Of a stretch of 55,384 nucleotides of DNA, positions 1-55,384 are shown piece after piece. The stretch comes from Clostridia bacterium (GTDB lineage Bacteria > Bacillota > Clostridia > Christensenellales > Aristaeellaceae), in assembly GCA_017470945.1 (NCBI GenBank), contig JAFUXH010000019.1, forward strand, positions 1-55,384, in the 5' to 3' direction. Position 1 is the stretch's first letter; each line of letters opens with the position of its first letter. Made by a program: the position numbers and the translations under genes. The notes under the pieces were generated by a model. The model ran no database searches, had not been told where the DNA came from, and saw nothing but the letters and a program-made list of their open reading frames with translations.

Positions 1-153
1 CAGATAAATGCGTTCCCAGCTTGCCGCTCTGTTGTGTGGCAATTCAAACTGTCTTTCTGTTTCCTTGTAGCTTAATCCCTCTGTGTGCATTGTTTCAACT
101 ACCATTTGCTTGAATTCCGCTGTGTACCTCTTGTTTGGCTTCCCCTTTGGCAT
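1..153 (-). CDS. IS3-family transposase OrfA, N-terminal part (runs off the left edge)
   Basis: The reverse strand from ATG at 153 reads MPKGKPNKRYTAEFKQMVVE and continues through a helix-turn-helix region (GLSYKETERQFELPHNRAASWERIY). This is the N-terminal DNA-binding domain of IS3/IS150 OrfA (HTH_Tnp_1-like). It would bind the terminal repeats and act with OrfB, the DDE integrase, made by programmed frameshifting; OrfB is outside the window. A GGGGTG stretch 8 nt upstream could serve as ribosome-binding site. About 51 codons are visible, all open, so nothing shows the copy to be dead. Codon use is more AT-rich than in the chromosomal genes, as expected for a mobile element. Confidence 0.8.
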   Translation of the reverse strand, partial: MPKGKPNKRYTAEFKQMVVETMHTEGLSYKETERQFELPHNRAASWERIYL

Positions 154-214
154 AATAAATCACCCCACTTGTTAGTAGTATACCATACTTGTCTAACAAA
201 TGGGGTGCAATTCA
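1..214 (-). mobile_element. IS3/IS150-family insertion sequence, one end (partial)
   Basis: The outer end lies at 214. Read on the minus strand it begins TGAATTGCACCCCATTTGTT, which resembles the terminal inverted repeat of IS150-type IS3 elements. The end of a transposase OrfA follows immediately inside it. A short internal dyad (caccccacttgtta at about 160-174 against taacaaatggggtg at about 194-207) sits between the terminus and the OrfA start. The element leaves the window on the left, so its other end and target duplication cannot be seen. The tip lies 67 nt beyond the stop codon of mrp and does not break that gene. Confidence 0.8.
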
Positions 215-280
215 AGGCGATTTCTCCTGAGCTTTTTCTGTGTTTCGGCTCGATCGGAAGCGTTTTGCTGCGCCTTTTTC

Positions 281-1102
281 TCAGCCCAGCACCTTCCGCA
301 CGGCGTCGTTCAGCCAATCGCCCTCGAACAGCTCGATCAGCCCGGCGTCGCAGGCGGCGGCCAGCTTCATATTAATGGGCAGTTGGCCCAGCACCTGGGT
401 GCCGAAGCGCTCCGCCGTTTCGCTCACGTGGCTTTCGCCGAACACCGGCACGTGCCTGCCGCAGTCGGGGCAGACGGCGTAGCTCATGTTTTCAACCAGC
501 CCGGCTACCTTCACGTTCATCATATCGGCCATGTTCAGGGCCTTTTCCACGATCATGCCCACCAGCGCCTGGGGCGTGGCCACCACCACGGCTTCATCCA
601 CCGGGATGGATTGGAACACGGTCAGCGGCACGTCGCCGGTTCCCGGGGGCATATCAATGAACATTACGTCGATATCGCCCCACAGGACGTCGGTCCAGAA
701 TTGCTTCACGGTGCCGGCGATGACGGGGCCGCGCCACACCACGGGGGCGTTGTCCTCTTCCAGCAGCAGGTTCACGCTCATCATTTTGATGCCGGTTTTG
801 CTGATCACGGGCAGGATGCCTTCCTCGTTGCCCATGGCCTTTTCGGTGATGCCGAAGGCCTTGGGGATGGAGGGGCCGGTCACGTCGGCGTCCAGGATGG
901 CGGTTTTATAGCCGGCCCGCTGGGCCAGCACGGCCAGCATGGCGGTGACCATGGATTTGCCCACGCCCCCCTTGCCGCTCATGACGGCGACCACCTTTTT
1001 GACGCTTGTGCCCGCGTGGGGCTGCTCGATCAGGCTTTGCGCCTCGCGGCTGGGGCAGTTGACCCCGCAGGAGGAGCAATCATGGGTACAATTTTCGCTC
1101 AC
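281..1102 (-). CDS. mrp: Mrp/NBP35-type P-loop ATPase, iron-sulfur cluster carrier
   Basis: A 273-residue cytoplasmic ParA/MinD-type ATPase of the Mrp/ApbC/NBP35 family, which binds and transfers Fe-S clusters to apoproteins. The N-terminus is Cys-rich (CTHDCSSCGVNC, about residues 5-16), like NBP35. The deviant Walker A motif GKGGVGKS lies near residues 43-50, and later come VMFIDMPPGTGD (Walker B/switch) and the CPDCG pair typical of Mrp. Translation starts at GTG (1100-1102) behind AGGAGAG. The gene is monocistronic on the minus strand. Downstream lies the IS end; upstream is a low-GC leucine-rich-repeat remnant. Length matches the short NBP35-like Mrp forms that lack the N-terminal DUF59 domain. 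Confidence 0.93.
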   Translation of the reverse strand: MSENCTHDCSSCGVNCPSREAQSLIEQPHAGTSVKKVVAVMSGKGGVGKSMVTAMLAVLAQRAGYKTAILDADVTGPSIPKAFGITEKAMGNEEGILPVISKTGIKMMSVNLLLEEDNAPVVWRGPVIAGTVKQFWTDVLWGDIDVMFIDMPPGTGDVPLTVFQSIPVDEAVVVATPQALVGMIVEKALNMADMMNVKVAGLVENMSYAVCPDCGRHVPVFGESHVSETAERFGTQVLGQLPINMKLAAACDAGLIELFEGDWLNDAVRKVLG

Positions 1103-1129
1103 TTTCTTCTCTCCTATTCATATTGACAT

Positions 1130-1278
1130 CTATTCTATCGACAGACCTTCCATCGATATTCTTACATTTTTCATATTCAACAATGCTTGTGGCATCTCTT
1201 TGATATTGGAATAACTTATATCCAGTTCATTTAGAACAGAATAAAACCGACACACAAAAGAGCAAAAATCTTTTTCAT
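1130..1278 (-). pseudogene. Remnant of a secreted leucine-rich-repeat protein (frameshifted)
   Basis: ATG at 1278 has a good Shine-Dalgarno (AGGGAG, 5 nt spacing). It opens MKKIFALLCVGFILF, a signal-peptide-like start, and hits TAA after 15 codons. In another frame the same stretch reads LNELDISYSNIKEMPQ and then ALLNMKNVRISMEGLSIE before a stop at 1130. That spacing of Leu/Ile/Pro is typical of a leucine-rich repeat. The simplest reading is a lost central part or a frameshift that joins the signal peptide to the last repeat. Base composition is much more AT-rich than the flanking mrp and htpG, suggesting foreign origin. Function is unknown; a short leader peptide is an alternative. Confidence 0.4.
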
Positions 1279-1372
1279 GACCGCTCCCTATCATCATCCC
1301 TTGCAGCTGCGGCACATTGCTTCTTTTCTTCCCTTTCTCTCTTTCCGCTTCGGCTTTCTTGAAAAGGGGTTT

Positions 1373-1412
1373 GGGGAAAACCGTTCTTTGGCCACAAAGA
1401 ATGGTTTTCCCC
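1373..1412 (-). terminator. Long perfect-type hairpin 22 nt past the htpG stop
   Basis: GGGGAAAACCGTTCTTTG pairs with CAAAGAATGGTTTTCCCC around a 4-nt loop, with one mismatch. It stands where an htpG terminator is expected, but on the minus strand the following U-tract is poor. The half-site GGGGAAACCGTTCTTTGG recurs elsewhere in the window (see findings), so it may also be a dispersed repeat. Confidence 0.5.
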
Positions 1413-1434
1413 AATTATTATATTTCTCACGCGT

Positions 1435-3291
1435 TTACGCCTTTTCGGCCAGCTTGGCCACCAGCTGGTTGCTGCGGGCGATGAAATCCTTCAGGTCCTC
1501 GGCTTCCAGGGGCCGGCTGGACAGGCGGGCCAGGTCAAACAGCTGCTTGCACAGCAGCTTGGCGGTATCCTGATCCTCCATGGCGGCCAGGGCGCGCACG
1601 GTGGGGCACAGCCGGTTGAGCACCAGGGTGTATTTGCTGGGGAAGGCGAAATCCTGGCCGTAAATGGCGCTCATTTCCTTGTAGCGGCGCACCTGCTCTT
1701 CCTCGGTAAGCATCACGGGCAGGCCGCGGTCGGCCAGGGCCTCGATCTTCACCGTCAGTTCCTGATCGTTCAGGGCGTCCCGGAACAGGGCTTCCATCTG
1801 GGCCTGGTCGATATCCTTGCCCTCGTCGCTTTCCTCCGTCAGGCCGGACACGTCGGCGTCCACCCGCACGAACTGGATATCCTTGTTGCCGCTGCCAAAC
1901 TCCATGAAGGACATGAAGTTCATGTCGATCAGGGTGTCCATCACGGCCACGTCGATGCCCCGGCTGGTGTACAGGGCCACGGCGGCGGCCTGACGGCTGG
2001 CCTCGGTGGTGTAATAGATCTTGCTTTCGGTCTTGCCCTCGTTGCGGGCCTTGTATTCCGGCAGGGTCAGGTATTCCCCGGCGGAGGTTTTCAGCAGCAG
2101 GCTGTCCTTCACCATGTCGTAGAACTTTTGATCCCGCACGCAGCCGTACTTCACGAAGGGGTGGATATCGTCCCAGTAGGTTTCATACTGCTTGCGCTCG
2201 GTGTTGAACAGGCCGTTCAGCTTGTCCGCCACCTTTTTGGTGATGTGGGCCGACAGCTTTTTCACGTAGCCGTCGTTCTGCAGGAAGGAGCGGCTCACGT
2301 TCAGCGGCAGGTCGGGGCAGTCGATTACGCCCTTCAGGAGCATCAGGAATTCGGGAATGACCTCCTTGATGTTGTCGGCCACGAACACCTGCCGGTTGAA
2401 CAGCTTGATTTCCCCCTCCTGGCCGCCGAAATCCTTCTTGATCCGGGGGAAATACAGGATGCCCTTCAGGTTGAAGGGATAATCCACGTTCAGGTGCACC
2501 CAGAACAGGGGCTCCTCGAAGGTGTGGAACAGCTTGCGGTAGGTTTCCTTGTATTCTTCCTCGGTGCACTCCTTGGGGTTTTTCAGCCACAGGGGATGGG
2601 TGTCGTTAATGGGCTTTTCAGCCTCTTTCTTTTCCTCCTCCTCGGTGCCGGTCACGTGGTCCTCTTCCTTGGGGGGCTCTTCGCCGATGGTTTCCAGGTA
2701 AATGGGCACCGCCATGTAGCCGCAGTAGCGGTCCAGCACCTGGCGCACCCGGTAGCCATCCAGGAATTCCTTTTCTTCTTCGAAGATGTGCAACGTGATG
2801 GTGGTGCCCCGCTGCTTGCGGCCGCCTGTGCGCATGGAAAAGGCCATGCCGTCCTCGCTTTCCCACAGCACGGGCTCCGCCCCCTCCTGCCAGGACAGGG
2901 TGTCGATGGTCACCTTGTCGGCCGCCATGAAGGCAGAATAGAAGCCCAGGCCGAAATGGCCGATGATGCCGCCCTTATCGTCGCCGGTATAGTTTTTCAA
3001 AAACTCCTCGGCGCTGGAAAAGGCCACCTGATTGATGTATTTTTCCACCTCTTCGGCGGTCATGCCGATGCCGTTATCGGTGAAGCGCAGCTCCCCCGCC
3101 GCCTTATCCACCGTCACGGTGACCCGCAGATCCTCGCCGGTTTCGCCCTGGAGCATCTTGTATTTGGTCACGGCGTCGCAGCCGTTGCTGACCATTTCGC
3201 GGATGAAGATATCCTTATCGGAATAGAGCCAGCGCTTGATCACCGGCATAATATTCTGCGCATGAATGGAAATATTGCCTTTCGTTTCCAT
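1435..3291 (-). CDS. htpG: Molecular chaperone HtpG (bacterial Hsp90)
   Basis: A 618-residue Hsp90 homodimer that uses ATP to remodel client proteins in the cytoplasm. The N-terminal GHKL ATPase domain (about 1-220) carries the signatures EMVSNGCDAVTK, DNGIGM and GHFGLGFYSAF, which form the ATP pocket and lid. A middle domain with the Arg-containing client region and a C-terminal dimerisation domain follow. The charged linker (EEDHVTGTEEEEKKEAE) is short. The start ATG at 3291 has a strong AAGGAGGT. Its promoter and a perfect CIRCE lie upstream at 3334-3396, so heat-shock control by HrcA is expected. The gene is monocistronic. Confidence 0.97.
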   Translation of the reverse strand: METKGNISIHAQNIMPVIKRWLYSDKDIFIREMVSNGCDAVTKYKMLQGETGEDLRVTVTVDKAAGELRFTDNGIGMTAEEVEKYINQVAFSSAEEFLKNYTGDDKGGIIGHFGLGFYSAFMAADKVTIDTLSWQEGAEPVLWESEDGMAFSMRTGGRKQRGTTITLHIFEEEKEFLDGYRVRQVLDRYCGYMAVPIYLETIGEEPPKEEDHVTGTEEEEKKEAEKPINDTHPLWLKNPKECTEEEYKETYRKLFHTFEEPLFWVHLNVDYPFNLKGILYFPRIKKDFGGQEGEIKLFNRQVFVADNIKEVIPEFLMLLKGVIDCPDLPLNVSRSFLQNDGYVKKLSAHITKKVADKLNGLFNTERKQYETYWDDIHPFVKYGCVRDQKFYDMVKDSLLLKTSAGEYLTLPEYKARNEGKTESKIYYTTEASRQAAAVALYTSRGIDVAVMDTLIDMNFMSFMEFGSGNKDIQFVRVDADVSGLTEESDEGKDIDQAQMEALFRDALNDQELTVKIEALADRGLPVMLTEEEQVRRYKEMSAIYGQDFAFPSKYTLVLNRLCPTVRALAAMEDQDTAKLLCKQLFDLARLSSRPLEAEDLKDFIARSNQLVAKLAEKA

Positions 3292-3333
3292 GAAAAATGC
3301 ACCTCCTTGCGGGTTGATTTCATGTGCAGGAGC

Positions 3334-3362
3334 ATTATAGCACGCCCCAGAGGAAAATGCAA
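3334..3362 (-). promoter_or_regulatory. Sigma-A promoter of htpG
   Basis: On the minus strand TTGCAT (3357-3362) and TATAAT (3334-3339) are separated by 17 bp, about 43 nt before the htpG start codon. The CIRCE operator begins 7 bp upstream of the -35 box. Confidence 0.75.
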
Positions 3363-3369
3363 CAGGAAA

Positions 3370-3396
3370 TTAGCACTCTTTCTTCGAGAGTGCTAA
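3370..3396 (-). promoter_or_regulatory. CIRCE operator (HrcA binding site)
   Basis: TTAGCACTC, a 9-bp spacer and GAGTGCTAA give a perfect 9-9-9 CIRCE inverted repeat, the binding site of the heat-shock repressor HrcA. It lies directly upstream of the htpG -35 box, whereas CIRCE usually overlaps or follows the transcription start. Confidence 0.93.
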
Positions 3397-3864
3397 CAAA
3401 AAGCGCCGAAAAAGGGTTTTCGGTATCCTGGGGTGTGAAATGGGCGGCAGAGGGCGGGGCGCAGCGTTGATCTCGAATTTATAATCATGCAGGGGGGCGC
3501 CATGCGCCTCGCGCGGGCAAGCTTGGGAATAACGAAAGGCGGCGACCTTTCACCGGCGGCGCGGAATTTTGGAAGGGAAAACACGAAAAATGCAAAAAAA
3601 TGCAGGTTTTCCGACTGTTTTGACGGTGGCGTGACACAATGTTGCCATAAAGTCAGGATATATTGTAAATGGTCCAAGAGGAACGGCACCGATGGTACGG
3701 CTGCCCCCTCGGCCCTCCGCCGGTATCGTTTTTTTATATCTTCTTGGAAGCACGCCGCTCCCCTCGCGGCGTGTCTTTTTTTGCGGGCGGCGCGAAAAGA
3801 AGTACGCCCAAACTTTCAAACTGAGAGAAAATGGAAAAAAACAAGAAAAACACAGGAAAATTGC
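3397..3864. other. Non-coding gap between htpG and livK; possible small transcript
   Basis: No convincing gene is present; the open frames here lack family features and ribosome sites. Two plus-strand stem-loops followed by T-runs stand close together, one at about 3686-3737 (imperfect stem, TTTTTTT) and one at 3751-3782. A weak promoter-like pair (TTGCCA near 3642 and TGTAAA) could start a short RNA ending in these hairpins. This is inference only. Confidence 0.3.
3751..3782 (+). terminator. Intrinsic terminator, plus strand
   Basis: CACGCCGC, a 7-nt loop and GCGGCGTG, followed within two bases by a run of seven T. No protein gene precedes it on this strand, which points to a short non-coding transcript or antisense run-off from the htpG promoter region. 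Confidence 0.6.
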
Positions 3865-3893
3865 TTGATTGTGGCGCTTCACCTGCGTATAAT
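3865..3893 (+). promoter_or_regulatory. Sigma-A promoter of livKHMGF
   Basis: TTGATT (3865-3870), a 17-bp spacer and TATAAT (3888-3893) precede the livK start by 77 nt. Confidence 0.7.
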
Positions 3894-3970
3894 GTCACTA
3901 TTCCATTCATTTATTTCGGCCAAAGCTGCCGAGTGAAATGGGATGTTATAGTAAAAGGAGGAAACTGCAC

Positions 3971-5125
3971 ATGAAAAAGATCTTTGCTTTGATGCTGGCG
4001 CTGGCTATGATGATCACCTGCGTCGCCGCCTTCGCGGAAGAAGACGTGGTCACCCTGAAAGTAGCGCATATCGGCCCCACCACCGGCGGTGCCGCGCTGT
4101 ATGGCCAGGCCACCCGGGATGGCGCCGCTATCGCCGTGCAGGAAATCAACGAAGCCGGCGGCAAGTACCGCATCGAACTGATCAGTGAAGACGACGAACA
4201 CAACGTCGAAAAAGCCATGAACGCCTATAACGCCGCCCTGGACGCCGGCGCCATACTGATCGTGGGCAACACCACCTCCAAGCCCTGCGAAACTGTGGGC
4301 ACCCAGGCTAACATCGACCGGGTGTTCATGATCACTCCCTCCGCTTCCTCTGAAGCCGCCGTGGAGCCCGATAACGTGTTCCAGATCTGCTTCACCGACC
4401 CCAACCAGGGCGCCGCTTCCGCTCAGTATATCGCCGGCCATGCCCTGGGCACCAAGGTGGCCGTGATCTACAACAATGCCGACGTGTATTCCCAGGGCAT
4501 CCGGGATACCTTCGTGGAGCAGGCTGCCGATTTGGGCCTGGAGATCGTGAGCGAAACCACCTTCACCGATGAAACCACCGACTTTACCGTGCAGGTGAAC
4601 GACGCCCAGAACAACGGCGCCGAGATCGTGTTCCTGCCCATGTACTACACCCCCGCTTCCATGATCCTGCAGACCGCCGCCCAGAAGGAATACAAGCCCA
4701 TCTTCTTCGGCGTGGACGGTATGGACGGCATCCTGGGGGTGGAAGGCTTCGATACCTCCCTGGCGGAGGGCGTCATGCTGCTGACCCCCTTCGTGGCCAA
4801 CGCCACCGATGAAAAGACCGTGTCCTTCGTGACCAAATACTTGGCAGCCTATGGCAACAAGCCCATCCAGTTTGCCGCCGACGCCTACGACGCCGTGTAC
4901 GTCCTGGTGGCCGCCGCCGAAAAGGCCGGCATCACCGCGGATATGGTGGCCGAAGCCGAAGCCAACAGCGATCCTTCCGCGATCTGCGAAGCCATGATCG
5001 CCGCCATGACCGAAATCGAAGTGGAAGGCCTGACCGGCACCATGACCTGGGAAGAATCCGGCATGGTTACCAAGACGCCTCTGGCCGCCACCATCGTCAA
5101 TGGCGAATACGTGTTTGAAGACTGA
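3971..5125 (+). CDS. livK: Branched-chain amino acid ABC transporter, substrate-binding protein
   Basis: A 384-residue periplasmic-binding-fold protein of the Leu/Ile/Val (Peripla_BP_6) family that captures the amino acid outside the cell for LivHMGF. The signal peptide (MKKIFALMLALAMMITCVAA) ends in a plausible AFA cleavage site. A Cys lies inside it, but MITC is a poor lipobox, so anchoring is uncertain. Family landmarks are the GPTTGG start, VGNTTSKPC (ligand Ser/Thr region), SASSEAA and AADAYDAVYVL. ATG 3971 was chosen for AAAGGAGG 9 nt upstream and for the signal peptide; the longer upstream frame lacks both. A terminator-like hairpin follows, which would make livK the most abundant product of the operon. 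Confidence 0.93.
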   Translation: MKKIFALMLALAMMITCVAAFAEEDVVTLKVAHIGPTTGGAALYGQATRDGAAIAVQEINEAGGKYRIELISEDDEHNVEKAMNAYNAALDAGAILIVGNTTSKPCETVGTQANIDRVFMITPSASSEAAVEPDNVFQICFTDPNQGAASAQYIAGHALGTKVAVIYNNADVYSQGIRDTFVEQAADLGLEIVSETTFTDETTDFTVQVNDAQNNGAEIVFLPMYYTPASMILQTAAQKEYKPIFFGVDGMDGILGVEGFDTSLAEGVMLLTPFVANATDEKTVSFVTKYLAAYGNKPIQFAADAYDAVYVLVAAAEKAGITADMVAEAEANSDPSAICEAMIAAMTEIEVEGLTGTMTWEESGMVTKTPLAATIVNGEYVFED

Positions 5126-5148
5126 TCTTGCGATCAGCGAAGCAAGAA

Positions 5149-5194
5149 GCGGGCTGGCTCCGGCTGAACGGGGCCAGTCCCGCCTTTTCGTTTT
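5149..5194 (+). terminator. Attenuating hairpin between livK and livH
   Basis: GCGGG-CT-GGCTCC pairs with GGGGCC-AGT-CCCGC, followed by CCTTTTCGTTTT. Partial termination here would let the binding protein be made in excess over the permease, as is usual in such operons. Confidence 0.6.
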
Positions 5195-5224
5195 ATTCCA
5201 CAGGGATGCTTGGGGGAAAATAAA

Positions 5225-6103
5225 ATGATTTTTCTGGATAATCTGATCAACGGCATCAGCCTTGGCAGCATTTACGCTATTATCGCCCTGGGCTACACCA
5301 TGGTGTACGGCATCGCCAAGATGCTGAACTTCGCCCACGGCGACGTGATCATGGTAGGCGCTTATATCGCTTTCTGCGGCCTGCAGTACTGGGGGCTGCC
5401 CCCGGTGGCCGCCATCGTGATTTCGATGGTGGCGTGCACGGTGCTGGGCGTGACCATCGAGGGGCTGGCCTATCGGCCCCTGCGTCAGGCGGCCAGCCTG
5501 GCGGTGCTGATCACCGCCATCGGCATGAGCTATCTGCTGCAGAACCTGGCGCTGATGATTTGGGGCGCCAATCCCAAATCTTTCCCCCGCACCTTCATCA
5601 ACGGCTCCATTTTCCGCCTGGGTCAGCTGAGCATTTCCAGCGCGACCCTCATCACCATCCTGGCGAACATCATCATCATGGTGGCGCTGAGCATCTTCAT
5701 CAACCAAACCAAGCTGGGCAAGGCCATGCGCTGCGTATCGGAGGACCGGGGCGCGGCGGAGCTGATGGGTATTAACGTGAATCGCACCATCTCCCTCACC
5801 TTCGCCATCGGCTCGGCCCTGGCGGCCATCGCGGGGGTGCTGCTGTGCTCCTCCTACCCCATTTTGCAGCCCACCACCGGTTCCATGCCCGGCATCAAAG
5901 CCTTTACAGCCGCGGTGTTCGGCGGCATCGGCTCCATCCCCGGGGCCATGCTGGGGGGCGTGCTGCTGGGCGTGATCGAGATCTTCGGCAAGGCGTACAT
6001 TTCCACCGAGCTGGGCGACGCTATCGTGTTTGCCGTGCTGATCGTGGTGCTGCTGGTGAAACCCACGGGCTTGCTGGGCAAGCCGATGCGGGAGAAAGTG
6101 TGA
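5225..6103 (+). CDS. livH: Branched-chain amino acid ABC transporter permease LivH
   Basis: A 292-residue inner-membrane permease of the LivH/BPD_transp_2 family; with LivM it forms the translocation channel. The sequence is almost all hydrophobic helices. Recognisable LivH signatures are LGYTMVYGIAKMLNFAHGD near the N-terminus, RPLRQA, and the cytoplasmic loop RCVSEDRGAAELMGINVNR (the ABC-contacting EAA-like region), followed by GGIGSIPGAMLGG. ATG 5225 has GGGGGA 8 nt upstream; an in-frame TTG at 5210 is an alternative. It lies 121 nt after livK and 10 nt before livM. Confidence 0.93.
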   Translation: MIFLDNLINGISLGSIYAIIALGYTMVYGIAKMLNFAHGDVIMVGAYIAFCGLQYWGLPPVAAIVISMVACTVLGVTIEGLAYRPLRQAASLAVLITAIGMSYLLQNLALMIWGANPKSFPRTFINGSIFRLGQLSISSATLITILANIIIMVALSIFINQTKLGKAMRCVSEDRGAAELMGINVNRTISLTFAIGSALAAIAGVLLCSSYPILQPTTGSMPGIKAFTAAVFGGIGSIPGAMLGGVLLGVIEIFGKAYISTELGDAIVFAVLIVVLLVKPTGLLGKPMREKV

Positions 6104-6113
6104 GGTGGCGGAT

Positions 6114-7193
6114 ATGTCGAAAGCGAAAAGGAAACGCCTGATTTACAACCTCGTCACCTTCGCGTTGGTGATCGCCGCCTTTATCGTTCTCCAATCCATG
6201 ATCGCGAATAAGAGCATCAGCCGTTCCCTGAAGGGGCAATTGGTGCCCATTTGCGCCTGGATCGTGATGGCCGTCTCCCTGAACCTGGTCATCGGCTTTT
6301 CCGGGGAGCTGAGCCTGGGCCACGCCGGCTTCATGAGCGTGGGCGCCTATACCGGCGCCGTGGTGAGCGGGTGGCTTTTACAGGTGCAGAACGTGCAGGA
6401 CACTACCCTGCGCCTGGTACTGGCCATCGTGGCCGGCGGGCTGATCGCCGGCGTTTTCGGGGTGCTGATCGGCATTCCCGTGCTGAGGCTGCGGGGGGAC
6501 TACCTGGCCATCGTGACGCTGGCCTTCGGGGAGATCATCCGCAGCCTGGTCAACGTGCTGTACGTCGGCGTGGCGGACGGCAAGCTGTGCGTTTCCTTCC
6601 TGTCCAAGGAGATGCCCAAGGGCGTATCGATGCTGGTGGACGGCGCCAAAGGCGCGGTGAAGATCAAGCCCGTTTCTACCTTCACCGCCGGGTTCATCCT
6701 GATCCTGATCACCCTGGTGGTGGTGCTGAACCTGGTCAATTCCCGGGCGGGCAGGGCCATCCAGGCTTGTCGGGACAACCGGATCGCCGCGGAAAGCATG
6801 GGCGTGCCGGTGACCAAATACAAGATGATGGCCTTCGTCACCGCCGCCGTGCTGGCCGGCATGGCGGGCGCGCTCTACGGCTTGAATTCCTCCACGGTGA
6901 TCCCCACCCAATTCACCTTCAACCAGTCCATTAACGTATTGGTGTTCGTGGTGCTGGGCGGGCTTGGCAATGTGCTGGGCAGCGTGATTTCGGCCGTCCT
7001 GCTCACGGTGCTTCCGGAGGTGCTTCGGGCCTTCTCCGATTACCGGATGCTGGTTTATGCCGTGGTGCTGATCCTGGTGATGATCTTCACCAACAACCCC
7101 ACCATCCGCGCCTTTGGGGACCGGCTCTTTTCGCCCATCAAAGCCCTGTTCAGGAAAACCACCAAGAAAGCCGCGGGAGGTGACGCGCTGTGA
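6114..7193 (+). CDS. livM: Branched-chain amino acid ABC transporter permease LivM
   Basis: A membrane permease of about 359 residues, partner of LivH. It has the LivM signatures VSLNLVIGFSGELSLGHAGFM (residues about 45-65), IPVLRLRGDYLAIVTLAFGEI, and the cytoplasmic ACRDNRIAAESMGVPVTKYKM loop that docks on LivG/LivF. An N-terminal basic stretch (KAKRKR) precedes the first helix and a basic tail follows the last. ATG 6114 has GAGGTG 6 nt upstream and is preferred to the in-frame GTG at 6105. The stop overlaps the GTG start of livG by four bases (GTGA), indicating translational coupling. Confidence 0.93.
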   Translation: MSKAKRKRLIYNLVTFALVIAAFIVLQSMIANKSISRSLKGQLVPICAWIVMAVSLNLVIGFSGELSLGHAGFMSVGAYTGAVVSGWLLQVQNVQDTTLRLVLAIVAGGLIAGVFGVLIGIPVLRLRGDYLAIVTLAFGEIIRSLVNVLYVGVADGKLCVSFLSKEMPKGVSMLVDGAKGAVKIKPVSTFTAGFILILITLVVVLNLVNSRAGRAIQACRDNRIAAESMGVPVTKYKMMAFVTAAVLAGMAGALYGLNSSTVIPTQFTFNQSINVLVFVVLGGLGNVLGSVISAVLLTVLPEVLRAFSDYRMLVYAVVLILVMIFTNNPTIRAFGDRLFSPIKALFRKTTKKAAGGDAL

Positions 7194-8047
7194 GCCAGCA
7201 GCAGAAACGCCGGGCCGGCACCAAAATGGTGCCCGTGCCCTCTCACGCTATCGTGCCGGAAAGGGATGTGAACGAGATCCCCGTGCTGGAAACCCGCCAC
7301 CTGGGCATCGAATTCGGCGGCCTGAAGGCTGTTGACGACTTTAACCTGACCATCGGCAAAACCGAGATCGCCGGCCTGATCGGCCCCAACGGCGCGGGCA
7401 AAACCACCGTGTTCAACCTGCTGACCAAGGTGTACGAGCCCACCTCCGGCGCGGTGCTGATCGACGGGCGGGATCTGCACGGCATGAACATCGTGCAGGC
7501 CAGCAAGCTGGGCATCGCCCGCACCTTCCAGAATATCCGCCTGTTCGATAAAATGACGGTGGAGGAAAACGTGCGCATCGGCCTGCACAACCAGATCAAG
7601 TACGATCTGTTTTCCGGCATCCTGCGCCTGCCCCGCTACTGGAAGCAGGAAAAGCGGCAGCACGAAAAGGCCCTGGAGCTGCTGAGCATTTTCGGCATGC
7701 AGGATTTGGCCGACGAGGAGGCGGGCAGCCTGCCCTACGGCGCCCAGCGCCGGCTGGAGATCGTGCGCGCCCTGGCCACCGATCCCAAGCTGCTTTTGCT
7801 GGATGAGCCCGCCGCCGGCATGAACCCCCGGGAAACCGAGGAGCTGATGGAAAATATCGCCAAGATCCGCGATCGGTTCCAGATCGCCATCCTGCTCATT
7901 GAGCACGATATGAGCCTGGTCATGGGCGTGTGCGAGGGCATCTGCGTGCTGAATTTCGGCCGGGTGATCGCCAAGGGCACCGCCGACGAGATCCAGGCCA
8001 ACCCCGTGGTGATCGAGGCCTATCTGGGCAAAAAGAAGGAGGGCTGA
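7190..8047 (+). CDS. livG: Branched-chain amino acid ABC transporter ATP-binding protein LivG
   Basis: A 285-residue cytoplasmic ATPase that powers the importer together with LivF. Walker A GPNGAGKTT lies near residue 65, the Q-loop at ARTFQNIRLF, a signature-like SLPYGAQRRLEIVRAL, Walker B LLLLDEPAAGMN, and the switch His in LIEHDMSLVMG. The relaxed signature motif (YGAQRR) is normal for LivG. About 25 extra residues at the N-terminus precede the ABC core. It starts at GTG 7190 with GGGAGGTG upstream and overlaps the livM stop. Confidence 0.94.
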   Translation: MSQQQKRRAGTKMVPVPSHAIVPERDVNEIPVLETRHLGIEFGGLKAVDDFNLTIGKTEIAGLIGPNGAGKTTVFNLLTKVYEPTSGAVLIDGRDLHGMNIVQASKLGIARTFQNIRLFDKMTVEENVRIGLHNQIKYDLFSGILRLPRYWKQEKRQHEKALELLSIFGMQDLADEEAGSLPYGAQRRLEIVRALATDPKLLLLDEPAAGMNPRETEELMENIAKIRDRFQIAILLIEHDMSLVMGVCEGICVLNFGRVIAKGTADEIQANPVVIEAYLGKKKEG

Positions 8048-8050
8048 CCC

Positions 8051-8779
8051 ATGACGCAAACTGCACAGGCAGCCCCGCTGCTGAAGGTCAACGATATTCA
8101 CGTGTATTACGGCGCGATCCACGCCATCAAGGGCATTTCCCTGGAGGTGCATGACGGCGAGATCGTCACCCTGATCGGCGCCAACGGCGCGGGCAAATCC
8201 ACCACGCTGAACACCATCGCCGGGCTGCTCAAGCCCCGGCAGGGCACCATTGAGCTCAAGGGCGCGTCTATCAACGGTGTTGGCACCAGCAAAATGGTGT
8301 CCAAGGGCCTGGCCATGTGCCCCGAAGGCCGCCGCATCTTCCAGCAGATGACGGTGAAGGAAAACCTGGAAATGGGCGCGTTCAGCCGCCCCGCCGGGGA
8401 AATCGACGCCTCGCTGGAGGAAATGTTCCAGCGTTTTCCCCGCCTGAAGGAAAGGGAAAAGCAAATCGCCGGCACTCTGTCCGGCGGCGAACAGCAAATG
8501 CTGGCCATGGCCCGCGCCCTGATGAGCAAGCCCCGCCTGCTGATGCTGGACGAGCCGTCCATGGGCCTGGCCCCCATCCTGGTGGAGCAGATTTTCTCCA
8601 TCATCACTGAATTGCACAGCTCTGGCGTTACCGTGCTGCTGGTGGAGCAGAACGCCCAAATGGCCCTGCAGGTGGCCGATCGGGCTTACGTGATGGAAAC
8701 CGGCCTGATCACCATGCAGGGGCAGGCGGAGGATCTGCTGCACAACGACGCGGTGCAGAAGGCGTATTTGGGCTCGTGA
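8051..8779 (+). CDS. livF: Branched-chain amino acid ABC transporter ATP-binding protein LivF
   Basis: A 242-residue ATPase, the second nucleotide-binding subunit of the Liv importer. Walker A is GANGAGKST, the Q-loop region is CPEGRRIFQQMTV, the signature is LSGGEQQMLAMARAL, Walker B is LLMLDEPSMGLAP, and the conserved VEQNAQMAL takes the place of the usual switch His (normal for LivF). It starts 3 nt after livG and is the last gene of the operon; hairpins at 8793 and 8925 follow. Confidence 0.95.
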   Translation: MTQTAQAAPLLKVNDIHVYYGAIHAIKGISLEVHDGEIVTLIGANGAGKSTTLNTIAGLLKPRQGTIELKGASINGVGTSKMVSKGLAMCPEGRRIFQQMTVKENLEMGAFSRPAGEIDASLEEMFQRFPRLKEREKQIAGTLSGGEQQMLAMARALMSKPRLLMLDEPSMGLAPILVEQIFSIITELHSSGVTVLLVEQNAQMALQVADRAYVMETGLITMQGQAEDLLHNDAVQKAYLGS

Positions 8780-8792
8780 TGGGCGGGGCACG

Positions 8793-8811
8793 CCGAGGGC
8801 GCTGCCCTCGG
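8793..8811 (+). terminator. Hairpin just after livF
   Basis: CCGAGGGC-GCT-GCCCTCGG, 13 nt after the livF stop, followed only by CTTCTTCC. It may pause or terminate weakly and would protect the 3' end of the liv mRNA. Confidence 0.4.
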
Positions 8812-8924
8812 GCTTCTTCCTTGGGCTCGGCCCTTGCGAATGGGGCAGGTCATATGATTGGTGATTGGATGTCCCTGTGACGGGCAAGATTCGAAGTATT
8901 GGATACCGCCGGGAAAACGAAGAA

Positions 8925-8974
8925 AAACGGTCAGAGGAAACGAGCTTTCCTTCTGACCGTTTCTTTTATTTTCC
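8925..8974 (+). terminator. Strong intrinsic terminator of the liv operon
   Basis: AAACGGTCAGAGGAAA pairs with TTTCCTTCTGACCGTTT around a 5-nt loop with one mismatch, followed by CTTTTATTTT. Confidence 0.8.
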
Positions 8975-9054
8975 TGCTCCCGGCAGCTTACCGGGCGTAC
9001 CCATAGCCGCGCACTCTTTGGGTTCCAAAGGGCGGTTTCCCCCAGCCATATCTT

Positions 9055-9217
9055 ATACTAAGTCAAACCTAAAATCCTTCCGTCTTCGGTCGTCTTTTCC
9101 GTTCTAGCTGTGCTTCCCTCCGGTCAACGTAGCGCTGCTACGCCTCCCTTCGTTCAGCTTAACCAGAACGAAAAATCCATTCCGAATCCTGGAATTATTT
9201 TAGATTTGATTTAGTAT
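9055..9217. repeat. MITE-like element with 21-bp terminal inverted repeats
   Basis: ATACTAAGTCAAACCTAAAAT (9055-9075) is matched inversely by 9197-9217 at 19 of 21 positions. The 121-bp interior has no gene. It carries a small palindrome (CGTAGC-GCT-GCTACG) flanked by CCTCCGG and CCTCCC sequences. A TTA on each side of TACTAA could be a 3-bp target duplication. The ends are AT-rich in a GC-rich genome. It sits 4 bp beyond the stop codon of the YhfC-like gene. Confidence 0.55.
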
Positions 9218-9221
9218 TATT

Positions 9222-10037
9222 TCACTTACAATCCCTGTAAAGCTTGATGGCGATGAAACCAATGATCGCAACCCATAAAGCTGACCAGACCTCGACCGTC
9301 CATAACGGCACCATACCTCTCTGATACAGGGCCGGGAAGGTATCCGCCAGCATGTGCAGAAGGATGGCCAGCAGCAGGCAGCCCTTCTTTGCGTGAATGA
9401 CGCCGGAATATACGACGATCGTGAGCCCGATATGGAGGAACATCGCAAGCAGCCGTTCGATGACATGGATAGCCATCATCGCGTAATCAAAGGCGGCGGC
9501 GGCCTGAACGGACGGAAGCGCGGCGGCGGCAGTCTCCTGCGTGATGTTCAGTGCATGCAGCGCTTCTTCAGCCGATCCCCGGGAGAACATCACTGCAATG
9601 ACCAGGTATGTGATCATGGCCGGCAATAGAACGGCCAGGATCTCGATCCCGCCGTGACCGATGCCGTACAGGATCGCGTTTTCCGGCGCGCGGTCCTTCT
9701 TCATCACGTATTTCAGCACGATATGCCGCCCGCACTCCTCGAAAACGCCGGCCATGATTGTTCCGTACAGCACATAGGCGACTGTGCTGCCGTTTATGAA
9801 GCGGGAAACGGCATTGTCCGCAAGGATACAGAAACTGTGTACGCCAAGCTCCAGCACGCGGGCGGAAATAATGAACCCAACGGCGCCTGCAATCAGATAG
9901 CGGATCTTTGTCCGCGCTTTGTGCTTCCGGCGCCAATCGAGGAAAAAGACCACGGGGATCGCCGTCATCAGAACGATGGTGACGGCCAGCGCGGGGATGC
10001 TGCTTTTCCCAATGACGATATCCTCAAACACCGTCAT
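9222..10037 (-). CDS. YhfC-family (DUF2324-like) intramembrane protease-type protein
   Basis: A 271-residue polytopic membrane protein. Its key features match the YhfC/CAAX-prenyl-protease-like group of glutamic intramembrane proteases: EECGRH (Glu100-Glu101, Arg104), GHGGIE with His128, and later His residues in HVIERLLAMFLHIGL and LLHMLAD. About seven hydrophobic segments are visible. Family members are thought to cleave or bind membrane peptides, or to protect against bacteriocins; the substrate here is unknown. The start ATG at 10037 overlaps the stop of the upstream MerR gene by four bases, so the two form a regulator-target operon. The MITE-like element follows directly. Confidence 0.75.
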   Translation of the reverse strand: MTVFEDIVIGKSSIPALAVTIVLMTAIPVVFFLDWRRKHKARTKIRYLIAGAVGFIISARVLELGVHSFCILADNAVSRFINGSTVAYVLYGTIMAGVFEECGRHIVLKYVMKKDRAPENAILYGIGHGGIEILAVLLPAMITYLVIAVMFSRGSAEEALHALNITQETAAAALPSVQAAAAFDYAMMAIHVIERLLAMFLHIGLTIVVYSGVIHAKKGCLLLAILLHMLADTFPALYQRGMVPLWTVEVWSALWVAIIGFIAIKLYRDCK

Positions 10038-10759
10038 TGCTTATCCCCTCCCCAGATTTCCACGCAGAAGCCCTTGTGACCGCATGCGGTGCAGGTCAGC
10101 TTGCGGGCTGTGGACGTATGATTCGCCCAGAAGGCTTCCCTCGGCGTGGGCTTGAATACCGCGTGACATTCCGGGCAGATGTATTTGACGTGATGGAAAT
10201 AGTACCGGCTGATAAGGATTCCCCAGGGAATCGCCACCAGCGCCCACAGAACAAACGGCCACCAGACGCCTTTGACGATCCAGAAAATGATGGAGAACCA
10301 CTGCAGCGCCTTGACGGGGATTCCGGTCAGGATCATCATCCAGCGTATTTTTTTCAGCTTTTTCTTGCCTTCCATGATAACGGCTATGTCACCGATGGAT
10401 TCGAGAGAGAATGCCGCTTGGCTTTTCAGCCCGTTTTTCAGTCCGCGCAGCTTTTCCAGCTTTTCCCGCTTATCAGAAATTTCATCCGAAAGCGCCTTCT
10501 CTTGCTGTTCGATCAACAATGAAATCACTTTTTCGGGATGCTCTTCCTTCAGGATTTGGGAAATCGCGTCGATGGGCAGATCCAAATCCCGCAGGAAGCA
10601 AATGATTTTCAAGCGTTTCAGATCGTCTTCCGAGTAGAGACGCCTTCCGCCTTCGGAAAGCGCGCTGGGAATCAGGATGCCTCTGGCGTCATAGTACTGA
10701 ACGGTTCGTACAGTGACGCCGCACAGCTTTGCGATCTCTCCCGTTGCGTATATTGACAT
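10034..10759 (-). CDS. MerR-family regulator with membrane segments and a C-terminal zinc ribbon
   Basis: About 241 residues. Residues 3-70 are a MerR winged helix (IYATGEIAKLCGVTVRTVQY, then YSEDDLKRLKII), followed by a dimerisation coiled coil to about 115. After it come two hydrophobic stretches (about 140-180) and a Cys4 zinc ribbon (CPEC ... CTAC plus GHKGFC). The usual small-ligand pocket is replaced by a membrane and zinc-binding module, so it probably senses an envelope signal. ATG 10759 follows AAGGAGGTG; the GTG nine bases earlier is inside that ribosome site. It is coupled to the YhfC-like gene, and a promoter with MerR-type 19-bp spacing lies upstream. Confidence 0.85.
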   Translation of the reverse strand: MSIYATGEIAKLCGVTVRTVQYYDARGILIPSALSEGGRRLYSEDDLKRLKIICFLRDLDLPIDAISQILKEEHPEKVISLLIEQQEKALSDEISDKREKLEKLRGLKNGLKSQAAFSLESIGDIAVIMEGKKKLKKIRWMMILTGIPVKALQWFSIIFWIVKGVWWPFVLWALVAIPWGILISRYYFHHVKYICPECHAVFKPTPREAFWANHTSTARKLTCTACGHKGFCVEIWGGDKQ

Positions 10760-10783
10760 AGCTTTCACCTCCTTGCGGCCTGA

Positions 10784-10814
10784 ATTCTACACCATGACGC
10801 CGCGTAACAAGCAA
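10784..10814 (-). promoter_or_regulatory. Candidate MerR-type promoter (19-bp spacer)
   Basis: TTGCTT (10809-10814) and TAGAAT (10784-10789) are 19 bp apart on the minus strand, the over-long spacing characteristic of MerR-activated promoters. The spacer holds the small dyad ACGC-G-GCGT. Autoregulation of the MerR-YhfC pair is inferred. Confidence 0.45.
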
Positions 10815-10911
10815 TACCTGACGCAGGGGGATTTTTCATTTTTGAAGGCTGAATTCCATTTTCATAAGCTCTTTACCGATCCCGATTCGCCGCTTTCATC
10901 CTATCACGAAT

Positions 10912-10969
10912 AAGAAAAGAAAACAAGGGCGCGACGATCCGCTGTATCAGCGATCTTGCGTCCTTGTTT
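10912..10969 (-). terminator. Terminator of the antiporter operon; member of a dispersed hairpin family
   Basis: On the minus strand AAACAAGGACGCAAGATCGCTG pairs with the segment ending CCTTGTTT, followed by TTCTTTTCTT. A clearly related hairpin lies at 25687-25741. Confidence 0.75.
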
Positions 10970-11012
10970 AACTGAATGCAGCCGGGGCTTTCAAGGCCCC
11001 GCATATTCTGCG

Positions 11013-12185
11013 TTATTTGACCGTAGCTGGGATCTCCCCGGCCTTGGTCAGGGCGGCCTTAGTGATGATGGGGCCGACCAATTCGAACACCAGCACCCCG
11101 GCCAGCACGATGGTATTCACCTGAGCGCCCAGGGTGGGGAAGCGGCTGGCAACCAGGTTCGCCATACCGATGGCCACGCCGGCCTGGGGCAGCAGGGTAA
11201 GGCCCAGGTATTTTTTGATGTTGCTGTCGGCGTGCACGGTGACGGCCCCCAGCATGGTGCCGCCCCACTTGCCGATGGAGCGCAGCACCAGATACAGCAC
11301 GCCGATGAGGCCCACGCTGGGCAGCACCGACAGATCCAATTCCGCGCCGGACAGCACGAAGAACAGCAGGAACAGGGGCGGGGTGAACCGGTCGCACTGC
11401 TCCATCAACACTTCATGCTGCTGACTCATGTTGACCATCACCGCGCCGATCATCATGCACACCAGCAGGGAGGATAGATTCAGCATATCGCACAGCCCCA
11501 CCCCGGCCAGCACGCAGGCGATGGACAGGGCCAGTTTGTTGCCCCGGCTGGCGAAGAACCGGGCGCCGAAGGCCAGCACCACGCCCAGGGCGGCCCCCAG
11601 CGCGATGCTGCCCACGATCTCGATCAGGGGGGAGAGCACCATGCTCCGGGCCGTCATTTCCCCGCCCAGCATGCCCTGGGCCACGGAAGCGGAAATGCTG
11701 AATACCATCAGGCCCAACGCGTCGTCCATGGCCACCACGGGCAGCAGCATTTGGGTCACCGGCCCCTTGGCCTTGTATTGCCGCACCACCATCAGCGTGG
11801 CGGCGGGGGCGGTGGCCAGGGCGATGGCCCCCAGCAGCAGCGACAGGGGCACGTCAAACCCCAGCACGATCAGCCCGATATCGACGCACAGGGCGGTGGC
11901 GATCCCCTGGAACAGGGTGATGGTCAGGGGCGCTTTGCCGATCTTTTTCAGGTAGCTCAGCTTGAATTCGCCGCCGATGGCATAGGCGATAAAGCCCAGG
12001 GCGGCTTCGGAAATCACGTTCATGGAGGCGGCCTGTTCCTTGCTGATGATGCCTGCCACGCAGGGGCCGATCACCAGCCCGGCCACCAGGAATGCCGTTA
12101 CGTTGGGCAGCTTGACCACATGCGCCCCCCGGCTGAACAGCAGCCCGGCGGCCATAGCGATACCGATCAACAGCAGAATGTTCAT
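11013..12185 (-). CDS. Cation/proton antiporter, CPA2 (KefB-like) family
   Basis: A 390-residue integral membrane protein with about 12 hydrophobic segments (Na_H_Exchanger fold). It exchanges a monovalent cation, K+ or Na+, for protons. Features include NVTAFLVAGLVIGP at the start, the central MDDALGLMVFSI with the acidic pair expected in the ion-binding site of CPA2 proteins, and FFVLSGAELDLSVL. No RCK/TrkA-N domain is attached; the upstream P-II-like gene, coupled by an ATGA overlap, could take that regulatory role. A terminator follows at 10912-10969. Confidence 0.85.
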   Translation of the reverse strand: MNILLLIGIAMAAGLLFSRGAHVVKLPNVTAFLVAGLVIGPCVAGIISKEQAASMNVISEAALGFIAYAIGGEFKLSYLKKIGKAPLTITLFQGIATALCVDIGLIVLGFDVPLSLLLGAIALATAPAATLMVVRQYKAKGPVTQMLLPVVAMDDALGLMVFSISASVAQGMLGGEMTARSMVLSPLIEIVGSIALGAALGVVLAFGARFFASRGNKLALSIACVLAGVGLCDMLNLSSLLVCMMIGAVMVNMSQQHEVLMEQCDRFTPPLFLLFFVLSGAELDLSVLPSVGLIGVLYLVLRSIGKWGGTMLGAVTVHADSNIKKYLGLTLLPQAGVAIGMANLVASRFPTLGAQVNTIVLAGVLVFELVGPIITKAALTKAGEIPATVK

Positions 12186-12523
12186 GCTTTCTTTTCCAGC
12201 CCTTCCACAAACGTCAGCGGCATGGCGAACATGATGCCGGAATCGGGGGCGTCCAGCCCGCCGGTCACCTGATTTACGATATCCCGGGCCAGCTGCACTT
12301 TATCGTCGGGCAGCACGCAGAAGATGGTTTTGCTGCTGCGGCGCTCGGGCTCCATGATGGCCCGCAGGCCGTAGAACAGGGGCATTTCCTCCTCGCTGTG
12401 CAAAATGCGGGCCATGCCCTTGCTGTCCAGCACGGTGGCGCCGCGCAGGCCCCGCTGGGCAAATTCCTGCAGCAGGTGCTCCAGGTGCTCGGTGCGATTC
12501 AATACGAAAACGAATACCTGCAT
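12182..12523 (-). CDS. P-II-like (ferredoxin-fold) regulatory protein paired with the antiporter
   Basis: A 113-residue protein opening MQVFVFVLNRTEHLEHLLQE. It has the beta-alpha-beta pattern and length of P-II/CutA-like trimeric sensors (GLRGATVLDSKGMARIL, then IMEPERRSSKTIFCVLPDD). The canonical GlnB uridylylation Tyr loop is not seen, so it belongs to the P-II-like group rather than being GlnB/GlnK. Its stop overlaps the antiporter start, which suggests it binds the transporter and gates it in response to a nucleotide. ATG 12523 has AAAGGCGG upstream; longer in-frame starts run into the promoter. Confidence 0.7.
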   Translation of the reverse strand: MQVFVFVLNRTEHLEHLLQEFAQRGLRGATVLDSKGMARILHSEEEMPLFYGLRAIMEPERRSSKTIFCVLPDDKVQLARDIVNQVTGGLDAPDSGIMFAMPLTFVEGLEKKA

Positions 12524-12607
12524 ATCCGATACCGCCTTTCTTTCCAGTCTTTTCGGCTGGGGGAGCGCCCTGGGAATGCAGCGCCCATCCGCCGTTTGAC
12601 CGCCCCT

Positions 12608-12636
12608 ATTGTAGCCCCCTGCGGGCCCGATTTCAA
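12608..12636 (-). promoter_or_regulatory. Promoter of the P-II-like/antiporter operon
   Basis: TTGAAA (12631-12636), 17 bp and TACAAT (12608-12613) on the minus strand, 84 nt before the P-II-like start. Confidence 0.65.
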
Positions 12637-12777
12637 CCGCTTGGCGGGCCAAAATATGACCAATTTAGCCAAAAAAGAAAGCGGCCTCATTGGACGCTTC
12701 CCGATCCCTTTTCCCATCACGCCATCGGATGCCGTCCCCCGGCCCTCCCCTCTGCTTTGAGCGGCTTGGGGAAAGGC

Positions 12778-12830
12778 GCGGGGGAACCCTTTCCCGGTCG
12801 CCCCAAGAACGGTTCCCCCGCGGTTTTTTT
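12778..12830. terminator. GC-rich hairpin downstream of the cytidylate-kinase-like gene
   Basis: GCGGGGGAACC (12778-12788) pairs with GGTTCCCCCGC (12811-12821). The T7 run lies on the plus-strand side, but the only gene ending here is on the minus strand, so it is either a weak minus-strand terminator or a member of the GGGGAAACCG repeat family. Confidence 0.45.
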
Positions 12831-12847
12831 GATTTTCTTTTCCTGCG

Positions 12848-13465
12848 TCACGTCCGCGCGAACCAGCGCTGGGCAAAATCAGCCACGGCGGGGGTCAGCT
12901 CCTTCAGGTTCCAGCCGGAGGTGTTGATGATCAGGTCGTAGGCGGCGCGATCCCCCCACTTGCTGCCGGTGATCATTTCCCTTACCTTGGCGCGGTTCTT
13001 GTCGATGGAGGTGATTTTCTGGGTCATTTGCTTGTCGGTCAGCTGCTCGTCGGCGGCGGCGCGCTCCCGGCAGCGGCGAATTTTGGCGGGCATATCGGCG
13101 CACACGAACAGGCTGAGGGGGTGATACTCGCTGAGCACCACGTCGGCGTTCCGGCCCACGATCACGCAGCTTTCGCCCTTCTGGGCGATTTCTTCCAGTA
13201 TTTTGCGCTGCTCCAGCAGCAAATTCAATTGCTCGGCCTGAAACAGGCTGGGGGTGTCGAAGGAATGACGGAAGGTGGGCGAGGGCGCCTGCCACACCGG
13301 CCGCTCCAGGGCGTTTTCCACGTAATCGCTGTCCATGTTATTGCGCTGGGCGATGGCGGAAATGATTTCCCGGTCGTAATAGGCGTAGTGCAGTTGATCG
13401 GCCAGGCGCTTGCCCAGTTCCCGGCCGCCGCTGCCGAATTCCCGGCTGATGGTGATGATATGCAT
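12848..13465 (-). CDS. Cytidylate-kinase-like protein
   Basis: A 205-residue soluble P-loop kinase of the cytidylate-kinase-like family (AAA_26 type). It opens MHIITISREFGSGGRELGKR, where EFGSGGRELG is the phosphate-binding loop. YYDREII, an ENALER lid region and IVGRNADVVL follow, then basic residues RRCRERAAA typical of the substrate lid. These proteins are common in Clostridia, and their real nucleotide substrate is not established. The true cmk of pyrimidine salvage is normally longer and differs at the CMP site. It has its own extended -10 promoter at 13501-13530. Confidence 0.85.
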   Translation of the reverse strand: MHIITISREFGSGGRELGKRLADQLHYAYYDREIISAIAQRNNMDSDYVENALERPVWQAPSPTFRHSFDTPSLFQAEQLNLLLEQRKILEEIAQKGESCVIVGRNADVVLSEYHPLSLFVCADMPAKIRRCRERAAADEQLTDKQMTQKITSIDKNRAKVREMITGSKWGDRAAYDLIINTSGWNLKELTPAVADFAQRWFART

Positions 13466-13500
13466 AAGGAAGCCTCCTGTTTTCTGTTTTCCTTTTCTGC

Positions 13501-13530
13501 ATTATACCACAGGCCCCCGCCCTTTCGCAA
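13501..13530 (-). promoter_or_regulatory. Promoter of the cytidylate-kinase-like gene
   Basis: TTGCGA (13525-13530), 18 bp and TATAAT (13501-13506) with an extended TGG before the -10 box on the minus strand. Confidence 0.65.
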
Positions 13531-13543
13531 GGGGGAGAATCGG

Positions 13544-14305
13544 CTACCGGGTCACGTACTGGGCCAGGGCCAGGGCGATGTCGAAGTGCCCGGCGTCGTG
13601 CTGGGTGCCCTCGATCTGCCCTTCCTTCTTCCGCTGATCCCATACCGGGGCGTCCAGCAGATCGCCGGAGGTAAAAAACGTATACAGCGCCAGATCGCGA
13701 AAATCGCACATGGCCTGCAGCGCGGCGCATTCCATATCCACGGCGATGCAGCCGGCCGCTTTGCGCTTTTCAAAATTTCCCTTGGTTTCCCGGAAAAAGG
13801 CGTCGGTGGTCCATACCCCGCCGCACACGCAGGGAATGCCGTTTTCCCGCATGAAGGCCGCCACGGCGGCGGCGTTTTTGATGCTGATGGTATCCGCCGC
13901 CGGGGCGTAATGATAGGATGTGCCTTCGTCCCGCCAGGCGAAGGTGGGCACCATCACCTTGCCGTGGGCGATATCCCGATCCAGGCAGCCCGCGCCGCCG
14001 AACACCACGAATTTTTCCGTGCGCACAATGCTGCGCACCTGCTCCACCGTGCCCACGCAGGCCGGCGCGCCGACGCTGGTTTTGAAAAAAGCGAAGGTTT
14101 TGCCGCGGTGCGGAAACAGGTATACCGGCTGCGCTCCGTCAACGGCGTGCAGAACGCCAATCTGCCGGCAGGCAAATTGCGCCAGCACGGCGGAAAAGAT
14201 CTGATCTGAAAAGGTCAGGATGCAGGCGTCCGCCGCCGGGGCGTTTTCGTTGACAAGGGGTTCAATGATGGCCGGGGATCGATCGTCAAACGTATCGGTG
14301 ATCAT
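13544..14305 (-). CDS. Nucleoside phosphorylase (uridine-phosphorylase-like)
   Basis: A 253-residue cytoplasmic enzyme of the PNP_UDP_1 family that splits nucleosides with phosphate to base plus ribose-1-phosphate. Landmarks are KTSVGAPACVGTVEQV (phosphate/ribose site), FGGAGCLD in place of the usual GT(A/S)G element, and VDMECAALQAMCDF, the Met-Glu pair that binds ribose in this family. The base specificity cannot be read with certainty; related clostridial proteins are called uridine phosphorylase. It lies 26 nt after the XRE-cupin-acyl-CoA synthetase gene with a weak ribosome site, so it is probably co-transcribed under T-box control. Confidence 0.82.
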   Translation of the reverse strand: MITDTFDDRSPAIIEPLVNENAPAADACILTFSDQIFSAVLAQFACRQIGVLHAVDGAQPVYLFPHRGKTFAFFKTSVGAPACVGTVEQVRSIVRTEKFVVFGGAGCLDRDIAHGKVMVPTFAWRDEGTSYHYAPAADTISIKNAAAVAAFMRENGIPCVCGGVWTTDAFFRETKGNFEKRKAAGCIAVDMECAALQAMCDFRDLALYTFFTSGDLLDAPVWDQRKKEGQIEGTQHDAGHFDIALALAQYVTR

Positions 14306-14331
14306 GGGCGTCCCAACTTTCTGCGCGGTTC

Positions 14332-16602
14332 TTACAGCAGGTTCCGCTGGATCTTGCCGCTGATGGTCTTGGGCAGTTCATCCTTGAAAACCACGATGCG
14401 GGGATACTTGTAAGGCGCGGTGCGCTGCTTGACGTAATTCTGGATTTCCTTTTTCAGCTCCTCGGTGCCCTCCTTGCCCTTCACCAGCACGATGCTGGCC
14501 TTGACTACCTGGCCGCGCACGGGGTCGGGGGCGGCGGACACGCCGCACTCCAGCACGTAGGGCAGTTCCATGATGACCGATTCGATTTCGAAGGGCCCGA
14601 TGCGGTAGCCGGAGGATTTGATCAGATCGTCCACCCGGCCCACGTACCAGTAATATCCATCCTCGTCCCGCCAGGCGGTATCGCCGGTGTGGTACAGGCC
14701 GTCGGGATGGCCGTTGTCCTGGCCCAGATAGCCCAGGTACAGGCCGCAGGCGGGCTTGCCCTCGCCCAGGCGGATCACGATCTCGCCGGTTTCGCCGGTG
14801 GGCACGGGGTTGCCGTCCTTATCCACCAGGTCAACGTCGAACAGGGGCACGGGCTTGCCCATGGAGCCGGGCTTGGGGGCCATGCCCGCCAGGTTGCCGA
14901 TGGACAGGGTGGTTTCCGTCTGGCCGAAGCCCTCCATCAGGCTCAGGCCGGTGGACTTCTGGAATTGATAGAACACCTCGGGGTTCAGCGCCTCCCCGGC
15001 GATGGTAGCGTGGCGGATGGAGGACAGATCGTACTTTTGCAGATCCTCCTTGATCAGCATGCGGTACATGGTGGGCGGGGCGCAGAAGGTGGTGATATCG
15101 TATTTCTTGAACAGGGGCAGGATCTGATCGGCGTGGAAGCGCTCGAAATCATACACGAACACCGGCGCCTCGCACAGCCATTGGCCGTACAATTTGCCCC
15201 ACAGGGCCTTGCCCCAGCCGGTATCGGAAATGGTGAAATGCAGCTTGCCGGGCACCACGCAGTGCCAGTAGCGGGCGGTGATGTAATGGCCCATGGGGTA
15301 GGTGTGGCTGTGGGCCACCAGCTTGGGATAGCCGGTGGTGCCGGAGGTAAAGAACATCACCATGGGGTAGCTGCCGCTGGGGGTGTCGTCGGTGCGGGCG
15401 AAGCGGGAGGAGAAGGCCTCGTAATCGGCGTCGAAATCGTGCCAGCCTTCCCGGGTGCCGCCGCACAGGATCAGGGTCTTGACCGAGGGGCACTTGGGCA
15501 GCGCGTTTTCCACGTGCTGGGCGGCCTGGCCGTAGGCGGTGCACAGCACGGCGCTGACCTCGGCCTTGTTGAAGCGGTATTCGTAATCGTGGGGCAGCAG
15601 CTGGTCGGTGGCGGGGATGGCGATGGCCCCGATCTTGCACAGCGCCATCATGCTGAGCCAGAAATGATACTGCCGCCTCAGCACCACCAGCACCTTGTCG
15701 CCCTTGCGGATGCCCAGGGAACGGAAATAATTGGCGGTGCGGTTGGATTGCTTTTTCATATCCAGGAAGGTAAAGCGCCGCTCGTTCTGATCCTTGTCCA
15801 GATGCAGCATGGCCAGGGCGTCGGGCTTGCGCTGGGCCAATTCATCCACGATGTCGAAGGCGAAGTTGAATTTTTCCAGGTTGTCGAAGGAAATATCCTT
15901 GAGCCGCCCGGTTTCATCCTCCACCGCGTGCACGAACCGGTCGCTGACCAGGGTTTCCTGCACGGGCATGCTGGCCTTGATGGTTTCCATCACCTGGCGC
16001 TCCTCGGTTTCCTCCCCGGGCAGCACCACGGCCAGGAACACGCAGTCCTTCCCCTCGGCGGCGATCATGCCGTGGGGCGTGGCGGAATCGTAGTAAATGG
16101 AATCGCCCTCCCGCAGCAATTCGATATGCTCGCCCACCTGCACCTTCATGGCGCCGGAGAGGATGTAATCGAATTCCTGGCCGGAGTGGGTGGTGGTGTG
16201 GATGGGCTTATCCTGCAGGTCCGGCTCGTAGGAATAGCGCACGAAATAGGGCTCCGAAATCTTTTTGCGGAACATGGGGGCCAGGTTGCGGATATCGATG
16301 CCATGCTCCCGGGCGGTCACCTCGCCCGCGCCTTTGCGGGTGATGGTGTAGGAGGACAATTGCGCGCTGCGGCCCTCCATCAGGTCGATCATTTCCACCT
16401 TGAAGGTCAGGGCGCACTTGTGCAGGAAGGTGAAGGGCAGATCCTGCCGGCCCTCCTCGTAGGCCCGGTAGGTATCCGCTGACACGTCGGTCATGCGGGC
16501 CATTTCCTCCTGGGAATAGCCGCTGATTTCCCGCAGCTCGCGGATACGGGCGGCCACCTCTCTTACCTGTTCGGGGATATGCTGTGCCTGGGCAACATCC
16601 AT
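14332..16602 (-). CDS. Fusion of XRE regulator, cupin and AMP-forming acyl-CoA synthetase
   Basis: A 756-residue protein with three parts. Residues about 14-76 are an XRE helix-turn-helix (ISGYSQEEMARMTDVSADTY). About 110-200 is a cupin (HTTTHSGQEFDYILSGAMKV, then GDSIYYDSATPHGM). About 230-756 is an ANL-family acyl-CoA synthetase: P-loop FFTSGTTGYPKLV, GFGQTETT, GDTAWRDEDGYYWYVGRVDD, SSGYRIGPFEIES, and the catalytic Lys in PKTISGKIQR. The enzyme would activate a carboxylic acid via its adenylate; medium-chain or aryl acids are likely but not proven. ATG 16602 follows GAAGGAGG. A T-box leader precedes it. The DNA-binding domain suggests a trigger enzyme that reports its own substrate. Confidence 0.92.
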   Translation of the reverse strand: MDVAQAQHIPEQVREVAARIRELREISGYSQEEMARMTDVSADTYRAYEEGRQDLPFTFLHKCALTFKVEMIDLMEGRSAQLSSYTITRKGAGEVTAREHGIDIRNLAPMFRKKISEPYFVRYSYEPDLQDKPIHTTTHSGQEFDYILSGAMKVQVGEHIELLREGDSIYYDSATPHGMIAAEGKDCVFLAVVLPGEETEERQVMETIKASMPVQETLVSDRFVHAVEDETGRLKDISFDNLEKFNFAFDIVDELAQRKPDALAMLHLDKDQNERRFTFLDMKKQSNRTANYFRSLGIRKGDKVLVVLRRQYHFWLSMMALCKIGAIAIPATDQLLPHDYEYRFNKAEVSAVLCTAYGQAAQHVENALPKCPSVKTLILCGGTREGWHDFDADYEAFSSRFARTDDTPSGSYPMVMFFTSGTTGYPKLVAHSHTYPMGHYITARYWHCVVPGKLHFTISDTGWGKALWGKLYGQWLCEAPVFVYDFERFHADQILPLFKKYDITTFCAPPTMYRMLIKEDLQKYDLSSIRHATIAGEALNPEVFYQFQKSTGLSLMEGFGQTETTLSIGNLAGMAPKPGSMGKPVPLFDVDLVDKDGNPVPTGETGEIVIRLGEGKPACGLYLGYLGQDNGHPDGLYHTGDTAWRDEDGYYWYVGRVDDLIKSSGYRIGPFEIESVIMELPYVLECGVSAAPDPVRGQVVKASIVLVKGKEGTEELKKEIQNYVKQRTAPYKYPRIVVFKDELPKTISGKIQRNLL

Positions 16603-16627
16603 GGGGATTCCTCCTTCTCGGGGCGTT

Positions 16628-16943
16628 AAAAAAGCCCGCCCCAAAGTCATTTTTGCTTTGAGACGAGCTGATGCTTTCTTCAACCCGCGGTACCACTCAA
16701 ATTGCGCTGATTCAGCGCCGCTTATGCGGCTCGTGTTCCAAGCCGTCGGCCTTGACGCAGCCATCACGGAAGACGATTACTTCCCGCGCCGCCCTTGCGC
16801 GGGGGCGGGGTTCACCGCTTCGGCTCGGAAGGGATGGGCCACATGAGGAATCGTCCGCTGCCGGTTTTCAGCTGCCCCGGCTCTCTGGTGAACAGCGCTT
16901 CCTCCGCCGTCTTCGTCATCGCCTTTGGTATGAAATTGAATGT
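16628..16943 (-). promoter_or_regulatory. T-box riboswitch (tRNA-sensing leader) of the XRE-cupin-acyl-CoA synthetase gene
   Basis: Minus-strand leader of about 310 nt. It contains AGAGAGCCGGGG of the Stem I distal loop, the T-box AGTGGTACCGCG (RC of 16686-16697), and a 13-bp terminator stem (GCTCGTCTCAAAG against CTTTGGGGCGGGC, three G-U pairs) followed by TTTTTT at 16628-16633. The bulge reads UGGU, predicting a tRNA with A73; this excludes Trp, Gly, Cys and Asn tRNAs, among others. The specifier codon is not certain: the likely loop, the reverse complement of 16831-16850, offers CTC, ATG, GTG or CCC. Uncharged tRNA would stabilise the antiterminator and turn the gene on. Confidence 0.93.
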
Positions 16944-16972
16944 AGTTTACCATCGTCGGCCCCGGTTGTCAA
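16944..16972 (-). promoter_or_regulatory. Promoter of the T-box leader
   Basis: Consensus TTGACA (16967-16972), 17 bp and TAAACT (16944-16949) on the minus strand. It lies just past the end of the broken Nudix gene. Confidence 0.8.
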
Positions 16973-16982
16973 GCAAAAATTT

Positions 16983-17228
16983 TTATGTTTTTTCCTTCGC
17001 GCGCTCCAGCAGCGCCAGAAGCGCCGCTTCCTCCGTCACCTCCCGGGCGCAGCAGGCCGCCTCGCTTTCCCCATCTTCCATCCCGCCGCCGAGAAACATT
17101 CATTGACCGGTGAGCGTTTTACAGGATAAAAGCAGCCTGCCCTCCCGGATCACGATTCCCCGGCACGCGGTGCGGGTTTTGCGCCAGGCGCCGGCGGCGT
17201 TGGCGCCCACGATGGAAATGACCTCCAT
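16983..17228 (-). pseudogene. Nudix hydrolase remnant with an in-frame TGA at a Trp position
   Basis: ATG 17228 has GGAAGGAGGGG upstream and opens MEVISIVGANAAG. RTACRGIVIREGRLLLS follows, the first strands of a Nudix domain. At 17100-17102 the frame meets TGA exactly where the family often has Trp before the box (TGQ-stop-MFLGGG). The same frame continues with the Nudix box GGGMEDGES ... CCAREVTEEAALL and ends at TAA 16983. The tail after the box is only about 14 residues, where a complete domain needs about 50 more. A TGG-to-TGA change plus a 3' truncation best explains this. Neighbours use TGG for Trp and TGA as stop, so recoding is unlikely. Confidence 0.75.
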
Positions 17229-17282
17229 GGCCCCTCCTTCCCGACGGAAGCTGCCAACAGCATTCATTCGGTTTACATAAAA

Positions 17283-17308
17283 GAAAAAACCCGCCATGAA
17301 GCGGGTTT
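17283..17308 (-). terminator. Terminator of rpsT
   Basis: On the minus strand AAACCCGC, a 6-nt loop and GCGGGTTT run into TTTTTTC, 20 nt past the rpsT stop. Confidence 0.85.
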
Positions 17309-17327
17309 CGTGCTCAGGAAGAGCAGC

Positions 17328-17591
17328 TTACGCATTGACCTTATTCAGGGCCTTGGCCAGGCGGGCCTTTTTGCGGTTCGCGGCGTTCTTATGAATGACG
17401 CCCTTGGCCGCCGCTTTATCGATAGCGGAGGTGGTGGCGCTCAGTTGCGCGCTGGCGGGGGCGACACCCTCATTCAGTGCGACCTGATACTTCTTGATGG
17501 CAGTCTTAACGCCCGTCTTCACCATACGATTCCGCAGGTTCTTCTTCTTGCTCACCTTCACACGCTTCATGGCGGACTTGATGTTCGGCAA
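17328..17591 (-). CDS. rpsT: 30S ribosomal protein S20
   Basis: An 87-residue basic protein that binds 16S rRNA early in 30S assembly. It opens MPNIKSAMKRVKVSKKKNLR, has the typical NRMVKTGVKTAIKK, and ends in KGVIHKNAANRKKARLAKAL. The start codon is TTG (17589-17591) behind GAGGAGGTGAAGG. E. coli rpsT likewise starts at UUG, which there supports autogenous translational control. Monocistronic, with its own promoter and terminator. Confidence 0.97.
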   Translation of the reverse strand: MPNIKSAMKRVKVSKKKNLRNRMVKTGVKTAIKKYQVALNEGVAPASAQLSATTSAIDKAAAKGVIHKNAANRKKARLAKALNKVNA

Positions 17592-17640
17592 CTTCCTTCA
17601 CCTCCTCACGGATTGTTGACGCTGATAATCAGCATCGATT

Positions 17641-17669
17641 ATTTTATCACAAGAATTCGAAAAACGCAA
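17641..17669 (-). promoter_or_regulatory. Promoter of rpsT
   Basis: TTGCGT (17664-17669), 17 bp and TAAAAT (17641-17646), with a TG extending the -10 box, on the minus strand. Confidence 0.7.
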
Positions 17670-17734
17670 GCACTTTTTTTCTTCTTTTTTTCATTTCCCG
17701 CATTTTTTCTGAAAAACTCGGGCTTTTGGGGTTC

Positions 17735-17763
17735 TTGAGCCTGATTTTTTTCCGTGGTATAAT
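17735..17763 (+). promoter_or_regulatory. Promoter of the phosphatase-GNAT operon
   Basis: TTGAGC (17735-17740), 17 bp and TATAAT (17758-17763), 29 nt before the phosphatase start. Divergent from the rpsT promoter. Confidence 0.75.
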
Positions 17764-17792
17764 GGGAAAAACCGGATGAGGGAGGGCTTTTC

Positions 17793-18215
17793 ATGATCCT
17801 GTTCGTCTGCACCGGCAACACCTGCCGCAGCCCCATGGCGGCGGCCCTGGCCCGGAAATACGGCGTCGACGCCGAATCGGCGGGGATCAGCGCGTCCCCC
17901 GGGGCGCCGGCTTCCCCCGGCGCGGTGCGGGCCATGGCGCTGTACGGCATCGACCTGCGGAAGCATCGGGCTCGGCAGGTCAGCGAGGCGCTTTTGGAAA
18001 AAGCCCAGGCGGTGTATTGCATGGGGCCGCGGCACGCCGCCGCCCTGCGCTATGAATATCCGGAGGCGGCGGGCAAATTGCGCGTGTTTTCCCCGCCCAT
18101 TCCCGATCCCTACCTGCAGGATGACGCGGTGTACCGCGCCTGCGCCGCCGCCCTGCTCAGCGCCATGGAGCGGGAAGGCATCCTGCCGCCGGCGGAAAGC
18201 CGAAACCCCAAATGA
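17793..18215 (+). CDS. ywlE: Low-molecular-weight phosphatase, YwlE-like protein-arginine phosphatase
   Basis: A 140-residue cytoplasmic phosphatase. The N-terminal loop VCTGNTCRSPMA holds the catalytic Cys6 and Arg12 (C-X5-R-S). The Thr at position 10, in place of the Ile of classical LMW tyrosine phosphatases, is the residue known in Bacillus YwlE to confer phospho-arginine preference. The catalytic Asp lies in IPDPYLQ. It would therefore reverse McsB-type arginine phosphorylation, though a tyrosine-phosphatase role, for example on the Wzz/BY-kinase of this window, cannot be excluded. It is co-transcribed with the GNAT gene 11 nt downstream. Confidence 0.88.
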   Translation: MILFVCTGNTCRSPMAAALARKYGVDAESAGISASPGAPASPGAVRAMALYGIDLRKHRARQVSEALLEKAQAVYCMGPRHAAALRYEYPEAAGKLRVFSPPIPDPYLQDDAVYRACAAALLSAMEREGILPPAESRNPK

Positions 18216-18226
18216 GGAGGGAGCCC

Positions 18227-18712
18227 ATGCCCATCGAAAAAGCGGATCGGGCGGATATCCCCGCCCTGGTGGATTTGCGCTTAGCGTACCTGCGGGAGGA
18301 TCGCGGCGGGTTGGATGCGGGTGACGCGCAGGCCGTTGCCGATCGCCTGCCGGCGTATTTCGCCGCCCATTTGGGCAAGGATCTATGCTGCTACATAAAG
18401 CGGGAGGGGAGCGAAATCGTATCCTGCGCGTTTCTTTTGACGGTGGAAAAGCCCATGAGCCCCGCGTTTCCCAACGGAAAAACGGGCGTGGTGCTCAACG
18501 TTTATACCAAGCGCCCCTTCCGCCGCCGGGGATACGCGAAAAGGATCCTGGAAGCGCTGATAGCCGACGCGCAAGCCATGGATATCAGCCCGATCGAATT
18601 GAAAGCGACGGAGGCGGGGTACCCCTTGTATCGGGCGGTCGGGTTCCGGGATGATGATTCCCCCTACCGCCGGATGAAGTGGGAAAAGCAATCTGACGAT
18701 ACGAATATTTAG
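18227..18712 (+). CDS. GNAT-family N-acetyltransferase
   Basis: A 161-residue acetyltransferase that uses acetyl-CoA. Motif A, VVLNVYTKRPFRRRGYAKRI (about residues 86-105), carries the RRRGYA pyrophosphate-binding signature, followed by helix LEALIADA and the LKATEAGYPLYRAVGF strand-helix typical of the fold. The N-terminal helix pair (ADIPALVDLRLAYL) is also standard. The substrate cannot be inferred. ATG 18227 follows AGGAGGGA; the upstream in-frame ATG at 18212 overlaps that ribosome site. Second gene after the phosphatase. Confidence 0.85.
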   Translation: MPIEKADRADIPALVDLRLAYLREDRGGLDAGDAQAVADRLPAYFAAHLGKDLCCYIKREGSEIVSCAFLLTVEKPMSPAFPNGKTGVVLNVYTKRPFRRRGYAKRILEALIADAQAMDISPIELKATEAGYPLYRAVGFRDDDSPYRRMKWEKQSDDTNI

Positions 18713-18728
18713 AAGAATACGAAGCGTA

Positions 18729-18878
18729 GGGGAACCGCTCTTTGGCGTTGCACCGCATGGCCTGCGCCGCGCCTGCCCGCGCTATTCCGCGCGTATTGCT
18801 TGAGCGTTTCCGCGCCGCAAACCCACAAGGGGTTTGCTCCTTCAAGCGGTTCCACCCACACCCCTTAGACTGTCGAAA
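18729..18878. repeat. Imperfect palindromic intergenic region
   Basis: GGGGAACCGCTCTTTGG at 18729-18745 is mirrored by AGCGGTTCC near 18845, and GCAAACC-CACAA-GGGGTTTGC forms an inner hairpin. No gene is seen. It may be a degenerate mobile repeat; the left half matches the GGGGAAACCG family. Confidence 0.35.
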
Positions 18879-18888
18879 ACCCGGGATA

Positions 18889-18929
18889 CAAAAAAGGGAC
18901 CGCTGCTTTTTTCGTGCAGCGGCCCCTTC
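18889..18929 (-). terminator. Terminator of the flippase-like/DUF1538/P-II/CHAP operon
   Basis: On the minus strand AAGGGGCCGCTGC pairs with GCAGCGGTCCCTT around a 9-nt loop, followed by TTTTTTG. It lies about 30 nt after the CHAP-like gene. Confidence 0.88.
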
Positions 18930-18957
18930 TTTGGCTTCGTTGGAGAGAAGAAGTCAT

Positions 18958-19890
18958 TTAATACCAGGTCTGGCAGAATTCGGTGACGTACCAGTTCTTC
19001 TGATGAGGCGCGTACTGGTACACGTCGGGCTGGGTTTGCTCCTCCTCGGGCAGGGTGGACATATTGGCGTTGTCGGGGGCCCGCAGGTCGTACAGGTAGC
19101 ACATCCGCTTGATGCGGTTGCCCAAATTGCCCTCCACGGTGTGGATCTCATACACGCCGCTGCCCCGGGCCTTGACCTCGGTCACCAGCCCCACGTGCTT
19201 GAAGGCGTAGCTGTTTTTCTGGCCGTAGATCACCAGGTAGCCGGGCCGGGGGATTTTGGTGATGCGCTCCATGTTGGTAAAGCCGGTATCCAATTTGGGC
19301 ACGGCGGCCTCCCGCAGGGAATGGGGCTCGCCCGTTTTGGTGGGCTTCACCTTTTTGTAGGTATCGCTGGGCTCCATGGGCACCCCGGCGGTGGCCAGGC
19401 AGTAATTGGCAAAGGCCCCGCACCAGCCGCAGGCATAGCCCCACCATTTGGTGAATTTGTTGTTCTTGGGCTGCTGGGAGAAGGCCTTGCCCGCCGCCTC
19501 CGTCCATTCCTGGATGCCGATGTCGATGGCGCTCTGGATCAGCTCCGGCACCTCGTCGGATTTTTTTTCGGCCTTCACCGTCACTTCCACCGTGGCCACC
19601 TTCTTGGTGCGGGTGCCGGTCAGGGTCAGGGTGGCCTTGCCCTTTTTCAGGGCGGTGATGCGCACCCGCTTTTCGTTGGTCACGTCCTTTTCCGCCCGGG
19701 CCACCTTGGGATTGCTGCTTTCCCAGGTGCCGGTGAAGCCGGGGGTGAAGGTTTGGAATTTCCCGGCGGTCAGCGTCAGCTTTTCGGGCAGGGCATCATC
19801 CTGCTTGGCGGTTTTCGAAGCCGCCAGGGCAGGCAGGGGCAAAAGGGAAATCAGCAGCAGCAGCGCGATCCATCGTTTCATCCTGTTCAT
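18958..19890 (-). CDS. Secreted protein with an Ig-like domain and a CHAP-like amidase domain
   Basis: About 310 residues. A signal peptide (KRWIALLLLISLLPLPALAA) is followed by a bacterial Ig-like (Big-2 type) domain at about 30-105 (FTGTWESSNPKVARAEKD, ITALKKGKATLTLTGT). A CHAP/NlpC-like cysteine peptidase domain fills the rest: catalytic Cys in YACGWCGAFANYC, His in FKHVGLVTEV, and an acidic residue in HTVEGN. It probably cuts peptidoglycan peptides outside the cell. ATG 19890 follows GGAGGAACAGG and overlaps the stop of the P-II gene (ATGA). The link of a wall enzyme to a P-II/DUF1538 pair is unexpected. Confidence 0.8.
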   Translation of the reverse strand: MNRMKRWIALLLLISLLPLPALAASKTAKQDDALPEKLTLTAGKFQTFTPGFTGTWESSNPKVARAEKDVTNEKRVRITALKKGKATLTLTGTRTKKVATVEVTVKAEKKSDEVPELIQSAIDIGIQEWTEAAGKAFSQQPKNNKFTKWWGYACGWCGAFANYCLATAGVPMEPSDTYKKVKPTKTGEPHSLREAAVPKLDTGFTNMERITKIPRPGYLVIYGQKNSYAFKHVGLVTEVKARGSGVYEIHTVEGNLGNRIKRMCYLYDLRAPDNANMSTLPEEEQTQPDVYQYAPHQKNWYVTEFCQTWY

Positions 19891-20624
19891 GGTTCCTGTT
19901 CCTCCGTCCATTCCTGGGTCACCCGGGCCACGCCCATCACGTCGGTCACCGGCAGGCTGAACACCAGGCCGTGGCCCTCGGTGTTCAATCCGGCACCCCG
20001 GGTGATGGCCTGCATCACGGGGATTTTCTGGTCGTGGTTCACCAGGATCAGCACCATTTCCTTTTCAGGCTGGATGGTGATGCCGATGAACCGGGCGGCC
20101 TCCTCGCTGCCGGCGCCCCGGGCGTGCACCACCGTGCCGCCCCGGGCCCCCGCGGGCAGGGCCGCGTCCATCACAAGGTCGGTAAAGCCCCGGTTCACGA
20201 TGGCCACGATCAAATCGTTTTGGGGCTGCTCGTTCACAGATTGAAAGGCATCCTGCTGCATGGCTTTGTTTTCCTCCTGGGAACTTTCCGGCGCGTCGGC
20301 GCCGGTCAGGTACTGCATGGTTTTGCTGCCGCCCACGCTGCCCAGGGGCACGGTGAAGGCGATGCCCCGGCCGGGCAGATCCATTTCCAGGGCGTGGGCC
20401 AGATGATGCATGGCGTGGGGGGCCACGTCGCCCCGGATGAAGGAGAACACCACGTCCTTGGCGGTATCCTTCAGCCCCAGCAGCGCCAGCAGGCCCTTGT
20501 GGGCGGTGCCAGTGCCCAGGGCGATGAACTGGGCCATCACCCCTTCCCGGTTCATCATCCGGGCCACCGTATCGCCCTTGCCGCGATCCACGATGGTCAA
20601 TAACATTTTCAGGGAAGCGTTCAT
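19887..20624 (-). CDS. Tandem P-II-like regulatory protein
   Basis: A 245-residue protein with two P-II-type (GlnB-like ferredoxin-fold) halves in one chain, about residues 1-105 and 135-245. The first opens MNASLKMLLTIVDRGKGD and contains GIAFTVPLGSVGG; the second has LIVAIVNRGFTDLVM, GARGGTVVHARGAG and GLVFSLPVTDVMGV. A Gln/Glu-rich linker joins them. Both halves keep the nucleotide-loop pattern GT(V/G)xxARG/GTG, but neither shows the classical uridylylation Tyr. It lies 14 nt after the DUF1538 gene and most likely gates that membrane protein. ATG 20624 has GAGAGGA upstream. Confidence 0.8.
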   Translation of the reverse strand: MNASLKMLLTIVDRGKGDTVARMMNREGVMAQFIALGTGTAHKGLLALLGLKDTAKDVVFSFIRGDVAPHAMHHLAHALEMDLPGRGIAFTVPLGSVGGSKTMQYLTGADAPESSQEENKAMQQDAFQSVNEQPQNDLIVAIVNRGFTDLVMDAALPAGARGGTVVHARGAGSEEAARFIGITIQPEKEMVLILVNHDQKIPVMQAITRGAGLNTEGHGLVFSLPVTDVMGVARVTQEWTEEQEP

Positions 20625-20638
20625 ATGGCCGGATCCTC

Positions 20639-22219
20639 TCACACGTCGATAATTTCGTCGTCGCTGTCGGCGATGGCCGGCGCGGGCACGGGCTGCGCGC
20701 GCCGCTTGCGGGTTTTCAGCTTGTACACGACGCCCAGCGCCTCGATGGCGATCAGCGGCGTCATGGCCACCATGGCCACGATGCCGAAGGCGTCCTCCAA
20801 AATATTGCCGCCCATGGCCCCGCAGGCCCCCATGAACAGGGGCAGCATGAAGGCCGCCGTCATGGGGCCGGAGGCGACGCCGCCGGAGTCAAAGGCGATG
20901 GCGGTGAAAATGGGGTCGGTCACAAAGGTCAGCGCCAGGGCGATGAAATAGCCGGGGGCCAGGAAATACCAGATCGATATCCCCGTCAGCACCCGGGTCA
21001 TGGCCAGGCCCACGGATACCGACACGCCGATGCTCAGCGTTTTCAGCATCACCGCTTTGCTGATAGCGCCGGAGGTGACCTGCTCCACCTGCTCGTTGAG
21101 CACGTGCACCGCCGGCTCGGCCTTCACCACCAGGAAGCCCATCAGCATGCCCAGGGGCAGCAGCAGCCATTTCAGGCTTCCGCCCCCCAACTGCCTGCCC
21201 AGGTAATCGCCCATGGGCAGGAAGCCCACGTTGACCCCGGTCAGAAACAGCACCAGGCCCAGGTAGGTGTACAGAAGGCCCACCACCATGCGCTTGATCT
21301 CCTGCCGGGGCAGGCGCAGGGAAAAGATTTGAAACGCGAAAAACAGGATCAGGATGGGGGCCAGGGCGATCAGCACCTCCCGGCCATACACCGGCAGCCC
21401 CCGGCGGTAGGTGAGCATGAGATCCCGGGTGTTGGCGATGGCCGGTGCGGCCGCCTCCTCGGGCACGTTGGTCAAATGGGGGAAAAACAGGCTGATCAGC
21501 ATGATGGCCAGCACCGGCCCCACCGAGCACAGGGCCACCAGGCCAAAGGAATCATCCTGGGCGCTGCGCCCGCCCCGCACGTTGGCCACGCCCATGCCCA
21601 GGGACAGGATGAAGGGCACCGTCATGGGCCCGGTGGTCACGCCCCCGGCGTCGAAGGCCATGGGCACGAATTCCGGCTTGATCAGCGCCCCCAGCAGGAA
21701 CACCGCGGCATACAGGCCGATCAGGATGAACGATAATTTCCATTGAAACAGGATGCGCAGCAGCGCCACCACCAGGAACAGGCCCACCCCCACCGACACC
21801 GTGAGGATCAGCGCCAGGTTGGGCACGCCCTGCACCTGGTTGGCCAGCACGGTCAAATCGGGCTCCGCCATGGTGATCAGGGTGCCCAGGAAAAAGGCCA
21901 CTACGATCAGGAAGCGCAGATCCCGCTTTTTGGTGATGAAAGCGCCGATGTGGGCGCCCATGGGCAGCATGGCCATATCGGCCCCCAGGGTAAACAGGCC
22001 CATGCCCACGATCAGCAGGCAGGCCCCCAATAGGAACAGGCCCATGGTGCTCAATTCGATGGGCACCAAAAGCAGGCTCAGCGCCAGCACCAGCAGCGAT
22101 ATGGGCAGCACCGAGGACAGGGATTCCCGGATCTTTTCCTTCAGCCGCTTGCTGGTTTGCCGCCGCTCCGGGATCAGGCTGTCCAGGGGATTAGCCTTTT
22201 TCCTTGCCCGCGTCGTCAT
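20639..22219 (-). CDS. DUF1538 membrane protein, duplicated transporter-like fold
   Basis: A 526-residue polytopic protein with an internal duplication. The first half contains FVPMAFDAGGVTTGPMTVPF and the second FTAIAFDSGGVASGPMTAAF, each followed by a Gly/Met-rich helix (LGMGVANVRGG, FMGACGAMGG). Such inverted or tandem repeats with a central DxGG-TGPMT motif suggest a solute-carrying channel, but no substrate is established for DUF1538. The basic N-terminus (RARKKANPLDSLIPERRQTS) is cytoplasmic. It overlaps the end of the upstream flippase-like gene by 29 nt and precedes the tandem P-II gene, its likely regulator. Confidence 0.85.
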   Translation of the reverse strand: MTTRARKKANPLDSLIPERRQTSKRLKEKIRESLSSVLPISLLVLALSLLLVPIELSTMGLFLLGACLLIVGMGLFTLGADMAMLPMGAHIGAFITKKRDLRFLIVVAFFLGTLITMAEPDLTVLANQVQGVPNLALILTVSVGVGLFLVVALLRILFQWKLSFILIGLYAAVFLLGALIKPEFVPMAFDAGGVTTGPMTVPFILSLGMGVANVRGGRSAQDDSFGLVALCSVGPVLAIMLISLFFPHLTNVPEEAAAPAIANTRDLMLTYRRGLPVYGREVLIALAPILILFFAFQIFSLRLPRQEIKRMVVGLLYTYLGLVLFLTGVNVGFLPMGDYLGRQLGGGSLKWLLLPLGMLMGFLVVKAEPAVHVLNEQVEQVTSGAISKAVMLKTLSIGVSVSVGLAMTRVLTGISIWYFLAPGYFIALALTFVTDPIFTAIAFDSGGVASGPMTAAFMLPLFMGACGAMGGNILEDAFGIVAMVAMTPLIAIEALGVVYKLKTRKRRAQPVPAPAIADSDDEIIDV

Positions 22220-23279
22220 CCCCTCCCTCGATCAGGATCGTGCTGCCTGTGGGGTGGCGGATGCTCCACGCGCTGTCGATCACGATACCGATCACGCCGA
22301 TGATCAGCGTGAAGTAATAGGTAAAGAAGCGCCACAGCAGCAGCGCGCCCACCAGCTTTTCCGCCGGGAATACATTTTGAAAGAAGATATAGAAGCCGCC
22401 CTCCTGGGCGCCGGAGGCCCCGGGCAGGGGGGTAAAGGAGGCGGCGATATACAGCAGGAATTGCAGCGTCAGCACGTCGACGTAGCGAAGCGCGTCCAGC
22501 CCCAGGGCCCGGTACACGAAGTACACGATGCTCATCAGCCCCAGCACCTGCAGGCAGGACAGCAGATACAGGTAAAACAGGCGGATGGGATGGTGGGTCA
22601 GCATATCCACGCTGGCGTGGAAATCCTCCATGGCGGCGTCGGCCCTGGATGTGGTGCGCCCCACGTCCTTGACGATGCGCAGCGCCTTGCCGATGTTGAT
22701 GCACAGGGTCAGGATGCCCCGCACGATGTTTTTGTTGATGGCCAGCAGGATCACCGCCAGTACCGACAGACCGTTGAGCAAAAAGCCGGTGACCACGATC
22801 CACCGCCCCGCCTCGACGCAGGTTTGCACGATGCCGGGGTTCAGCAGCCACAGCCCGCCGCCCAGGGTGAGCAGGGCGGTTTGGAAGGTGAAAAATTTCA
22901 CCGCCAGGCCGGAGGAGGAAATGCCCGCCGGCACCCCCCGCTTTTTCAGGGCGAACACCTGCATGGGCTGGCCGCCGGTGGCCGCCGGCGTGACGCTGGA
23001 ATAGAAGGAGCCGATCAGCGCCACCAGGAAGGAGGTGCGGAATTTGATGCGCACCTTCTGCTGGTGGAAAAACACGTGCAGGCCCATGGCTTCAAACGTC
23101 ATGAACACCACCCAGGAGCAAATCGCCGCGCCGATCCATTTCAGATCAGCCGATCGCAGCGTATCCCAAGCGTCGCTGATATCGCCGCCCCGGGCGCTCA
23201 GGTACAGCACCAGCCCCAGGGTGACCACAATGATCAGCGCGTTGAGCACGTTGCTCCTTGTGCGTTTGGTCAGTTTCAT
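22191..23279 (-). CDS. Lysylphosphatidylglycerol-synthase-TM/UPF0104 family flippase-like protein
   Basis: A membrane protein of about 362 residues with eight or so helices, related to the flippase domain of MprF and AglD. Signatures are FYSSVTPAATGGQPMQVFAL (residues about 85-105) and FTPLPGASGAQEGGFYIFF, the Pro-Gly-Gly elements conserved in the family. It lacks the C-terminal aminoacyl-transferase domain of full MprF, so it probably moves lipids or lipid-linked sugars rather than modifying them. ATG 23279 is chosen because upstream residues are not membrane-family-like; a GGAAAGGAAAC stretch lies upstream. First gene of the four-gene operon ending at 18958. Confidence 0.82.
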   Translation of the reverse strand: MKLTKRTRSNVLNALIIVVTLGLVLYLSARGGDISDAWDTLRSADLKWIGAAICSWVVFMTFEAMGLHVFFHQQKVRIKFRTSFLVALIGSFYSSVTPAATGGQPMQVFALKKRGVPAGISSSGLAVKFFTFQTALLTLGGGLWLLNPGIVQTCVEAGRWIVVTGFLLNGLSVLAVILLAINKNIVRGILTLCINIGKALRIVKDVGRTTSRADAAMEDFHASVDMLTHHPIRLFYLYLLSCLQVLGLMSIVYFVYRALGLDALRYVDVLTLQFLLYIAASFTPLPGASGAQEGGFYIFFQNVFPAEKLVGALLLWRFFTYYFTLIIGVIGIVIDSAWSIRHPTGSTILIEGGDDDAGKEKG

Positions 23280-23338
23280 GTCAGCCCGCTTGTTTCCTTT
23301 CCTTCCTGTGCGGGCATACGTACATCCCGCCATTAAAC

Positions 23339-23367
23339 AGTATACCATATCTTTTCCCCCGTGACTA
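23339..23367 (-). promoter_or_regulatory. Promoter of the UPF0104/DUF1538/P-II/CHAP operon
   Basis: Extended -10 TGG-TATACT (core 23339-23344) with a weak -35 TAGTCA (23362-23367) 17 bp upstream on the minus strand. Confidence 0.6.
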
Positions 23368-23532
23368 CCCTTCTTCCCGTAAATTTTCCGGTAAAAACCC
23401 CTGCTTCGCGGCGGCAGGAAGGGGACGAAACGCGCAAATTATTTTTGATATGATCAATTTCGATTGAAAATGTGAAAATTTTTCGAAAAAATTGACGAAT
23501 TCTGGCAACCCTTGACGGCTTTTTTGAAACTA

Positions 23533-23561
23533 TTGACTTTCAAATTCCGGGATACTATAAT
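23533..23561 (+). promoter_or_regulatory. Promoter of glmM
   Basis: TTGACT (23533-23538), 17 bp and TATAAT (23556-23561), 66 nt before the glmM start. Confidence 0.78.
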
Positions 23562-23627
23562 GGCCTTGTTTTTGCGAGTATCAACGGGAAACCGGCCTGT
23601 GCGCCGGCCTGTAAAGGAGGAGCATCC

Positions 23628-24980
23628 ATGGGCAAATATTTCGGCACCGACGGCTTCCGCGGGGAAGCCAACGTGAACCTGACGGTGGAGCACGCGTTCA
23701 AGGTGGGCCGTTACGTGGGGTATTATTATGGCCGGGGCCACAAAGCCAAGGTGGTCATCGGCAAGGATACCCGCCGCAGCAGCTATATGTTTGAATACGC
23801 CCTGGCCGCCGGGCTGACCGCCAGCGGCGCCGACGTGTATCTGCTGCACGTGACCACCACCCCCTCCGTGGCTTACGTGATCCGCAGCGAGGGGTTCGAC
23901 TGCGGCATCATGATCTCCGCCAGCCACAACCCGTACTACGATAACGGCATCAAGCTGATCAACGGCAACGGCGAAAAAATGGCCGACGAGGTGACCGACC
24001 AGATCGAAAAGTATCTGGACGGCGAAACGCCGGAGGTGCCCTACGCCGTGCGCGATCACATCGGCCGCACCATCGATTACGCCGCCGGGCGCAACCGCTA
24101 TATCGGCTATCTGATTTCCCTGGCCACCCATTCCTACAAGGGCTTGAAAATCGGCCTGGACTGCGCCAACGGCAGCACCTGGATGATTGCCAAATCGGTG
24201 TTCGACGCCCTGGGCGCCGAAACCTACGTGATCGGCAACCAGCCCGACGGCACCAACATCAATTTGAATTGCGGCTCCACCCACATCGAGCAATTGCAGG
24301 CCTACGTGAAGGAAAACGGCCTGGACGTGGGCTTTGCCTTCGACGGGGACGCCGACCGCTGCCTGGCCGTGGATGAAAAGGGCAACCTGGTGGACGGCGA
24401 CCTGATCCTGTATATCTACGGCACTTATATGAAGAAGCGGGATAAATTGGCCACCAACACCATCGTATCCACCGTGATGAGCAATTTCGGCTTCGGCAAG
24501 GCCCTGGAAGCCGCCGGCATCGATTGGCTGCAAACCCAGGTGGGCGACCGGTTCGTGTATGAATGCATGCGCTCCGGCGGCCATATGCTGGGCGGGGAGC
24601 AGAGCGGCCACATCATCTTCAGCAAATACGCCACCACCGGCGACGGCATGCTGACCGCCATCAAGCTGATGCAGGCCATGCTGGATCAGAAGCAGACCCT
24701 TTCCAAATTGGCGGAGCCTGTGCATCTGTATCCCCAGGTGTTGAAAAACGTGCACGTGGCCGATAAGGACGAGGCCCTTCATCACCCCGACGTGCAGGCG
24801 GCCCTGAAGGAGGCCGAAGCCGCCCTGCAGGGCAACGGCCGCGTGCTGCTGCGCAAAAGCGGCACCGAGCCGGTGATCCGCGTGATGGTGGAGGCCCAGG
24901 ATCTGCCCCTGTGCAACCAGTGCGTGGATGGCATCATCGCCGCCATGGAAAAGGCCGGGCTGGTGAAGGAGGGCTATTGA
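23628..24980 (+). CDS. glmM: Phosphoglucosamine mutase
   Basis: A 450-residue cytoplasmic enzyme that converts glucosamine-6-P to glucosamine-1-P on the way to UDP-GlcNAc, the precursor of peptidoglycan and glycans. It opens MGKYFGTDGFRGEAN. The phospho-serine loop is ISASHNPYYDNGIK, the metal loop FAFDGDADRC, the sugar loop GGEQSGHIIF, and the phosphate-binding loop RKSGTEPVIRVMVE. Length and all four loops fit GlmM. AAGGAGG is 7 nt upstream. The next gene, one base further on, encodes a beta-helix acyltransferase that may use the product. Confidence 0.95.
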   Translation: MGKYFGTDGFRGEANVNLTVEHAFKVGRYVGYYYGRGHKAKVVIGKDTRRSSYMFEYALAAGLTASGADVYLLHVTTTPSVAYVIRSEGFDCGIMISASHNPYYDNGIKLINGNGEKMADEVTDQIEKYLDGETPEVPYAVRDHIGRTIDYAAGRNRYIGYLISLATHSYKGLKIGLDCANGSTWMIAKSVFDALGAETYVIGNQPDGTNINLNCGSTHIEQLQAYVKENGLDVGFAFDGDADRCLAVDEKGNLVDGDLILYIYGTYMKKRDKLATNTIVSTVMSNFGFGKALEAAGIDWLQTQVGDRFVYECMRSGGHMLGGEQSGHIIFSKYATTGDGMLTAIKLMQAMLDQKQTLSKLAEPVHLYPQVLKNVHVADKDEALHHPDVQAALKEAEAALQGNGRVLLRKSGTEPVIRVMVEAQDLPLCNQCVDGIIAAMEKAGLVKEGY

Positions 24981-24981
24981 G

Positions 24982-25647
24982 ATGCTGAAAACCGCCGAAT
25001 TATTTGATTTCACCCACACCCTGGCCGCCCCTCTGCTGCGGGAAACGGAATATCCCTGGGAGGCGCTGGACGGGATCAAGGATTTTATCCTGGCCCTGGG
25101 GCCCACCCTGCCCCGGGAGGAATATGACGAAATCGCCCCGCAGGTGTGGGTGGCCAAGGATGCAACCGTGTACCCCACGGCGGCCCTGGGCGCGCCTTGC
25201 ATTATCGGGCACAAAACCGAGGTGCGCCACTGCGCCTTTATCCGGGGCAGCGCCTTGGTGGGCGACGGCGCTGTGGTGGGCAATTCGGTGGAAATCAAAA
25301 ACGCCATCCTGTTCGACGGCGTGCAGGTGCCCCACTTCAATTATGTGGGCGATTCCATCATGGGCTATAAAAGCCATATGGGCGCGGGCTCCGTGACCTC
25401 CAACGTGAAAAGCGATAAAACGCCGGTGGTGGTGAAAAACGGCGATGAGCAGATCCCCACCGGGCGCAAGAAATTCGGCGCGATGGTGGGCGATCAGGTG
25501 GAGGTGGGCTGCAACAGCGTGCTCAACCCCGGCACCGTGATCGGCCCCCGGGCCAGCGTGTATCCCCTGTCCTGCGTGCGGGGCTTCGTGCCGGCGGACC
25601 ACATCTATAAGAGCAAAACGGATATCGTGCTTCGGGAAAAGAAGTGA
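24982..25647 (+). CDS. Left-handed beta-helix acyltransferase, GlmU-C-terminal-like
   Basis: A 221-residue protein. After an N-terminal helical region (about 1-45) come hexapeptide repeats of a left-handed parallel beta-helix: VWVAKDATVYPTAALGAPCI, EVRHCAFIRGSALV, GAVVGNSVEIKNAILFDGV. The catalytic-site-like HFNYVGDSIMGYKSHMGAGS resembles GlmU (His and the GAG pocket). This fits the acetyltransferase half of GlmU without the uridylyltransferase half. The position 1 nt after glmM supports acetylation of glucosamine-1-P, but another acceptor is possible. It ends in a terminator of the dispersed hairpin family. Confidence 0.85.
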   Translation: MLKTAELFDFTHTLAAPLLRETEYPWEALDGIKDFILALGPTLPREEYDEIAPQVWVAKDATVYPTAALGAPCIIGHKTEVRHCAFIRGSALVGDGAVVGNSVEIKNAILFDGVQVPHFNYVGDSIMGYKSHMGAGSVTSNVKSDKTPVVVKNGDEQIPTGRKKFGAMVGDQVEVGCNSVLNPGTVIGPRASVYPLSCVRGFVPADHIYKSKTDIVLREKK

Positions 25648-25686
25648 ATCGGGCGCCGAGGCATTCGACGCAGCTATTTCATCACG

Positions 25687-25741
25687 CAAGGACGCGGGAT
25701 CCCCATACGGCGGATCATTGCGTCCTTGTTTCTTTTCTTTT
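25687..25741 (+). terminator. Terminator of glmM operon; second copy of a dispersed hairpin
   Basis: CAAGGACGC (25687-25695) pairs with GCGTCCTTG (25720-25728); inner GGATCC and GGATC elements match the hairpin at 10912-10969. A T-rich tail TTTCTTTTCTTTTT follows. Confidence 0.8.
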
Positions 25742-25859
25742 TGTGATAGGAGGAAAGCGGGAAACCGGGATTTGCGGAGGAACATATGATGGGAAATATA
25801 CAGGCGCGGATCGCAGGTGATCCATAAAAATAATTTATCATATGTGAAAGAATCATTAC

Positions 25860-25888
25860 TTGTTTTTTGGATCGCGCTGTGCTACAAT
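25860..25888 (+). promoter_or_regulatory. Promoter of the MATE gene
   Basis: TTGTTT (25860-25865), 17 bp and TACAAT (25883-25888). A leader of about 120 nt with no recognised structure follows. Confidence 0.6.
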
Positions 25889-26014
25889 GCCCATGACCAC
25901 AATAAGAAAAAAAGAGAGAAAAACTTCTGGTGAAACAAGCGGCTGGAGGTTTTGCTTTTTCATTATTTTTTTCTTTTCTGGCAAGAATTTAAGGGGAAGA
26001 AGGAGGCCTGCCGC

Positions 26015-27418
26015 ATGGATCAGTGGGAAGAAAAACATGAAATTTTCGAGCAGGGCCCCATCCTGCAGACCGTCGTGCGGCTGGCTTTTCCCACGGTGAT
26101 CGGCCAAATCATTCTGGTTATTTATAATATGGCCGATACGTTTTTTATCGGCCTTACCGGCAGCGACGCCAAATTGACCGCCGCCACGGTGTGCATGCCG
26201 GCGTTCATGTTCCTGTCCGCCATCTCCAATCTGTTTGGCATCGGCGGCTCCAGCGTCATTTCCCGGGCCCTGGGCAGCGACGATCGGGAACGGGTCCAGA
26301 AGGCGTCGGCCTTCGCCACCTGGGGGTGCCTGGCGCTGACGCTGTGCTACGCGCTGTTCACCCTGACGTGCGCCGATCTGTTCATTGACCTGCTGGGCGG
26401 CAAGGCGGCGGAGGTGCACGCCTACGCCCGGAATTACCTGATGATCACCGTTACCATCGGCGGCCTGGCCACCGCTATGAGCACATTTTTCTCCCACCTC
26501 ATCCGGTCGGAGGGCCATTCCCTGCAGGCCAGCGCCGGCATCATGCTGGGGGGCCTGCTCAACATCGGGCTGGACCCGCTGTTCATGTTCGTGCTTTTGC
26601 CCCCGGGCCAGGAAATCATCGGCGCGGCCGCGGCCACGGCCCTGTCCAATCTGTGCGCGCTGCTGTATTTCCTGTATGTGCTGCGCCGCTATCACGGTCA
26701 GTCCGCCCTGCGGTTCACGCCGTCCCGGGCGATGATGGAAAGATCGGTGGTGGCCGGAGTGTTCAGCGCCGGGCTGCCGGCCTGTTTGATGACGCTGTTT
26801 GAAAACATTTCCTACGCCGTGCTGGATAACCTGATGGCGGCCTACGGCGTTGCGTGCCAGGCCGGCCTGGGCGTGGCGAAGAAAATCAACATGCTGGCCC
26901 ATTGCATCGTGCGGGGCATGTCCCAGGGCGTGCTGCCGCTGATCGGCTACAATTACGCCGCCAAGAATTTCCGGCGGATGAAGCAATCCGTCCTCTATTC
27001 CGGGGCTATGTCGGTGCTGCTGGCCCTGCTCTGCATGGCGGCGTGCCTGCTGTTCAACCAGGAATTGGTGTCCGTCTTTATTCAGGACAGCAACGTGGAA
27101 TCCATTGGCCACGGCGCCCGGTTCCTGCGCATCCTGTGCCTGGGTGGGCCCTTCTCCGCCTGCGCCTACGCCATCATTTCCTTCTTCCAGGCCACCGGCA
27201 AGGGCATGCGCTCCTTCGAACTGGCCATCCTGCGCAAGGGCGTGCTGGATATTCCCATGATGTTCCTGCTCAACGCGCTGTTGCCGGTGAACGGCATCGT
27301 GATGGCCACCCCCATCACCGACGTGATCTGCTGCGTGGTGGCGCTGGTGATGTTCATTCCTTTCCTGAAACGGCACACCGACTCCGGCGAGGAAGCGGCT
27401 GCGGCGCAAAGATCGTGA
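26015..27418 (+). CDS. MATE-family multidrug/organic cation exporter
   Basis: A 467-residue, twelve-helix antiporter (NorM/DinF type, two MatE repeats) that expels drugs or metabolites in exchange for Na+ or H+. Characteristic features are FPTVIGQIILVIYNMADTFF, GIGGSSVISRALGSDD at the first inter-repeat loop, and GVACQAGLGVAKKINMLAHC plus QGVLPLIGYNYAAKN in the second half. ATG 26015 with AGAAGGAGG upstream is preferred to an earlier in-frame start at 25952. Monocistronic; the hairpin at 27453-27492 separates it from the convergent polysaccharide operon. Confidence 0.92.
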   Translation: MDQWEEKHEIFEQGPILQTVVRLAFPTVIGQIILVIYNMADTFFIGLTGSDAKLTAATVCMPAFMFLSAISNLFGIGGSSVISRALGSDDRERVQKASAFATWGCLALTLCYALFTLTCADLFIDLLGGKAAEVHAYARNYLMITVTIGGLATAMSTFFSHLIRSEGHSLQASAGIMLGGLLNIGLDPLFMFVLLPPGQEIIGAAAATALSNLCALLYFLYVLRRYHGQSALRFTPSRAMMERSVVAGVFSAGLPACLMTLFENISYAVLDNLMAAYGVACQAGLGVAKKINMLAHCIVRGMSQGVLPLIGYNYAAKNFRRMKQSVLYSGAMSVLLALLCMAACLLFNQELVSVFIQDSNVESIGHGARFLRILCLGGPFSACAYAIISFFQATGKGMRSFELAILRKGVLDIPMMFLLNALLPVNGIVMATPITDVICCVVALVMFIPFLKRHTDSGEEAAAAQRS

Positions 27419-27452
27419 TTTCATGGCGCGTGCGGAACGTGAATGAAAAGAA

Positions 27453-27492
27453 CGCCTGGAAAATTGTTTTCTCCGGGCGCTCTTCTTTTTTT
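27453..27492. terminator. Bidirectional terminator between MATE gene and polysaccharide operon
   Basis: CGCCTGGA (27453-27460) pairs with TCCGGGCG (27472-27479). A run TCTTCTTTTTTT follows on the plus strand and TTCTTTTC on the minus strand, so it can serve both converging transcripts. Confidence 0.78.
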
Positions 27493-27537
27493 GGCGATGT
27501 TGACGGCGGCGCAAATCAGGATCAGCGCCGGGCCAGG

Positions 27538-28524
27538 TTACGTTTCTTCCTCGATCCAATGGCGCTGATGATCTTCCCAGGTGCGCTCGCTGATGATGTA
27601 GCGGGGGCGGCGCTTGGTTTCCAGGTAGGTTTTGCCCACGTACTGGCCGATCACCCCCAGGCTGATCAGCTGGATGCCCCCCAGCAGGCACACGATGCAG
27701 ATGATGGAGGCCCAGCCGGCCACCGTGTTGCCCAGGATGGCTTCGATGATGGCCCAGATGGCGGCGGCGACCCCCAGCAGGCTAACGCACACGCCGATGC
27801 CGGTGATCAGGGTGATGGGCTTTACCGACAGGCTGGTGATGCCGTTGAAGGCCAGGGCCAGCATTTTTTTCAGGGGGTAGTGGCTTTCCCCCGCCAGCCG
27901 CTCCGACCGGGCGTAATACACGCTGGAGCTTTTGAAGCCCACCAGGGGGATCAGCCCCCGCAGGAAGATATTCACCTCTTCAAAATCGGCGAAGTGCTTC
28001 AGCACCCGGGTGCTGATCAGCCGGTAATCGGCGTGGTTGAATACCACCTCCGCCCCCAGGCCGTTCATCAGGCGGTAGAAGCCCTCGGCGGTGGTGCGCT
28101 TGAACCAGGTGTCGGTATCCCGCCGGGAACGCACGCCGTACACCACCTCGCTGCCCTTCCAGTATTCCTCCACCATCTCGTCCATGGCATTGATGTCGTC
28201 CTGGCCGTCGCAGTCGATGGAAATGGTGATGTCGCAGTGGTCGATCGCCTCCATCAGGCCGGCCAGCACGGCGTTTTGGTGGCCCCGGTTGCGGCTTTGG
28301 CAGATGCCCAGGTAGTGCTCGTCCTGCCGGGCCAGATCGCAGATGATATCCCAGGTCTTGTCCCGGGATCCGTCGTTGACGAACAGCACCCGGCTGGCGG
28401 CGCTGATGCGGCCCGCCTGGCTGAGGGAAAGGATTTTATTCAGGAACATGGGCGCCGTCAGGGGCAGCACCTGTTCTTCGTTGTAGCAGGGGATAATGAT
28501 CCACAGAATCGGCCGGGCTTGCAT
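27538..28524 (-). CDS. Family 2 glycosyltransferase with membrane helices (GtrB/DPM-like)
   Basis: A 328-residue protein. The GT-A catalytic domain (1-230) opens WIIIPCYNEEQVLPL; the metal-binding DxD-type motif is ISIDCDGQDD, and FLRGLIPLVGFK follows. Two C-terminal helices (about 240-300) and LGVIGQYVGKTYLETKRRPR match the bactoprenol glucosyl-transferase/dolichol-phosphate-mannose-synthase-like group. It would load a sugar on undecaprenyl phosphate for side-chain addition or use outside the membrane. ATG 28524 has AAAGGAG. Last gene of the operon, 90 nt after its neighbour, the widest gap in the cluster. Confidence 0.88.
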   Translation of the reverse strand: MQARPILWIIIPCYNEEQVLPLTAPMFLNKILSLSQAGRISAASRVLFVNDGSRDKTWDIICDLARQDEHYLGICQSRNRGHQNAVLAGLMEAIDHCDITISIDCDGQDDINAMDEMVEEYWKGSEVVYGVRSRRDTDTWFKRTTAEGFYRLMNGLGAEVVFNHADYRLISTRVLKHFADFEEVNIFLRGLIPLVGFKSSSVYYARSERLAGESHYPLKKMLALAFNGITSLSVKPITLITGIGVCVSLLGVAAAIWAIIEAILGNTVAGWASIICIVCLLGGIQLISLGVIGQYVGKTYLETKRRPRYIISERTWEDHQRHWIEEET

Positions 28525-28614
28525 AGGCAGCTCCTTTCCGTATCGCATGGTGAGAATGGTTCCATACGATGATTCATTCGCTTTTTTTTGAAAAAATCCT
28601 GTAAAAAACGGTTT

Positions 28615-29724
28615 TTAAGCCTTTTTTGCCGCCGTCAGGAAGGCCTGGGCGCACCGATCCCAGGAGAACAGGCGGGCCATTTTTTCGCTGCTTTCCCGCA
28701 GTTCCTCCTTCGATGGGTAAGGCCCGGCCAGCCAGGCGGCAATCTCATCGTCGTCGGCGCACAGCCGGTGGCCGGCCATGCCCCGCAGGGTGGTGGAGGG
28801 GCCCAGGGCGGCGATGGCCGCCACCGACGCGCGGTAATACACCGCCTCCATCACCGCCATGCCGAAGATCTCGCCCCGGTTCAGGTTCACATAGTAATCT
28901 GACAGGGTGTAGATTTCCCACATGCGCTCGTAAGGCACCCGATCGAGCAGCGTCACCCTGTCCGTCAGGCCGTGGGCGGCGATTTTCTGCTCCAGCGCCT
29001 GCCGCAGCGCCCCTTCGCCCACCATCAGCAGCCGGAAGGGCTTGACATTTTGGATGCGGGCCAGCAGATCGATCAGGTCCAGCGGGCGCTTTTCCGGGTC
29101 CAGCCGAGATACGTTGCAGATGATCACGTCGCTTTCCGAAAAGCCGTAAGCCCGGCGCAGGGCGGCCCGGTCGGCCTGATCGAAATCCTGCTTCAGTTCC
29201 GCCACGTCCAGGCCCACGGGGGCCACGGCGATATCCCGGACCCCCAGGGCCTGCAATTCCGCCCGGGCGGCCTCCGTTTTGGCCAGCACCGGCATGCGCT
29301 TGTACAGCCGCAGGGTGCCCTGGGAAAAGAGAAAATCCATCACCTTGGCCCGCAAGCCGCTGTGCAGGCTGTGGGCGGTGCCCACATAGGGCACGAAGGC
29401 GATGCCCCTGCGGCGGCAGAACGCCTCGATGTGGGGGATGAATTGCTGCTGATCGGCAAAGCACAGCAGGGCGTCCAAGGGCAATTGCAGCAGGCGCGTG
29501 TGCAGATACCCGTGGGGCCCCACGCTTTTCATGGGGATGTAGCGCACCGTGACGCGGGGAGAAACCCGGCGCTCCTCCGCCGTTTCCTCCCGGGCCACGC
29601 CTTTATATACCGTCACGGTGTGGCCCCGGGCCGCCAGCGCCCGGGCCAGGCCGATTTCCTGGCTGTTGTAAAATCCTTTGCGGCCAAAGCCGTTGATCAT
29701 GGTGCACACGATGGCCAGCTGCAT
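28615..29724 (-). CDS. Family 4 glycosyltransferase
   Basis: A 369-residue GT-B enzyme acting on the cytoplasmic face. The N-terminal domain has GFGRKGFYNSQEIGLARALA (glycine-rich acceptor loop). The C-terminal donor domain has ICNVSRLDPEKRPLDLIDLL, LLMVGEGALRQALEQ and the E-X7-E region NRGEIFGMAVMEAVYY, all typical of GT4. Sugar and linkage cannot be told. It follows the TagA/WecG-type enzyme by 24 nt. ATG 29724 has AAAGGAGC upstream. Confidence 0.9.
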   Translation of the reverse strand: MQLAIVCTMINGFGRKGFYNSQEIGLARALAARGHTVTVYKGVAREETAEERRVSPRVTVRYIPMKSVGPHGYLHTRLLQLPLDALLCFADQQQFIPHIEAFCRRRGIAFVPYVGTAHSLHSGLRAKVMDFLFSQGTLRLYKRMPVLAKTEAARAELQALGVRDIAVAPVGLDVAELKQDFDQADRAALRRAYGFSESDVIICNVSRLDPEKRPLDLIDLLARIQNVKPFRLLMVGEGALRQALEQKIAAHGLTDRVTLLDRVPYERMWEIYTLSDYYVNLNRGEIFGMAVMEAVYYRASVAAIAALGPSTTLRGMAGHRLCADDDEIAAWLAGPYPSKEELRESSEKMARLFSWDRCAQAFLTAAKKA

Positions 29725-29748
29725 GGAATGCTCCTTTCTCCGGATCGC

Positions 29749-30492
29749 TCAGCGGTATTTGAAAATCAATTTCAGGATGCGCAGATCCTCCACGAAATAG
29801 CGCCTGAACAGGCGGCGGGGCTCCTTCAGGAAGCGATAAAACCATTCCAGCCCCGCGTCGCTCATCCATCGGGGCGCGCGCCGCACCTGGCCCGCCAGGA
29901 AATCCACCGTGGCGCCGGCGCACAGGCATACGGACGCGCCCACCCGGCGGTAATTATCGTACACCCATTTTTCCTGCTTGGGGCAGCCGAAGCACGCCAG
30001 CACCACGTCGGGATGGGCGTTTTTCACGATGGCGCGGATGCGGGCGAGCTCCTCTTCGTCGTTTTCAAAGCCGAAGGGTGGGGCGTATTCGCCGGCGATG
30101 GTGATGCCGGGATATGATTTTTCCAGGTTTTCCCGGGCCTGCCGGGCCACCCCCTCTTTTCCGCCCAGCAGGAAGATGCGGTCGCCGGTTTCGGGCGCGG
30201 CCCGGCACAGCGTCAGCGCCAGATCGGCCCCGGAAATTTTTTCCTTCACCGGGCGCTTCAGCAGCCGGGACAGCCAGATCAGCGGCTTGCCGTCCACCAG
30301 CGTCAGGGCGGCCTGATCGGCGATTTGCCGGAGGAAAGCGTCCTTTTCCATTTTTACCAATACGTCGGTGTTGACCTCCACAATGTACATAGGGCGCTTT
30401 TCCCTGATCGCCCGCCGGATCTCCGCCTGGACCTCTGCCAGGGTCAGGCTGTTGACGCGGGCGTTCAGCAGCGGTTGTTTGATCGATTTCAA
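29749..30492 (-). CDS. WecG/TagA/CpsF-family glycosyltransferase
   Basis: A 247-residue GT26 enzyme that transfers a sugar, ManNAc-type in characterised members, to a lipid-PP-linked GlcNAc. Family features are YIVEVNTDVLVKMEKD, the catalytic-site Asp in LTLVDGKPLIW, FLLGGKEGVARQA, LACFGCPKQEKWVYDN and VDFLAGQVRRAPRW, with a basic C-terminal tail that binds the membrane. The start is TTG at 30492 behind AGGTG, overlapping the upstream stop. No initiating phospho-sugar transferase (TagO/WbaP type) is in the operon, so the primer lipid must come from elsewhere. Confidence 0.92.
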   Translation of the reverse strand: MKSIKQPLLNARVNSLTLAEVQAEIRRAIREKRPMYIVEVNTDVLVKMEKDAFLRQIADQAALTLVDGKPLIWLSRLLKRPVKEKISGADLALTLCRAAPETGDRIFLLGGKEGVARQARENLEKSYPGITIAGEYAPPFGFENDEEELARIRAIVKNAHPDVVLACFGCPKQEKWVYDNYRRVGASVCLCAGATVDFLAGQVRRAPRWMSDAGLEWFYRFLKEPRRLFRRYFVEDLRILKLIFKYR

Positions 30493-31811
30493 TGCGCGTC
30501 ACCTGAATCATTCAAATACTTTTGGGCAAAGGCCAGAAGGGAGGGGATGGTCACATCCTGCCCCAGGGGCCTGTCGCCGATCAGGGCGGTGCGGCAGCCC
30601 GCCACTTTTCCCGCCCCGATATCCCGTTCGTCGTCGCCCACCATCCAGGACTGGGCCAGATCGATGGGATATTTTTTCGCCGCCTGCAGCAGCATGCCGG
30701 GCTTGGGCTTGCGGCAGGGGCAGTCGATTTTATATTGGGTCACTTCCCCGGGGTAGCCCCTGTCGGGATGGTGGGGACAGAAAAACAGATCGTCGATGTA
30801 CGCCCCTTCCCGTCCCAGCAGCGTTTCCATTTTCTTGTGGATCTCGTCCAGCCCCGCCAGGGTCACGTCCCCCCGGGCGATCACCGGCTGATTGGTGACC
30901 ACGATGATGAGATACCCTTTTTCGTGCATCAGGTTCAGGGCCTGGGCGACGCCGGGCAGCAGGCGGAAATCATCGATATGGCGCAGCAGCCCCACGTATT
31001 CGTTGATGGTGCCGTCCCGATCCAGAAAGACCGCCCGCTGGGGCTGGGACAGGGAAGCGCGCTGCACCCGCCCCCGCTCAAAATCCCGCCGCACGGTGGC
31101 CAGCCGCTCCGGCGTGCCCATATCATGCACGTATTCCGGGCTGTGGTAGGCGTACAGGCCGCCCCCGCCCGCCAGGGGCTGCAGGATATCCCGGTCCAGG
31201 TCGACGGCCTCCTGCCCCCGGGGCAGACGGGCGGCGGCCGCCCGCAGCGCCTGGGGACTGAGGATGTGCAGCCCCGCGTTGACGGCGTTGTGGGCATATT
31301 GGGGCCTGGGATCCTCCTTGCGCAGCCACTGGAGCACCTGATGATCGGGGCCTTCGATGAGCAGGCCGCTGTCGTAGGGGTGGCTGTTGGGGTGGGCAAG
31401 CAATGTGGCCAGGGCGGCGTGGGCGCGGTGGAACGCGATCATCCGCTGAAAATCCACGTGAAATACCACGTCGCCATTGAGCAGCAGGAAATCCTCGGCC
31501 CACTGATCGAGGGTCTTCAGCAGCGCGCCGGCGTTGCCCAAAGGCGCGTTTTCCACGTAATAGGCGATCCGCACCCCGAAGGGCCGGCCCGTGACGGGGG
31601 ATACGCCGCTGCCGTCGCCAAAATAATCCATGATCACCCGGCCCAAATGCCCCACCGTGATCAGGATATCGTCAAAGCCCTGCCGCCGCAGGCAATCGAT
31701 TTCATATTCCAGCACCGGCATGCCGCCGATGGGCACCATGGGCTTGGGGATATCCCGGGCCACGCTTTGCAGCCGGGTGCCCCTGCCGCCCGCCATGATC
31801 ACCGCTTTCAT
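30489..31811 (-). CDS. Bifunctional sugar-1-phosphate nucleotidyltransferase and HAD phosphatase (HddC/GmhB-like)
   Basis: A 440-residue fusion. Residues 1-235 are a nucleotidyltransferase (AGGRGTRLQSVARDIPKPM, NAPLGNAGALL, LLLNGDVVFHVDF) like D-glycero-D-manno-heptose-1-P guanylyltransferase. Residues about 245-430 are a HAD-IIIA phosphatase: FLDRDGTINE nucleophile, VTNQPVIARG, zinc Cys/His loop CPHHPDRGYPGEVTQYKID with CPCRKPKPGM, and MVGDDERDIGAG. This matches GmhB, which removes the 7-phosphate of heptose-1,7-bisphosphate. One chain thus covers the last two steps to a nucleotide-activated heptose. The GHMP kinase for the preceding step is next door. Confidence 0.9.
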   Translation of the reverse strand: MKAVIMAGGRGTRLQSVARDIPKPMVPIGGMPVLEYEIDCLRRQGFDDILITVGHLGRVIMDYFGDGSGVSPVTGRPFGVRIAYYVENAPLGNAGALLKTLDQWAEDFLLLNGDVVFHVDFQRMIAFHRAHAALATLLAHPNSHPYDSGLLIEGPDHQVLQWLRKEDPRPQYAHNAVNAGLHILSPQALRAAAARLPRGQEAVDLDRDILQPLAGGGGLYAYHSPEYVHDMGTPERLATVRRDFERGRVQRASLSQPQRAVFLDRDGTINEYVGLLRHIDDFRLLPGVAQALNLMHEKGYLIIVVTNQPVIARGDVTLAGLDEIHKKMETLLGREGAYIDDLFFCPHHPDRGYPGEVTQYKIDCPCRKPKPGMLLQAAKKYPIDLAQSWMVGDDERDIGAGKVAGCRTALIGDRPLGQDVTIPSLLAFAQKYLNDSGDAH

Positions 31812-31820
31812 ACCGCTTCC

Positions 31821-32828
31821 TCACTCCGCCAGGCGCTCGAATTGTTCCGGCCTGTAATAAAGCACCTGGCTGCCGCCCTCCTCAAAGGAAAAGGGGATCT
31901 GCATCAGGCTGTCCAGGGCCTGCCGCACGGCGGCCTGCTTTTCCGGCCGCACGTAAAACACCAGGAAGCCCCCGCTGCCGGCCCCCAGCAGCTTGCCGCC
32001 CAGGGCCCCGGCGGCCATCGCCCGGGCGTACATCTCGTCGATGCTGCCGTTGCTGACGCTGGCGGCGGTTTGCCGCTTCATGCGCCAGGTTTCATCCAGC
32101 AGGAGCCCGAAATCATCCAGGCTGCGGGCGGGATCGGTCAGGATCTCCTCGCCCTGATCCACCAAGGCGCGCATGGCGCGCAGCAGGGCCGTTTTCCCGC
32201 GGGGGTTTTCCAACGCGCATTGGGCCTGCACCTGGCTGGACAGACGGGTGAAGCCGGTGAAAAACAGCATCAGATGCTCGTTCAACTGCTTTTTCCGCTC
32301 CGGGGCGATGATCACCGGGCGGACGGAATAGCCCTCGGGGCCGAAATCGATGCGGTTCATCCCGCCGAAGGCGGCGGCGATCTGATCCTGCCAGCCGCCG
32401 GCCTCGCCGCACAGCGTCCGCTCCAGGTAAATGGCGTCGTCCGCCAGCCGCCGTTGATCGACGTGCTTTCCCTTCAGGGCGTAAAAGGCGTTCAGCATGC
32501 CCACGGCGAAGGCGCTGCTGGTGCCCAGGCCCGAACGGGCGGGCAGGTCGGCGTCGTAGGTCAATCGAAGCTCCTGCATATCCAGCATCTGCATGGCGTT
32601 GCGGATCAGGGGATGCTCGATCTCCCGCACCTGCCGCACCCTTTCGGTGCGGGCGTAGATCAATTCCGAGGAATAGGAAAAGAACCGGGGCAGGTGGCGC
32701 ACCTCCACATAGCAGTATTTGTCGATGGTGGTGGATAATACGGCCCCGCCGTAGCGGCGGAAATGGGCCTCCATATCGGTTCCCCCGCCGAAAAAGGACA
32801 TTCTGAACGGCGTTTGCGTAATGATCAT
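31821..32828 (-). CDS. hddA: GHMP-family sugar kinase, heptose-7-phosphate kinase-like
   Basis: A 335-residue kinase resembling D-glycero-alpha-D-manno-heptose-7-phosphate 1-kinase (HddA). It opens IITQTPFRMSFFGGGTDMEA; the GHMP ATP loop is DLPARSGLGTSSAFAVG, GEAGGWQDQIAAAFGG is the sugar/phosphate motif, and GKLLGAGSGGFLVFY is the C-terminal glycine loop. It lies 9 nt before the HddC/GmhB fusion. The isomerase GmhA, which makes the substrate from sedoheptulose-7-P, is not in this window. Confidence 0.88.
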   Translation of the reverse strand: MIITQTPFRMSFFGGGTDMEAHFRRYGGAVLSTTIDKYCYVEVRHLPRFFSYSSELIYARTERVRQVREIEHPLIRNAMQMLDMQELRLTYDADLPARSGLGTSSAFAVGMLNAFYALKGKHVDQRRLADDAIYLERTLCGEAGGWQDQIAAAFGGMNRIDFGPEGYSVRPVIIAPERKKQLNEHLMLFFTGFTRLSSQVQAQCALENPRGKTALLRAMRALVDQGEEILTDPARSLDDFGLLLDETWRMKRQTAASVSNGSIDEMYARAMAAGALGGKLLGAGSGGFLVFYVRPEKQAAVRQALDSLMQIPFSFEEGGSQVLYYRPEQFERLAE

Positions 32829-32851
32829 GCTTCAATATCCCTCCATAGGAT

Positions 32852-35563
32852 CTAATATAAGGATAAGATTTCTGTGATCACCAGGCCCGAAAACTGCACG
32901 CCCACCCCCGCCGTCTGGCCGTTCAGGCCGGCGCACAATTGCAGGGCAGCCTCCCCCTGGCCGACGATGGTATCCGGGATGGTCAGCACCCAGGAAAACG
33001 GGGCGGGATCGCCGGCGACGGGCCAGGTTCGATCCATCAGGTCCTTCCCCGTGCGGTCGGAATGCAGCTTGACGGTGATGCCTTCGGCGCTGCCGGCGGT
33101 GATTTTTTGCCCTTGGATCGTTACCCGGTAGGTGTGGCCTGGCAGCAGGGCGGCGGGCACCACGGCGCAGTGATAGGGATCATTGTTGGGCTCCACGTCC
33201 CACCGGGCCCGGGCGTACACGATGTCGCCATCCGCCGCCTCGGGCCATTGATGAACGGACAGGCGGGTGAAGGCTACGCCCTTGTTCTGCGCTTCGCCCG
33301 CCCAGCCGGCGTACAGCAGCAATTGGGTGTCCCGGGCGATGTTTTCTCCGCGGGGGAGGGTGAAGGTCCATTCGAAGTCGCCCTCGTTCTCCGTCCGGGG
33401 CAAATACCAGTTGGTGCGGGCCAGGTAGCCGCCCTGCGAAGGATTGTACAGGGCCAGCGTCAGGCCTCGCAAAGGTTCCGCGGTGGCCGTCACGTCGGCG
33501 GCCCGCACGGTGTAGGTGCGCCCGGGCTGGAAGGCGACGGGCACGGAATAGGCGTGATAGGCGTTGCCGCTGGGCGGCAGAAGCACCTGAGCCTGCTGGA
33601 AAATCTCCGTCCCGCAGGCGTCCGATACCTCCCAGATCACCGGGCGCAGCACCCGCAGGGAAGCGGCCTGATCCCCTTCCGCGGAAAATTGCACCCGGCA
33701 GCCCGCGGCGCCTTCCGGCACGGTGAATCGCCACGCCTTCCCGCCGTCTGTCCCGACGGGCCAATGGGCGTAGTACACGCCGGCGTGGGCTTCCACGTCG
33801 TACAGCGATACCGTCAGGGAGGGGACGAGCGCAGCGTCGCCTTCGATCCCCTCGGCGGTGACGCAGTAGGCTTTCCCCGGCGTCAGGGCGGCGGGCAGGC
33901 GGGCGCTGCGGAAATGATCCTCCCCGGTCAGGGCCGCGTCATCCTGGGCGTACAGGGCCGTCAGGCCGCTGCGGGGGTATTCCTCCGTCAGGCGCATGGA
34001 TCGCCACGTGACGCCCACGCCGTCCGCCTGGCCGCTGATGCCGGCGTACAGCCGAAATTCCAGGGGCTGGGGCGCGGCGGCGGGAGGCAGGGAGAAAACC
34101 CAGGTGAGGCTATCGGCGGCGCTTTGATCGTTCAGCGGCCACAGCTTGCGCAGCAGGAAGGTTTCGCCGTCCGGGGCGTAGATCCCGGCCATCAGGGCGG
34201 CGGGCCGCCCCTGGTCCGCCCGGGCGCTGCCGATGGTCAGGGTATAGCGCCGCCCCGATGTCAGCGCGACGGGCAGGCGGAAGGAATGATAGGGGTTCTC
34301 CTCCGGAGCCAAAGCGATCTCGTCGGCTTCATACAGGGAAACAACGTTGGTGTCCGCCCGGCGGTTTTCCTGCCAGGCCCCGCAGCCGAAGGTGAAGAAA
34401 TCCGCCGTGCCCAGGGTGCTGGGGTTGAGCATCAGCACCGCCGCGTCGGGGCGGAGGGCGTCGGCCAGCGCCATGATGCTGCCGTCGGCGTAGTAGCGGG
34501 GGTCCACCGCCTCGATGCGGGCAAACACCGTGTGCAGGTAAGCCAGCACCGGCACGGAAAAGCTGTCCTTGAGGAACAGCAGGGTCTTTTGCACGGGGGC
34601 GTTTTCGTTGATCAATTCCATCACCGGGTAATCCCCGCCATAGTACACGAAGTAATTGTTCAGGCGGAAATAATCGATTTCCTCCAGGTATTGGGGCCAG
34701 ATACAGGCCTCCTCGAAGCCGCCCCGGCGGATCTCCTGGTGATGGGGGATCAGGGTGGTCAGGCGGGTTGCAAAGGCGGGGGTGTAGTAGATCAGGTCGT
34801 CCACCCCGGCGTAGTGCACGCCCACCCGCTTGCCCTGGCTGCCCAGAAAAGCGCCCGGCACCGTGTGCCGCACCCACCGGGCGGCCGCGGCGTTGGTTGG
34901 ATCGACGCCGCCGGGTATCAGGCCGTTCAGGGCTTTCACGATGGCCTGGAAGCCCACGAAGGCCCCGTCGGCGGTCCAGTGGTGGTCGGTGCGGTAAAAA
35001 TACTGATCCACCTGGTCCGCCGTGGCGCTGATGGAGGGCCGCAGATCCAGGGCCTTCACCCCGGCGTTTTGCAGCAGGGAAAGCAATTGATCGGCGTTTT
35101 CGTTGCTGAAATCCTGGGCGTGGGCGGGCAGGAGCGATTTGTCCAGGCTCATTTTGCCCGGGGCCTGCACAAATAAAAGCGGTATATTCAGGGTGCGCAG
35201 GGCGTCGTCGAATTCCGCCACGGCGCGGGCGTGGTCGGTCAGATCCCAGGAATTTTCGAATTCGTTCAGCATGCCGTTGGTCATACGGCTGACGCGGTTG
35301 CATTCTTCCCGCCCCGTCCACCGGGCGAACAGTCCGTTCAGGTTGACGAAGGCGTTTTTGCCCCACAGGTCGTCGGATTGCAGGGCGGCGGCGATGCGAT
35401 CGTTAATGCCGTTCAGAAAGACTCCGTCCCGGGTGACGGCGGCGCGCAAAAGGGCGTGGGGCAGGCGGATGTTGGCAACGCACAGCGTCAGCAGCACCGC
35501 GCAGGCGGCCAGGGCGGGCAGGCAGGCCAGCCCATGCCGGGCGTTCAAGCCGTGCTTTTTCAA
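32852..35563 (-). CDS. AlgX/DltD-like SGNH acyl-transfer protein with four C-terminal beta-domains
   Basis: A 903-residue membrane-anchored extracellular protein. An N-terminal helix (about 13-32) is followed by an SGNH-hydrolase-like domain to about 400: TDHHWTADGAF (His/Asp of the triad, about 193-196) and LFLKDSFSVPVL (Ser334). It fits AlgJ/AlgX/DltD partners of MBOAT acyltransferases. About 415-903 holds four repeats of about 125 residues, each with a line such as RLPVALTSGRRYTLTI, RLPAALTPGKAYCVT, SVPVAFQPGRTYTVRA or VVPAALLPGHTYRVTI; they look like jelly-roll carbohydrate-binding domains. The start is TTG 35563 with AAAGGAGG. It follows the MBOAT gene by 31 nt. Confidence 0.85.
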   Translation of the reverse strand: MKKHGLNARHGLACLPALAACAVLLTLCVANIRLPHALLRAAVTRDGVFLNGINDRIAAALQSDDLWGKNAFVNLNGLFARWTGREECNRVSRMTNGMLNEFENSWDLTDHARAVAEFDDALRTLNIPLLFVQAPGKMSLDKSLLPAHAQDFSNENADQLLSLLQNAGVKALDLRPSISATADQVDQYFYRTDHHWTADGAFVGFQAIVKALNGLIPGGVDPTNAAAARWVRHTVPGAFLGSQGKRVGVHYAGVDDLIYYTPAFATRLTTLIPHHQEIRRGGFEEACIWPQYLEEIDYFRLNNYFVYYGGDYPVMELINENAPVQKTLLFLKDSFSVPVLAYLHTVFARIEAVDPRYYADGSIMALADALRPDAAVLMLNPSTLGTADFFTFGCGAWQENRRADTNVVSLYEADEIALAPEENPYHSFRLPVALTSGRRYTLTIGSARADQGRPAALMAGIYAPDGETFLLRKLWPLNDQSAADSLTWVFSLPPAAAPQPLEFRLYAGISGQADGVGVTWRSMRLTEEYPRSGLTALYAQDDAALTGEDHFRSARLPAALTPGKAYCVTAEGIEGDAALVPSLTVSLYDVEAHAGVYYAHWPVGTDGGKAWRFTVPEGAAGCRVQFSAEGDQAASLRVLRPVIWEVSDACGTEIFQQAQVLLPPSGNAYHAYSVPVAFQPGRTYTVRAADVTATAEPLRGLTLALYNPSQGGYLARTNWYLPRTENEGDFEWTFTLPRGENIARDTQLLLYAGWAGEAQNKGVAFTRLSVHQWPEAADGDIVYARARWDVEPNNDPYHCAVVPAALLPGHTYRVTIQGQKITAGSAEGITVKLHSDRTGKDLMDRTWPVAGDPAPFSWVLTIPDTIVGQGEAALQLCAGLNGQTAGVGVQFSGLVITEILSLY

Positions 35564-35594
35564 TGGGTGCCTCCTTTCCGCGATTTAACGGTCG

Positions 35595-37019
35595 TCAGAA
35601 ATTGAAGTAAATGAAGGGGTTGTGGGCGTTCATGACCAGGCAAGAGATGCTGACCAGGAACAGGAATAGCTGCGCCGCGCCTCCGATCCAGGCGACGACG
35701 GCGCTTTGGACCCCGCCTCCGGCGGTCAAGCGCTTGCCCAGGCGGGACAGAAGCGGGGTGGCGCCTACGATGCCCGCCGCCCAGAAAACGCGGTATTCCC
35801 ACAGGGCGTGGAGCAGGCGGCCATCCGCCGCCATGCCGCCCGGGGAAAACATGCTTTGCAGGTAGGAGAGGGCGTGAGGCAGGCTGTCGGCGTTGAACAG
35901 CACCCAGCCCAGCACCACCGTAAGCATGGTGAACAGGCGATAGGCGAGCCGGAAGGGCAAGGGCCATCCGCCGATGCGGCGAGGGATGTTCAGCAGCTTT
36001 TCCCCGATGATCAGCACGCCGTACATCAGGCCCCACATGAGGAAGGTCCAGTTGGCCCCGTGCCAGATGCCCGTCAGGCACCAGACGATCAGCAGGTTGC
36101 GGATCAGCTTCCCTTTGCCCACCCGGGAGCCGCCCAGCGGGAAATACACGTAATCCCGGAACCAGCTGCCCAGGGAAATGTGCCACCTGCGCCAGAATTC
36201 GGTAACGGTGCGGGAAGCGTAAGGGTGATCGAAATTCTCCATGAAGTGGAAGCCGAACATCCGGCCCAGGCCGATGGCCATATCGGAATAGCCGCTGAAA
36301 TCGAAATAGATCTGCAGGGTAAAGGCCAGGGCCCCGGCCCACGCCATCCCGGCGCTCAGGGAAGTGGCGGCGAACGCCTCCCCGGCGATTTCGGAAAACA
36401 CGTTGGACAGCAGCACCTTTTTGTTGAACCCCAGCATGAACCGCGTCAGCCCCCGGCAAAACCCTTTTAGGGAAACGCCGCGGTGTTCGATTTCCCGGCG
36501 CACGGCGGCGTAGCGCACGATGGGGCCGGCGATCAATTGGGGGAAAAAGCAGATGTAGAGGCTGAATTGAACGATGCTTTTCTGGGCGGGCTCGCCCCGG
36601 TACACGTCGATCACGTAGCTGACGGCCTGAAAGGTGAAAAAGGAAATGCCGATGGGCAGGGCGATGTGAGTCTGCGGCAGGAAGCCTTGGGCAAAGGGCA
36701 GCCAGCCCCGCAGGACGCTCAGCAGGAAATTCAGGTATTTGAACACCAGCAGCAGCCCGATATTGACGCTGACGGCGCAAACCAGCCAGAAGCGCTTTTT
36801 TCGCCCCTCTCTCTTTTCCATCGCCCGGGCGAACAGGTAATTCAGCCCGATGGACAACAGCATCACCAGCACGAACGTGGGCTCGCCCCAGGCGTAGAAG
36901 AACAGGCTGGCCATCAGCAGCCACACGTTCCACGCGTCCTCATCCCGGGGCAAAAGGAAGTAGACCGCCGTCGTAATGGGCAGGAACAGGATCAGAAATT
37001 CCAGGCTTGTAAACAGCAT
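35595..37019 (-). CDS. MBOAT O-acyltransferase (AlgI/DltB/PatA family)
   Basis: A 474-residue polytopic enzyme that carries acyl groups across the membrane to a polysaccharide. Signatures are LPIGISFFTFQAVSYVIDVY, FPQLIAGPIVRY, IYFDFSGYSDMAIGLGRMFG, EFWRRWHISLGSWFRDYVY, PLGGSR and the catalytic-His motif TGIWHGANWTFLMWG. All these are hallmark AlgI elements. The AlgX/DltD-like gene follows. The acylated polymer is presumably the product of this operon, an inference from position. Confidence 0.94.
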   Translation of the reverse strand: MLFTSLEFLILFLPITTAVYFLLPRDEDAWNVWLLMASLFFYAWGEPTFVLVMLLSIGLNYLFARAMEKREGRKKRFWLVCAVSVNIGLLLVFKYLNFLLSVLRGWLPFAQGFLPQTHIALPIGISFFTFQAVSYVIDVYRGEPAQKSIVQFSLYICFFPQLIAGPIVRYAAVRREIEHRGVSLKGFCRGLTRFMLGFNKKVLLSNVFSEIAGEAFAATSLSAGMAWAGALAFTLQIYFDFSGYSDMAIGLGRMFGFHFMENFDHPYASRTVTEFWRRWHISLGSWFRDYVYFPLGGSRVGKGKLIRNLLIVWCLTGIWHGANWTFLMWGLMYGVLIIGEKLLNIPRRIGGWPLPFRLAYRLFTMLTVVLGWVLFNADSLPHALSYLQSMFSPGGMAADGRLLHALWEYRVFWAAGIVGATPLLSRLGKRLTAGGGVQSAVVAWIGGAAQLFLFLVSISCLVMNAHNPFIYFNF

Positions 37020-37040
37020 GGGCGCATTCCTTCCCGGGCG

Positions 37041-38177
37041 TCAGGCCCGATCCCATTCCAGGAAACGAACGCACTCGTACAGCCGGGCGCTCAGGGTTTC
37101 CGGATCGGCGGTATGGCGGCGGAAGGCGTGGGCTTCCGGGTCGAAGGTGAGGCGCAGCTGGGTATCCAACAGCTTCATGGCCTCCGCCTCCTCCTTCGCG
37201 CCGCCGAAGGCCCGGGCGATCAAGGGGGCTTCAAAGCCCGGGGCATTGTAGCCGTAGGCGTAGGGATTCATGCTTTCTGGGGCGTCGGCGCCCAGGCGGC
37301 GGTTCAGGGCGCTTGCGTCCCCTAAGCCGTAGCGCAGCGCTTTTTGAAATTTTGCGGTGCGGAACAGGGGAATATCCCGCCCCAGCGAGGCCATCACCGC
37401 GTAGCCGTACAGCTCGAACAGGTGATACCCCTCCTCCTGGATCAGGATATCGTGCCGCCGGCTGCTGAACAAGCCGGTTTTCAGCCCCGCGTATTTCACG
37501 TACTGCCGGGCGTACAGCCCAAGGAACGCCCGGCGCGGCCGCTTCATGGCCCCGAAGTGGCGGATCAGGCCGCTGCGGTGCGCGCCGAAAAATTCCTTTT
37601 CCAGGCGGTTCAGGTGCCGGTCGACCTGATGCTGGATATCGGCGTCCCGCCGGCATTGCAGCAGCATCAGCCCCGCCAGGCAGAACCACACCTGGTGGTT
37701 CAGAGTGAAATCGTAGGAAAGCGGCGTGCCGTCCACATCCACCCGCCGCCACAGGCCGGTGCTTTCGTCGAACCGCTGGGCGCGGAAAATGCGGAAGGCG
37801 CATTGCAGATACGCCTCATTTTCGAAGGCCCGCCAGGCGTAGGTCAGCGCCTCGATGGCCCAGGCCTGGCCGATCAGGCCGTTCAGGCGGTCGGCTGCCC
37901 CATCCTCCATGCAGGGGATCGCGCCGGAGGGGCTGCTTTCCTGCATGGCCATGAGGTACCGGGCCATGCGCTGGGCCAGGGCCTTGTAGCTTTCCTGCCC
38001 CGTACGCTTCCACAAAAAGGCGTAGATGATCAGCCAGTGGCCGGTGTTGCGCACCGGGTTATCGGGGCTGCCGTAGGGGCCGTTGCGCCCCGGCAGGGCG
38101 CGGCCCAGCGGTGCAAAGACGGGAGCATGGGCGTCGGCGCAGGATTGTACCAGGGAAAAAAGGGCTTCGGTGTTCAT
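37041..38177 (-). CDS. AglQ-like alpha/alpha-toroid protein of polysaccharide clusters
   Basis: A 378-residue protein without signal peptide. Its repeated aromatic-rich helices (GHWLIIYAFLWKRTGQESYK, GQAWAIEALTYAWRAF, LNHQVWFCLAGLMLL, GYHLFELYGYAVMASLG) are those of a six-hairpin (alpha/alpha-barrel) glycosidase-like fold, and it resembles the proteins named AglQ in glycan clusters. No catalytic pair can be assigned, so it may be a lyase, an epimerase-like enzyme or a binding protein. Its start overlaps the stop of its operon neighbour at 38174 (ATGA), in the middle of the transferase genes. Confidence 0.6.
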   Translation of the reverse strand: MNTEALFSLVQSCADAHAPVFAPLGRALPGRNGPYGSPDNPVRNTGHWLIIYAFLWKRTGQESYKALAQRMARYLMAMQESSPSGAIPCMEDGAADRLNGLIGQAWAIEALTYAWRAFENEAYLQCAFRIFRAQRFDESTGLWRRVDVDGTPLSYDFTLNHQVWFCLAGLMLLQCRRDADIQHQVDRHLNRLEKEFFGAHRSGLIRHFGAMKRPRRAFLGLYARQYVKYAGLKTGLFSSRRHDILIQEEGYHLFELYGYAVMASLGRDIPLFRTAKFQKALRYGLGDASALNRRLGADAPESMNPYAYGYNAPGFEAPLIARAFGGAKEEAEAMKLLDTQLRLTFDPEAHAFRRHTADPETLSARLYECVRFLEWDRA

Positions 38178-39301
38178 GGCGTTCCGGCCTTTCTGTAGGC
38201 TTCCGCCGTTTTCCGGGCGGATTCATTCCAGCTGTACCGTTCGCTGACCAGGCGGCGGATGTGCTGCCGATAGCGGTCGATTTGCTTTTCGTCCCATTGC
38301 ACGGCGGCCAGGATGGCGTCCCGCAATGCGGCGGGATCCTCGGGGGCGAACAGCAGGCCCGTCTGTCCCCCATCCGTTTCCTCCCGGAAGGTGGGGATAT
38401 CGCTGGCAATCACCGGCACGCCGTAGGTGTAGGCCATCAGCAGCGCGCCGCTGCCGTAGATTTTCCGGTAGGGAAACACGGCGATATCGGCGTCTCCCAG
38501 CAGGGCGGGGATCTCCTCGTCCGGCACCCGCTGGGCGGAAAAGCACACGCAGTCCCCAATGCCGTACTGCCGGATCAGGGCGGGGTAATCGGTGGGGTCG
38601 ATCTTAGGGTATTGCTTGCCCCGGATGGTGAACAGGCATTTGCTTCGCGTTTCTTCATCCAGGAGCGAGATGGCCTTGAGCAGGATATCGATCCCCTTGT
38701 AGGGACGGATGCGGCCGAACAGCAAAAAGCGCGTCCGCCCCGCCTCCGCCCGGCGGGGCTTATCGAGAGCGTAGGTCTGGTAAGCGCCGTGGGCGATGAC
38801 GGCGATTTTTTCATCGGGAATGGCAAACAGCCGCTGCAATTCCCGCTTGGAGGCCTCGTTGTGCACGATCAGCAGATCGCACCGGCGGTAAAACGCGCCG
38901 TACAGCGCCTGATCCCCGGGCGCGGGCTCGTGGGGCAGCACGTTGTGCACCGTCATGACGAGCTGACGGACATACCGGCGCAGGGCGGCGTACAGCTTCA
39001 TTTCCACCGCCGCGTTTTTGAAGCTTTGAATGTGCAGCACGTCGAACCGGCCCTTCCGGATCAGCCGCCCAAGCCGCAGCAGCGTGCGCCCGTAGGCCAG
39101 GATGGAGCCGATTTTCCCCTTGCCGCCGGGGTAAAACTGGGGCAGCCAGGTCATCCCCGGCTCCGACAGGCGGGTATCGGCCTTGCAGAACACCGTGATG
39201 TCGCAGTCCCGCTTCAATTGCCGCCCCAATTCCAGCACGTACAGGCTGCCGGGGGAGTGATGCTCCACCATCAGCACCCGGATTTTTCGCTCGTTTTCCA
39301 T
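38174..39301 (-). CDS. Family 4 glycosyltransferase
   Basis: A 375-residue GT-B enzyme. The N-terminal domain opens IRVLMVEHHSPGSLYVLELG and has DVLHIQSFKNAAVEMKLYAA. The donor-binding domain has RFLLFGRIRPYKGIDILLKAI, FTIRGKQYP and the acidic motif region PYRKIYGSGALLMAYTYGVP with VIASDIPTFRE. It would add a sugar to the lipid-linked repeat unit in the cytoplasm. It follows the flippase gene by 18 nt and overlaps the AglQ-like gene. Confidence 0.92.
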   Translation of the reverse strand: MENERKIRVLMVEHHSPGSLYVLELGRQLKRDCDITVFCKADTRLSEPGMTWLPQFYPGGKGKIGSILAYGRTLLRLGRLIRKGRFDVLHIQSFKNAAVEMKLYAALRRYVRQLVMTVHNVLPHEPAPGDQALYGAFYRRCDLLIVHNEASKRELQRLFAIPDEKIAVIAHGAYQTYALDKPRRAEAGRTRFLLFGRIRPYKGIDILLKAISLLDEETRSKCLFTIRGKQYPKIDPTDYPALIRQYGIGDCVCFSAQRVPDEEIPALLGDADIAVFPYRKIYGSGALLMAYTYGVPVIASDIPTFREETDGGQTGLLFAPEDPAALRDAILAAVQWDEKQIDRYRQHIRRLVSERYSWNESARKTAEAYRKAGTP

Positions 39302-39319
39302 CGCGTTTTTCCTTTCTTT

Positions 39320-40867
39320 TTACGCGGTCTTTTTCTTCAGCAGGCCCATCAGCCGGTTCCGCTGCTTTTTGTTGCAGGCGATCAGCAGGTGCAGCGGCGC
39401 GCCGATCAGGGCGTACGCCGCCGCGCAGGCAATCAGCCCCGCCCAGCTGCCGGGGGTGTACAGCGCCGCCAGCAGCTGGAACGCCGCCGTCAGCGCCCCG
39501 CAGGCCAGCACGTTGCGCAGGATGTCGGGGTAAAAGGTGGCGGGGGGCAATTGCAGCACGTGGGCCATGTACAAAGGGTTGGTGACGAAATTGATCACCG
39601 CCATCACCGCCACTGTGGTCCACGCCACGGCGTATACCCCCATGCCGGCGTACCGGATCAGCACGTACATGCCGATCACGTTCACGATCCCTCCGGCCAC
39701 CGTCACGTAGCAGGGGATTTTTTTCTTCACCGTCAGGGTGTAGATGTAATACAGGGGGTGCACCGCCCCGTTGGGGATGCAGGTGAGGATGGTGACCACC
39801 GTCAGCCGGTAAATCAGATCGATATCCTGGCCGGGGATCCACAGCCGGTAATAGGCCGGGCCCAGGGCCACGAAGCCGGCGAAGGTCACGTTGGCCAGCA
39901 GGCCCGAGGCCTTCATGGAGATTTTCAATTCATCCAGCAGCCCTTCCCGGTCGCCCGCCGCGTAGCGCTGGAGGAAGCGGGGGATGAAGGCCTGATCCAC
40001 CACCGTGTACAGGCTGTGGATGATGGTGTGCATGGTTTTGGCGATGGCCAGCTGGCCCATGGCCAGGGAGGTGAGCAATTGGTTGCACACCAGCAGGTCC
40101 AGCCCATTGTTCAACAGATCGCCCACCAGGTTGAAGGATTGCCAGAACCCGTCGACCACCAGCCGCCGCACGGCGGCGATGGAAAAATCCCGCCGCCTGG
40201 GGGTCAGCTGGGGCAGCAGGCGGCGGCTGAGCCATCCGTCGGATACCGCCACGATCAGCGCCGCGGCCAGGGCGCCCAGGCCCACGTAGCACACCCGGGC
40301 GGGGAAAAGCAGGTAAGCGATCAGCAGCACCAGGGCGTTGGTCACGTAGGACAGGGTCTTGAACAGGCCGGTCAGGTCCATCCGGTCCTGAATATAGCCG
40401 GCGCAGCCGAACACCGAGCACACCGTGGTGACCCAGAAGCTGACGCCGGTGAACAGGAACAGCATTTTCACGTCGGTCACGATGGCCCCGGGGATCGAAA
40501 GGACGCGCTGCAGAAAGGGCAGCGCGACGGCCGTCAGCCCCAGGATGAGGCAGGCCAGCGCCAGATCGCCGAAAAACACGGAGGAAAAATACACGTTGGC
40601 CTGCTTCGTGTCATTTTGGTGATAGCACAGGCCGATGTACCGGGCGGCGTAGGTGTTCAGCGCGGTGGTCAGGATGGCGGCGTATTGGGAAAACTGCTTG
40701 GCCAGCGTCACGAAGCCGTAGGCCTCCGTGCCCACGGTGCGGGTGATATAGGGGGTCAGCAGCAGGGTGATGCCGTAGTTGACCGCGTAGGCGACCCCCG
40801 TCGCCAGCATGGTGCGCAGCACGTGCAGCAGCTTATTGTTCGCTTGAGGCTGATAAACCGATCGCAT
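39320..40867 (-). CDS. Wzx-like oligosaccharide flippase
   Basis: A 515-residue protein of the polysaccharide-exporter (MOP/Wzx) family with about 14 helices, expected to move undecaprenyl-linked repeat units outward. Features: LLHVLRTMLATGVAYAVNYG at the start, TEAYGFVTLAKQFSQYAAIL, a basic loop KKIPCYVTVAGG in the middle, and a short Lys-rich tail (CNKKQRNRLMGLLKKKTA). ATG 40867 lies 35 nt inside the end of the Wzy-like gene, so the two are translationally coupled. Confidence 0.92.
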   Translation of the reverse strand: MRSVYQPQANNKLLHVLRTMLATGVAYAVNYGITLLLTPYITRTVGTEAYGFVTLAKQFSQYAAILTTALNTYAARYIGLCYHQNDTKQANVYFSSVFFGDLALACLILGLTAVALPFLQRVLSIPGAIVTDVKMLFLFTGVSFWVTTVCSVFGCAGYIQDRMDLTGLFKTLSYVTNALVLLIAYLLFPARVCYVGLGALAAALIVAVSDGWLSRRLLPQLTPRRRDFSIAAVRRLVVDGFWQSFNLVGDLLNNGLDLLVCNQLLTSLAMGQLAIAKTMHTIIHSLYTVVDQAFIPRFLQRYAAGDREGLLDELKISMKASGLLANVTFAGFVALGPAYYRLWIPGQDIDLIYRLTVVTILTCIPNGAVHPLYYIYTLTVKKKIPCYVTVAGGIVNVIGMYVLIRYAGMGVYAVAWTTVAVMAVINFVTNPLYMAHVLQLPPATFYPDILRNVLACGALTAAFQLLAALYTPGSWAGLIACAAAYALIGAPLHLLIACNKKQRNRLMGLLKKKTA

Positions 40868-42164
40868 GGTCGTCCTTTCCTTCCGTTTCCTCCGCGGGGC
40901 GGAGAAAACGGGGCGCGTTTACGTCGTTGGTTCGATGCAGGCACAGGGCCATCACGAGGAAGAGGGCCACGGTTTTGAAATCGTAATTGCCGCCCAGGCA
41001 CCGCTCCGTCAGGCCGTTCACCGTCAGGTAGGCCATGATCACGCCGCAGAAGCGGTAGGCGTCCCGGTCCAGGCGGGATACGTCCCGGAAAGCGCGCAGC
41101 AGGGCAATGAAAAACAGGGCGAGCCCGATCAGCCCGCAGTTGGCCCACGTTTCCAGGATCACGTTGTGGGCCCCGGTGGTCATGGTGGCCATGAAGGAAT
41201 TTTTCCGCACGCTGAAGGCGGCGTGCACCAGGGCCACCGCCCCGCTGTCCCGCCAGAACATGCCGTAGCCGTAGCCGATCAGGGGGCGGTTGTAGGTCAT
41301 GACGGTGATGATCTGATTCCACAAAGGGATGCGGCCGGTCAGGGTGGCGTCCTTGCCCAGGGCCGCCAAAAAATCCTGCAAAAGGGGCATCAGGGTGAGG
41401 GTCAGCAGCAAAAAGACTCCGTTGATCACGATGTAGCCCAGCCCCAGGGGCAGGCGCACCCGATCGGGGAAAAACAGGGGGACGAAGGATATCAGCACGC
41501 ACAGCACCGCCCCCGTGGCCTGGCACATCAGCAGCAAAACGCCCTGGATCAGCAGCAGCGCCAGCCAGCGGCCCGCCGGCTGACGGCTTTTTTGCTTCTG
41601 CCGAAGCAGCAGGGCGGTGATCAGGATGCCGAAGGAAAGCTCGGTGGCGAAGGCGTTTTTGCTGGGGTACAGGCCCCGCAGGGCCCGCTGGTAGGTGGAG
41701 CCGCTCTCATAAGCCAGGGAGGCGTGCCGAAGCATGAAAATCAGCACGGCCGCCACGAACAGGCCCTGGGCGATGCCCATCAGATCCAGGATCTGATGCA
41801 GGGAATAATATTCTTGCAGCCAGATGACGAACAGGATCGTTACCAGCAGGCGGGCGCAGGTGATCGCCTGCTCCGCCGGGTAATGGGTGGCCAGCATGGA
41901 CATGAGGAAGGTGATCACCCCGTAGCAGTAGATCACGGCGTATTTTTTGTCCAGATGGAGCAATTGAATATCCTGCCAGCGGTCGGCGCTGGACAGAAGG
42001 ATCACCAGGATCTCGACCCCAAAGGCGGCGTATTCCAGCAATTTACCCAGCTTTTCCCCGTACACCAATTCGTAGTTGCCCGGGAAGCCCAGGGCAACCA
42101 ACAGGGAAAACACCACCATCACTTCGATGAAAACGCCCCGGTTTTCACCCCGATTTCGTTCCAT
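40833..42164 (-). CDS. Wzy/O-antigen-ligase-family polymerase
   Basis: A 443-residue membrane protein with about 11 helices and a large extracellular loop. The loop carries GRIPLWNQIITVMTYNRPLIGYGYGMFW ... TTGAHNVILETWANCGLIGL, the conserved Wzy_C/O-antigen-ligase pattern with the essential-type His. It would join repeat units on the outer face or transfer chains to an acceptor. The cytoplasmic C-terminal tail contains charged residues (RPAEETEGKDDH). It lies between the VanZ-like gene and the flippase. Confidence 0.9.
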   Translation of the reverse strand: MERNRGENRGVFIEVMVVFSLLVALGFPGNYELVYGEKLGKLLEYAAFGVEILVILLSSADRWQDIQLLHLDKKYAVIYCYGVITFLMSMLATHYPAEQAITCARLLVTILFVIWLQEYYSLHQILDLMGIAQGLFVAAVLIFMLRHASLAYESGSTYQRALRGLYPSKNAFATELSFGILITALLLRQKQKSRQPAGRWLALLLIQGVLLLMCQATGAVLCVLISFVPLFFPDRVRLPLGLGYIVINGVFLLLTLTLMPLLQDFLAALGKDATLTGRIPLWNQIITVMTYNRPLIGYGYGMFWRDSGAVALVHAAFSVRKNSFMATMTTGAHNVILETWANCGLIGLALFFIALLRAFRDVSRLDRDAYRFCGVIMAYLTVNGLTERCLGGNYDFKTVALFLVMALCLHRTNDVNAPRFLRPAEETEGKDDHAIGLSASSEQ

Positions 42165-42192
42165 GCCTTCGATCCTTTCCCATAAAAGCGGC

Positions 42193-42906
42193 TTATCCGT
42201 CGCCTGGCTGTCGGTTGGAGCCCGGCCCTTTGAACCAGCGCCGGTACAGCTTGAACGCCCCCAGCCCCAGGCAGGCCCCCACGGTGTTGGCCGCCAGATC
42301 CTCGATATCGCACTGGCCCAGCCGCAGGATCAATTGAACGGCCTCGATCAGGGCGGAGGTGAGCAGCCCCAGGGGGATGATATACCGCCATTTGCCCAGG
42401 CGCCGGGGCTGAATCAGGGGAAACAGCACCCCCAGGGGCAAAAACAGAACCACGTTCATGATCAGGTGCTCCAATGGCTGCAGGGAACGGCGGCGGATGG
42501 CCTCCGAAATGGAGTCAAAGCGCAGCAGGATCTCGGCGGCGCGCCGCTCCGAACGGGAGAAAACGGTGATGTAGCCCACCGCCAGCACGTACAGCAAAAA
42601 CAGCGCGGCCATGCCCTTGTTCGCTTCCCGGAAGTGCTTCCCGAAGTCGTAGACCATCAGGAACGCCCCCACGCACGCCGTCAGGATCAGCAGCGCCAGC
42701 AGGATGAAATCCACGCTGCCCAGGCGGCTGATGATCAGCACCAAAGGCCCGGCGATCAGCGCGTAAACGATCAGCAGCACCGCGGCGATCATGGGCAGGG
42801 CGCTGCGGCTGGCCGTTCTTTTGGCCACGGCCTGAAACAGGTAAAAATACCCGCACAGCAGCAGGATCCCGATCAGGATGAGCTGCATGGCGTTTTGGCT
42901 GCCCAT
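42193..42906 (-). CDS. VanZ-like membrane protein
   Basis: A 237-residue protein with about seven helices. The VanZ-like domain is in the second half: RSLQPLEHLIMNVVLFLPLGVLFPL, then LGLLTSALIEAVQLILRLGQCDIEDLAANTVGACLG, which is the family hallmark. VanZ-like proteins are linked to glycopeptide tolerance and to surface glycans, without a defined reaction. The start is 4 nt after the Wzz/BY-kinase stop, with AAAGGGATGA as ribosome site. Confidence 0.88.
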   Translation of the reverse strand: MGSQNAMQLILIGILLLCGYFYLFQAVAKRTASRSALPMIAAVLLIVYALIAGPLVLIISRLGSVDFILLALLILTACVGAFLMVYDFGKHFREANKGMAALFLLYVLAVGYITVFSRSERRAAEILLRFDSISEAIRRRSLQPLEHLIMNVVLFLPLGVLFPLIQPRRLGKWRYIIPLGLLTSALIEAVQLILRLGQCDIEDLAANTVGACLGLGAFKLYRRWFKGPGSNRQPGDG

Positions 42907-42910
42907 GGGC

Positions 42911-44689
42911 TCATCCCTTTCCGCCGCGTTTTTTGTCCTTGCCTTTGGCCGGCTTTTCTTTTTCTGTTTCTTTCTCGTTCTCTTTTGCCTTTGCCTTTTC
43001 CCGGGGAGGCGCGGGGGCCTCGGCCTCGGGCGGCGTTTCAGCGCCGCTGTTGTCCCAATCGCCGTCCACGCCGATCTTCAATAGGGCCGATACGGTTTCC
43101 TGGTCGGTCATGGGGGCTTCGATGGGGGCGTCGTTGATCAGATCCTCCAGGATGTTCCTGGGCGCGGCGGGGGCGGCTGCGGCAGGCGCGGATGCCCCGC
43201 CGTCCTGTTGCTTTTTCAGGCTGCTCATCAGCTCCTCGTGCTCGGCGGGGCCGCGATGGGCGGGGAAGGCCTCCTCCGCCGGGGCTTCCTTTTTCCGGCG
43301 CTTGCGGGGCTTTGCCTGGGCGCCCAGGCTGCCGCTGCGGCCGGACTGCACGCCGTTCACCACGCACCCCACCACCCGGATGCCGGATTTATCCAGCTTT
43401 TCCAGGGAGCTTTGGATTTCCGGCACCGTGGCGGTATCGTAGCCCACCACGTACAGCGCGTTGTTGGCCACCTGGTTCAGGCTCAGCGTTTCGCTGGCCA
43501 TGCTCACCGGGGCGGCGTCCAGGATCACGTATTCGTATCGCTCGCTCAGCCGCTCGATCAGCTCCACCACCGTGCCGTCCATGGGGATCACGTTGTGCTC
43601 CAGCACCGTGGGCAGAAGATCCAGGTAGCCCGTCAGGGTAGTGATGGCCTCCTCCTCGGTGGCGTCGCCCCGGTACAGGGCGTTCAGCGAGCGGGAGTAA
43701 TCGACCTTGTCCAGGAACAGAGCGCCCAGGCTGGGGTTGTGGGTGTCAAAATCGATCAGCAGCGTGCGGTGCTCCATATCGGATAATTGAATGGCCAGGT
43801 TGGCCGCCACGGTGGATTTGCCCTCCCGCGTGGTGGCCGACGTGACGAAGAAGCAATGGTGCTTTTCCTTGGTGCCCAGGCGGTTGCGCAGGATGTAAGC
43901 GGCGGCGGCGTAATTCTGCGCCACCTCGGAGGAGGAAGCGTCAGCGTCCACCAGGATGGAGGCGTGCTTGCGGAAAAAGGCGTCGTCCCGGGGAATGACC
44001 CCGATGGTTTCCAGGCCGAACAGGTTTTCCACGTCCTTGACGTTGTTCAGCGTGGGGTGCATCAGCAATTCGATCACCGCGAAGCCCACGCCGGCGAAGA
44101 AGCCCAGCGCCGCTAAGAACATCCACACGCTGCTGCTGGAGCCGCCCACGCCCACCAGCGCGGCCTCCGCCTCGTTGATCACCGCCAGGGAGCCCAATTG
44201 CAGCGTTTCCGGCAGCAGGCGGCTGGCGAAATCGACGACGGCGTTCCAGATGGCCACGCCCTCCTCGGCGTTGCGCCAGGTGAGGCGCATTTCAATGATC
44301 TGGGTGGCGTTGTACTGGCTGAGGGCCAGGCTGCCGCGCAGCTGGTCCACCGTGATGCCCAGCAGGCGCTGGTCGTTGATCACGCTGTTCATCACCCGGT
44401 CGCTGCGGATCACGTAGCGCACGGCGTCCATCATATCCTCGGCCAGGTGAAAGTCGTTGTTGTTGGCGCCGGAGGAGTTGTTGATGTACAGTCCGCTGGC
44501 GTTTTTGGTGGTGATGGCGAAGGAGCCGCTGACCTCGTAGCTTTGGAAGGAGGACTGCACGTACGTCATGGCGGACAGGATCAGCCCGAACATGAGGCCT
44601 ACGAACGTCAGTGCCACGATCACCTTCCAGCGCTTTTGCAGGGCGAAGAGCAAATCGCTCACCCGAATTTGGATCCCGCTGTTTCTCAT
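42911..44689 (-). CDS. Wzz chain-length regulator fused to a BY-kinase, with an unusual tail
   Basis: A 592-residue protein. Residues 1-210 are a Wzz-type module with helices at about 24-44 and 188-208. Residues about 260-450 are a bacterial tyrosine kinase: Walker A TSATTREGKST (about 284-293), Walker A' LLIDFDTHNP (about 310-319), Walker B YVILDAAPVS (about 387-396). One chain combining both is the Wzc-like form, seen here in a Gram-positive setting where CapA/CapB are often split. The last 120 residues are Pro/Ala/Glu/Lys-rich and contain no tyrosine, so the usual autophosphorylated Tyr cluster is missing. It starts 16 nt after the MotB-like gene. Confidence 0.9.
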   Translation of the reverse strand: MRNSGIQIRVSDLLFALQKRWKVIVALTFVGLMFGLILSAMTYVQSSFQSYEVSGSFAITTKNASGLYINNSSGANNNDFHLAEDMMDAVRYVIRSDRVMNSVINDQRLLGITVDQLRGSLALSQYNATQIIEMRLTWRNAEEGVAIWNAVVDFASRLLPETLQLGSLAVINEAEAALVGVGGSSSSVWMFLAALGFFAGVGFAVIELLMHPTLNNVKDVENLFGLETIGVIPRDDAFFRKHASILVDADASSSEVAQNYAAAAYILRNRLGTKEKHHCFFVTSATTREGKSTVAANLAIQLSDMEHRTLLIDFDTHNPSLGALFLDKVDYSRSLNALYRGDATEEEAITTLTGYLDLLPTVLEHNVIPMDGTVVELIERLSERYEYVILDAAPVSMASETLSLNQVANNALYVVGYDTATVPEIQSSLEKLDKSGIRVVGCVVNGVQSGRSGSLGAQAKPRKRRKKEAPAEEAFPAHRGPAEHEELMSSLKKQQDGGASAPAAAAPAAPRNILEDLINDAPIEAPMTDQETVSALLKIGVDGDWDNSGAETPPEAEAPAPPREKAKAKENEKETEKEKPAKGKDKKRGGKG

Positions 44690-44705
44690 GCGCTTTCACC
44701 TCTCT

Positions 44706-46442
44706 TTAGCCTCGGGCTTTTCTGCGTTTCCGGATCACCAGGATCAGGGCGGCGGCCGCCGCGAGCGCCGCTGCCGCCACCGCGCCGATGATGACGTAGC
44801 GCATCACATAGGTGGTATGGATGTTGATGGTTTGGATCTCCGCCTGATCCCGCACGGAGATGGGATAACGGCTGTCCTCCTCGCCGTCCTTGATCAGGAA
44901 ATAGCTGCCGGGCTTTAAATCGGTGAAGGACTGCGGGCTGCCGGTGGTGGTCCAGGCGCGGATCAGGGCGCCATCCTCGCTGTACAGGGCCAGGCTGACC
45001 CCCGGCACCTGCACGCTGCTGAATTCATCGGTGATGCCGACGGATACCCGGATCATCCGGTTGGTCAGGGCGATTTCGGTTTCCGTTTCGCCCCCGATGC
45101 GGCCGTCCGCCGTCACAGCCACGGTCTGCTCCGCCCGGGCGGGCTGGTACTGATCCGGCGCGCCGGTTTGCAGGATGTGGTACACCGTGGCTTTTTCGAT
45201 CGTATCGAGGATCAAACTGCCGGTGCTGTCGGTGACCGCCTCGGCAAAGGCCGGGCTGACGCCGCCCTCCCACCGCACGGTAAAGGCCGCGCCCTCGACG
45301 CCCCGGGTGGGGTATAGCTCGTCGGCCACCGTCAGGCGGATCTTGGTGCGCTGGCTGGCGATCCACTGCAGGGGCGGCTCCACGGAGGATTTTTTGCTCA
45401 CCTCCACCGCCACCTCGTCGGGATAGCTGGCGTAGTACGCCGGGATCTCTTTTTGCCGCAGCACGTAGCGGCCCAGGTAAATTTCCTCGCTGACGCCGTA
45501 GCCATCCTCGCCGCAGCGGATTTCAGTCACGGTCTGCCCCGCCCGGTAGCGCAGGGTGCCGTCGGCGGTGACGATATTTTCGTCGGCCACTACCTCAAAG
45601 CTGCCCCCCGCCACCGCAAGGCCCGTTTCCGCGTCGGTCATCTGCACGCGGATCACGTTGCGGGAGGGATACACCGGCACCCGCACCACGTAGGGGTCGG
45701 GCCAGTCGTAGGCCTGGTCCAGCAGGAAGGGCTGGTTGGGGGCGGCGTCGTACCCCGCGGGCTCGGTGAGCTCGTGCAGGATGTACGCCCCTTCCAGCAG
45801 CTTTTCCGGGAAATAGAACGCGCCGGATTCGGTGGTCACGTAGGAGCGGAAGGTGATCCGCTCGGGGTAGTAGGTGTTCAGGATTTGCAGCGCGCCGTTT
45901 TCTTCATACAGCTCGAATTCCACGTTTGCTTCCTTGATGGTGCGGTCGGTTTCCGCGTCCACCAGCATCACGAACACGGCGGATTTCAGCCCGGCGTCCG
46001 GCTGATCCCCGGGGCCTTCGCCCTGGCCGTTGCCGCCGCCTTCTCCCCCGCCGCCCCCCGCGGCGCCGCCGCCCGGCAGGTCCGGGGTGGGCGAGGGCGT
46101 GGGCGTATAGGTGGGGGAAGCAGAGGGGGTGTGATCCGGCAGGATCACGGGGGTCTGCCGGCCCCGGCCGTCCCCGCCGCCGCCATCCCCGCCGCCGTCG
46201 TCGTCGCCGTCGGTCCAGAAGAAGGCGGTGGGCAGGGGGGAAGCGCCGCCGGATTCATTGTCGCCGCCGCCCAGGGCGTCCCCGTAGTAGGGGTCGATCT
46301 CGCTGTTTTCCGGGATATGCACCAGGTACAGGCCCAGCAGCAGGATCACCAGCATCAGCACCAGCAGCAGGGCGCTGAGCAGGTCCGACGCGGGCTGCCA
46401 GAAATTCAGGCTCTCGTCGCCGCGCTTTTTCCGCTTGTTCAT
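44706..46442 (-). CDS. MotB/ExbD-type transmembrane protein carrying SpaA/prealbumin-like extracellular domains
   Basis: About 578 residues. The N-terminus reads KKRGDESLNFWQPASDLLSA and continues as a Leu-rich helix to about residue 41. This is the MotB/ExbD/ZorB-type plug helix, and Asp20 is in the position of the ion-binding Asp. A Gly/Asp/Pro-rich stretch (about 55-150) follows, then four prealbumin/SpaA-like beta-domains (for example VDAETDRTIKEANVEFELYE, TDAETGLAVAGGSFEV, VPGVSLALYSEDGALI). A second helix near the end (YVIIGAVAAAALAAAAALIL) has a basic tail, so both ends are anchored. There is no OmpA peptidoglycan-binding domain and no LPXTG. Its start overlaps the stop of the MotA-EAL gene. 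Confidence 0.78.
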   Translation of the reverse strand: MNKRKKRGDESLNFWQPASDLLSALLLVLMLVILLLGLYLVHIPENSEIDPYYGDALGGGDNESGGASPLPTAFFWTDGDDDGGGDGGGGDGRGRQTPVILPDHTPSASPTYTPTPSPTPDLPGGGAAGGGGGEGGGNGQGEGPGDQPDAGLKSAVFVMLVDAETDRTIKEANVEFELYEENGALQILNTYYPERITFRSYVTTESGAFYFPEKLLEGAYILHELTEPAGYDAAPNQPFLLDQAYDWPDPYVVRVPVYPSRNVIRVQMTDAETGLAVAGGSFEVVADENIVTADGTLRYRAGQTVTEIRCGEDGYGVSEEIYLGRYVLRQKEIPAYYASYPDEVAVEVSKKSSVEPPLQWIASQRTKIRLTVADELYPTRGVEGAAFTVRWEGGVSPAFAEAVTDSTGSLILDTIEKATVYHILQTGAPDQYQPARAEQTVAVTADGRIGGETETEIALTNRMIRVSVGITDEFSSVQVPGVSLALYSEDGALIRAWTTTGSPQSFTDLKPGSYFLIKDGEEDSRYPISVRDQAEIQTINIHTTYVMRYVIIGAVAAAALAAAAALILVIRKRRKARG

Positions 46443-48013
46443 CAAAGCTCATCCTCCGTCATCAGCGCCTCGAATTCCTTCAGCGACGCGGGCTTGGACA
46501 AGAAGAAGCCCTGGCCCTCGGCACAGCCGCACTTGCGCAGCATGGCCAGCTGCTCCATATTTTCGATGCCCTCCACGGCCAGGGTCAGGTGCAGCTTCCT
46601 GGCCTGGTCGAACACGTCGTTGAGGGCGCTTTGATTCTGGCTGCCGGCGAAGCGCCGCAGATCCAGCTTCAGCACGTCGGCCCCCATGTTTTCGACGGCG
46701 TTCAGGGCGATGTAATCCCCGTCGAAGCCGTCCACCACCACCCGGAAACCGGCCTGCCGCAGCTTTTCCTCCGTTTCGATCACGGCGCTGGCCGACTGCA
46801 GGTAGGCGTTTTCGGCGATCTCGATTTCCAGGCTCCGGGGCGGGATGCGGTATTTCTTGATCATATCGGCGAAGAAATCGGCGATATCCATGGCCAGGAT
46901 ATCGGTTTTCGTCACGTTGATGGACAGGGGCACCGGCCGCAGCCCCGCGTCGATCCAGCGGCGGATGGTGAGGCACACATGCTCCCAGATGTACTGATCC
47001 AGCTTGGTGATGTAGCCGTTGCTTTCCAGCACGGGAATGAACACCGCGGGGGACACGGTGCCCAATTTGCTGTGGTTCCAGCGCACCAGGGCCTCCGCCC
47101 CCACGATCTTGCGGGTGTTCAGGTCGAAACGGGACTGAAGATAAAACACGAATTCCCCATCGTGCAGGGCGGACAGGATCTGCGGCATCAAAATCTGCTC
47201 GTTGCCGCCGCCCACCGCCGGGGCCTGGCCGCCCAGGCTGCCGCCGGCCGCGGAGAAGCCGGCGTTTTTGGGCAGCCGCTCCAGCAGCTCCGTGATCTGC
47301 CGGATCTCCTTGCGCTCCCGGTAGCGGATCTGCTCCTCGGCGGAGGGGATGACGTTTTTGTGGAATTCCTCGGTAAAAATGCCCAGGCTGCGGATCATCA
47401 TGTTCCAGGCGATGCGGTACATGATGTTGAACAGCAGCGATAATATTACCCCGGCGATGGAGGTGTAGAAGGCGATTTGGATGCCGCCGAGCAGCGTTTG
47501 CACGCTGGAAAGGGCGGCGTTGACGGTGGTGAAGCCGATGCCCCGGATGCCGATGATCAGGCCGATGAAGGTGCCCAGGATGCCAAGGCCCGTCAGCGTG
47601 CCGGGCAATTGCTGGATCACGCTTTGCCAGCTGTGCAGGGCCAGCACGTCCTCGTTGATGTATTCATCCACGTCGCTGAGCACCTGCCCCGCCTCCCGCT
47701 GGGCGGTCACCTTGTCGCGGTAATCGTGAAACAGGGCGTTCAGGGTGGACTGCTGGAAAAAATCCTCCGTCTGCGCCAGGGCCGCCCAGGCGGACCCGGC
47801 CTGCGCCTCCGTCACCCGCTCGATGCTCTCCAGGCCGTTTTGCAACCCCCGGTAATACTGGATCACCGGCAGCACCCCGAAGCCCACGCCCAGGAACAGC
47901 AGCACCTCCATCAGCACGATGAACACCGTGGATACCTCGTCCGGCGCGTAGGCCGTCAGCAGGATGCCCCCGATGAGGATGAAGAGGATGAACACATACA
48001 TAAATCTGCGCAT
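46442..48013 (-). CDS. MotA/TolQ/ExbB-type channel subunit fused to an EAL domain
   Basis: 523 residues. Four helices at about 4-21, 29-51, 136-158 and 178-200 enclose the family motif LPGTLTGLGILGTFIGLIIG, as in MotA/TolQ/ExbB/ZorA proton-channel proteins. The cytoplasmic loop lies between helices 2 and 3. After a Gly-rich linker (about 255-272) comes a c-di-GMP phosphodiesterase-type EAL domain: GAEALVRW (307-311), SINVTKTDI, LEIEIAENA, VLKLDLRR, VEGIEN and EGQGFFLSKP. The paired Asp motif DDFG reads DGFD (428-431), so activity may be lost or reduced. ATG 48013 follows GGAAAGGG. First gene of the polysaccharide operon. Confidence 0.88.
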   Translation of the reverse strand: MRRFMYVFILFILIGGILLTAYAPDEVSTVFIVLMEVLLFLGVGFGVLPVIQYYRGLQNGLESIERVTEAQAGSAWAALAQTEDFFQQSTLNALFHDYRDKVTAQREAGQVLSDVDEYINEDVLALHSWQSVIQQLPGTLTGLGILGTFIGLIIGIRGIGFTTVNAALSSVQTLLGGIQIAFYTSIAGVILSLLFNIMYRIAWNMMIRSLGIFTEEFHKNVIPSAEEQIRYRERKEIRQITELLERLPKNAGFSAAGGSLGGQAPAVGGGNEQILMPQILSALHDGEFVFYLQSRFDLNTRKIVGAEALVRWNHSKLGTVSPAVFIPVLESNGYITKLDQYIWEHVCLTIRRWIDAGLRPVPLSINVTKTDILAMDIADFFADMIKKYRIPPRSLEIEIAENAYLQSASAVIETEEKLRQAGFRVVVDGFDGDYIALNAVENMGADVLKLDLRRFAGSQNQSALNDVFDQARKLHLTLAVEGIENMEQLAMLRKCGCAEGQGFFLSKPASLKEFEALMTEDEL

Positions 48014-48383
48014 AGAAATACCCTTTCCTGTATAATAGCCGTTTTTGCCCGTACAAGATGCGGGAGGGGGCGGGGGCGACTTCCGCAAGATGGAGTCGCG
48101 CCGCTGCCGAGGAAGAAGACAAATCCTGTCAAGCACGCGTCAAAAATGAATATAAATGCATTTCGCGCATAAGAAGAAAAGCGCCCCGCTGCGGAGACGG
48201 CTTTTCATTTGCAGGGCGGACACTAATTTGTCCGCCTGGGCTGCGCGCGGAAAAAGGCCGGGGAAAACGCAGGATTTTAAATGGAAGAATCTGCTGTTTT
48301 TGGGCGTTTTTTCCAGGATGGTAAGGAGAACTATTTTGGGATGGGAAAGCGCCTTGCCCCTCTCTGTCCGCAGAACGGTGGAT
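48014..48383 (-). other. Long structured leader of the polysaccharide operon
   Basis: About 365 nt between the promoter and the MotA-EAL start without a convincing gene. It holds a perfect 8-bp hairpin (GGCGGACA against TGTCCGCC, 48215-48236) and, just downstream on the transcript, a weaker stem (CGTCTC against GGGGCG, 48183-48202) followed by TTTTCTTCTT. This could be an attenuator. No c-di-GMP-I (GEMM) consensus was found. Confidence 0.4.
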
Positions 48384-48412
48384 ATTGTAGCATAATGTGT
48401 CGAAATTCGCAA
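48384..48412 (-). promoter_or_regulatory. Candidate promoter of the motor/polysaccharide operon
   Basis: TTGCGA (48407-48412), 17 bp and TACAAT (48384-48389) on the minus strand. No better candidate was seen closer to the start codon. The divergent region 48413-48638 shows no gene. Confidence 0.55.
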
Positions 48413-48638
48413 GTGGATATGAAATCCACTAAAATGAATGGACATACATTCGCCGTTTTTTCGCGGGGATCGGATTTTTTTGTGTTATTTATGGACAAAA
48501 ATGGGTCGTCGATCAGTAAGCTTTAACAAACCCTATCGATTGTTAAGAAAATATGAACAAAAATTTTATGGGTTTCTTCCATATATTATGCACTTGTAAA
48601 ATGTGCGCCGGTATGTAACAATTTCGTAAAAACAGCGA

Positions 48639-48668
48639 TTGACAAAGCGCTGGGAAACAGTGTATAAT
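48639..48668 (+). promoter_or_regulatory. Promoter of the substrate-binding lipoprotein gene
   Basis: Consensus TTGACA (48639-48644), 18 bp and TATAAT (48663-48668), 115 nt before the start codon. Confidence 0.78.
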
Positions 48669-48782
48669 GACGGTGGGGTGGTTTGCCCGTTTTCGGCGTG
48701 CCATCCTGCTGATGCAAGGATCATGAATTTTTCGGGGGCGGCCTCCGCCGCGGGGCGCAGCCCTCCGGGAAAGGATTTGCGG

Positions 48783-50738
48783 ATGAAAGCCATCGTTTCT
48801 TTGCTGTTGATTCTTTCGCTGCTGTGCGCCTGCGCCCCCGGCGTGGGCGAGGGCGGCGGCGTGGAAGCTGCCGCGGAACCGGCGGCGGGGGCCGATCGGC
48901 TGGTGGTGGGCAACCCCACCCCCATGAAGGGCGATTTTTTCACCGATATGTGGGGCAACGCCACCAGCGATCTGGATGTGCGCACTCTGATCCATGGCTA
49001 TAACCTGATCATGTGGGACGGGGCCGAGGGCCTGTTCAAAACCGACCCCACGGTGGTGAACGGCGTGGCGGTGGTGGACGACGCCCAGGGCAACCGCACC
49101 TATTACATGAACCTGTACACCGACCTGTTCTTTTCCGACGGCACGCCCATTACCGCCGCCGATTACGCCTTTACCCTGCTGTTTTCCATCGATCCGGTGG
49201 TGGAGCAGCTGGGGGGGAAGCCTCTGCGCAACGCCCACATCCTGGGGTACGATGCCTATATCCAGGGAACGAGCCCGGTCCTTTCCGGCGTGCGGATCAT
49301 CAATGAAAAGCGGCTGGCCATCACCATCCGGCGGGAGTACCTGCCCTTCTTCTACGAAATGGGCCTGCTCAGCTGCGTGCCCTATCCCCGCCACATCATC
49401 GCCCCGGACAGTGAAATCAAGGATGACGGCCAGGGCGCGTACGTCGAGGGCGGCTTCGACTTGGAAAAGCTGAAGGCCGCCGTGCTGGACCCGGAAACCG
49501 GCTACCTGTCCCATCCTTCCGTCAGCAGCGGGCCCTATGTGCTCGCTTCCTTTGACGGCGTCACGGCGGAATTCGATATAAACCCGTATTTCAAGGGCGA
49601 TACCGACGGCCTGAAGCCCGTCATCCCCCATGTGACCTTTACCGCCGCCGGCAACGAGGATATGATCGATAAGCTGAGCCAGGGGGAATTCGGCCTGCTG
49701 AATAAGGTGACCCGGGCCGACGTTATCCAGGCGGGCACCCAGCTGACGGCGGAGGGCCTGTTCGGAATGACCAACTACCCCCGCACGGGCCTGACCTTCA
49801 TTTCCTTCAATTGTGAACGGCCCGCCATCCAAAGCCAGGCGGTGCGCCAGGCCGTCGCGATGTGTATGGATAAGGACGCCCTGGTGACGGCCTACGTGGG
49901 CAATTACGGCATCCGGGCGGATGGGTATTACGGCCTGGGCCAGTGGATGTATCAGATGCTCAACGGGACCCTGGCCCACCCGGAGCGGGAAGGACAGGAT
50001 TCGGAGGAAAGCTGGTCCGCCCTGACGCTGGACGATGTTCGGCGCTACGCTCTGGATCCGGCGGGCGCCGCGGCCCTGCTGGAGCAGGACGGCTGGACGC
50101 TGGATGCCCAGGGCCAGCCCTATGCCGGGGAGGGCGTCCGCTGTAAGGAGATCGACGGGGCGCTGGTCCCGCTGGAAATGACCTTGGCGTACCCGGCGGG
50201 CAACGCCATGGCGGATGGCATGCTGCAGCACATGGCGCCTTATTTGGCCCAGGCGGGCATGGGCCTGACCCTGCTTCCCACGGAAATGACCGATCTGCTG
50301 GATATGTTCTACCGCCGGGCGGAGCGGGACACCGATATGCTGTATTTGGGCACCGATTTTGACGTGGTGTTCGATCCTTCCGCCCACTTTACGGCGGGGG
50401 AGGACGGCAATCTCAGCTGGAACTACACCGCCCTGGAGGATGAGGAATTGTACCGCCTGGCGGTGGAGATGCGCCAAACGAAGCCCGGCGATATCCTGGC
50501 CTACTGCACCAGGTGGCTGGCCTTCCAGCAGCGGTTCATGGAGATCCTGCCCATGATCCCGGTGTATTCCAACGTGTATTTTGATTTTTACTCTCTGGCG
50601 CTGCAGGAATATAACGTCAGCGAAGCCGTCACCTGGAGCCAGGCGGTGGTGAAGGCTTACCTGGGCGACGCCCAGGAGGCGGCGGATATCGCCGCCATGG
50701 AGGAGCTGGACGACGATGAGATCTTTATCGACGACTGA
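48783..50738 (+). CDS. Extracellular solute-binding lipoprotein, family 5 (oligopeptide type)
   Basis: A 651-residue lipoprotein. The signal MKAIVSLLLILSLLCACAPG has a lipobox-like LCAC, with the second Cys as the probable lipidated residue. The mature part matches SBP_bac_5 proteins (DppA/OppA): YTDLFFSDGTPITAADYAFT, SSGPYVLASFDG, FISFNCERPAIQSQAVRQAV with CMDKDALV. It would bind peptides or similar ligands outside the membrane. No permease or ATPase lies nearby, so it works with a distant ABC system or as a sensor. It is longer than typical OppA (about 540). ATG 48783 follows GGAAAGGA. Divergent from the motor/polysaccharide operon. Confidence 0.9.
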   Translation: MKAIVSLLLILSLLCACAPGVGEGGGVEAAAEPAAGADRLVVGNPTPMKGDFFTDMWGNATSDLDVRTLIHGYNLIMWDGAEGLFKTDPTVVNGVAVVDDAQGNRTYYMNLYTDLFFSDGTPITAADYAFTLLFSIDPVVEQLGGKPLRNAHILGYDAYIQGTSPVLSGVRIINEKRLAITIRREYLPFFYEMGLLSCVPYPRHIIAPDSEIKDDGQGAYVEGGFDLEKLKAAVLDPETGYLSHPSVSSGPYVLASFDGVTAEFDINPYFKGDTDGLKPVIPHVTFTAAGNEDMIDKLSQGEFGLLNKVTRADVIQAGTQLTAEGLFGMTNYPRTGLTFISFNCERPAIQSQAVRQAVAMCMDKDALVTAYVGNYGIRADGYYGLGQWMYQMLNGTLAHPEREGQDSEESWSALTLDDVRRYALDPAGAAALLEQDGWTLDAQGQPYAGEGVRCKEIDGALVPLEMTLAYPAGNAMADGMLQHMAPYLAQAGMGLTLLPTEMTDLLDMFYRRAERDTDMLYLGTDFDVVFDPSAHFTAGEDGNLSWNYTALEDEELYRLAVEMRQTKPGDILAYCTRWLAFQQRFMEILPMIPVYSNVYFDFYSLALQEYNVSEAVTWSQAVVKAYLGDAQEAADIAAMEELDDDEIFIDD

Positions 50739-50912
50739 CCCGCGCGGCGGAAAAGCGCCATCCGGCGGCGGCGCGGCGGGATGCCGGAAATAGATTTTTT
50801 GAAATAATTTTTTGAGATCGGTCGATGTAACCGAAGATGTAATCCGTATCCTGTATCATGAGAAACGGAAATCATGGCCAAGGATATGGCATGATGGATG
50901 GAGGGAATCATC

Positions 50913-53372
50913 ATGAAAAACCAGGTGAAGAAAATCATGGCCGCGTCGATGGCCTCGCTGATGCTGCTGAGCGCCGCGCCCGCGGCCTTGCGCGTCGACA
51001 GCGCTTTGGCCGCCGGCAGTTCTTCGCGCACGAAGACTCCCCTGAAGGAATTCCGGGCCACTTTGCGCACCAAAGCGTCCACCAAAAAGCCGGTGCTGGG
51101 GGAAAAGCTGACCTTGACCCTGACGGTGGACAACAGCAATATGCGCTACAGCATCCAATGGCAGAGGCTGGATCTCCGCCTGCCTGAAAAGGAAAGGCGC
51201 TGGGTGGATATCAAGGACGCCAACAAGGAAGAACTGGAAATCGAAGTCACCATGGAAAACGCCGCGTGGAAGTATCGGGCCGTGGTGACCGGGAAGCAGG
51301 GGAATCGGGGCGTTTTGTACAACAAGGAGTATGAGATGCCCACGCCCAGCCCCTCCGCCACGCCCAAAGCCAAAAAGGCCACGGCCACGCCCGCGCCTAC
51401 CAAGAAGGCCAAGAAGGCCACCGCAACGCCGGAGCCTACCAAGACGGCCAAGAAAGCTAAGAAGGCCACCGCGACGCCGGAACCCACCAAGAAGGCCAAG
51501 AAGGTTACCGCCACGCCCGCGCCAACCAAGAAGGCCAAGAAGATCACCGCCACGCCCACCCCCGTTCAGAAAGTCAAGAGCGTCGCGGCCGTCACCCCCG
51601 TGCCGGAAATCCCCGTGGAAGCCGTGGCGGCAACGGAAGAATTGGAAGAAATCGTAGAAGCGATCATCGAGCAGGATCTGGCCCAGCAGGAGGAGCGGGA
51701 AATCGCCGCCGATCCGATCCCGGCGGCAGAAGAGGTCCCCGTGGAAGAAATTATCGCGGAAGATGCCGCTGCGGAAGAAACCGCGGAAGTGGCGGAGCAA
51801 GAAATCGAAGCGCAGCCCATCCCCACGGAGGAAGAAACGGACGATGCGCCCGTCGCGGAGGAAATGCCCGCGGAGCAGCCCGCGCCGGAAGCCGATGATG
51901 AAGAAAAGCCGGCGGAAGAGCCGGAAATCGAAGCCCCCGCCCCGGAGGAAAAGCCGACAGCCGCCCCCACGGAAGCCCCCGCCGAGGAACCGAAACAGGC
52001 GGAAATCCCTGCCGAGCCGGAAGTGATCGAGGAAGCGCCCGAAATTACTGCTGAACCCGAAATTATTAAAGAAGAACCTGAAATCACCGATGAACCGGAA
52101 GTAACCGAGGAAGAACCCGAAATCATCGATGCTCCCGAAGCGACGGAAGAAGAACCCGAAGCTATCGACGAATTCGAAGAAACCGAGGAAGAACCGGAAG
52201 TCATCGCCGAGCCGGAAGAAATTGAAGAAGACCCCGAAATCATCGACGAACCGGAAGTAACCGAGGAAGAACCTGAAATCACCGACGAAGCCGAAGTAAC
52301 GGAGGAAGAACCCGAAGTTATCGACGAGTCCGAAGAAACCGAGGAAGAACCCGAAGTTATCGACGAATCCGAAGTAACCGAGGAAGAACCCGAAGTTATC
52401 GACGAATCCGAAGCGACGGAAGAAGAATCCGAAGTTATTGACGAACCCGAAGAAACCGAGGAAGAACCTGAAATCACCGATGAACCCGAGGTAACCGAAG
52501 AAGAACCCGAAATCATCGATGAAACGGAAGTAACCGAGGAAGAACCCGAAATCATCGACGAACCGGAAGTAACCGAGGAAGAACCCGAAGTTATCGACGA
52601 ATTCGAAGAAACCGAGGAAGAACCCGAAGTTATCGACGAATCCGAAGCGACGGAAGAAGAATCCGAAGTTATCGACGAACCGGAAGTAACCGAGGAAGAC
52701 CCTGAAATCGTCGATGAAATCGAGGTAACCGAAGAAGACCCCGAAATCATCGACGAACCGGAAGCAACCGAGGAAGAACCCGAAATCATCGATGAAACCG
52801 AGGTAACCGAAGAAGAACCCGAAATCACTGATGATCCCGAAGCGACGGAAGAAGAACCTGAAATCACCGACGAGCCCCAGGCGGAGCCGCCCTTCGTGTT
52901 CCTGCGGGACGAGGAAGGCAACCTGCTGCTGGACGAGAACGGCAATCCCCAGGTGCTGATGCTGGATGAGAACGCGGAAAAGCCCGTGGTGTTCCAGCTG
53001 AATGAGGACGGCACCCTGGCGCTGGATGAGAACGGCGATCCCATTCCCGTTTTCACCGTGCCGCAGGACGCTGAAAAGCTGATCACCCTGGCCGATTCCC
53101 TGAACCCCGCCCGCTCCATCGATATCTACGCCTCCTGGGGGCAGGAGGAGCCTGCCCTGGGCAACACGGTGCAGTTCGTATCCGCCCTGCAGGGCTATGA
53201 CAACCTGGTGTACACCGTGCAGTGGCAGCAGAGCCCCGACGGTCAAACCTGGCGGGATATCGAAAACGCGAACGACCTGCGCTACGCCGTGGTGGCGACG
53301 GAAGAAAACTGTTATGATTTCTGGCGGGTGGAAGTGACCATCACCGGCGTGCAGGATGCCGCCGCGCTGTGA
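50913..53372 (+). CDS. Secreted Ig-like protein with basic and acidic repeat spacers (polyampholyte)
   Basis: About 819 residues. A signal peptide (MKNQVKKIMAASMASLMLLS ...) ends near SALAAG. An Ig-like domain (about 45-125; YSIQWQRLDLR, WKYRAVV) follows. Then come basic linkers of KKATATPAPT type (about 150-220), an Ala/Glu/Pro-rich stretch, and twenty 13-residue acidic repeats of consensus EVTEEEPEIIDEP (about 396-655). A region with LLLDENGNPQVLMLDEN precedes a C-terminal Ig-like domain with YTVQWQQSPDGQTW. No LPXTG or membrane anchor is seen. It probably forms an extended, charged surface or matrix spacer. ATG 50913 follows GGAGGGA. Confidence 0.8.
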   Translation: MKNQVKKIMAASMASLMLLSAAPAALRVDSALAAGSSSRTKTPLKEFRATLRTKASTKKPVLGEKLTLTLTVDNSNMRYSIQWQRLDLRLPEKERRWVDIKDANKEELEIEVTMENAAWKYRAVVTGKQGNRGVLYNKEYEMPTPSPSATPKAKKATATPAPTKKAKKATATPEPTKTAKKAKKATATPEPTKKAKKVTATPAPTKKAKKITATPTPVQKVKSVAAVTPVPEIPVEAVAATEELEEIVEAIIEQDLAQQEEREIAADPIPAAEEVPVEEIIAEDAAAEETAEVAEQEIEAQPIPTEEETDDAPVAEEMPAEQPAPEADDEEKPAEEPEIEAPAPEEKPTAAPTEAPAEEPKQAEIPAEPEVIEEAPEITAEPEIIKEEPEITDEPEVTEEEPEIIDAPEATEEEPEAIDEFEETEEEPEVIAEPEEIEEDPEIIDEPEVTEEEPEITDEAEVTEEEPEVIDESEETEEEPEVIDESEVTEEEPEVIDESEATEEESEVIDEPEETEEEPEITDEPEVTEEEPEIIDETEVTEEEPEIIDEPEVTEEEPEVIDEFEETEEEPEVIDESEATEEESEVIDEPEVTEEDPEIVDEIEVTEEDPEIIDEPEATEEEPEIIDETEVTEEEPEITDDPEATEEEPEITDEPQAEPPFVFLRDEEGNLLLDENGNPQVLMLDENAEKPVVFQLNEDGTLALDENGDPIPVFTVPQDAEKLITLADSLNPARSIDIYASWGQEEPALGNTVQFVSALQGYDNLVYTVQWQQSPDGQTWRDIENANDLRYAVVATEENCYDFWRVEVTITGVQDAAAL
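51365..51570 (+). repeat. Basic Lys/Ala/Thr/Pro tandem repeats within the polyampholyte gene
   Basis: Four to five imperfect units of 39-48 nt coding for KKATATP(A/E)PTKKA. They lie directly after the first Ig-like domain. Confidence 0.85.
52098..52877 (+). repeat. Twenty 39-nt acidic tandem repeats
   Basis: Unit EVTEEEPEIIDEP (13 codons) repeated twenty times with substitutions at few positions (V/E/A at 2, I/V at 9, P/S/T/F at 13). Longer blocks recur, for example units 7-9 and 14-15, which suggests expansion by unequal recombination or slippage. Confidence 0.95.
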
Positions 53373-53407
53373 CGCAGACAGCGGAAAGAATGAACAAGGA
53401 AGGATCC

Positions 53408-53833
53408 ATGAGCATGATTGGACGCAGAATCGCCGTCGGGGTGCTGGCCCTGCTGCTGTTGGCGGGCCTGACCCCCTTCGCCGCCGTCGCCGAGGACGCG
53501 GCGGAGGACGCCGCCGTGATCGATACGTCGGAACCGATTCGCATGCCGGATTTTTCTGTGCTGCGGCCGGCGGCCGACGCCGAAGAAGCTGAAACGGAGA
53601 AAAAAATCATCATTCATTCCTCCAATGCCCCGGTGGTCAAGGAAGGCGACGTGATCGAGCTGACGGGGGAATTGCAGGGCTTTGATCAGTACACCCAGTT
53701 CCTCTATATCTGGGAAGTGGATCAGGGCGACGGCTGGGTGGAAGCGGCCCGCGGTAGCGAGGACCATTACGCCTACGTCGCCAGCGCGGAATCGCTGGAT
53801 TGGTGCTGGCGGCTGCGCGTGCTGTATAAGTAA
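53408..53833 (+). CDS. Small secreted single-domain Ig-like protein
   Basis: A 141-residue protein with a signal peptide (RRIAVGVLALLLLAGLTPFA, then AVAED). Its domain (VIELTGELQGFDQYTQFLYI ... WEVDQGDGWVEAARG) aligns with the C-terminal Ig-like domain of the upstream polyampholyte protein (LQGYDN, WQQSPDGQTWRDI). So it is a one-domain paralogue. It lies 35 nt downstream in the same direction; ATG 53408 follows AGGAAGGA. No anchor is seen, so a soluble partner of the surface proteins is plausible. Function unknown. Confidence 0.7.
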   Translation: MSMIGRRIAVGVLALLLLAGLTPFAAVAEDAAEDAAVIDTSEPIRMPDFSVLRPAADAEEAETEKKIIIHSSNAPVVKEGDVIELTGELQGFDQYTQFLYIWEVDQGDGWVEAARGSEDHYAYVASAESLDWCWRLRVLYK

Positions 53834-53852
53834 TCACATGGGAGACGCCGAT

Positions 53853-55384
53853 ATGAAGCAAAGAAGAAAGCGGCTGGCATCGCTGATGGCGGCATTGCTG
53901 CTGATCATGCAGCTGCTGCCCGTCAGCGCCCGAACTGAAGACGGCTGGAACGAAGCCGTTTCCGATGAGGAAACGGTGGGCGATTTCAATGCCGTCCAGT
54001 TTGTGGTGGATGAACAGCCGATCGAAACCCTTTACGTTCATACCGGTTCCCCCATTGGCGAATTGCCCGAAACCCCGGCGGAGGACGAGGCCTGGTACAC
54101 CGAGAGCGGGGAAATCGTCGCCCCGGATTTCGTTCCCGCCTCCGACACGGTGGTAACGCCTCAAAAAGCGCCGGGCGGCAAAACCGCCCTGTTCGAATAC
54201 TCCGCCCGGGGGAGCTACGCCTCCGTGCATATTTCCGGCACCCATAAGGCCAACCAGGCGCCCGTCGCCCGGGCCGTTCAGGCCACGGGCAGCGCCGGCA
54301 TGCAGGTGCTGGAAAGCTGGACGGTGGATAACCTGAAAAACGGCGCGGCACTGACCCTCGATATCACCGTGAACGCCCTGCCCGCCCTGGGCGAGGGCGA
54401 AGTGGTGTCCCTCTACACGGTGGAGGGCACGAAGGTGGCCAGCCTGTCCCGGGCCGACGTATCGGTGGGCGATCAGGTGTCGCTCAGCCTGAATTTTAAG
54501 GGCGCCACCGGCATCGCCGTGGTGAAGGAGACCGACGCCTCCCTGCTGCCGGTCGACGGCGCTGTGCGCTGGGCCAATGATTTTGTTTACATCACCGGCA
54601 AAATGCCCGGCAACGCCCAGGTGGTGGCCACCCCGGTGTCCGTTTCCATCGACGGGCGGGACGCTTTGGTGGCCTACGATATCAAGATCTACGCCAACCC
54701 CAACCAGGTGGCCAAGGGCAAAACCTGGCAGCCCGCCGATAAAAAGGTGCAGGTGCATTTTTACAGCGACCTGTTCGCCGATCAAGCGCTGACCGTGTAC
54801 CACCTGGCCGACGCCTCCTCCCCCGCGGAGCAGGTGGCCACCGTGACCGCCCAGGATGGCTGGGCCACCTTTGACGCGGGAAGTTTTTCCGTGTATGCCA
54901 TCGTGGAAACAAAGCTGACGGAAACGGTTGATGCTTCCGATGGGAACACCTACGAAATCGAAGTGACGTATAAGAATACGTCCGGTATTCCCATGGAGGG
55001 GACAGAGCTGCTGGTCTCCGAGCTGAAACCGGGCGACGAGGGCTATGACAGCTACGTCGCCGCCAGCGCTGCCAAGGTTGGCACAAAGGCTGAAAACATC
55101 GAGCTTTCAAGGGTTTTTGACATCCAGATCGTGGATGAGAACGACCACAGCACCGTTTATGAGCCTACCGGTGACGTTGAGGTCAGCATTCGCCTTGTCG
55201 GTGAGACTTTGGAAACTTATGCGAATCTGGACGTGCTCCACTTCGTAGAGAATGAAAATGCCGACGGATTCACTGTTTACGATATGGACAGTATCGTAGA
55301 CGGAGAAACTGTCCAATTCACTACGGATAGCTTCTCAGTGTATGTAGTAACTGGATATGTGATTGAAACCACTATCGACATTGA
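53853..55384 (+). CDS. Large secreted adhesin-like protein, N-terminal part (runs off the right edge)
   Basis: Open from ATG 53853 (GGGAGA 7 nt upstream) to the window end, 510 codons. The N-terminus KQRRKRLASLMAALLLIMQL with LPVSARTE is a signal peptide. Two related modules follow, each ending in an FSVY motif: GSFSVYAIVETKL (about 345) and DSFSVYVVTGYVIETT (about 500). The second contains MEGTELLVSELKPGDEGY and DIQIVDENDHSTVYEPTGDV, a pattern seen in large SpaA/Cna-type clostridial adhesins. Codon use turns more AT-rich from about 54,900. Anchor and length are outside the window. It is 19 nt after the Ig-like gene. Confidence 0.75.
   Translation, partial: MKQRRKRLASLMAALLLIMQLLPVSARTEDGWNEAVSDEETVGDFNAVQFVVDEQPIETLYVHTGSPIGELPETPAEDEAWYTESGEIVAPDFVPASDTVVTPQKAPGGKTALFEYSARGSYASVHISGTHKANQAPVARAVQATGSAGMQVLESWTVDNLKNGAALTLDITVNALPALGEGEVVSLYTVEGTKVASLSRADVSVGDQVSLSLNFKGATGIAVVKETDASLLPVDGAVRWANDFVYITGKMPGNAQVVATPVSVSIDGRDALVAYDIKIYANPNQVAKGKTWQPADKKVQVHFYSDLFADQALTVYHLADASSPAEQVATVTAQDGWATFDAGSFSVYAIVETKLTETVDASDGNTYEIEVTYKNTSGIPMEGTELLVSELKPGDEGYDSYVAASAAKVGTKAENIELSRVFDIQIVDENDHSTVYEPTGDVEVSIRLVGETLETYANLDVLHFVENENADGFTVYDMDSIVDGETVQFTTDSFSVYVVTGYVIETTIDI

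Follow-up and report, generated by a model that had tools for sequence, protein, structure and literature searches.

The window analysed here, a 55,384-nt contig from a Clostridia bacterium (JAFUXH010000019.1), carries on its minus strand an exopolysaccharide operon headed by two genes, A and B, which a first-pass annotation had described as overlapping partners of a MotA/MotB-type motor. Both genes lie where that annotation had placed them, and the start codon of B overlaps the stop codon of A (TGATG). The locus contains the following features:

46442–48013, minus strand: gene A, MotA/ExbB-type channel subunit with a fused EAL domain (523 aa; ATG at 48013)
47411–47713, minus strand: MotA_ExbB domain of A (residues 101–201), with TM3–TM4 and the polar residues Thr148 and Ser185
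46490–47179, minus strand: EAL domain of A (residues 279–508); DDFG is changed to DGFD, and the remaining checked key residues are kept
44706–46442, minus strand: gene B, MotB/ZorB-type N-terminal helix, SpaA domains and C-terminal membrane anchor (578 aa; ATG at 46442)
46383–46385, minus strand: Asp20 codon in B; this Asp is predicted to bind the ion
44886–45989, minus strand: SpaA (prealbumin-like) region of B, approximate limits
44739–44795, minus strand: C-terminal TM helix of B (hydropathy), followed by a basic tail
42911–44689, minus strand: third gene, chain-length-determinant and BY-kinase-like ATPase (Pfam AAA_31 and CbiA over cut-off; Wzz and NCBIfam polysaccharide kinase models below their cut-offs)
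42193–42906, minus strand: VanZ-family membrane protein (Pfam; relatives checked too)
40833–42164, minus strand: Wzy_C/O-antigen ligase family protein (Pfam Wzy_C over cut-off)
27538–40867, minus strand: remainder of the presumed polysaccharide cluster, with flippase-like, glycosyltransferase-like and acyltransferase-like genes (labels by eye only)

Residues 101–201 of A match the Pfam domain MotA_ExbB (PF01618) with 31.1 bits against a curated cut-off of 22.9, and all 32 aligned members, the window protein counted in, match this domain at E ≤ 0.01. Hydropathy predicts four TM helices in the window protein, in agreement with the four-helix channel subunit first proposed; at the same threshold, 30 of its 39 relatives have four, seven have three and two have two. 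ZorA models match the window protein with E-values down to 1.6e-18, and the seven PDB matches of a family profile of the channel part at E ≤ 1 comprise six ZorA sequences and one MotA (E 0.55). By these comparisons, no described protein is closer to the channel part than ZorA. Thr148 and Ser185 are each kept in 40 of 40 sequences (window and relatives) and align with ZorA Thr147 and Ser184, which we take to be the residues forming the ring. A ring of Ser/Thr residues opposite the partner's Asp is described for ZorAB in PMC11890865.

With the ATG at 46442 taken as the start of B, the motor Asp is residue 20 and lies, as first annotated, in a single N-terminal helix. This Asp is kept in 39 of 40 sequences (the window and 38 of 39 relatives), the exception being L061. 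A family profile of the B N-terminus matched 13 PDB sequences, of which the top three, at E 2e-5 to 1.3e-4, are the B chains in ZorAB structures and the next has an E-value of 0.25, while ZorB models match residues 4–43 weakly (best E 3e-4). The Pfam models MotB, ExbD and OmpA have no match in window B at E ≤ 1, and MotB and ExbD models are absent among the 17 Pfam families matched by any of 32 B members at E ≤ 0.01. MotA-type kinship is thus seen for A with Pfam, and MotB-type kinship for B with the family profile and the ZorB models but not with Pfam. The remainder of B matches SpaA (Pfam, E 8e-23); the four SpaA domains initially counted are recovered as four stretches at E ≤ 1, but only three stand at E ≤ 0.01. 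Hydropathy places one TM helix at each end of the protein, which upholds the second membrane anchor, and the OmpA-type peptidoglycan-binding domain, already reported missing from B, is found in none of 32 members. Sortase anchoring of B was considered and rejected: an LPxTG-like motif occurs in none of the 39 relatives (last 250 residues, including L041, whose B ends at the contig end), nor in the last 70 residues of window B. Together with the EAL match described below, these Pfam and ZorA/ZorB-type profile matches bear out the proposed pairing of MotA-EAL with MotB-SpaA.

The two genes were also expected to stay together in other genomes, and they do: the 39 full-length relatives of A, all from Clostridia, have a B gene beside them in 39 of 39 cases. 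The third gene encodes an AAA_31, BY-kinase-like ATPase in all 22 relatives tested of the 36 available. Because of these two regularities, the A-B pairing is not a matter of chance. Evolutionary distances of A and B correlate at 0.91 (703 pairs, 38 loci), although we give this value little weight because joint inheritance of the operon accounts for it. Carriers include members of Faecalibacterium, Blautia and rumen Christensenellaceae, with Faecalibacterium longum CLA-AA-H243 and Brotaphodocola catenula as named isolates; no relatives were found on viral contigs. The window carries the chain-length/BY-kinase gene together with a Wzy polymerase gene, as in Wzx/Wzy-type operons, and the operon genes of the window and its relatives sustain the suggested link to polysaccharide.

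The closeness of the channel part to ZorA could suggest a Zorya-type phage defence system, but we consider this very improbable and reject membership: A stays below the cut-off in every NCBIfam ZorA model, its best score being 59.4 bits against the 100 required, and B has no peptidoglycan-binding domain of the ZorB kind. The downstream genes of the window are polysaccharide genes, with the third gene conserved in relatives. A Pfam scan of three downstream window genes showed no ZorC, ZorD or ZorE. The pair does resemble ZorAB (PDB 8QYD, 8VVN, 8VVI) in its Thr/Ser positions, in a B helix with Trp and Asp, and in a cytoplasmic extension on the channel subunit. That extension is an EAL domain in A and a helical rod in ZorA; SpaA domains and a second anchor stand in B where ZorB has its peptidoglycan-binding domain; and polysaccharide genes follow here where Zorya has nuclease partners.

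Residues 279–508 of window A match EAL (PF00563; E 1.6e-53, 182 bits), as do all 32 A members. In active EAL domains, the second Asp of the DDFG(TG) motif coordinates metal M2 (PMC5301497). This Asp is absent in 40 of 40 family EALs and the loop around it is rewritten, whereas it is kept in 31 of 33 other EALs, a comparator set that includes one visibly misaligned row (L093). Several of the remaining key residues persist in the family: the E of EAL and the N in all 40, the K in 39 and the E of EGxE in 36. With that retention in mind, the EAL domain might be a working phosphodiesterase lowering c-di-GMP locally at the polysaccharide machine, the MotA/MotB part only anchoring or tuning it; this is improbable, given the missing Asp, the rewritten loop and the strict conservation of ion-path residues that a mere anchor would not need. 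Because the second metal-binding Asp is absent throughout the family, the EAL domain is probably a receptor rather than a working phosphodiesterase, and c-di-GMP more likely serves it as a ligand. Several pocket residues are lost in L079 and in L097, the latter read by eye outside the 40-sequence count. The idea that the pocket decays only where GGDEFs have been lost failed, as the L097 genome has seven GGDEF matches; that of L079 has one, weak and partial.

In 8 of 35 loci, L062 and L070 among them, A is preceded by a c-di-GMP-I riboswitch. Its arrangement is of the ON type, with a terminator-like hairpin sharing the closing strand of the aptamer. No riboswitch match is present at the window or in 27 of the 35 loci, and Rfam models found nothing in the window at gathering scores, nor at 47900–48800 at E ≤ 1. 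GGDEF matches occur in 24 of 24 other carrier genomes searched, and in L059 and L070 the gene immediately preceding A is a GGDEF gene. The window's own genome (95% complete, with an estimated contamination of 8.4%) has no GGDEF match and no further EAL match. Contamination is made less likely as the cause of the missing GGDEFs, because the GlmM gene on the same contig (23628–24977) occurs only once in the genome and most resembles those of G002 (86%) and G001 (83%), each of which has no GGDEF. The next-nearest GlmM sequences are in G018 (83%) and G020 (82%), the GGDEF count covering G002 and G001 only, and no GlmM match occurs in G003 or G009. The gene at 48780–50735, whose best matches (49–50%) are in G018 and in the carriers G011, G006, G003 and G026, points clearly to neither side.

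The tie to c-di-GMP first proposed is thus strengthened by the riboswitches, but a strict need for the nucleotide is weakened by the lack of GGDEFs in the window genome and by the pocket losses in L079 and L097. These same observations, with the lack of a further EAL in that genome, would fit a pair that, in the window organism, is independent of c-di-GMP or left over, with the EAL domain a structural base or a binder of something else. We regard this as unlikely: the window EAL keeps the key residues of the family and shares 83% identity with that of L046, the nearest relative, against 71% for the channel part, and at least one GGDEF match is present in all other carriers tested.

The explanation we favour, to which we give about an even chance, is that A and B form an ion-driven 5:2-type membrane machine of the MotA/ExbB/ZorA kind, gated by c-di-GMP and serving the exopolysaccharide line encoded downstream. 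Two B helices would be ringed by five A subunits, and H+ or Na+ would take a path with Asp20 of B on one side and the ring of Thr148 and Ser185 residues of A on the other. Below this ring, the EAL domains would bind c-di-GMP without cutting it, and this binding would switch the channel or motor; they would be a built-in counterpart of YcgR, whose receptor domain is PilZ and which acts on MotA from outside. B would be held in the membrane at both ends with its SpaA domains outside, and movement of A against B, perhaps rotation, might power or gate the Wzz/BY-kinase–Wzy line or shift the growing polymer. Some family members would additionally have their operon turned on by c-di-GMP through the riboswitch. 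We favour this explanation because A and B are homologous to MotA/ZorA and ZorB with Thr148, Ser185 and Asp20 conserved, because B and the ATPase gene so regularly accompany A, because the second EAL Asp is lost in every member while E, N and K stay, and because riboswitches, carrier GGDEFs and GGDEF genes beside A recur. Counted against it are the window genome without GGDEFs and the pocket losses already described, the loci, including the window, that have no riboswitch match, the loss of the Asp in L061, and the peptidoglycan-binding domain missing from B.

That last feature, with B anchored at both ends, would also suit an outside-in sensor. Its SpaA domains would feel the wall or polymer and B would move within the ring, upon which ions would flow and the cytoplasmic EAL part would signal to the polysaccharide kinase; the pair would then be a gate and sensor and no power source. 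ZorAB has been proposed as a sensor (PMC11890865), and the EAL fold remains fused to A even where its pocket residues are lost. By itself, a sensor leaves the c-di-GMP riboswitches and adjacent GGDEF genes unexplained, and we judge it possible but clearly less probable than the c-di-GMP-gated machine.

Such a gated machine would have partial precedents. The MotAB stator with YcgR, the c-di-GMP flagellar brake, likewise combines an ion-driven pair with an action of c-di-GMP on the channel subunit (PMC10140304). In A, by contrast, the putative receptor is an EAL domain, not a PilZ domain, and belongs to the same polypeptide as the channel. The AglRQS–Nfs system of Myxococcus differs in being Gram-negative and multi-protein, and we know of no EAL or SpaA parts in it. 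It is similar in that a CCCP-sensitive motor there moves surface polysaccharide (PMC3858216). Degenerate EALs with a lost catalytic loop are also found in the membrane c-di-GMP receptor LapD and in FimX, which bind nucleotide (PMC3032553, PMC5301497), although A has no HAMP or GGDEF partner domain and its EAL is paired with an ion channel or motor instead. Within the MotA family, generic ion transporters whose A subunits bear extra N- and C-terminal domains form a described group (PMC12505986), and the main text of that paper mentions EAL, c-di-GMP, SpaA and polysaccharide nowhere.

Two observations are new here: the loss of the second metal-binding Asp from the EAL domain and the presence, ahead of A in some loci, of a c-di-GMP-I riboswitch. 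The known tasks of ion-driven 5:2 motors are swimming, gliding, import, maintenance of the envelope and defence against phages. Our literature search found no such motor tied to polysaccharide synthesis in single-membrane bacteria, and none with its own c-di-GMP receptor. We tentatively suggest, with rather less than even confidence, that A and B represent a new class of ion-driven machine: a motor of the 5:2 type that contains its own second-messenger receptor and whose axle is tethered to the membrane, not the cell wall. It would power or steer the growth or export of exopolysaccharide chains in gut bacteria with a single membrane, and in some family members c-di-GMP would turn it on at two levels, the riboswitch and the motor. 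The two-gene pair would offer a compact system for studying how a second messenger gates an ion-driven motor and, if this reading is true, exopolysaccharide secretion in some gut Clostridia would be both energised and signal-gated, a process that is powered and can be switched.

Two overlapping genes on the minus strand, referred to here as A and B, encode a MotA/ExbB-type channel subunit fused to an EAL domain and a partner with an N-terminal Asp-bearing helix and SpaA domains, and are followed by a BY-kinase-like gene:

46442-48013, minus strand: gene A, ATG start, 523 aa
A residues 101-201: MotA_ExbB domain, 31.1 bits (cut-off 22.9)
A residues 279-508: EAL domain, E 1.6e-53
44706-46442, minus strand: gene B, ATG start, 578 aa
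42911-44689, minus strand: BY-kinase-like ATPase gene

The stop codon of A and the start codon of B overlap. The first-pass annotation had described A as a MotA/TolQ/ExbB-type channel subunit carrying an EAL domain, and the two domain matches bear this out; models of ZorA, a motor subunit of Zorya phage defence, also match A, down to E 1.6e-18. Hydropathy predicts four transmembrane helices in A (at the same threshold, four in 30, three in 7 and two in 2 of 39 relatives) and one at each end of B, the last with a basic tail. B matches SpaA (Pfam, E 8.2e-23). The proposed MotB-type character of its first helix is upheld by ZorB models, which weakly reach residues 4-43 (best E 3e-4), and by a family profile (see below), although the MotB, ExbD and OmpA models give no match in the window's B at E ≤ 1.

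The pairing recurs in other genomes and is no chance arrangement. When 84,980 species genomes were scanned for two conserved peptides, a search that sets a lower bound (locus L097 was missed and found later), 55 loci came back: 39 that span both domains, 13 EAL-only matches and 3 N-terminal fragments. The 39 full-length loci, which include several near-copies and six contigs of relatives already found separately, lie in Christensenellaceae, Oscillospiraceae, Lachnospiraceae, Clostridiaceae and unplaced Clostridia, some of them named isolates. In all 39, the next ORF after A, at a gap of -19 to +69 bases, encodes an N-terminal helix like that of B (genes in the relatives were called mechanically), so that the two genes do stay together elsewhere, as the first-pass annotation asked to be checked. 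Every one of 32 A proteins in the alignment, the window's among them, has both a MotA_ExbB and an EAL match; among the 32 aligned B proteins SpaA is matched throughout and OmpA never. The distribution is patchy and rare: counting the window's own genome, the full-length fusion occurs in 7/29 same-genus genomes, and the fusion in 5/150 of a family sample, 2/391 of a class sample and 1/398 of a phylum sample, where that genome is the only carrier; full-length matches occur in 7/31 genomes of the genus of F. longum.

The nearest structural relatives of the core are Zorya motor subunits. Searching the PDB with a profile of the channel part of 21 A proteins gave 7 sequences at E ≤ 1: six are ZorA (including 8VVN, 1.1e-17; 8QYD, 2.3e-13; 8VVI, 1.1e-7) and one is MotA (6YSL, 0.55). 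The corresponding profile for B, built from 24 N-termini, gave 13 PDB sequences with E up to 5, of which the top three are B subunits of ZorAB (8VVI, 2e-5; 8VVN, 8e-5; 8QYD, 1.3e-4), sharing a Trp and the Asp in alignment, and the fourth has E 0.25. Thr148 and Ser185 of A, kept in 40/40 sequences, align with Thr147 and Ser184 of ZorA (counted by hand); a passage of PMC11890865 describes a Ser/Thr ring surrounding the B Asp in ZorAB. Asp20 of B is kept in 38/39 relatives, the exception being L061, which has Ala. At this locus (5643-8866) the motor Asp is lost (FWQPASALFSAL), the A channel core looks relaxed and the EAL domain is better kept: compared with its relative L053, likeness is 0.77 over TM3-TM4 and 0.82 over EAL, the opposite order from the other 12 pairs compared. 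The L061 pair is perhaps a natural motor-dead version, or else an assembly error. Separately, another contig (C86) of the window's own genome carries a second pair (L002, 1135-3196): a MotA/ZorA-like gene whose product has a long tail resembling a coiled coil, and behind it a MotB-like gene in which a similar stretch comes after the helix; the coiled coils were judged by eye and Pfam matches.

Two transmembrane helices are predicted by hydropathy in all 38 complete B proteins, one near each end in 37; in L075 a long C-terminal tail places the second further inward. The 39 B relatives showed no LPxTG-like motif. Given both features, B probably forms a hairpin in the membrane, its SpaA domains lying outside. 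Since B is thus seemingly fixed in the membrane only, A would either turn against the two membrane posts of B, or the pair would be a gate and sensor and not a power source.

The EAL domain was compared residue by residue between 40 MotA-EAL sequences and 33 other EALs from relatives. The E of EAL and the Asn are invariant in both sets (40/40 and 33/33), and the Lys (39/40 and 32/33), the E of EGxE (36/40 and 32/33) and the first Asp of DDFG (39/40 and 32/33) are nearly so, whereas the second Asp of DDFG is kept in 0/40 MotA-EAL against 31/33 other EALs. According to a passage of PMC5301497, both Asp residues are ligands of catalytic metals, and FimX is without the motif and is termed an inactive phosphodiesterase, yet was crystallised with pGpG; LapD has a similarly altered loop and functions as a receptor, as a passage of PMC3032553 has it. 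From the lost Asp and these precedents we infer that the fused domain acts as a receptor and not as an enzyme. Several c-di-GMP pocket residues are lost at two loci: L079 keeps the E and Asn and loses the Lys, the first Asp and others, and L097 loses the E, Asn and Lys (read by eye), though its genome has 7 GGDEF matches. The channel residues and the B Asp are intact at both loci.

GGDEF matches occur in all 24 carrier genomes scanned, covering 24 of the 39 loci (1 to 47 each), and in the six further genomes of the window's genus that carry the fusion (10 to 48 each; one also among the 24). The window's whole genome, a draft with 8.4% estimated contamination, has 0 GGDEF matches and no second EAL match; three same-genus genomes that lack the fusion (G001, G002, G010) also have 0 GGDEF matches. 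Among ten upstream proteins inspected singly, L059 and L070 have a GGDEF gene directly upstream of A, and L077 has an HD-domain response regulator there; a third GGDEF protein was counted in a tally of neighbour proteins.

A c-di-GMP-I riboswitch (Rfam) precedes A on its strand in 8 of 35 loci scanned, namely 34 of the 39 plus L097: L062, L063, L064, L070, L072, L074, L076 (35.9, barely above the gathering score of 35) and L077. None was found in the window. The riboswitch ends 56-148 bases before the A start used, the start codons of L076 and L077 being uncertain. In all eight a hairpin starts at the aptamer 3' end; behind it seven have five or more T in a row, and L076 a stretch rich in T. 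The hairpin's 5' arm contains the four bases of the aptamer closing strand in 7/7 loci with an aptamer alignment, and in L076 the aptamer and hairpin pairings change together (AAUU). As read from the sequence, this is an ON-switch layout, in which c-di-GMP binding would switch the operon on. On the tree, the riboswitch label requires 4 changes, at least 3 forced by well-supported branches. Further c-di-GMP-I riboswitches lie less than 6 kb from the motor operon in L063 (263-350), L064 (438-534), L076 (3016-3109) and L077 (3061-3152), and a lysine riboswitch lies upstream of the operon on the opposite strand in L049 (3044-3211).

Downstream of A and B, the window encodes the BY-kinase-like gene, VanZ and Wzy_C, and further on flippase-, glycosyltransferase- and acyltransferase-like genes (labelled by eye). 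An ORF of at least 300 aa comes next in 36/39 relatives, the other three ending on short contigs without one; the 22 of these 36 that were scanned all hit AAA_31 and CbiA, 4 of them also Wzz (E ≤ 0.001). VanZ and Wzy_C were matched by 10/52 and 4/52 mixed neighbour proteins of relatives. The window also encodes a repeat-rich protein (50898-53372) in which Lys/Ala/Pro-rich repeats precede a Glu-rich unit of 13 residues that recurs about 21 times with a 39-base period.

No published account of the pair was found among the papers listed by full-text searches that covered few subscription papers and no bioRxiv preprints. The main text of a MotAB evolution paper (PMC12505986) contains no occurrence of EAL, c-di-GMP, SpaA or polysaccharide, and a 5:2 motor review none of EAL, c-di-GMP or polysaccharide. 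In the most likely mechanism, an ion-driven ring of A would encircle the B helices; its EAL base would bind c-di-GMP and thereby switch the ring, which may in turn act on the polysaccharide line. Passages of two papers offer precedents, in that MotA is acted on by c-di-GMP-YcgR (PMC10140304) and the Agl motor moves spore-coat glycan (PMC3858216).
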